Source of the DNA: a virus
DNA length: 28,228 nucleotides
Virus record (IMG/VR): IMGVR_UViG_3300046009_003816
Location: 1 to 28,228 of that record
Reading direction: 5' to 3' (one strand)
The notes under the pieces were generated by a model. The model had not been told where the DNA came from and did no database searches. It saw only the letters and a program-made list of their open reading frames with translations. The position numbers and the translations under genes are program-made. This document shows, in pieces, positions 1 through 28,228 of the stretch; position 1 is the stretch's first letter; the number at the start of each line of letters is the position of its first letter.

Positions 1-737
1 GAGCGGCTACTGCATCGTTTGTACAAAATGCTATATATTCAGCATCAGTATCTCTAAATACAATTACTTTTACCAAAGGTGATGGTACTACATTTCCAAT
101 AACTGTTAATACAGGATCTGGTGGAGGGGGAGGCACAGGAGCTGGTTTTCCATATAGCGGATCTGCCATAATTACAGGTTCTTTAGAAGTTACACAAGGT
201 ATTACTGGATCTTTATTTGGAACTTCCAGTTGGTCACAAAACGCTTTAACTGCGTCTTATGCTATTAGCATAATGGATCAAGGTTTTGTATATACGCAAT
301 CTAGTCCATCTACTACTTGGACTATAAACCATAATCTTAATACTCAAATCCCGCATGTTGACGTTTATGGTTCTGACTATTATGCAGTAATACCTCAAGA
401 AGTAGTAGCTACTACTTTAAATACAATAACAATTACTTTTCCAAATGCATTGAGTGGCTACGCAATTGTATCAAAGGGAAGTGGCACGGCTATATCAGCA
501 TCTTTTGCAACATCTGCATCATTTGCGGCAAATACTCCATTCTACAAAATAGGCGTATCTGGATCAACCATGTATACTATCACTCATAGTTTAAATGAAG
601 AGTATCCCATAGTTCAGATATATGACGCAGTTGATAGAGAGCAAATAATACCGATCCAAATACAGTCGATAAATACAAATCAAGTATTTATAAACATTGG
701 ATTTTTATTTTCTGGAAGTATAGTGGTAAAGAAGTAG
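1..737 (+). CDS. Tail fibre / adhesin-like protein, C-terminal part (5' truncated)
   Basis: The frame is open from base 3 back to the window edge. The Met at 273 is therefore internal, and the true start lies upstream. Bases 57-233 encode one copy of the shared fibre module (FTKGDGTTFPITVNTGSGGG, then GSAIITGSLEV, then GSLFGTSSW). From about 280 the protein changes to two tandem domains of roughly 65-75 residues. The first has TTWTINHNLN...PHVDVYG, the second MYTITHSLNEEYPIVQIYD. Each ends in a hydrophobic strand (GYAIVSK, GSIVVKK). This 'W-T-I-x-H-N-L' domain is, from memory, common at the ends of phage fibre and other virion surface proteins. Between the two lies a short TASFA-type repeat. 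The likely role is a fibre or baseplate-attached receptor-binding protein; the substrate is unknown. The stop is TAG, followed by a gap holding a TATTTATA element. Confidence 0.8.
   Translation, partial: AATASFVQNAIYSASVSLNTITFTKGDGTTFPITVNTGSGGGGGTGAGFPYSGSAIITGSLEVTQGITGSLFGTSSWSQNALTASYAISIMDQGFVYTQSSPSTTWTINHNLNTQIPHVDVYGSDYYAVIPQEVVATTLNTITITFPNALSGYAIVSKGSGTAISASFATSASFAANTPFYKIGVSGSTMYTITHSLNEEYPIVQIYDAVDREQIIPIQIQSINTNQVFINIGFLFSGSIVVKK
57..233 (+). repeat. Fibre module copy 1 (protein-level repeat)
   Basis: Encodes NTITFTKGDGTTFPITVN, a five-glycine run, then YSGSAIITGSLEV and GSLFGTSSW. It is one of eight copies in four neighbouring genes. It lacks the VTGSITAT segment present in most longer copies, going from SLEV directly to TQGITGS. 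Confidence 0.85.
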
Positions 738-747
738 ACCAAAAAGA

Positions 748-755
748 TATTTATA
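748..755 (+). promoter_or_regulatory. Candidate late-promoter element TATTTATA
   Basis: TATTTATA lies in the 38-nt gap, with 20 nt between its end and the ATG at 776. The leader is A-rich with no Shine-Dalgarno. It is one of seven such elements, all in the same orientation, in gaps of 29 nt or more. Confidence 0.5.
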
Positions 756-775
756 AACAGCGCAACAAATAAAAA

Positions 776-3268
776 ATGAGAATATATAGTCCAGTAATAT
801 CAGGTTCCATAATAATAAGTGGTTCTGGCGTAGTCAGTGGAAGCTGGACCGTGACAAATGGAATCACTGGATCAGTATTCGGCACTGCTAGTCAAGCAAT
901 ATCTAGTAGTTTGGCTCTCACTGCTTCTTTTTTATTGGGAAGTGTAGCAAGTGCATCATTTGCTACTAATGCCGCAACTGCATCTACTTTACAATCAGGC
1001 ACATATGCAATTACAGCAAGCCAAGCAAATTCAAGTAGCTTTGCACAAACAGCTTCTTTTGCGCCGGCTTACGTATTGAATAGTAGTACATCTTCAATGT
1101 TAGCACCATACGTGTTAACTTCACAGACGAGCTCGATGAGCGTACTAAGCGCTTCATTTGCTATAAGTTCTTCTATAGCAATTACTGCATCAGTAGCATT
1201 GAATAATTTAGTAACTGCGTCCGTATCTCAAAACACTATTACTTTCACTAAAGGGGATGGAAGTACTTTCCCTATTACAGTTAACACAGGTTCTGGAGGC
1301 GGCGGTGCAGGCGCTTCTGATTTTCCTTTTACGGGGTCTGCCATAATTTCGGGCAGCTTAGTAGTAACAGGATCAATAACAGCGACCCAAGGATATACAG
1401 GTTCTTTATTTGGAACTGCTAGTTGGGCTTTAAATGTTATAAGTTCATCGTATGCAGTTTCTTCTTCATTTGCTGCAACAGCTTCTTTTTTTAGCGGTTC
1501 TATTTTAAATGCTATAAGTTCATCTTATGCTTTAACAGCTTCATTTGCTGATGGTGCTCGTAATGCTCAAGACGTTTTAATTTATGTAAAGAATGTAACT
1601 GGAGTACAAATCGATAAAGGAAAAGTTGTTAGAATATCAGGAGCTACAGGAGATAATGCATTGATAGATCTTGCAGACTGGACAAATGATACTAATTCAG
1701 CAAATACTTTAGGATTAACTAATGAAAATATACCTGATCAAGCTTTTGGTTACGTAATGACAGAAGGTAAGTTGTTAGGTATAGATACATCTAATTATAC
1801 AGCAGGACAGTTATTATTTTTAGCATCAAGTGGATCAATGACAGGTTCAGCTCCACAGGCTCCACTACACGCAGTAAGATTAGGTCAAGTATTAAGAGTA
1901 CAATTGAATAATGGTTCAATGTATGTTAGAATTGACAATGGATTCGAATTAGATGAATTACATGATGTTAAAATAATAAGTCCTGAAACTGGTCAAGGAT
2001 TAGTAAGAAGTGGAAGTATATGGATAAATGCCGCAGTTACTGCATCAACAGCACTTAGTGCATCATTTGCTGTAAGCTCATCTAGAACTGTAACGGCATC
2101 TTTGGCTTTAAATAATATTTTAACAGCCTCAGTAAATTTTAATACTATTACATTTACTAAAGGAGATGGTAGCACATTCCCAATTACTGTAAATACAGGT
2201 AGTGGTGGTGGAGGAGGTGGAAGTACTTTTCCATTTACTGGATCAGCTATTATATCAGGTAGCTTAATAGTAACAGGTTCTATTATCTCGACTTTGGGAT
2301 ATACTGGATCTTTATTTGGTACTGCAAGTCAAGCAATTAGTTCTTCTTTTACACAAACAGCTTCTTTTGCCCCTGCTTATGTATTAAATAGTAGTACAGC
2401 ATCGATGCTTACTCCGTACTTACTAGTATCTCAGACGAGTTCAATGAGTGTAGCAACAGCTTCTATTGCAACTAATGCAGCTACTGCTTCTTTTTTAGCA
2501 ATAGGTACATACTCTATTACGTCAAGTCAATCAATATCTAGTAGTTTCGCTGTTACTTCATCAGTAGCATTAACTAATATAATTACGGCTTCAATTAATC
2601 TAAATACCATTACGTTTACTAAAGGAGATGGAACTACATTTCCACTAACAGTAAATACAGGTAGTGGCGGTGGTGGCGGTGGAAGCATCTCTGATTTTCC
2701 TTTTACTGGTTCTGCTATTATATCTGGTAGCTTAATAGTAACAGGTTCTATAATTGCAACTCAAGGAATTACTGGATCTTTATTTGGTACTGCGAGTCAA
2801 GCTGAAACTAGTAGTTTGGCGCTTACTGCTTCTTTTTTATTGGGAAGCATCGCTACAGCATCTTTAGCTTTTACTGCGTCTTTTACTCCTAATGCTTTAG
2901 TAACAGCATCAATATCATCAAATACTATTACTTTTACAAAAGGAGATGGAACTACTTTTCCTATTACAGTTACAGGTGGCGGAGGCGGAGGAAATTCTGT
3001 AAATATAATAGAAGTTAATAACCAAACAATATCAATTCCTTCTGGAAATGGAGACACGTATATTTATAATTCAAAAGGGGTAAATACTTTTATATTACCA
3101 ACAGCTTTAGGAAATAAAAATCAATATATAATAAAATTAATAGATGGTTTAGCAACTATATATGCAATAGATTTTAGCTTGATAGATGATGGAACAATAG
3201 TAAACATAGATAATCCATTTAACGCAATAAACTTAAGTTCTAATAATACACAATACATAATATATTAA
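776..3268 (+). CDS. Large repeat-built tail fibre protein
   Basis: An 830-aa protein made mostly of short beta-type repeats. It contains GSVFGTASQA / GSLFGTASWA blocks, runs of ALTASFA or SSSYAL pseudo-repeats, and four copies of the FTKGDGSTFPITVN-Gly-run module (DNA from 1232, 2141, 2603 and 2921). Residues about 259-420 form a distinct non-repeat domain (VKNVTGVQIDKGKVVRISGA to the region around LHDVKIISPETGQG). I recall that domain from other phage structural proteins, where it interrupts fibre shafts. Residues about 740-830 form a C-terminal cap (TFILPTALGNKNQYIIKLIDG) like the end domains of phage surface proteins. There is no signal peptide or membrane segment. It is probably a trimeric fibre shaft with a central knob and tip. 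The function is inferred from composition and location. The stop is 2 nt before the next ATG, suggesting coupled translation. Confidence 0.8.
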   Translation: MRIYSPVISGSIIISGSGVVSGSWTVTNGITGSVFGTASQAISSSLALTASFLLGSVASASFATNAATASTLQSGTYAITASQANSSSFAQTASFAPAYVLNSSTSSMLAPYVLTSQTSSMSVLSASFAISSSIAITASVALNNLVTASVSQNTITFTKGDGSTFPITVNTGSGGGGAGASDFPFTGSAIISGSLVVTGSITATQGYTGSLFGTASWALNVISSSYAVSSSFAATASFFSGSILNAISSSYALTASFADGARNAQDVLIYVKNVTGVQIDKGKVVRISGATGDNALIDLADWTNDTNSANTLGLTNENIPDQAFGYVMTEGKLLGIDTSNYTAGQLLFLASSGSMTGSAPQAPLHAVRLGQVLRVQLNNGSMYVRIDNGFELDELHDVKIISPETGQGLVRSGSIWINAAVTASTALSASFAVSSSRTVTASLALNNILTASVNFNTITFTKGDGSTFPITVNTGSGGGGGGSTFPFTGSAIISGSLIVTGSIISTLGYTGSLFGTASQAISSSFTQTASFAPAYVLNSSTASMLTPYLLVSQTSSMSVATASIATNAATASFLAIGTYSITSSQSISSSFAVTSSVALTNIITASINLNTITFTKGDGTTFPLTVNTGSGGGGGGSISDFPFTGSAIISGSLIVTGSIIATQGITGSLFGTASQAETSSLALTASFLLGSIATASLAFTASFTPNALVTASISSNTITFTKGDGTTFPITVTGGGGGGNSVNIIEVNNQTISIPSGNGDTYIYNSKGVNTFILPTALGNKNQYIIKLIDGLATIYAIDFSLIDDGTIVNIDNPFNAINLSSNNTQYIIY
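1232..1426 (+). repeat. Fibre module copy 2
   Basis: Encodes NTITFTKGDGSTFPITVN, then a GSGGGG linker, FPFTGSAIISGSLVVTGS and GSLFGTASW. The two serines before and after the sugar-like 'GDG.T' core use AGT and TCT codons here. Confidence 0.85.
2141..2332 (+). repeat. Fibre module copy 3
   Basis: Same protein module with a six-glycine linker, ending GSLFGTASQ. It is nearly identical to copy 2 in protein but uses many different synonymous codons, including AGC/AGT where copy 2 uses AGT/TCT. Confidence 0.85.
2603..2800 (+). repeat. Fibre module copy 4
   Basis: Same module with FTKGDGTTFPLTVN, a six-glycine linker, SISDFPFTGSAIISGSLIV and GSLFGTASQ. Confidence 0.85.
2921..2992 (+). repeat. Fibre module copy 5 (half module)
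   Basis: Only the first half is present: NTITFTKGDGTTFPITV followed by six glycines. It then joins the C-terminal cap domain instead of the FPFTGSA half. Confidence 0.8.
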
Positions 3269-3270
3269 AT

Positions 3271-3582
3271 ATGGCATACAATCAAGTACCAAAAAATGCT
3301 GCAACAGATGACTCAATACTTTTATTGAGACGTATATTAAGAGCTTTAGAAGCTTCTTCTAACGCAGATTCTTTACAAAGACAGAGAATTAATATAGACT
3401 CTATAACATCGGGTTTAACATTATCTACAGTAACTACTGTATCAGCTGTAACAGCTATAACTAACGCCCTACCAGTAGGTACAAACTCAATTGGTAACTT
3501 TGGTGGTTACACAAACAACGACTTTCAGATGATGAACCAAAGGATAATGTATAATACAGGAATAAGAAGTAATATATCATAA
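3271..3582 (+). CDS. Small virion-associated protein, function unknown
   Basis: A 103-aa protein starting 2 nt after the preceding fibre gene. The N-terminal half is predicted helical (DDSILLLRRILRALEASS...LQRQRINIDSI). The middle is a Thr/Val-rich segment (TVTTVSAVTAITNALP), and the C-terminus is FQMMNQRIMYNTGIRSNIS. From memory, small proteins with a comparable helical start and an 'N-G-I-R-x-N' end sit among fibre genes of many uncultured large phages, with no assigned role. A fibre-assembly or attachment role is possible by position only. Confidence 0.65.
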   Translation: MAYNQVPKNAATDDSILLLRRILRALEASSNADSLQRQRINIDSITSGLTLSTVTTVSAVTAITNALPVGTNSIGNFGGYTNNDFQMMNQRIMYNTGIRSNIS

Positions 3583-3601
3583 AAAATATAAAATAAATAA
3601 T

Positions 3602-6448
3602 ATGGCCATAATTAATAACAATAAACTTGCAATAGATTTACCAGTATGGGAACCATTAAGAGCAGCTCAAGGAGGTAACAGTTCTGCTATATCAACTTCA
3701 TGTACTGCTTTAAATCCTGTAATGCATATAAACTTTGGTAGATATATATACTATATAAATGCTGCTACTAGTTTTTGGAAGTATGATACATGGACAGATA
3801 CATACATACAGTTAGCTTCTCCACCAATCCCTCCAACAACCTTTTCAACAATGAGATTTTTAATGTCTGCTGGTATTGAGGGATTTGTATTAGGAGCAAC
3901 TAATAATACATTGTATGTACCTGCTAACTTTGGCAAAGCTTATGTAGGTTATGATGTATCTATAGTCTCTGGCACAGGCGCCGGCCAAAGAAGAACTATA
4001 TTAGACGTATCTGATGCAATTGTAGAAGATATCGCTATAGCCACTACAGTTACAAATACGCTTGGTGATATAACATTAACAGATACAGCTAAAAACTGGG
4101 GAGTTAATAGGTGGTTAGGATATCAAGCGAGAGTTATTCAAGGCGCTGGTTCTACTCAAGTAAGAAGAATAATAGGAAATTCAGCTAATCAATTGATTTT
4201 TGGATCCACATTGTATGCAGCGTACGAGCCTTTTGCAATCCCTTCAGTATTCTCTCCCGCTATTGCCGCTACTGCAGGCGTTCAGACAATAGTTAGTATA
4301 GAGGCAAATAACGTTACACTTGATTTTCCATGGTCAATTGTGCCGGATAGTTCTTCTCGTTTTAAAGTTGAGGGAGGAGCCATAATATTGGCCTCTTCAC
4401 AAGCTACCTCTAACTATAGTGTGCAACAATATGACGCAATCAGTGATACGTGGTATATTAAAACATCTTTAACTAATTTTATACGCTCTACAGGTACAGA
4501 CGCATCACTGGAGCGTACAGGAGATCAAGCGACTGTTTGGGAGAGAGGTATAGTGACGCAGACTTCAACAACTTCTAGTTTAATAGATTCCAGCAAATCT
4601 TGGAATGTAAATCAATGGGCAAGTAGTAGCTTAAGTGGAAGTTATTATGTTAGAATATGGAGTGGACAGGGCGAAGGTCAACAAGCAAGAATATTAACTA
4701 ACACCGCAACTTCATTAACATATGAGACAATGTCAGTGGCACCAAATTCTGGATCTCAATATTTTATAGATGGATTTGATGCTGGTAGAGCGACTTCGGG
4801 TTCTTTTAATCAATTGATAGATAGTACAAAAAACTGGCCATTAAATAGATGGAAAAACTATGCCCTTAGAATCGTTAGTGGTAGTGGATTTGGAACTCTA
4901 TTACCAATAGCTTCGAGTAATTCTAGCTCTATTACAGTGTATGGATCTTCTTCTTTTTCGTATAATAGCTCATCAGTTTACAATATAACAGCAGATCCTG
5001 ATAAGACATATCTTGCGATCGGGGGTCAGTCTAGTATTGCGTTCTTAAATCTCGCTGATGATTTGCCGTCGTATGGTAGAGACGAAGAGAGCGGTATAGC
5101 TTTAAATGCATCTGCACAATTTGGTAATAATAAACCGATAGGAATATCATTTATGACTGCGTCTGGCACAACAGCTACAATAACAACAGCAGTTAGCCAT
5201 TCTTTTAAACTTAATCAACCAATAACTATTAGAGGTATATCACATGCCAACTATAATGGCACATTTTCTATAACGAGTATACCATCGGCGAGTGTTTTTC
5301 AATATACTATGGCAGGTACACCAAATGCATCCGGATCTTCTTCTCAAAGTTTATCGACTTTAGTTGATACTACTAAGAACTGGAGAACAAATCAATGGGC
5401 AGGTTATAATTTATACATGAATGTGTCTACGATAGCAACAAATGGTATTGCTACGGGCGCAAGTGCACGTATTGTATCTAATACTTCTAGCTCTCTTGTA
5501 TTTGCTGCGCCACAACCACTTGTGCCACTAAATGGAGTTACTCGCTATATATTGACCAAAAACGACATGATTGGTAGTATGTATACTGGTTTTGCTACTG
5601 GTAGTGTGCCAACAGCAACAACCCTAACTGACACAAACGCATTTTTTGTTGGATCTGGTTCTATATCAGGAAACTTACTCACTGTAACAACTAATGTGGG
5701 AGTTAGTGGAAGTCTTGGTATAGGCTCGTTAATAACAGGTAGTTTAATATTTCCAGGTACTTTTATAGTTAACTATGCTTCGGGTACACTTGTAACAGAC
5801 TATTCTGGAAGCTATTTAGTAAATTATACTCAAAGTGTGCCTCTTACGGCTATCACTTCAAGTGGTTGGGTAACAAACTTCTTTGCTGGTAGACGTTTAA
5901 AAATATTAGCTGGGTCTGGTATAGGAGAAGAAACTACTATTGCAAGTAATACAAATACTACATTAACTTTTGGAAGTATAACTGCCCCTGGCTTATTAAG
6001 TTCTTCTTATGCTATTATGCAACAACCAACTCGAAGCGTTGGTATTGAAGCGCAGTGGGCGCAAAATACAACAAATCTAGATCTTAAAGGAAGAAGGATA
6101 TATATCCCTCGCGGTGGCGCTACAAATAACTGGGAATTTATAGATATACCTACTGATAAAGTAGAATTTATAGCAGCAAGTCCATTGGGAGAAACTTTAA
6201 GTACTGGTACTATGACCGCTTATGATGGTGGAGATAGAATATACTTTACTAAAGATGCAACACTAAGATTTTACTATTTAGACACTAATACAAATCAGAT
6301 ACATGGAGCAGGATTGGCGCCATTTGCAAATGGTGCTGCAATAATAAGAAATAGGATGGAAGTATTTACAAGTCCAGACGGTCTTAAATATTTATGGTTT
6401 GTAAAACATACATCTACCGAGGTAATGAGAACTATGTTATATTATTAA
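3602..6448 (+). CDS. Large virion structural protein with Kelch-like and 'KNW..N.W' repeats
   Basis: A 948-aa protein. The N-terminal part (about 45-95) has a Kelch-like signature (GRYIYYINAATSFWKYDTWT, then FSTMRFLMS). Five spaced copies of a beta module start near residues 161, 329, 407, 589 and 752: D-[ST]-x-K-[NS]-W-x-x-N-x-W, then a strand, G-x-G-x-G and I-x-[SN]-N. The last copy is degenerate (SSGWVTNFFAGRRLKI). Residues about 522-575 contain a different domain (SHSFKLNQPITIRGISHANY, NGTF). The C-terminus (AYDGGDRIYFTKD to HTSTEVMRTMLYY) reads like the closing blades of a beta-propeller. It is probably a virion surface or tail-fibre component. It has no recognisable enzyme motif. The gap upstream is 19 nt, A-rich, and lacks the TATTTATA element. 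Confidence 0.75.
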   Translation: MAIINNNKLAIDLPVWEPLRAAQGGNSSAISTSCTALNPVMHINFGRYIYYINAATSFWKYDTWTDTYIQLASPPIPPTTFSTMRFLMSAGIEGFVLGATNNTLYVPANFGKAYVGYDVSIVSGTGAGQRRTILDVSDAIVEDIAIATTVTNTLGDITLTDTAKNWGVNRWLGYQARVIQGAGSTQVRRIIGNSANQLIFGSTLYAAYEPFAIPSVFSPAIAATAGVQTIVSIEANNVTLDFPWSIVPDSSSRFKVEGGAIILASSQATSNYSVQQYDAISDTWYIKTSLTNFIRSTGTDASLERTGDQATVWERGIVTQTSTTSSLIDSSKSWNVNQWASSSLSGSYYVRIWSGQGEGQQARILTNTATSLTYETMSVAPNSGSQYFIDGFDAGRATSGSFNQLIDSTKNWPLNRWKNYALRIVSGSGFGTLLPIASSNSSSITVYGSSSFSYNSSSVYNITADPDKTYLAIGGQSSIAFLNLADDLPSYGRDEESGIALNASAQFGNNKPIGISFMTASGTTATITTAVSHSFKLNQPITIRGISHANYNGTFSITSIPSASVFQYTMAGTPNASGSSSQSLSTLVDTTKNWRTNQWAGYNLYMNVSTIATNGIATGASARIVSNTSSSLVFAAPQPLVPLNGVTRYILTKNDMIGSMYTGFATGSVPTATTLTDTNAFFVGSGSISGNLLTVTTNVGVSGSLGIGSLITGSLIFPGTFIVNYASGTLVTDYSGSYLVNYTQSVPLTAITSSGWVTNFFAGRRLKILAGSGIGEETTIASNTNTTLTFGSITAPGLLSSSYAIMQQPTRSVGIEAQWAQNTTNLDLKGRRIYIPRGGATNNWEFIDIPTDKVEFIAASPLGETLSTGTMTAYDGGDRIYFTKDATLRFYYLDTNTNQIHGAGLAPFANGAAIIRNRMEVFTSPDGLKYLWFVKHTSTEVMRTMLYY

Positions 6449-6466
6449 TAGTTAAATATAAATTAG

Positions 6467-6631
6467 ATGAATCTTAGAGATATAATTCTTGTGTTAGAAA
6501 GAAAATTACAAAACTTACACGTTCTTATGAGATTGGCTCAAAGTACTGGAGATTTGCAAACTATAACTAAATTACAAATAGAAATTATAGAGACAGAAGA
6601 ATCTATATCCACTATAAAAAGCACAATGTAG
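6467..6631 (+). CDS. Small coiled-coil protein (54 aa), unknown
   Basis: ATG at 6467 opens 54 codons ending in TAG at 6629-6631. The product starts MNLRDIILVLERKLQNLHVL and is almost wholly alpha-helical, with heptad-like hydrophobic spacing (I, L, L, L, L, I, I). A second half (LQTITKLQIEIIETEESIST) continues the helix. It is separated by 18 nt from the preceding gene and is followed by two inverted repeats and a TATTTATA element. Its position between complete genes, the clean start and the helix pattern favour a real gene. It could be a small structural or chaperone-type protein, but the size leaves doubt. Confidence 0.5.
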   Translation: MNLRDIILVLERKLQNLHVLMRLAQSTGDLQTITKLQIEIIETEESISTIKSTM

Positions 6632-6654
6632 TCAATTTATAATAAGTAATTGAC
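6631..6654. repeat. Inverted repeat after small coiled-coil gene
   Basis: GTCAATT at 6631-6637 pairs with AATTGAC at 6648-6654, with a 10-nt loop. It begins on the last base of the stop codon. There is no T-tract after it, so it is not a standard intrinsic terminator; it may stabilise an mRNA end. Confidence 0.45.
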
Positions 6655-6659
6655 AAATA

Positions 6660-6683
6660 GTTACCCGTATATTTATAGGTAAC
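6660..6683. repeat. Inverted repeat with promoter-like element in its loop
   Basis: GTTACC at 6660-6665 pairs with GGTAAC at 6678-6683. The 12-nt loop contains TATTTATA (6670-6677). It is reminiscent of the stronger hairpin before the homing endonuclease, but the ribosome-binding region of the next gene lies outside the stem. Confidence 0.4.
6670..6677 (+). promoter_or_regulatory. Candidate late-promoter element TATTTATA
   Basis: An exact TATTTATA ends 19 nt before the ATG at 6697. A TTGACA at 6650-6655 lies 14 nt upstream, too close for a normal sigma-70 pair with this box. Confidence 0.5.
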
Positions 6684-6696
6684 ACTAGCTAAGATT

Positions 6697-8325
6697 ATGT
6701 CAATTAGAATAATATTAAAAAATAGTTCTGCTGTAGGTACTCAACCCACTGTCCAAGATTTGGCATTAGGTGAATTAGCCATAAATACTACAGATGGAGT
6801 AATATTTTTTAAACAGAGCAATGGCGTTTCTGAATCTATACAAAGATTATCGTCTAGTGGAAGTGCAACTGCATCTTATGCATTACAAGCATTAAGTAGT
6901 TCTTACGCAGCTACAGCATCTTTCTTATTAGGAAGCATATCATCAGCTTCGTTTGCAACTACTGCAGCTACAGCTTCTACTACGCCCAATGCTATAGTAA
7001 CAGCATCAGTTAACTCAAATACTATAACTTTTACCAAAGGCAATGGTTCTACATTTGCATTAACAGTAAATACCGGTTCAGGCGGTGGAGGTGGAGGTGC
7101 TTCTGATTTTCCATTCACTGGTTCGGCTATTATATCTGGTAGCTTAGTAGTTACAGGATCAATTAGAGCCACTCAAGGAGTTACTGCTTCTTTATTTGGA
7201 ACTGCGAGTCAAGCAATAAGCTCGTCGTATGCATTATCTTCAAGTTACGCAAACTTATCTAATATACAGTACGTTACTAGTAGTCTACAATCCTTATCAC
7301 AAATAGAAGTATTAGATTATTCTACAGACGTTGCTGTAGACTTTACCGCAGGTAGACTTAAATTTATATTTGGAAATCCAGCCACTCACTCTATATCTTC
7401 GTTTTCTTTTAATTCTACATTTATAACTGATAGGTTTAATAAAGTATTGGACGATTACACAGCTTCAGCTGCGTGGTCAAATGCAGGATACACTTTAATA
7501 TCTGCTTCGATATTTGAAGGTGGCGTATTATTGGCCCAAACAGGAGTTGGTACTACATTATCATATCAAACTTTGGATTCTGGAAGTCACACTTATCTTT
7601 TACAAATAACAGCAAGTAATCCTGCAAACGGAGCGATATTAGTGCAAAGCTCGTCCCTATCGGGAACTTTAAGCAAAGTAAATCCAGGTTCTCCAACAAT
7701 AACTCCAACAGCTAGTATTCAATTAGGAGCATCGTCTAATCAAATAGAACAAGGTGCAACTGGAAGTATCACTTACGTGACAGCTTCTGGAGCTGCAAAT
7801 GGATGGGTATTAAATTTTGTAACTTCTTCTAGAACAAGCCCCATATTTGTTACAGGATCATTGACAGGATCGGCGAGCATAGTGTTTGGAGCTACATCAT
7901 CATACTCTTCTTCAGGCGTTAATGGATCAGATAATAGTCCGGCCTTAGTTACTACTGCGTTGGCAACTAGTACATTTACAAAGATAAGAAGTCTAAGATC
8001 TGGAGCTTCAGTATCTTCGAGTTTAACTCAAAATGAAATAGAAAATATTGGAGGTTGGGATACTACTATAGGTGGAAATGTGGGAATTATATCTAAAGGC
8101 ACTGTTACAAATCCTGGACAATCAACAACTATAACATGGACTGGAGATAAGTACCACTATATAGTATATAACTCCTCTTTAGCCTTTTTAACCAATATAC
8201 AATCATCGGGATTTGGAGTTTTAAGTTCATTTACTTCGTCGTCTCTTGGAGATTATAAAGTGTACAGAACTATTTTACTTCAAGCTGGAGGTGCAGGAAC
8301 AACTATAACCTATGATTTAACATAA
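6697..8325 (+). CDS. Tail fibre protein with N-terminal attachment domain
   Basis: A 542-aa protein. Residues 1-50 (RIILKNSSAVGTQPTVQDLA, then GELAINTTDGVIFFKQ) match the short N-terminal domain seen in many phage fibre and tropism proteins, of the type 'K-x-S...P...L-A-x-G-E-L-A-x-N-x-x-D-G'. Residues about 50-185 are the TASYA / TASFLLGS repeats plus one full shared module (residues 108-172). Residues 185-542 are a unique Ser/Thr/Gly-rich region ending in a beta-rich tip (TTITWTGDKYHYIVYNSSLA ... YKVYRTILLQAGGAGTT). The N-terminus probably docks to the virion and the unique C-terminus contacts the receptor, as is usual for fibres. The next gene starts 3 nt after the stop. Confidence 0.8.
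   Translation: MSIRIILKNSSAVGTQPTVQDLALGELAINTTDGVIFFKQSNGVSESIQRLSSSGSATASYALQALSSSYAATASFLLGSISSASFATTAATASTTPNAIVTASVNSNTITFTKGNGSTFALTVNTGSGGGGGGASDFPFTGSAIISGSLVVTGSIRATQGVTASLFGTASQAISSSYALSSSYANLSNIQYVTSSLQSLSQIEVLDYSTDVAVDFTAGRLKFIFGNPATHSISSFSFNSTFITDRFNKVLDDYTASAAWSNAGYTLISASIFEGGVLLAQTGVGTTLSYQTLDSGSHTYLLQITASNPANGAILVQSSSLSGTLSKVNPGSPTITPTASIQLGASSNQIEQGATGSITYVTASGAANGWVLNFVTSSRTSPIFVTGSLTGSASIVFGATSSYSSSGVNGSDNSPALVTTALATSTFTKIRSLRSGASVSSSLTQNEIENIGGWDTTIGGNVGIISKGTVTNPGQSTTITWTGDKYHYIVYNSSLAFLTNIQSSGFGVLSSFTSSSLGDYKVYRTILLQAGGAGTTITYDLT
7018..7212 (+). repeat. Fibre module copy 6
   Basis: A divergent copy: FTKGNGSTFALTVN (Asn for Asp, Ala for Pro), a six-glycine linker, FPFTGSAIISGSLVVTGS, then ASLFGTASQ. 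Confidence 0.85.
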
Positions 8326-8328
8326 GCT

Positions 8329-9678
8329 ATGCCTATAATACTACCTGCAGGATTTAATGTCACTAGCACAGAACCAGTAGATGCTAGATTTAGTGTGGCA
8401 AATGCTACAGCTAGACTTGGTTTGTCTGTTGCTAACGTATATGAAGGCTTGATAGTGTATCAAAGAGATAACGATACTATTTATGTTTTAGTAAATGCAG
8501 CTCAGCCATCATTAGAAGTGAGTTGGCAAATAATAGGAGCCAATGTTAGCGGATCTTTATTTGTTACAGGAAGTATTACTAGTCTTGGAGGATTTACAGG
8601 ATCTTTATTCGGCACAGCTAGTTGGGCAATAAATGCTTTAACTGCATCTTTTACGCCTAATGCGCTAGTAACTGCGTCTGTAAACTTAAATACAATAACA
8701 TTCACTAAAGGTGATGGTAGTACTTTTCCAATAACTGTTAATACAGGTTCAGCGGGAGGAGGATCTGGTGCAGGATTCCCATTTAGTGGTTCTGCTGTTA
8801 TAACAGGTAGTTTAATAGTTACAGGATCAGTTACAGCTACTCAGGGTTATTCTGGGTCATTATTTGGAACTTCTAGTTGGTCAATCAACGCCTTAACATC
8901 TTCTACATCGACCAGTGCGTCCTATGCAGTCACTGCGAGCGTAGCACAATCTGGTACGGGATCATTTACTGGATCTTTCTTTGGAGTATTTAGTGGGTCT
9001 TTATTTGGAACCTCTAGTTGGTCGATAAGTGCACTAACAGCATCTAATACTCCCAATGCATTAATTACAGCTTCGGTCTCATTAAATACTATTACGTTTA
9101 CTAAAGGGGACGGAAGTACGTTTCCAATAACTGTTAACACTGGTTCTGGAGGCGGTGGAGGAGGTGGTGGCGGAACTACTACAAACTCTCTATTCTTTAA
9201 TGCATCTGGCAGCGGATCAGCACCAGGTACTTCTTTCGACGGATCTGTAGCTTTTACTGCTAGTTACAACACTGTTGGTGCAAATAAGGTGATAACTTCA
9301 GGGCCAACTGCGCCCACTGGAGGATTAGATGGAGATTATTATTTCCAATATGATGTATCGAATACTTTATTTTTCTATACAACTAGAAAAACTGGTTCTT
9401 ACACTTTGGCAGGAATAGACATAGGTAGATTAGTAGAAATTGATTCTGGTTCTGCAAATACATTAACTATACCAACAAATGCAAGTGTGGCTATTCCACT
9501 ATATTCAAGATTTACAGTAACTCAATATGGAGCAGGGCAGACATCATTTGCATCTGGCTCTGGAGTAACAGTCAGAAGTAGGAGTAATTTTACAAAAATC
9601 TCTGCAAGATATGGTTTTGCCAATTTAGTAAAAATTGGTACAGATGAATGGTATTTATATGGAGATATATCATCATAA
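8329..9678 (+). CDS. Tail fibre / surface protein with shared modules and C-terminal cap
   Basis: A 449-aa protein. The N-terminal domain is residues 1-70 (ILPAGFNVTSTEPVDARFSV ... VYEGLIVYQRDNDTIYVLVN ... VSWQIIG), a head domain I recall from other phage fibre-like proteins. Three GSLFGT[AS]SW blocks and two copies of the shared module follow (from residues 121 and 253), the second ending in nine glycines. Residues about 283-449 are a C-terminal domain with GLDGDYYFQYDVSNTLFFY, then a cap (LTIPTNASVAIPLYSRFTVT, QYGAGQTSFASGSGVTVRSR, DEWYLYGDIS) like the terminal domains of many phage surface proteins. It is likely a fibre or decoration protein. It sits 3 nt after the preceding fibre gene, so the pair is probably co-translated. 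Confidence 0.8.
   Translation: MPIILPAGFNVTSTEPVDARFSVANATARLGLSVANVYEGLIVYQRDNDTIYVLVNAAQPSLEVSWQIIGANVSGSLFVTGSITSLGGFTGSLFGTASWAINALTASFTPNALVTASVNLNTITFTKGDGSTFPITVNTGSAGGGSGAGFPFSGSAVITGSLIVTGSVTATQGYSGSLFGTSSWSINALTSSTSTSASYAVTASVAQSGTGSFTGSFFGVFSGSLFGTSSWSISALTASNTPNALITASVSLNTITFTKGDGSTFPITVNTGSGGGGGGGGGTTTNSLFFNASGSGSAPGTSFDGSVAFTASYNTVGANKVITSGPTAPTGGLDGDYYFQYDVSNTLFFYTTRKTGSYTLAGIDIGRLVEIDSGSANTLTIPTNASVAIPLYSRFTVTQYGAGQTSFASGSGVTVRSRSNFTKISARYGFANLVKIGTDEWYLYGDISS
8689..8880 (+). repeat. Fibre module copy 7
   Basis: FTKGDGSTFPITVNTGS with an interrupted glycine linker (AGGGSGAG), FPFSGSAVITGSLIVTGS and GSLFGTSSW. The linker resembles that of copy 1 (TGAGFPYSG). Confidence 0.85.
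9085..9174 (+). repeat. Fibre module copy 8 (half module, nine glycines)
   Basis: The first half only, with the longest glycine run in the window (nine GGN codons, 9148-9174), leading directly into the unique C-terminal domain. Confidence 0.85.
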
Positions 9679-9693
9679 AAAATAATAAGGATT

Positions 9694-10122
9694 ATGCCAT
9701 CACTAATAAAATTTAATTGCTTTACAAAAGACTTAGCAGAGAAAAAACACAATCTATCCACAGATCAATTAACTGTAGCATTAACAAATGTTCAACCAAG
9801 TACTAGTTATTCGCAAATAAGCGAAATAACAGAGATAAATTACACTGGATTAAGTAGTCGTAATTTAGTTACAGTTTCGTCCGCTCAAGTGGAAGGTACA
9901 TACAAATTGGTAGAAAATAGTTTAACTATATCAGCAACTGGAGTAAATAGTCCCATATTTAGATATGTAGTAGTCTATAATTCCACAGTTTCTGGAGGAC
10001 CGCTACTAGGATATTTTGATATTGGTTATGGTGTTGTCATTTATAATAATGGAGGATTTTTCCCAAGTTCAGGATTTACAATAGGATTATCATTAATAGA
10101 TGGATTTATAATAATACAATAA
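9694..10122 (+). CDS. Small virion-associated protein, unknown
   Basis: A 142-aa protein. The start is preceded by TAAGGA, one of the few Shine-Dalgarno-like leaders here. The N-terminal pattern (IKFNCFTKDLAEKKHNLSTD, then LTVALTNVQPS, then ISEITEINYTG) is one I recall from a widespread small phage structural family ('F...hnl.tD..kvaLtN..P....'). The rest is beta-rich, with a hydrophobic repeating end (GYGVVIYNNGGFF ... GFTIGLSLIDGFIIIQ). No enzyme motif is seen. The usual context of this family is tail or fibre loci, so a minor virion component is likely. The gap to the next gene is 10 nt. Confidence 0.65.
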   Translation: MPSLIKFNCFTKDLAEKKHNLSTDQLTVALTNVQPSTSYSQISEITEINYTGLSSRNLVTVSSAQVEGTYKLVENSLTISATGVNSPIFRYVVVYNSTVSGGPLLGYFDIGYGVVIYNNGGFFPSSGFTIGLSLIDGFIIIQ

Positions 10123-10132
10123 ATTATATAAT

Positions 10133-12271
10133 ATGAAAGTTGCAATAGAACAAATTTTTAATGGAACAATCCAACAAGTAGATATTACTGGATCATATGA
10201 TTCTACTAAAATAAATAGAGGAAAACATACTGGGCAATACAACTTAGGTTCGGGCGAAATAGATAAGTTTGTAGGTCCAGCGCCATTGGGAGTTGCAAAT
10301 TTTGGAGAATCTTCTTTGGCAATGCCATCAAATATAGTGAGTGCTGTAAAAATAAATAACGATTTGTATTGGATTTTTGGCGCTGATGTAGCAGCTGCTG
10401 CAGTAACTAGAAGAATTCAATTGTGGACATACGTACCATCTACAGCAACTTACACTTTTGTTGGAGCCATACTTGTAAATTATCCAGTTGCAACTAATAA
10501 AACATTTAGAGGACTAACTGCGATTCTTACAAATTATACGACTGGAAGCGTTACAGTTAACGCTACTACGGTTACAGGCTCAGGTACGACTTGGAATACG
10601 GGAATTTCAGTAGGTTCTAGGATAGGATTCGGATCAACAAATCCTGATGCAATATCTACTTGGTATGAAGTGGCAACTATAAGCAGCGACACTCAAATGA
10701 CTATAAGTTCTTCAGCGGGTACAGTCGCTTCTGGATCTCCGTATGTTATTCAAGATCTAATGATGGTGCAAGCAGTAACAGCAGCAACTGCAACAAACGG
10801 AGGTTTATTTGTTACAAAGGGACTTAGATATGAAGATTTTCAAACTTCCCCAAAGTCTATACCATCTGCGTCTGTTGCTGATAAAATAAAAGCAACTTAT
10901 TGGTTAAAAGATGCCGCAACCGTGACTAACGATGTTATTGGAGGCTGCGCAGTTGGAAATTTTGATTCTTGGAGTCAACAATACGTGTATTGCACAGAAG
11001 GATCTGCTACTTCACTACAGATGTATAGATATAATCTAAGAGCCGCATTAACTCCATTAACTGCTGGCCAAATAGCGTTATCGGGTAGCAATGTAGTAAT
11101 CACAGGCACACAAACTGTTACGGGTAACATATCGCAAAATAATAATGGACGTGTAGCAACTTTAAATCATGGATCTGGATTGGGAGTGCCAAGCATTTAT
11201 TGTTTTACATCAACTAGAATACTTAGAATACCCACTGGAAGTGTAACGTCAGGTAATACAACGTTTGTTGCAGACTCAATGTCAGAAGTACCTCCAGGAA
11301 CTACTAATACGAACATATCAACAGGTACATTTTTATCTTTTGATGTAGCCAAAACTATAGATAAGTTAATTATTTTAACTGCAGGTGCAAATGGTACTAT
11401 GTATGTTAGTGATTATTATACAGGAGGTCAACAGCTAGATAGAAGATCTACATGTTTATCTTCTCAAATTCCATCTTCTTTAAGAGATTTAGATAGTCCA
11501 ATGTTTGTACACGTACCGATAGGTAGTACTCCATTTATATCTGTTGAAGATGGATGGTTATTTTGGATGTATGGAACTGCGACGACAACTAATACGAATG
11601 CACTAACAGCGTATCCACTGGCAGCAGATTTTGATACTCAAGCAGATGAAAATAATAGAATAATTTGTCCTAAAATTAATTTAGGATCAAATCCTTCTCA
11701 ATTTTATAGGGTATTGGTGAATGGAATGCAAAACATAGGAGACTTTAATATGGGATTAGCTCCGGATATGTATAAAGTTCAATACAGGACTTCAGGAATA
11801 GATGATAATAGTGGAGCTTGGACAGACGTTACACAAAATGGAAATTTATCTGGAGTTTTACCAGCATCAGCTATACAATTTGCTTTTCAATTTAGAACGC
11901 TAGGAGTAATAATGCTACCTGCTAGAATTTTATCATTAGCTTTAGTTTATGAAACAGTGGATTCATTACCTGCTCAATATAGATGGAATTTTAGTGATTT
12001 TAATTCTGCGACTGGATCTTTTGCGTGGATTCAAAATTCCCTGTTTGGATCTTTACCAACTCATAGCATAGAAATATATAGAGCAGACACCAACGCATTA
12101 GTATTAACACAATCATCTACAGGCAGTATAAACGGAGCTTTTGAATTTTGGAATGGAAGCGTTTGGGCGGGAGGATTAGGAACTAATACTGTTGGAACTC
12201 GCAGAAGATTTGTTCCATCTGGATCTCTACCAGGAAGCATAGATCTTTACGCAAAAATTATAGTTTCATAA
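10133..12271 (+). CDS. Large virion structural protein, paralogue A
   Basis: A 712-aa protein, clearly paralogous over its whole length to the next gene. Shared landmarks are MKVAIEQIF at the start, QYNLGSGEIDKF near 35-46, NDLYWIFG near 76-83, and a beta module near 147-190 (VTGSGTTWNTGISVGSRIGF, then DTQMTISS). A C-terminal stretch (KINLGSNPSQFYRVLVNGMQ, YRTSGIDDNSGAWTDV, RRRFVPSG) also matches. The repeated 'G-T-x-W-N-x-G-x-x-V-G-S-x-I' segment is of a kind found in phage fibre proteins. No catalytic motif is evident. It is probably a tail-fibre, adhesin or surface-spike component. The stop codon directly abuts the ATG of paralogue B with no spacer. Confidence 0.75.
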   Translation: MKVAIEQIFNGTIQQVDITGSYDSTKINRGKHTGQYNLGSGEIDKFVGPAPLGVANFGESSLAMPSNIVSAVKINNDLYWIFGADVAAAAVTRRIQLWTYVPSTATYTFVGAILVNYPVATNKTFRGLTAILTNYTTGSVTVNATTVTGSGTTWNTGISVGSRIGFGSTNPDAISTWYEVATISSDTQMTISSSAGTVASGSPYVIQDLMMVQAVTAATATNGGLFVTKGLRYEDFQTSPKSIPSASVADKIKATYWLKDAATVTNDVIGGCAVGNFDSWSQQYVYCTEGSATSLQMYRYNLRAALTPLTAGQIALSGSNVVITGTQTVTGNISQNNNGRVATLNHGSGLGVPSIYCFTSTRILRIPTGSVTSGNTTFVADSMSEVPPGTTNTNISTGTFLSFDVAKTIDKLIILTAGANGTMYVSDYYTGGQQLDRRSTCLSSQIPSSLRDLDSPMFVHVPIGSTPFISVEDGWLFWMYGTATTTNTNALTAYPLAADFDTQADENNRIICPKINLGSNPSQFYRVLVNGMQNIGDFNMGLAPDMYKVQYRTSGIDDNSGAWTDVTQNGNLSGVLPASAIQFAFQFRTLGVIMLPARILSLALVYETVDSLPAQYRWNFSDFNSATGSFAWIQNSLFGSLPTHSIEIYRADTNALVLTQSSTGSINGAFEFWNGSVWAGGLGTNTVGTRRRFVPSGSLPGSIDLYAKIIVS

Positions 12272-14467
12272 ATGAAAGTAGCAATTGAGCAAATATTTGA
12301 TGGGTCAATACAGCAAGTTCCAATAACTGGTGCTTACGATCCAGATAAAATTAGTAGAGGTCCTCATGTAGGACAATATAATTTAGGATCTGGAGAAATT
12401 GATAAATTCATAGGCCCAAATCCGATAGATATTGCAAATAACGGAAATACTCAATTGGCTATACCGTCAAGTATGTATTCTATTGTAAAGATTAATGAAG
12501 ATTTATATTGGATATTTGGAAATGATGCAGCTGCAGCTTCTACTACAAGAAGAGTGCAACTTTGGACTTTTGTTCCTTCTACCAATACTTATACTTTCGT
12601 CGGTGCAATTATTTTAAATTTTCCTGGAGGAGGCAGTGCCACTGCCATATCGACAAGAGCTGCTTTAACGAATTATACCTCAGGGAGCGTATCTGTAATA
12701 AGTAATCAAGTTACGGGATCAAGCACTACTTGGAATACTGGCTTATCTGTCGGTTCTCGAATAGGGTTTGGCTCAACTAATCCCAATCAAATATCTGCGT
12801 GGTATCCCATAAGTAATATAGGTTCAGATACGTCATTAACTATATCTGGAAGTTTATCTGCTTCGTTGGGAACTCCTTATGTTATACAAGATTTGATGAT
12901 ACTTCAAGCAAATTCTAATAGTAATAATTTATTTGTAGCGAAGGGATTAAGATATGAAGATTTTTCGATTCCTGCAACTAATATACCCACTGCGAGTTTA
13001 ACCGATAAAGTAAAAGCTGTTTATGGATTGTCTACTGTGGGAAGTTCTATGTGCGGACTAGACATTAGTAATTTTGAATCTTGGACATTACAAAGAGTTT
13101 TTGTAGTGGCGCAAGCTGGTCCTCAATTTCAACCTCTTAGATTAGGTTTTGCAAATTTTAGAGCTCCCTTAACATCGTTAAGCGCCGGAGTGCAAACAGG
13201 ATCTTTTACAACGTATAATCAACTAAGTACCGATGGATTTTTAGCGCCTTTGGCAACTGTAAATAATGGAGTTATAGGCACACTTTCGGCTGGTGTATTA
13301 GCAAATACCGCGTCTATGTATTTTTATACGAATCCTTCATTTGGTATCACCGGCGCTGTTTATGGAACTCCTTTGGAGTACATACTTAATGGATCATCAA
13401 GTCTATTTTTAAAGACTGGATTGGCATTTGATGCAATAAATAACAAACCCGGCGGAGCCAATACAAATCTATTTATGCAACCCACGGCTTCAAGTGTAAC
13501 TGTTGATGATGTAACAGGAAAGATACTAATGATAATGGGAAGCAGCGGAAGTCTTTATGCCGTTGATTTGACATCCCCCGCAGGCACTATTACTGCATCC
13601 TTTACGCCTAATGCAGTACTTACAGCTTCAATTAATAGGCGTAGTACAGTCATAGAATCTATGTTACCAAATACACTTAAAAATAAAAACGCTATCCCAC
13701 ACGCACATGTAATTCCAGGAAACACACCAACCCTATCAGCTAAAGATGGATGGATGCTTTTTAATTACACTTCCGCAACTACAGCAACAGTGAATTCATT
13801 TACAGCATATCCTATGGGAGCAGATTTAGAATATGCAAATGTTGTAAATAATAGAGTAATTTGTCCAAGAATAAATTTAGGAGTTACTCCTACAAAATAC
13901 TATAGAGTTTTAGTTAATTGTGCAAAGAATATAGGAGATAGTAAATTTGGTGTAACTCCAGATATGTATAAATTGCAATATAGAACTTCTGGAATATCTA
14001 ATAATAGTGGAAGTTGGATAGATGTTAGACAAGACGGCAATCTGTATCAAGTTACACCAAGCAATGAAATACAATTTGCTTTTCAATTTAGGACAATGGG
14101 CTCTATGATGCTACCTGCTAGAGTTTTATCTTTAGTGCTCTTATACGAAGATCAAGAAAGCATAGCATCTTTTTATAGATGGAATATAGCAGATTTTAAT
14201 CCCGCTAATGGAACTTTTGCATGGATTCAAATAAACTTAAGTCCCATAACTCATAAGTACATTATTGAGATATACAGATTTCAGGATGATCTATTATTGT
14301 TATCTCAAGATACTAATGGAACTACAAATGGAATATTCGAATATTGGAATGGAGAAGCTTGGGTTACTGGATTAGGAAATAATATAATTGGAACAAGAAG
14401 AAGATTCGTACCAACTAGATTAATACCAAAAGATACTAATGTGTACGCAAAATTATTACTTATATGA
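12272..14467 (+). CDS. Large virion structural protein, paralogue B, with a grafted fibre-module fragment
   Basis: A 731-aa protein aligning end to end with the 712-aa neighbour: MKVAIEQIFDGSIQQV at the start, QYNLGSGEIDKF, DLYWIFGND, SVGSRIGFGSTNP, then YRVLVN and GTRRRFVPT at the end. The strongest difference is residues 441-455, TASFTPNAVLTASIN, which is absent from paralogue A. It matches the pre-module sequence of the repeat-built fibres instead. Flanking residues (G-S-L-Y before, RRST after) are shared with paralogue A, so the segment is an internal graft. The role is likely the same as paralogue A, perhaps forming a hetero-oligomer or providing alternative specificity. The final ATGA overlaps the next start codon. 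Confidence 0.75.
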   Translation: MKVAIEQIFDGSIQQVPITGAYDPDKISRGPHVGQYNLGSGEIDKFIGPNPIDIANNGNTQLAIPSSMYSIVKINEDLYWIFGNDAAAASTTRRVQLWTFVPSTNTYTFVGAIILNFPGGGSATAISTRAALTNYTSGSVSVISNQVTGSSTTWNTGLSVGSRIGFGSTNPNQISAWYPISNIGSDTSLTISGSLSASLGTPYVIQDLMILQANSNSNNLFVAKGLRYEDFSIPATNIPTASLTDKVKAVYGLSTVGSSMCGLDISNFESWTLQRVFVVAQAGPQFQPLRLGFANFRAPLTSLSAGVQTGSFTTYNQLSTDGFLAPLATVNNGVIGTLSAGVLANTASMYFYTNPSFGITGAVYGTPLEYILNGSSSLFLKTGLAFDAINNKPGGANTNLFMQPTASSVTVDDVTGKILMIMGSSGSLYAVDLTSPAGTITASFTPNAVLTASINRRSTVIESMLPNTLKNKNAIPHAHVIPGNTPTLSAKDGWMLFNYTSATTATVNSFTAYPMGADLEYANVVNNRVICPRINLGVTPTKYYRVLVNCAKNIGDSKFGVTPDMYKLQYRTSGISNNSGSWIDVRQDGNLYQVTPSNEIQFAFQFRTMGSMMLPARVLSLVLLYEDQESIASFYRWNIADFNPANGTFAWIQINLSPITHKYIIEIYRFQDDLLLLSQDTNGTTNGIFEYWNGEAWVTGLGNNIIGTRRRFVPTRLIPKDTNVYAKLLLI
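13592..13636 (+). repeat. Isolated fragment of the fibre repeat inside paralogue B
   Basis: Encodes TASFTPNAVLTASIN. The first 23 bases match the fibre gene at 8641-8663 at 22 positions, in the same reading frame. Paralogue A lacks this stretch. Confidence 0.75.
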
Positions 14468-15123
14468 GTGATAGATTAACAGTAGACGGAGATGTAATAT
14501 CTCAAAGAGCAGGTTTACAATCGGGTTTGATCACTAATTTCCAATTCCAAGTAGGAGATGGTTCTTTACTTTACAATAATCAGAATGAAATTAATGGATG
14601 GTGTAGAAGAAATAGATCATGGAATAAAATAGTAGGAGAATGGAAAAATAATTCAAATTACATAAATAATACATCATATAAACAAACAGAGTTAGCTATA
14701 AAAAATCCAAATATTGTTGGATCGTTATTTGATACCAATGGTACTCAGATATCAATTAATTATACAACTTTTATAAATAATAATCAAGGTAATTTAAGAA
14801 TAACAAATAATCATCCAACGTACATCGTAACTGCAATTTTTATTGGAGAAAACACGGCAAACTGTGCACCTGTGATATATTTTAGTGGTAAAAATTTTCC
14901 TATAAGTACAGGCGAATCCGGGATCTTTATAAGAGATTTAAACGGTCCAAGTGGATCTACTACATGCGTATCTGGAACTGGAATAGGATCTGCAGCTTAC
15001 AGTTGGGCCAATACGAGTGGCGGAGGTTCTTCGGGCACTGCTTTCTCTTCCTTTGGATGTTTTTTTGATAACAACTCACTAGACCCAGGTGTAGGTAGAA
15101 CTGCAGTACTTACTTTTAATTAA
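14464..15123 (+). CDS. Glycine/asparagine-rich virion protein, unknown
   Basis: A 219-aa protein that starts on the ATGA overlap with paralogue B. The N-terminus is MSDRLTVDGDVISQRAGLQS. The middle is Asn-rich with predicted beta strands (WNKIVGEWKNNSNYIN, YTTFINNNQGNLRITNN). The C-terminal third is Gly/Ser-rich (GPSGSTTCVSGTGIGSAAYS, ANTSGGGSSGTAFSSFGCFF). The four cysteines are scattered with no metal-binding spacing. It could be a fibre tip, a capping protein or an adhesin comparable in position to small genes following fibres in other phages, but I do not recognise the family. Confidence 0.65.
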   Translation: MSDRLTVDGDVISQRAGLQSGLITNFQFQVGDGSLLYNNQNEINGWCRRNRSWNKIVGEWKNNSNYINNTSYKQTELAIKNPNIVGSLFDTNGTQISINYTTFINNNQGNLRITNNHPTYIVTAIFIGENTANCAPVIYFSGKNFPISTGESGIFIRDLNGPSGSTTCVSGTGIGSAAYSWANTSGGGSSGTAFSSFGCFFDNNSLDPGVGRTAVLTFN

Positions 15124-15168
15124 AACTTATATATATGCAACTACTACGTTTTTTAAGTAAAGTTTCGA

Positions 15169-15176
15169 TATTTATT
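15169..15176 (+). promoter_or_regulatory. Candidate late-promoter element (TATTTATT, one mismatch)
   Basis: It sits in the 79-nt gap between the fibre cluster and the tail sheath, ending 26 nt before the sheath ATG. The rest of the gap is AT-rich, with no stable hairpin found by eye. Confidence 0.45.
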
Positions 15177-15202
15177 GGTAGACAAAATAAAACTAAATAT
15201 AG

Positions 15203-16984
15203 ATGTCCGATTTAATCTTCAGTCCAGGAGTAGTATTAATAGAAAACGATCAATCGCCATACACTCAAGGCCCAATAGAAGCAGGTGCCGCAATAGTTGG
15301 CCCGACTGTTATAGGTCCTGTAAATACTCCAACTCTAGTAACCTCTTATTCAGAATACAAAGCTGTATTCGGAGCTTCTTTCATAACTGGAGGAGCTTCT
15401 CAAGAATATTTAACTAGTATAGCTGCTTACAATTACTTTAATCAAGGAGGAAGTTCGCTATTAATTACGAGAGTAGCTTCCGGTTCGTACACTTCTGCTA
15501 CTGCTAATGTGACCTCTATAGGTAACGTAAATAGTACCACTGCATCTTTTCAACTAGAGACAATATCTACTGGAGTTGTAATGAACAACTCAGGAGCAGT
15601 TGGAAGTGTAGGTAATTTAATTACGGGTTCAGACATCAATATTCGTTGGGAGATCTCTGCCGTTAATACTGGCTCTGGAGTATTTTCTATCATAATCAGA
15701 CGCGGAGACGACACAAATAATAACAAGACTATATTAGAGACTTGGAACAATTTGTCTCTAGATCCTAATCAAAATAACTACATAGAGTACGTTATAGGTA
15801 GCCAAAAAAATGTAGTTCAATTGGACTCTTCAAATTCTCAATACTACATACAACCACAAGGCGCTTATCAGAACAAATCAAAATACGTTCGCGTAATACC
15901 TGGCACAGTAGCCGCTACTCCGAATTATTTCGATGCTGCGGGAAATCCAGTATCCTCTTTGACGGGATCCATGCCTCGTATAGGTTCAGGTTCACTTCAC
16001 GGAGCTTTTTCTGGAGCAACTGGAGCAATATTTGGATTCGCAAATTCTACTCCAAGCGCGCCTTTAACATTGAATCAATCAATAAGCGGTAGTTCTGTTG
16101 CGAACTCTGCAGCTACGAACGTACAAGGATTGTTGGACACAGATTACGCTATAGCAATAAACTTACTTAGAAATAAAGACGAGTATCAATTTAACGTAAT
16201 TACTGCGCCTGGTCTTAACTCACTAAACGCACCAAGCTCTACAGCAGATTTAATAAGTTTAGCGGCCGATAGAGGCGACAACATAGCAGTGGTTGATATG
16301 GTTGGATACAGTTCTAATCTAACATCCGTTATATCACAAGCTTCTACTTTCGATAACTCTTACGCAGCCACTTATTGGCCTTGGGTACAAGTAAGATCGG
16401 TAGAGACTGGAAGAATACAGTTCGTTCCACCCGCTACAGTGATTCCTTCAGTATACGAATACAATGATAAAGTTGCCGCTGCTTGGTGGGCTCCAGCTGG
16501 AGTTGATCGTGGAGGTTTAGGTAACGTTATTCAACCAGAAAGAAAAGTATCGTTGAACGATCGTAACCTTTTATACGCAGGAAAAGTTAACCCGATCGCT
16601 AGTTTCCCTGGAGTTGGTGTAGCAATATACGGTCAAAAGACTCTGCAATCCAAAAACTCAGCATTAAATAGAGTTAGCGTAAGACGACTCTTGATAGAAT
16701 TGAAATCTTACATAGGTCAAATAGGACAAACTTTAGTGTTCCAACCCAACACTCAAGTTACAAGAAATAAATTCTTGAATCAAGTTAATCCTTACCTTGA
16801 ATCCGTACAACAGCGTGAAGGTTTATACGCATTTGAAGTAATAATGGACGATACTAACAACACTCCCGATACAATCGATCGTGGAATTCTTGTAGGAGCC
16901 ATTAACATAAAACCCACAATCGCTGCGGAAATCATCAGCTTGACCTTTAACATCATGCCAACTGGCACTACTTTTAACGTATAA
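15203..16984 (+). CDS. Contractile tail sheath protein (T4 gp18-like)
   Basis: A 593-aa protein. The N-terminus FSPGVVLIENDQS...GPIEAGAAIVGPTVIGP followed by YSEYKAVFG is the usual opening of myovirus sheath proteins. The C-terminal domain has the family's conserved features: ARKVSL-type loop (PERKVSLNDRNLLYAGKVNP), SALNRVSVRRLLIELKSYIG, and the last 50 residues (EVIMDDTNNTPDTIDRGILV, then INIKPTIAAEIISLTFNIMP). About 110 residues in the N-terminal third (from about 95 to 205) look like a variable inserted surface domain. The protein polymerises around the tail tube and contracts to drive the tube through the envelope. A TATTTATT element and an A-rich leader precede it. The start MSDLIF is chosen because the family pattern begins immediately after it. 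Confidence 0.95.
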   Translation: MSDLIFSPGVVLIENDQSPYTQGPIEAGAAIVGPTVIGPVNTPTLVTSYSEYKAVFGASFITGGASQEYLTSIAAYNYFNQGGSSLLITRVASGSYTSATANVTSIGNVNSTTASFQLETISTGVVMNNSGAVGSVGNLITGSDINIRWEISAVNTGSGVFSIIIRRGDDTNNNKTILETWNNLSLDPNQNNYIEYVIGSQKNVVQLDSSNSQYYIQPQGAYQNKSKYVRVIPGTVAATPNYFDAAGNPVSSLTGSMPRIGSGSLHGAFSGATGAIFGFANSTPSAPLTLNQSISGSSVANSAATNVQGLLDTDYAIAINLLRNKDEYQFNVITAPGLNSLNAPSSTADLISLAADRGDNIAVVDMVGYSSNLTSVISQASTFDNSYAATYWPWVQVRSVETGRIQFVPPATVIPSVYEYNDKVAAAWWAPAGVDRGGLGNVIQPERKVSLNDRNLLYAGKVNPIASFPGVGVAIYGQKTLQSKNSALNRVSVRRLLIELKSYIGQIGQTLVFQPNTQVTRNKFLNQVNPYLESVQQREGLYAFEVIMDDTNNTPDTIDRGILVGAINIKPTIAAEIISLTFNIMPTGTTFNV

Positions 16985-16988
16985 TTAA

Positions 16989-17582
16989 ATGAAAGACACT
17001 ACAATTTTAAGAATAAAAGTTCCAAAAAAACTTTACGAATCGGTAAGTAAACAATTGATAAGGGAATCCGAAGACGAGCAGATGGTAAAAGTAACTCTTG
17101 ACGAGTATACTGGTAGTTCTTGGGAATACGATTTGGGTAAATGGACTGCAGACAATTGGCCGGCAATCGCAGACGCACTAAAGAGTACATCAACTGACCC
17201 AGGTCAAGCCATGGCAGATTTAGGAGGACAAGTAATGACATTAGCAACTGCTGGTACAGTGATGTTAAGCGCTGGTTTGGCTGTAGCAAAAGACAGCATA
17301 GTAGCCGCAGCTAAAAAAGTAAAAGAAAAACTCGCAAATAAAGAAGGCGCAGCTGTTCCCGCTATATCTGAAGGACTTGAAGAGGGAGACGATCTTTCTC
17401 AAATTCTTGCCAAAGTGCCAGAAGACATAAAATCAAAAGTGCAAGAAGCCAAACCAAAGCCAGAAGACAAAAAAGAATTGGTAAAAGAGTATGAAAGAAT
17501 TTACAAAATGATAGATGGACAATGTTATCGTGTCGACGACGAAGGAAACAAAGTAAAAGTAAATTCTAAGTACTGCAATTAA
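16989..17582 (+). CDS. Orphan protein between sheath and tube, with a hydrophobic segment
   Basis: A 197-aa protein starting 4 nt after the sheath stop. The N-terminus (MKDTTILRIKVPKKLYESVS) is helix-prone and charged. Residues about 74-100 form a hydrophobic, Ala/Gly-rich stretch (QVMTLATAGTVMLSAGLAVA) that could be a membrane or buried helix. A Lys/Glu-rich linker follows (KKVKEKLANKEG, EAKPKPEDKKELVKEYERIY). The last 20 residues hold two cysteines, C179 and C196, around YRVDDEGNKVKVNSKY. I do not recognise the family. The location between sheath and tube genes suggests a tail-assembly or virion role; the hydrophobic segment is odd for that. A membrane-acting role cannot be excluded. Confidence 0.65.
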   Translation: MKDTTILRIKVPKKLYESVSKQLIRESEDEQMVKVTLDEYTGSSWEYDLGKWTADNWPAIADALKSTSTDPGQAMADLGGQVMTLATAGTVMLSAGLAVAKDSIVAAAKKVKEKLANKEGAAVPAISEGLEEGDDLSQILAKVPEDIKSKVQEAKPKPEDKKELVKEYERIYKMIDGQCYRVDDEGNKVKVNSKYCN

Positions 17583-17594
17583 TAGTTATACGTA

Positions 17595-17602
17595 TATTTA
17601 TA
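17595..17602 (+). promoter_or_regulatory. Candidate late-promoter element TATTTATA
   Basis: An exact match ending 22 nt before the tail tube ATG at 17625. It overlaps the end of a 10-bp palindrome, TATACGTATA, at 17587-17596. The leader after it is almost pure A with occasional G and C, with no Shine-Dalgarno. Confidence 0.5.
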
Positions 17603-17624
17603 AAAAGAAAAAACAAAACGAAAA

Positions 17625-18110
17625 ATGCCAATACTTTCTCCAAACGAAATAATGTTTACCGCTTTCGAACCGATGTTACAGCATCGTTTCATATTTTACA
17701 TAGACGGTATTCCTGCCTATATGATTAAAAAGGCAGACGCTCCAGGAGTATCATTTAATGAGATAAAGTTGGATCACATCAACGTATATCGTAAGATAAA
17801 AGGTAAAGCTGAGTGGAGGGACATCACTCTTGGGTTGTACAGTCCCATATCTCCTTCTGGCCAGCAGGCTGTGATGGAGTGGGTAAGACTTCACCACGAA
17901 TCAGTAACGGGCCGCGACGGGTACTCAGATTTTTATAAAAAGGACGTAAACTTGAACGTAGTTGGTCCGTTGGGCGACATAGCTAGTTCTTGGGTGATAA
18001 AAGGAGCTTTCATCAAGGAAGCAAATTTTGGAAACTACGACTTTTCTGCAGTAGAAGCGGTGGAAATCAGCATGACTCTTGGAATGGATTACTGTGAAAT
18101 TCTCTTTTGA
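17625..18110 (+). CDS. Tail tube protein (T4 gp19-like)
   Basis: A 161-aa protein of typical size for the gp19 family. It shows the family pattern: an N-terminal 'F.P.l.hRF.f.IDGIPAY' (FEPMLQHRFIFYIDGIPAYM), KADAPGVSF, then an 'RKIKGKAEWRDITLGLYSPI' strand pair, and HHESVTGRDGYSDFYKKDVN. The family's C-terminal end follows (WVIKGAFIKEANFGNYDFSA, then VEISMTLGMDYCEI). Hexameric rings stack to form the inner tube inside the sheath, through which DNA passes. The gene lies 42 nt after the orphan gene and has its own TATTTATA element, consistent with high late expression. A terminator-like hairpin follows it. Confidence 0.95.
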   Translation: MPILSPNEIMFTAFEPMLQHRFIFYIDGIPAYMIKKADAPGVSFNEIKLDHINVYRKIKGKAEWRDITLGLYSPISPSGQQAVMEWVRLHHESVTGRDGYSDFYKKDVNLNVVGPLGDIASSWVIKGAFIKEANFGNYDFSAVEAVEISMTLGMDYCEILF

Positions 18111-18154
18111 GCTATCATACTAACTAATTTACTGAACTAGATTATTAATTTAGT

Positions 18155-18190
18155 AAAACTCCCAATATTTATAGTAAAGGGAGTTTTTTT
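18155..18190 (+). terminator. Terminator-like hairpin overlapping the homing-endonuclease leader
   Basis: AAAACTCCC (18155-18163) pairs perfectly with GGGAGTTTT (18179-18187), with a 15-nt loop. The T-run extends to 18190, giving seven Ts, directly before the ATG at 18191. It has the form of an intrinsic terminator for tail tube transcripts. The right arm contains the only strong Shine-Dalgarno-like sequence nearby (AAAGGGAG), so the same stem would also block translation of the endonuclease on read-through mRNA. Confidence 0.7.
18166..18173 (+). promoter_or_regulatory. Candidate late-promoter element TATTTATA inside the hairpin loop
   Basis: An exact match lying wholly in the loop between the two hairpin arms, ending 17 nt before the endonuclease ATG. 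A transcript starting just downstream would lack the left arm, so the ribosome-binding site would be free. Confidence 0.55.
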
Positions 18191-18931
18191 ATGCTAAGTA
18201 CTTATTTTAAATTAATTAGAAAAGCGATATCACAAAATAGACAAAAGGGCGATGGAGGTTATTACGAATCTCATCACATAATTCCAAAATCTTTCGATAA
18301 AAAAAGTAGCACAGTATTATTAACCCCGGAAGAGCACTATAGGGCGCACAAAATACTTGTAGAATGCTTCAAACATCATCCAATATATTGCCATAAAGTA
18401 TATTGGTCATTTCACAGAATGTCTTATGATGGTAAAAGAGTAATCTCTGAAATAGAATATAAGCAAGCGAGGGAAACTTTGATGTCTTTTTGGAAAAGAA
18501 AAAAATCAGAAACTCACAAAAAAAATATAGGATCAAAGCATAAGGGCAAAAAGTGGATAATTAATCCAATAACTAAAGATATTAGACAAATTGATGCTAA
18601 AGATCTTCAAAAATACTTAAATGAGGGTTGGATAAACAGCAACAAAAGTGTAGGCCAAAAAAGATCTGAAAGTACCAAGAAGAAAATATCAGAGAAAGCT
18701 AAAAATAGATCCAAAGAAGCTTATAAAAATATAGGATCTCTTGGAAAAGTAGTTTGCGAAAATTTAAAAGATGGTACTGTACACGAAGCAGCTTCAGCTA
18801 CTGAATTGGCCAAAAAATTAAACATGCATTATTCATTTATTCATGATTACTTAAATAGAGGAATAAAAAGAAGAGGGGGTAGTAAGTATTACGAATTCTT
18901 AAATACGCATAAAATTTATTACAAAATTTAA
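18191..18931 (+). CDS. Free-standing HNH homing endonuclease with NUMOD DNA-binding repeats
   Basis: A 246-aa protein. The HNH core is residues 26-54: E-S-HH-I-I-P-K at 26-33, then LLTPEEHYRAH at 43-53. The central Asn expected before 'V.LT' is Ser40. Two NUMOD3-type segments follow (SETHKKNIGSKHKGKKW near 106-122, SESTKKKISEKAKNRS near 159-174). Residues 190-236 form a NUMOD1-like helix-turn-helix (HEAASATELAKKLNMHYSFI, then GGSKYYEF). These enzymes cut DNA of related phages lacking the gene, so the gene is copied in by repair. It interrupts the tail genes between tube and gp26-like genes, is Lys-rich, and has compositional drift from its neighbours. Control appears to be by the leader hairpin. 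No intron was seen, so it is free-standing. Confidence 0.9.
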   Translation: MLSTYFKLIRKAISQNRQKGDGGYYESHHIIPKSFDKKSSTVLLTPEEHYRAHKILVECFKHHPIYCHKVYWSFHRMSYDGKRVISEIEYKQARETLMSFWKRKKSETHKKNIGSKHKGKKWIINPITKDIRQIDAKDLQKYLNEGWINSNKSVGQKRSESTKKKISEKAKNRSKEAYKNIGSLGKVVCENLKDGTVHEAASATELAKKLNMHYSFIHDYLNRGIKRRGGSKYYEFLNTHKIYYKI

Positions 18932-18939
18932 AATATACA

Positions 18940-18947
18940 TATTTATA
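18940..18947 (+). promoter_or_regulatory. Candidate late-promoter element TATTTATA
   Basis: An exact match in the 29-nt gap after the endonuclease, ending 13 nt before the ATG at 18961, the shortest spacing of the set. It would restore transcription of the baseplate genes downstream of the inserted endonuclease and its terminator. Confidence 0.5.
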
Positions 18948-18960
18948 GAAAACAGTTACA

Positions 18961-19725
18961 ATGTCAGATCAAAAATTTGTTACACCAACAGAAAACATAG
19001 AACTACCTTCAAAAGGTCTTCTGTACCCAAAATCTAATCCTTTGTCTTCAGGATTTGTCGAAATGAAATACATGTCCGCTAAAGAAGAAGACATCATCAC
19101 AAACGTGAATCTGCTTAAACAGGGCATCGCGATAGAGCGAATGTTAAAATCTCTTATTAAATCTCAAATAAAGTACGAGGATTTGCTCCTGGGTGATAGG
19201 AACATGCTGTTGATAGCCGCTAGAATATTAGCGTACGGACCAGAGTACTCGTTTAAGTACCCTCACCCAATCACTGGAGAATTTGAGGTGGTTAAAGTTG
19301 ACTTACAACAACTCAATCATAAGAAAGTAGATTACTCAGTATACAATGAAAACAACGAGTTCACTTTCGAGTTGCCGTACACAAAAAACGTAGTTACTTT
19401 TAAAATACTGACCGTAGAGGACGATAACAAGATAGAGCAAGAGATAAAATCTACGAAGAGGGTGTTAGGAGAAGACGCTATTGGTGAGTACACTACGAGA
19501 TTAAAGTACCAACTCACTTCAATAAATGGAGACAGATCTCAAGCTACGATAAGACAATACATAGATTCTGGTAACTTAATATCAAGGGACAGCGCACCGC
19601 TTAGAAAGTATATGCGAAGCGTAACTCCAGACTTGGATATGAACATTAACGCAACCTTCGCAGATGGATCCACTAAGTTGGTTAGCCTACCGATAGGCGC
19701 AGATTTCTTTTTCCCTCAAGATTAA
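18961..19725 (+). CDS. Baseplate protein, T4 gp26-like family
   Basis: A 254-aa protein. The pattern IELPSKGLLYPKSNP, then KYMSAKEEDIITN, LLKQGIAIERMLKSLIK, YEDLLLGDRNMLLIAARILA and YGPEYSFKY is that of the 'T4 bacteriophage base plate protein' family, in which gp26 is required for assembly of the baseplate hub. The middle (FELPYTKNVVTFKILTVEDD, then KSTKRVLG) and the end (LRKYMRSVTPDLDMN, GADFFFPQD) match its usual layout. The Cys pair often seen in the relatives after 'YG..Y' is absent here (YPHPITGEF). The gene has its own TATTTATA element, and its stop is 13 nt before the next ATG. Confidence 0.75.
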   Translation: MSDQKFVTPTENIELPSKGLLYPKSNPLSSGFVEMKYMSAKEEDIITNVNLLKQGIAIERMLKSLIKSQIKYEDLLLGDRNMLLIAARILAYGPEYSFKYPHPITGEFEVVKVDLQQLNHKKVDYSVYNENNEFTFELPYTKNVVTFKILTVEDDNKIEQEIKSTKRVLGEDAIGEYTTRLKYQLTSINGDRSQATIRQYIDSGNLISRDSAPLRKYMRSVTPDLDMNINATFADGSTKLVSLPIGADFFFPQD

Positions 19726-19738
19726 TTAAGATCGACGC

Positions 19739-20059
19739 ATGGACGACACTTACAAAAAAATAGTGCCCATGTTTCCCACTAAAGAATACAGGTCAGAATT
19801 CATGACCGAAGTGTTCGAATTGACCTACTACGGAGGTGGAGGATTCAATTATTCCGAAGTGTGGAACATGCCTGTACCTTATAGGAGGTTTAATCTAAAA
19901 AAGATACAAGAGCACTTAGAAAAGGTTAAAGAGGCCAGGGAGGAAGCTGCGGGTAAACAACAGTTGACCAACAAAACAGATATGTCTAAAATCAAAATAC
20001 CGGATCACATAGCAAAAAACGAAAAATCTCAACCTTACGTAAGTAAAGTAAAAAAGTAG
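19739..20059 (+). CDS. Small tail/baseplate assembly protein
   Basis: A 106-aa protein. It contains an aromatic core, YYGGGGFNYSEVWNMPVPYR, then a Lys/Glu-rich helix (LKKIQEHLEKVKEAREEAAG) and a basic disordered tail. I recall the 'GGFxYxxVxxMPVxxR' pattern from small proteins located just before tape measure genes in large phages. The placement, after the gp26-like gene and before the tape measure, fits a tail-assembly chaperone. A -1 or +1 fusion with the preceding gene is unlikely because an in-frame TAA at 19727-19729 closes this frame 10 nt before the ATG. The exact function is unknown. Confidence 0.65.
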   Translation: MDDTYKKIVPMFPTKEYRSEFMTEVFELTYYGGGGFNYSEVWNMPVPYRRFNLKKIQEHLEKVKEAREEAAGKQQLTNKTDMSKIKIPDHIAKNEKSQPYVSKVKK

Positions 20060-20067
20060 TCGGGTGA

Positions 20068-20075
20068 TATTTATG
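20068..20075 (+). promoter_or_regulatory. Candidate late-promoter element (TATTTATG, one mismatch)
   Basis: It lies in the 35-nt gap before the tape measure gene, ending 19 nt before the ATG at 20095. The leader lacks a Shine-Dalgarno. Confidence 0.45.
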
Positions 20076-20094
20076 TATAACAACTAATAGTATA

Positions 20095-22326
20095 ATGGCT
20101 AATCAACAAAATCCCGGCACTGGTCAAACACAGCAACAAACGACTGATGTTAGAGAGGCGTTAAAGAATATATTAAAATTACAAGGCGATTATAGGGATA
20201 TACTTAAAGAATCCATAAAGGATTTAAATAGTACATTAAAATCATACGATAAGATGGAAGCCAAATTAGCGACCATCAATAGATCTGCTATTAATACAAA
20301 AGAAGTTCAACAACAGATAAAAAAAGTAGAAGAAGATAGATATTTAAATACTAAAAAATTAGCTGATTTAGATAAATCGTTATCGGCAAATCAAAAACAA
20401 GCGAGTTCAAGTTATTTAAATGCATTAGAGCGCCGCAATTCTCTTGAGCAAGAAATGTTAAAAGCTCAAAAAAATGGAAATCAAGCGCTATTAACGCATA
20501 CTCAAAATATACTAAATAATTTAAATCAAAGAATAGAACGTGAAGAGGAGAGTCTTAACGTAGAACAACTTGCGTATGTTCAATCTTTACAGACTGATAA
20601 ACTAAATCAAGAGTTGTTAGATAAACAAAAACAACAATTAGAAATAGAAAAAAAGCTAAGATCTAATATTGGTTACACTGGAGCCACTTTCAAATTGTTC
20701 GCGGATAAACTTGGTTTAGGCAATCAGTATTACGAAGAGATGGTAGAAAGCGCTAGAAGATTAAACGATGAAGGAAAAAAACCAGGATTTTTAGATAAAT
20801 TGGGAGTTTTAGGAAAGGCAGCTGGTGGAGGAGTAATGGAAGCGCTAAGTGATCCGTTAACAGCAATACCAATAGCTGGGGTGGCTATAGCAGGGTTAGT
20901 TAAAGGCTTAGTATCTGCGTTTAATTACGTAGTCGATATTACTTCCGAGACCACAAAATTCGGTAGACAACTTGGATTGTCTAACTTAGAAGCAAGAAAA
21001 TTAAATACGGAATTCAACGTATATTCAGTTACTCAAGGTAGTATATTAGCTAATGCTAGAAGCATGTACGAATCCCAAATAGAATTGGGAAAAGCTTTGG
21101 GAGTTAACAATGTTTTGTCTAAAGAGATATTGGACACAAACATACAGTTAAAAGATATAGCGGGTTTAGACGAACAAGCGAGAGCTAGCATCGCAGAGTC
21201 GGCTACAATAACTGGAAAAAGCTCTAAAGATACTCTTAAGTCTGTTTTAGCTCAAGTTGAGGGATTAAAACAAGCGACTGGAGTTAGCTTAAACTATCAA
21301 GAGGTGTTGGGTGAAGCGAGCAAGCTTGGCGGATTTTTAGGTTTATCTTTTGCAAAATATCCCGCTCAGCTAGCAAAATCTTTAGTTACTGTAAAAGCCA
21401 TGGGAATGAATCTTAAAGAGTTAGATTCTATGGCAAGTTCTTTTTTAGATTTCGAATCAAGCATAAGTAAAGAATTCGAAGCACAATTGCTGACCGGTAG
21501 ATCCATAAACTTATCTAAAGCTAGAGAGCTATTTCTAAACAACGATTTGGCTGGAGCAGCTTCAGAAATAAATTCACAAGTGGGAAGTTCTGCAGACTTC
21601 ATGAAAATGAATAGAATACAAGCAGAATCTTTTGCTGAAGCTCTTGGAATGACAAGGGATCAAATGGGTGAAATGTTAAAGAGACAAGAGTTACTATCGA
21701 AGATAGGAGCCAAAGACACAGATAACGCTCAAAAGCAGTACCAATTAGCGCTTAAGAGATTCGGAACTCAAGAAGCGATGAACGAGGCTTTGGGTCAAGA
21801 AAACGTACAGCTTATGTTAAACGCAAGTAGTCAAGACAAAATAGCAGGATTAATGGATAAAATAAAATCGGCTTTCGCGGATTTCGTACAAAATTCACCA
21901 ATAGTGCCAATGATAGAGAGGATGATCGATTGGGTGTCAAAGCCAGGAAACATAATGAAAATAGTAGAAGCCATAAAAAATACGATGGCTACAGTGTTCG
22001 ATATAGTTGGAAACATAGCGGCCGCTATAATGAGTGCAGCTAACTTTTTTGGAGCGGGAATAGACGAAAACTTAATAAGATCCGCAAAGATGGGAGGTTC
22101 TGTGTTAAAATCGATAGATTTTGGTTCTATGGCCGGACAAGTCGGTTCTGCTAGCATAGGATCGAATGCGCAAACTCAAACTTCTACAACCGGAGGTAAC
22201 AACGCTATCGAAAAAACAAAATCTGCTATAGTCGTAGAAAATAACACTACGACATACTTAAATCTAGATAGTGCTAGAATAGCAACGGACGTGGGTACAG
22301 GAAAAATATCAAAAGCAATCCAATAG
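20095..22326 (+). CDS. Tail tape measure protein
   Basis: A 743-aa protein. Residues about 20-190 are a long coiled coil rich in Gln, Lys and Glu. Residues 255-281 are hydrophobic (AIPIAGVAIAGLVKGLVSAF), and a second hydrophobic helix lies near 630-655. Residues 450-530 (FESSISKEFEAQLLTGRSIN, LSKARELFLNNDLAGAASEI, then MNRIQAESFAEALGMTRDQM) resemble a conserved block in tape measure proteins of other large phages, as far as I recall. Tape measures span the tail lumen and set its length. At about 0.15 nm per residue this one predicts a tail of roughly 110 nm. The hydrophobic helices may act on the inner membrane during DNA entry. The position after the chaperone-like gene and before baseplate genes fits. 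The stop is 3 nt before the next ATG. Confidence 0.88.
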   Translation: MANQQNPGTGQTQQQTTDVREALKNILKLQGDYRDILKESIKDLNSTLKSYDKMEAKLATINRSAINTKEVQQQIKKVEEDRYLNTKKLADLDKSLSANQKQASSSYLNALERRNSLEQEMLKAQKNGNQALLTHTQNILNNLNQRIEREEESLNVEQLAYVQSLQTDKLNQELLDKQKQQLEIEKKLRSNIGYTGATFKLFADKLGLGNQYYEEMVESARRLNDEGKKPGFLDKLGVLGKAAGGGVMEALSDPLTAIPIAGVAIAGLVKGLVSAFNYVVDITSETTKFGRQLGLSNLEARKLNTEFNVYSVTQGSILANARSMYESQIELGKALGVNNVLSKEILDTNIQLKDIAGLDEQARASIAESATITGKSSKDTLKSVLAQVEGLKQATGVSLNYQEVLGEASKLGGFLGLSFAKYPAQLAKSLVTVKAMGMNLKELDSMASSFLDFESSISKEFEAQLLTGRSINLSKARELFLNNDLAGAASEINSQVGSSADFMKMNRIQAESFAEALGMTRDQMGEMLKRQELLSKIGAKDTDNAQKQYQLALKRFGTQEAMNEALGQENVQLMLNASSQDKIAGLMDKIKSAFADFVQNSPIVPMIERMIDWVSKPGNIMKIVEAIKNTMATVFDIVGNIAAAIMSAANFFGAGIDENLIRSAKMGGSVLKSIDFGSMAGQVGSASIGSNAQTQTSTTGGNNAIEKTKSAIVVENNTTTYLNLDSARIATDVGTGKISKAIQ

Positions 22327-22329
22327 CAA

Positions 22330-23916
22330 ATGCCACTAATAGACTTAAGAAGTAATCTAACTAACTTAAAATACGATCGAGATAGACTCGGAGGCGGATG
22401 GTCTGGGCAGCCCTTCGTCCAATTTGCAAACCCGTACTACACAGTTCAACCAAGATCTCAAAGAACTCTTAATGATCAGCTATTGTTTGGTGCTGACTGG
22501 CCAATGAGAGGAGGACAAACATTAAGTTTAGGAGCGCAAACTATCACCTCTAGGGGAGAATTGGACGTTTTTAGAATAAAACAATTCTTTAAGACTTCTC
22601 AAGGAAAAGTATTTCTAGATAAGCAAGTTGGTCTACAACTTTCTAATCCAAAGATGCAAACAGGAAAGGGACTCTCTTTGGGTGGAAGCACTATACTTCC
22701 AAACTTGTTAGAGAATACGCGAGTATATAATAGGGGTTTAAATTCATTGAGTCAAATAGGAGCAGCCGGCACCGGTGTACACTACCCAAGAGCAGGAACA
22801 GTTCCGTTAGATTACAACTCTAAATACTATTTCGATATTGTCAATCAAGAGAACGTAACGAATCAATATCAAAGCAATAGATTGTATTTGCTATATCAAT
22901 CTAAGATACTATTAAACAACACCAATTTGCCTTTGATGAATAGTATGGGAATATCTACGAATCCTCGTACTATGTTCAGTTATTTGGGTGGTCCTGGCTC
23001 TGTGTATGGATTAGGATCTACGCTTATTCGTAGGTACGAAGATACTACAAGACAATCCGCCACAAACGCAATGAATTACGCGCAACTGAGTCAACAAAGC
23101 GCAAGTTTAAACACGGATTTAAATTTTGACTTTAGAGAAAATCTTGAAAAGTATAGAGGCAGTAACATTTTATGGAATACTGAAAAATCGATACAAAAAC
23201 GATTGGGTGTAGGTAAACCAGGAACAAGAAATAAATCTAAAGACTACACAGTTACGATAGTAGACGCGGAAGATAGACTGAATAGACAATCTTTGTTTAC
23301 GATTAGCGAAATAGAAAATCCTTTTAGCAAAGACATAAGTGGAGTATTTAACAAAGACATTATAAAATTTGCGTTTGAAGCAATAAATAACGACGATCCA
23401 AACGAAGCTTCTGTAATAATGTTTAGGGCGTTCATATCGTCAGCGATAACTGATAATCACACGGCAAATTTAAATTCATTTAAGTACTTAGGAAGGGGAG
23501 AAAATTTTTACACGTATCAAGGTTTTGATAGATCGATTGGATTTTCTTTCATCGTAGCTGCTCAAAGCAGGCAAGACATGACACCTATGTACAAAAAATT
23601 AAATCACTTAGTGAGTCAAGTATATCCTGACTATAGTCACGGCTCAACCGCTCCATCAGGAGCAGGCAGCGTAATGAGAGCTCCGATAATTAAATTGACT
23701 CTTGGAGATTACATGTATAGAGTTCCTGGTTTTTTGGAAAACGTTAATTTGACTATACCACAAAACGTACCTTGGGAAATAAATTTAGAAGAAGATAAGG
23801 ATATGGGTCAACTACCTCAAGTGGTGGAAGTATCAGTGTCGTTTAAACCAATAATGAATATATTACCTAGAAAAGAAAACATAGGTCAATCAGTGCCTTT
23901 GATATACAATAAGTAA
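22330..23916 (+). CDS. Baseplate / tail-tube-proximal structural protein
   Basis: A 528-aa protein. The N-terminal region has GGGWSGQPFVQFANPYYTVQ followed by an arginine-glutamine-rich segment and FGADWPMRGG. The C-terminal half has KDIIKFAFEAINNDDPNEAS, VIMFRAFISSAITDNHTANL, YLGRGENFYTYQGFDRSIGF, KLNHLVSQVYPDYS, then APIIKLTLGDYMYRVPGFLE and VPWEINLEED. This C-terminal pattern recurs, to my memory, in proteins located between the tape measure and the gp53-like gene in large phages. The lone 'GDYMYRVPGFLENV...PWEI' motif resembles tube-fold proteins such as the tail-tube initiators (gp48/gp54), but that is inference. It is likely a baseplate or tube-cap protein. Its stop overlaps the next start codon (TAATG). 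Confidence 0.7.
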   Translation: MPLIDLRSNLTNLKYDRDRLGGGWSGQPFVQFANPYYTVQPRSQRTLNDQLLFGADWPMRGGQTLSLGAQTITSRGELDVFRIKQFFKTSQGKVFLDKQVGLQLSNPKMQTGKGLSLGGSTILPNLLENTRVYNRGLNSLSQIGAAGTGVHYPRAGTVPLDYNSKYYFDIVNQENVTNQYQSNRLYLLYQSKILLNNTNLPLMNSMGISTNPRTMFSYLGGPGSVYGLGSTLIRRYEDTTRQSATNAMNYAQLSQQSASLNTDLNFDFRENLEKYRGSNILWNTEKSIQKRLGVGKPGTRNKSKDYTVTIVDAEDRLNRQSLFTISEIENPFSKDISGVFNKDIIKFAFEAINNDDPNEASVIMFRAFISSAITDNHTANLNSFKYLGRGENFYTYQGFDRSIGFSFIVAAQSRQDMTPMYKKLNHLVSQVYPDYSHGSTAPSGAGSVMRAPIIKLTLGDYMYRVPGFLENVNLTIPQNVPWEINLEEDKDMGQLPQVVEVSVSFKPIMNILPRKENIGQSVPLIYNK

Positions 23917-24224
23917 TGAACTACAGATACCAAAACATACCCATAACAAGTAACTCTACAACTGGAGAAAAATACTATGTGAATTCGATATATCCCGATA
24001 TATCGATAACAGAAGATGACACGTATTTGATAACTACTATAGGAGACAGGTTAGATAACATGGCGTTGGATTTTTACGGAGATTCAAGCTTGTGGTGGAT
24101 AATAGCTTCTGCGAATAGTTTGCCTGGTGATTCTATATATCCTCCTCTCGGAGTTCAATTAAGGGTGCCAGGAGACATACAACAAATATTGAACCAATAC
24201 AGATTAATTAATACAGTAAGATAA
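23916..24224 (+). CDS. Baseplate wedge protein, gp53 / LysM-like
   Basis: A 102-aa protein overlapping the previous stop by one base. Residues 37-85 match the gp53/LysM pattern: YLITTIGDRLDNMALDFYGD, then SSLWWIIASANS, then PPLGVQLRVP. The features are the 'GD..D..A...YGD..LWW.IA.aN' core and a closing 'G..LR.P'. In T4, gp53 joins adjacent baseplate wedges. LysM-like domains in other phages sit near the tail-hub boundary. The order tape measure, structural protein, gp53-like and lysozyme-bearing hub is consistent with a baseplate operon. It lacks a signal peptide, so a cell-wall role is unlikely. Confidence 0.85.
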   Translation: MNYRYQNIPITSNSTTGEKYYVNSIYPDISITEDDTYLITTIGDRLDNMALDFYGDSSLWWIIASANSLPGDSIYPPLGVQLRVPGDIQQILNQYRLINTVR

Positions 24225-24228
24225 TGTT

Positions 24229-27200
24229 ATGCCGCTCGACAACAGAATATCTAACATAATAGGTACGCCTTTACCAGATTGGATAAAGACTCAAATAAAA
24301 ACTAGATCAGATCAAAATACAAAGGATCTAAGAGACAACGAAAATTTGATATACTTAGCCAACAAAACTGGTTGGGTAAGACTCGTGTCTTCCATAGACC
24401 TAAAATATAAAGATGCGTTAACTCCTTCAGCAGACATTAGGTATTTTGAAACGTTAACAGGAAATCCAGAGTTTGAATCTTCTATGGCCAGAAAATTTGT
24501 GTTATTCGGAGGAATTTCCGCTTACACACTGCACCCAGGCCAAGGTGGTGGGTTCTCTTACGAACTTAGACAGGGTTTATCTGGAACTTACGATACATTA
24601 GGTGAAAGCGAAATTAGACAGTTTGGATATAGACCCATGCCTGGTATATCTAACGTTACTATAGAAACTATGGGTCGATTAGGATCGTTAAGAAAAGCGA
24701 AGATAGACTTTCAAGTTTGGGATAAATATCAATTGGACGTTATCGATCTTTTATATTTTAAGTTGGGATACACGATGTTGTTAGAGTTTGGTCACACTTA
24801 TTTTTATAACTCTAGTAATAATTTAGAAAAGGGAGAAGATTACATGATAGATCCCTTTAAGTCTTGTACTAATAATCAAAAGATACAATTAGAAATAAAT
24901 AAAAAAGTTAGAGAGTCTGAAGGTAATTACGATGCTATGATAGGCATAGTAACAAATTTTTCTTTTTCTCTAAACGCAGAAGCTGGGTACGATTGTACTA
25001 TAGAGCTATTGTCTGGAGGAGTAGTAGGCCAAAACGCAAAAATAAACCATCCAGAAGGGTTACCCGATCTCTTAGAGTCCGAAATAGAGCAATATAGTAA
25101 TTTGCTTGCTCAAATAGAACAAGCTAATAGAGCTAAAGAGTTAGCGGAGCAACAAAAAACTTTACAAGAGCAATTAAACGCCAATAAAAAAGATAAGTTA
25201 ACCGTAGACGGAATATTGAAAGATAATGCAGCTTCTGGAAGCTTAACAGTTAATCAATATATAGCAAAGTACGGAAGGCCAAATTCTAAAGAAGTACCTG
25301 GACTTTACAATAAGTACGATATAAGAGTTAAGGTTAATACTCACGATTCTTTAATAATTAGAAGATTTGGTCAATACATTTTTTATGATCAAGGAGGAAA
25401 TAGATTTCAAAATATAAACCTATCTGTAAATTATAACTTTGTTTCCGATTTGTTTAAAGTCGATTATAATAACTATAAATCTGAAATAGAATCCAGCGTA
25501 AAAGCAGGAATAGCTGCGTTAGGAGTGAACGGTTCGACCATATCTGTATTATCACAACAAGACTACGTAAAAGATAGAATATTAATTGGTAGAGAGGGCG
25601 TTAGTTATCCCAATTTTTATAGATATGAAATAAAATATCTTAACCCAAATAAGTCGTTAGAAAAATATGCAATTAGATTTACTATTAGTATTCCGTCAGG
25701 TGAAGATGAATTTAAAATATCTGAACAATTAGCAGATATATTTCAAGATTATTTGTTTTCTTTGATTAGATCTGAAAAAGTTATGGAGTCGGTTAACTTC
25801 GTAAACATAATCGATGAAAATAAAACAACAAGCGAAGTTAAAATAAAGATATCTGCTAAGTATAAACACTCCGCTAAAGTATTAAGTGAAGAGAGTGGAG
25901 CCGGTGTGACGAGAACAATTGAAACTTTACAAGATTTGTTGTTTCCAATAACTATAGAGTTTAGCGATACTTATGTAATAGAAGATCTAACAATAGGAGA
26001 TCAAATATCAACGCTTGCTGATTATTTAGAATACAGAAATAAGTTAGAGCAACAAAACATATCACAGTCCGCAACAGTTCAATCGACTCAAGATCTACAA
26101 AATTTAGAAACAGAAAAAACTCAGTTAGTTGAGAAATTAAAGTATAATTCTGCTATAGAGATAATACTAAAAGCAATACAACTACACTCGCTAACAGAAG
26201 CTTATAAAATTTACGGTCAAGATTCTTTAAACAAAGTGATAGAAGTTCCTTTATGGAAAAAAGATAGTCGCGGTAAAAGCTTTGTTGGTGAGGCAATGAA
26301 ATACGGAGTGTTTTCTGATGTAATATCAGAATTGATGGGAGAAACTATTAAGTCATCTCCATCTACTATCACTATACCTAACGTGCCTAACGGAACGTCT
26401 ATTGATCCTTCTTCGTTAAGATTTGATGGTTCTCAAATTTGGAGCACTTCTCAGAATCAACAGAAACCGTTTCCAGAAATAGATCAAAGAAAAAAAGAGT
26501 TATACAGATTAAATAACGAAAACATATCAGACAAAGATTTGTTTAAGTTTAGAGCGAAATACGGATTTTGGACAGAATTAATGGCTGGATCTTTGGGTCA
26601 AAACAACAAAGATTTAATTAATAAAGAAGTCAATTACAAAGATTTATTTACTTCTTACGTTATACCTTATCAAGTTAACCAAAACATGCAAGAGGGTGGA
26701 TTAACTTTGGTGTATCCAACTTATATAAAATTATCTACGTTATTTATGTTGATTAATCACATGTGCACGTTAACGCAACAGTCAGAGTGTGATAGATCTT
26801 TAAAGACTCCATTTTTTTATTTGGATTTTAATGCTAACGTAAATTATTGTTTGAGTCACCCAAGTCAACTTAGCACTGATCCTTTTAAATTTTTAATACC
26901 TTTTCAAGGAACTAACAAAGATTACATAAACATATTTGATAAAGAAATATACAATAAGTTAAAAGATAATAAAGTAAAGCTTTTTCAACCGCAACAAGAA
27001 GACGCGATATCAGGAGCCATTCCTCAATATAAAGATAATAGTCCGTATACAGCAAAATTATTAAACGTGTTAATTAATTGCAATTACGCGATAGAAGTAA
27101 TATCCCAATACGCAAAGAGCGATTCTTTAAGCGAAGTCTTTTTTAAAGACTTTATCGAGAAACTATTGAGCGATTTGAACAAAAGCATAGGTAATTTTAA

Positions 27201-28228
27201 TGCGTTTAGTTTAGTGTATAACGACAAAGCGAATACTTATCACGTTATCGATTCTCAATACGTAAACATAGACGGTGAAGGGCATCCAATAAACTCTAAA
27301 GAGCTTGGAGAAGATTTGCCCCTCTACGGTAAAAAATCAATAGCAAAATCTTTAGAGATACGTTCAGAAGTCAGCTCAAGAATGGCGAATATGTTGGCCA
27401 TTTCTGCTAACTCTACGCCGAGCGAACAATCGCAAAATTCAACAGACTCTACCGCCTTTGGTTACGTTAATACGTACCTATCAGATAGATACGTAGGCAC
27501 GAAATTGGGTAATTCAAATTTAAGCTCTATCAAAAGTAATACTGATATAGAAGCGGCTACTTTATTCGATGACAGCATACGACAATTTTACAGCACAGTT
27601 AATCCGTCGCAAAACAACGTACCATCAGCGACAAATTACTACATTTCATCGATGAGCAAGATTAGAGTAGAGTCGAACGCTACGAGAGCCAGCGCAATGA
27701 TACCAGTGTCTGTAAACTTGACGATGCACGGTTTAGGTGGTTTGCCTATCTTTTCTGCGTTTACTATACAAGACGAATTATTGCCTTACACGTACAATAT
27801 AAGAAGCGTGGTTGATAATAATCCAAGAAAGGTGGGATTTGTGATAGTTGGTAAAACTGACACTATAGGTTCTGATAATGTGTGGAATACTTCCATAAAA
27901 GGACAAATGTTACCACTAAAAGAACCCGGAGAATTTTCTGGACAAGTGAGTAAGTTCGCAGACGACGCAAAAGATAGATTGTTATTGGGACAATTGCTTA
28001 ATTCTAACATAGACTTACCAACTTTTGTCGGAGACGTAATATTAGACGCTGTAGAGTTTATAAAAAGTTTTGAAGGCTTGTATTCAGCACAGCCAAACGC
28101 TTACTCTAGAGTAAATTCACCAATTAACGCTAATACAGTAGTTTATGCGTATAAGCAAGGAAACGATAAGCCTACAATAGGTTGGGGAACTACTAGATAC
28201 CAATCGGACATGTCTAAAGATAAAAAAG
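24229..28228 (+). CDS. Giant baseplate protein carrying a GH24 lysozyme domain (3' truncated)
   Basis: ATG at 24229 opens a frame with no stop to the window end, at least 1333 residues. The N-terminus (WIKTQIKTRSDQ, then NLIYLANKTGWVRLVSSIDL) and residues 133-190 (GYRPMPGISNVTIETMGRLG, YFKLGYTMLLEFGHTYFY) are patterns I recall from large baseplate proteins of big phages. Two coiled-coil stretches lie near 285-325 and 605-645. Residues about 1164-1250 (MHGLGGLPIFSAFTIQDELL, then RKVGFVIVGKTD) form a conserved hub-like beta domain. From about 1271 a lysozyme (GH24) begins: FIKSFEGL with E1282 as likely catalytic Glu, then PTIGWGTT at 1315-1322. It is likely a gp5-like cell-wall piercing unit of the baseplate. 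An alternative ATG at 24224 stops after 11 codons. About 30 residues are inserted between FEG and TIG compared with T4-type lysozymes. Confidence 0.85.
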   Translation, partial: MPLDNRISNIIGTPLPDWIKTQIKTRSDQNTKDLRDNENLIYLANKTGWVRLVSSIDLKYKDALTPSADIRYFETLTGNPEFESSMARKFVLFGGISAYTLHPGQGGGFSYELRQGLSGTYDTLGESEIRQFGYRPMPGISNVTIETMGRLGSLRKAKIDFQVWDKYQLDVIDLLYFKLGYTMLLEFGHTYFYNSSNNLEKGEDYMIDPFKSCTNNQKIQLEINKKVRESEGNYDAMIGIVTNFSFSLNAEAGYDCTIELLSGGVVGQNAKINHPEGLPDLLESEIEQYSNLLAQIEQANRAKELAEQQKTLQEQLNANKKDKLTVDGILKDNAASGSLTVNQYIAKYGRPNSKEVPGLYNKYDIRVKVNTHDSLIIRRFGQYIFYDQGGNRFQNINLSVNYNFVSDLFKVDYNNYKSEIESSVKAGIAALGVNGSTISVLSQQDYVKDRILIGREGVSYPNFYRYEIKYLNPNKSLEKYAIRFTISIPSGEDEFKISEQLADIFQDYLFSLIRSEKVMESVNFVNIIDENKTTSEVKIKISAKYKHSAKVLSEESGAGVTRTIETLQDLLFPITIEFSDTYVIEDLTIGDQISTLADYLEYRNKLEQQNISQSATVQSTQDLQNLETEKTQLVEKLKYNSAIEIILKAIQLHSLTEAYKIYGQDSLNKVIEVPLWKKDSRGKSFVGEAMKYGVFSDVISELMGETIKSSPSTITIPNVPNGTSIDPSSLRFDGSQIWSTSQNQQKPFPEIDQRKKELYRLNNENISDKDLFKFRAKYGFWTELMAGSLGQNNKDLINKEVNYKDLFTSYVIPYQVNQNMQEGGLTLVYPTYIKLSTLFMLINHMCTLTQQSECDRSLKTPFFYLDFNANVNYCLSHPSQLSTDPFKFLIPFQGTNKDYINIFDKEIYNKLKDNKVKLFQPQQEDAISGAIPQYKDNSPYTAKLLNVLINCNYAIEVISQYAKSDSLSEVFFKDFIEKLLSDLNKSIGNFNAFSLVYNDKANTYHVIDSQYVNIDGEGHPINSKELGEDLPLYGKKSIAKSLEIRSEVSSRMANMLAISANSTPSEQSQNSTDSTAFGYVNTYLSDRYVGTKLGNSNLSSIKSNTDIEAATLFDDSIRQFYSTVNPSQNNVPSATNYYISSMSKIRVESNATRASAMIPVSVNLTMHGLGGLPIFSAFTIQDELLPYTYNIRSVVDNNPRKVGFVIVGKTDTIGSDNVWNTSIKGQMLPLKEPGEFSGQVSKFADDAKDRLLLGQLLNSNIDLPTFVGDVILDAVEFIKSFEGLYSAQPNAYSRVNSPINANTVVYAYKQGNDKPTIGWGTTRYQSDMSKDKK

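Follow-up and report, generated by a model that had tools for sequence, protein, structure and literature searches.

A terminator-like hairpin enclosing a promoter-like element precedes an HNH homing endonuclease gene behind the tail tube gene of related phages

The HNH homing endonuclease gene in the stretch of viral DNA analysed here (the window, 28,228 nt, IMG/VR record IMGVR_UViG_3300046009_003816) is preceded by a hairpin that has the form of an intrinsic terminator, whose loop encloses a conserved, directional, promoter-like element and whose T-run abuts the start codon. We consider it likely that terminator and promoter are fused in this leader, and that the leader belongs to an HNH homing-endonuclease cassette whose insertion site is the tail tube gene's 3' end, at the terminator. 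Rather than having arisen by chance, the design probably functions as a switch and insulator, since dozens of related phages keep it while the letters of the hairpin change in matched pairs.

The leader hairpin and its setting

The HNH gene lies between the tail tube and baseplate hub genes, within the structural gene cluster of a T4-like phage (Table 1), and the same TATTTATA element precedes all three genes. The nuclease core YYE.HHI.P...H is invariant in the family. The protein has no Pfam match, its predicted model is only moderate (mean pLDDT 70.5), and the best PDB match of that model in a fold search, I-HmuI, is weak (E 0.08) and only suggestive; no close member of the family was found in bacterial and archaeal genomic contigs. 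The closest named tail tube protein is that of the cultured Flavobacterium phage immuto (63%), and the host is therefore probably a bacterium of the Bacteroidota. Elsewhere in the window, positions 1-9678 hold several large ORFs with a common repeated module around NTITFTKGDGSTFPITVNTGSGGGG and with ASQAISSS-like repeats nearby, while adjacent proteins of 712 and 731 aa at 10133-14467 have near-identical starts (MKVAIEQIF..G.IQQV.ITG.YD), a tandem gene duplication.

Table 1. Features of the tail tube-HNH-hub region, in window coordinates
Feature	Position	Strand	Evidence or remark
TATTTATA upstream of tail tube gene, late-promoter-like	17595..17602	+	30 nt before tail tube ATG
Tail tube protein gene (gp19-like), terminator region occupied	17625..18110	+	phrog_4542 tail tube, E 5e-25
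Weak degenerate copy of tail tube 3' end (ACTGAACTAGATTATTAA) in spacer	18131..18148	+	motif scan, p 0.02 in window
Left arm AAAACTCCC	18155-18163	+	sequence, folding; common to HNH-less allele (L078/L080)
15-nt loop AATATTTATAGTAAA, first bases of insert relative to HNH-less allele	18164-18178	+	sequence, blastn
Insert or replacement relative to HNH-less allele	18164..18929		blastn against L078 and L080; homology 99% to 18163 and again from 18930
TATTTATA in loop, putative promoter of HNH gene	18166-18173	+	TATTTATWNTAAAG conserved in relatives
Right arm GGGAGTTTT	18179-18187	+	sequence, folding, covariation
T7 run (terminator U-tract) abutting start codon	18184-18190	+	sequence
HNH homing endonuclease gene, 246 aa	18191..18931	+	phrog_655 homing endonuclease, E 2e-19; conserved YYESHHIIP core
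TATTTATA of baseplate hub gene, kept 3' of insert	18940..18947	+	present also in HNH-less alleles
Baseplate hub gene (gp26-like), downstream neighbour	18961..19725	+	PF12322 T4_baseplate; phrog_150

Direct reading of the sequence reproduced, to the base, the 9-bp stem and T7 tail of the original prediction, which had been made from the letters of the window alone. The stem is perfect, four of the seven Ts of the run pair with the left arm, and the start codon follows directly at 18191, with GGGAG 7 nt upstream of it. The element that had been placed in the loop is there, as TATTTATA, and is promoter-like. The terminator character ascribed to the leader is likewise supported, by a G+C-containing stem with a U-tract immediately after it and by an ordinary terminator at the same spot in relatives that lack the HNH gene. 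A loop of 15 nt is long for an intrinsic terminator, which counts against our reading. Scans of the leader for sigma-70 promoters and for terminators returned nothing useful, the latter having missed the hairpin because its loop limit is 8, and an Rfam search of 17000-19500 gave no match at gathering thresholds.

Folded alone (18150-18200), the hairpin reaches -13.6 kcal/mol (z -3.0), and 2 of 200 shuffles are equally good. RNA beginning at 18178, which lacks the left arm, leaves the right arm unpaired (-4.1 kcal/mol, z +0.6), in support of the predicted logic that a transcript started in the loop would escape the hairpin. In a 150-nt context, the folding by which the original prediction was to be checked, the hairpin is still part of the minimum-energy fold but the total energy is unremarkable (z -0.49); its significance comes from the comparison among leaders.

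The original prediction also held that the hairpin hides a Shine-Dalgarno (SD) sequence, and one alternative to our reading is a translational switch, the essential function of which would be to hide GGGAG from ribosomes in read-through RNA. The position of this motif before the ATG suits such a switch, as do the release of the right arm once the left is missing, the GGAGG-like (5-mer SD) right arms in 33 of 65 HNH leaders, and the precedents of I-TevI, segB and Aeh1 mobE (PMC2988022). Counted by distinct arm, however, SD-like sequences are found in only 8 of 21, more than half therefore lacking one, which is no significant enrichment over the ordinary terminators of the same slot (2 of 11, P=0.43), and right arms without GGAG are frequent in homologous leaders (e.g. 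AATAGGCA, GATAGGGC, AAGGCAGG). Nor do the other genes of these phages use the signal: SD-like motifs precede 2.3% of the non-HNH genes of the group, compared to 2.9% after shuffling, and 1.2% of intergenic starts. Bacteroidia ribosomes, in which bS21, bS18 and bS6 hold the 16S tail, fail to recognise the SD, rpsU with its extended SD being a known exception (PMC9976891). With the SD unused in the group and unconserved among the leaders, we rejected SD-hiding as the main conserved function, and we regard a switch of this kind as unlikely. The hairpin could still block translation by its structure, since low secondary structure near the start is a determinant of initiation in these bacteria (PMC9976891).

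Conservation of the hairpin and of the element it encloses

A protein search for HNH relatives yielded a set of 43 distinct close relatives and four more distant HNH genes (L216-L219). All 47 distinct leaders lie behind a tail tube gene, enclose TATTTAT within the hairpin and end in 6-8 Ts followed by ATG (or ATTATG). The original prediction had proposed comparison with other phage HNH genes, and had named the loss of pairing in relatives that keep the gene as evidence against it. The opposite was found: pairing is kept in 47 of 47 leaders (a count that takes in L217, paired on inspection) across about 20 different right arms, and the arms covary. The variety includes CTCCC/GGGAG, CCTCC/GGAGG, CCTTCC/GGAAGG, CTCTGC/GCAGAG, CCTGCC/GGCAGG, GCCTATTTA/TAAATAGGC and CCCTAT/ATAGGG.

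Eight leaders were aligned in one register, in which all 64 pair cells are standard and five of the eight pairs carry double-sided changes. The covariation score of this alignment is 0.670 compared to 0.292 for shuffles and is reached by none of 500 shuffles, while 1 of 500 reaches the score of a second leader set; these counts are not probabilities, because the shuffles ignore the relatedness of the leaders. Slid versions of the eight-leader alignment give at most 0.192, and with these controls and so many independent arm types, chance is a very unlikely explanation. For 16 of the 17 types of arm, pairing with the leader's own left arm is far superior to pairing with shuffled ones; the exception reflects a scoring miss. 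Folding and covariation together place the hairpin over the translation start in upstream transcripts.

The design is largely, though not exclusively, a property of endonuclease genes. A blind scan of 2.9 million viral contigs with the pattern TATTTATWNTAAAGN{3,14}TTTTTTATG, which ignored the stem and the coding sequence, returned 106 stretches with 59 distinct readable sites. The hairpin is present at all 46 sites that belong to this HNH family, compared to 3 of the 13 others, namely L273 and L314, which are zinc-finger HNH genes in the same slot, and L307, a structural gene with a LamG domain. The last of these (L307:10219-11871, minus strand) has the same arrangement, a hairpin with TATTTAT and a T-run directly before the ATG, and is the sole such case seen; the design is thus not exclusive to endonucleases. 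Among 151 distinct terminator-like hairpins from approximately 245 loci, 35 hold TATTTAT and all 35 are endonuclease leaders; control 7-mers mostly occur 0-4 times in the same hairpins, and ATTTATT, which overlaps the motif, 13 times. The design is missing where an HNH gene of the slot follows a terminator that is still intact (L030, L125).

Sequence comparison shows the loop element to be conserved, directional, promoter-like and placed between the arms. In 50 kb of phage immuto, TATTTAT lies within 60 nt before 17 of the 27 annotated genes with an upstream gap of at least 25 nt, and 13 of 14 TATTTATA sites precede an annotated start. Across the loci of the group the motif clusters 20-40 nt before starts, preceding 269 of 371 gapped genes (a count that includes many orthologues) compared to 5 of 48 ungapped ones. 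In the window, 8 of 14 TATTTAT sites stand 15-45 nt before a gene, compared to 0 of 11 for ATAAATA; at 15169, 17595, 18166, 18940, 20068, 6670 and 748, TATTTAT(A) is found on the coding strand alone, at distances of 21-34 nt from the gene start that follows. This element is the reverse complement of the T4 consensus. The T4 late promoter consensus itself, TATAAATA on the coding strand, was considered and set aside, as the directional element is TATTTATA and ATAAATA has no such position in the window and little in relatives. TATTTATA is thus likely to be the late-promoter element of this large group of uncultivated phages, as judged from its distribution. In immuto the element is commoner before structural than before other genes, yet is not confined to them, and the label 'late' is for this reason our own extrapolation. 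A sigma70 region-2 protein was not found in four related records, a result of little weight as gp55-like factors are too divergent, and our literature searches found no relevant paper about this motif, promoters located in terminator loops or the tail tube insertion site.

These observations bear on a second alternative, that the hairpin is the tail tube terminator and nothing else, with TATTTATA unused as a promoter and the HNH gene expressed by read-through. HNH-less relatives do have ordinary terminators at the same place, and in an AT-rich genome TATTTATA is expected to be frequent (9 found in the window, 6.3 expected). However, TATTTAT stays constant from leader to leader whereas the arms around it vary, its distance from the ATG is held within 16-27 nt, it is directional and positioned before genes throughout the group, and it is absent from the loops of HNH-less terminators. 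We therefore judge a terminator without promoter activity to be quite improbable.

Empty sites, insert borders and the spacer

In HNH-less relatives the tail tube gene is followed by an ordinary terminator, with stem, short loop and T-run, and then by TATTTATA before the hub gene; 41 of 44 pass a strict test for a compact terminator at this place and the other three are looser. Two of them, L078 and L080, are approximately 99% identical to the window by blastn over 3.0 kb upstream and 4.9 kb downstream, so that presence of the gene at this one site is sporadic, and genomes that are nearly identical can either have it or carry an intact empty allele. The terminator of L078 and L080 shares the stem of the window but has a short, ordinary loop in which the promoter element is absent (AAAACTCCC-TCACTT-GGGAGTTTTTTT), and homology breaks exactly at 18163, where the left arm ends. 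The left arm is therefore common to both alleles and the insert starts with the promoter-bearing loop. The L078 allele may itself represent loss of the cassette, since its long spacer resembles those of occupied loci. At other loci the 3' junction interrupts the old terminator in its left arm or its loop, and remnants of that terminator follow the HNH stop codon (e.g. L108, L139). In L128 the tail tube stop is followed by the left arm and promoter (ACCTCCCTGATATTTATTATAA) although the HNH gene is missing, apparently a deletion scar left by a lost cassette. More generally, the gap between the tail tube and hub genes is a hot spot of several unrelated endonucleases (L005, L102, L108, L111, L119, L129, L125, L030/L138, L273, L314, L216-L219), which include other HNH subfamilies, a zinc-finger HNH type and ORFs that start MVGIYKI and look GIY-YIG-like.

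The spacer between the tube stop codon and the hairpin (18111-18154 in the window) contains a degenerate copy of the tube's last codons in 61 of 64 HNH-bearing loci, a class defined by the leader pattern itself, compared to 4 of 39 loci without the leader. In L161, for example, the real tube end is TGTATCCTCAACTATTAG and the spacer copy TGCATACTTAATTACTAA; a copy also lies in this spacer in L164, L171, L203, L283 and others, and some loci have two copies (L161, L163, L177). The four leaderless loci with a copy are L129, L086, L116 and L125; another HNH gene is present in L125, L129 has the look of a scar from a loss (cf. L128), and L086 and L116 may be scars as well. The copy suggests either insertion or cleavage at the tube 3' end with replacement of the final codons, or an operator resembling the homing site. 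An operator of the latter kind is known from I-TevI, where it serves autorepression (PMC2988022).

That the inverted repeat is conserved as DNA, as a sequence that the endonuclease recognises or cleaves or as a hot spot of recombination, would accord with insertion junctions at the terminator in many loci and with the use of the slot by several endonuclease families, but is very improbable, since the stem varies freely while pairing and the T-run is conserved on one side only, as fits RNA, and the spacer copy points to a target in the coding end of the tube gene.

Proposed mechanism and comparison with known systems

Under the reading that we prefer, a terminator and promoter fused in one leader, the cassette would replace the intrinsic terminator of the tail tube gene with its own hairpin, which has TATTTATA in the loop (or inner stem) and a U-tract abutting the start codon. 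Polymerase coming from the tail tube promoter would make the whole hairpin and stop in the T-run before the ATG, and any RNA that escaped termination would be structured up to the start codon and poorly translated. RNA initiated from the loop element would begin near 18178-18181, without the left arm and hence without the hairpin, and would be translatable. By such termination and initiation the tail tube gene would still end in a terminator, the endonuclease would be shielded from transcription of a strong late gene and depend solely on a promoter of its own, and the hub gene downstream would retain its promoter.

We tentatively extend this, at somewhat less than even confidence, to a class of mobile cassettes in T4-like phages of Bacteroidota, comprising a replacement tube 3' end, a degenerate copy of that end, a terminator with a promoter in its loop, and an HNH gene. 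Such a cassette would invade the terminator of an essential, strongly expressed gene, rebuild both the gene end and the terminator, and have the latter act as the switch for its own expression; the degenerate copy may be a cleavage-resistant operator for autorepression, as for I-TevI. A selfish gene could in this way settle, at little cost, among the control signals of a virion gene that is essential and strongly expressed, by rebuilding the terminator that it destroys and using the same hairpin for its own expression. The rule of hairpin plus late promoter known from T4 would be extended to phages whose hosts do not read SD signals, and the compact terminator/promoter element, conserved over dozens of phages, is one that can be tested in Flavobacterium.

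Control of endonuclease genes by a hairpin together with a middle or late promoter is established for I-TevI, I-TevII, I-TevIII, T4 segB and Aeh1 mobE (PMC2988022). In the three T4 intron endonucleases, as proposed here, the transcript from the gene's own middle or late promoter does not include the 5' arm of the hairpin over the start, which longer upstream transcripts fold (PMC2988022); they differ in being intron-encoded, in an SD-based host and in having early or middle upstream transcripts, and their promoter is not described in the loop of a host gene's terminator. The likeness to I-TevI that the original prediction drew outside an intron thus survives for the hairpin and its promoter-like loop element, but not for SD sequestration, and early/late timing does not carry over simply, because the tail tube gene is also preceded by TATTTATA; insulation from a strong late gene fits better. 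A position outside an intron, as put forward there, is already known from T4 segB and Aeh1 mobE, which are free-standing and combine a hairpin with a late promoter, Aeh1 mobE being also an HNH gene (PMC2988022). As they are described in that review, Aeh1 mobE interrupts nrdA and segB lies among tRNA genes (PMC2988022), and in neither case has the terminator of a structural gene been rebuilt.

Two further T4 endonuclease genes, mobE and segF, have an intrinsic terminator near the 5' end (PMC2988022), although theirs is inside the coding region and has no promoter in the hairpin. The leader hairpin of T4 gene e is inhibitory and contains a late promoter in its 5' strand (PMC3014915), but the gene is not mobile, its translation is SD-based and the hairpin is not a terminator. 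The tail tube terminator of HNH-less relatives shares the position and the T-run of the leader, and in L078/L080 also its stem, and differs in its short loop without promoter element and in being followed by the hub promoter rather than a start codon. Relative to all of these, what appears new from the sequence comparison is the merging with the terminator of the host gene, the placement of a putative promoter in the loop and the setting without SD, as well as the spread of the conserved design over several HNH subfamilies and dozens of uncultivated phages of Bacteroidota type.
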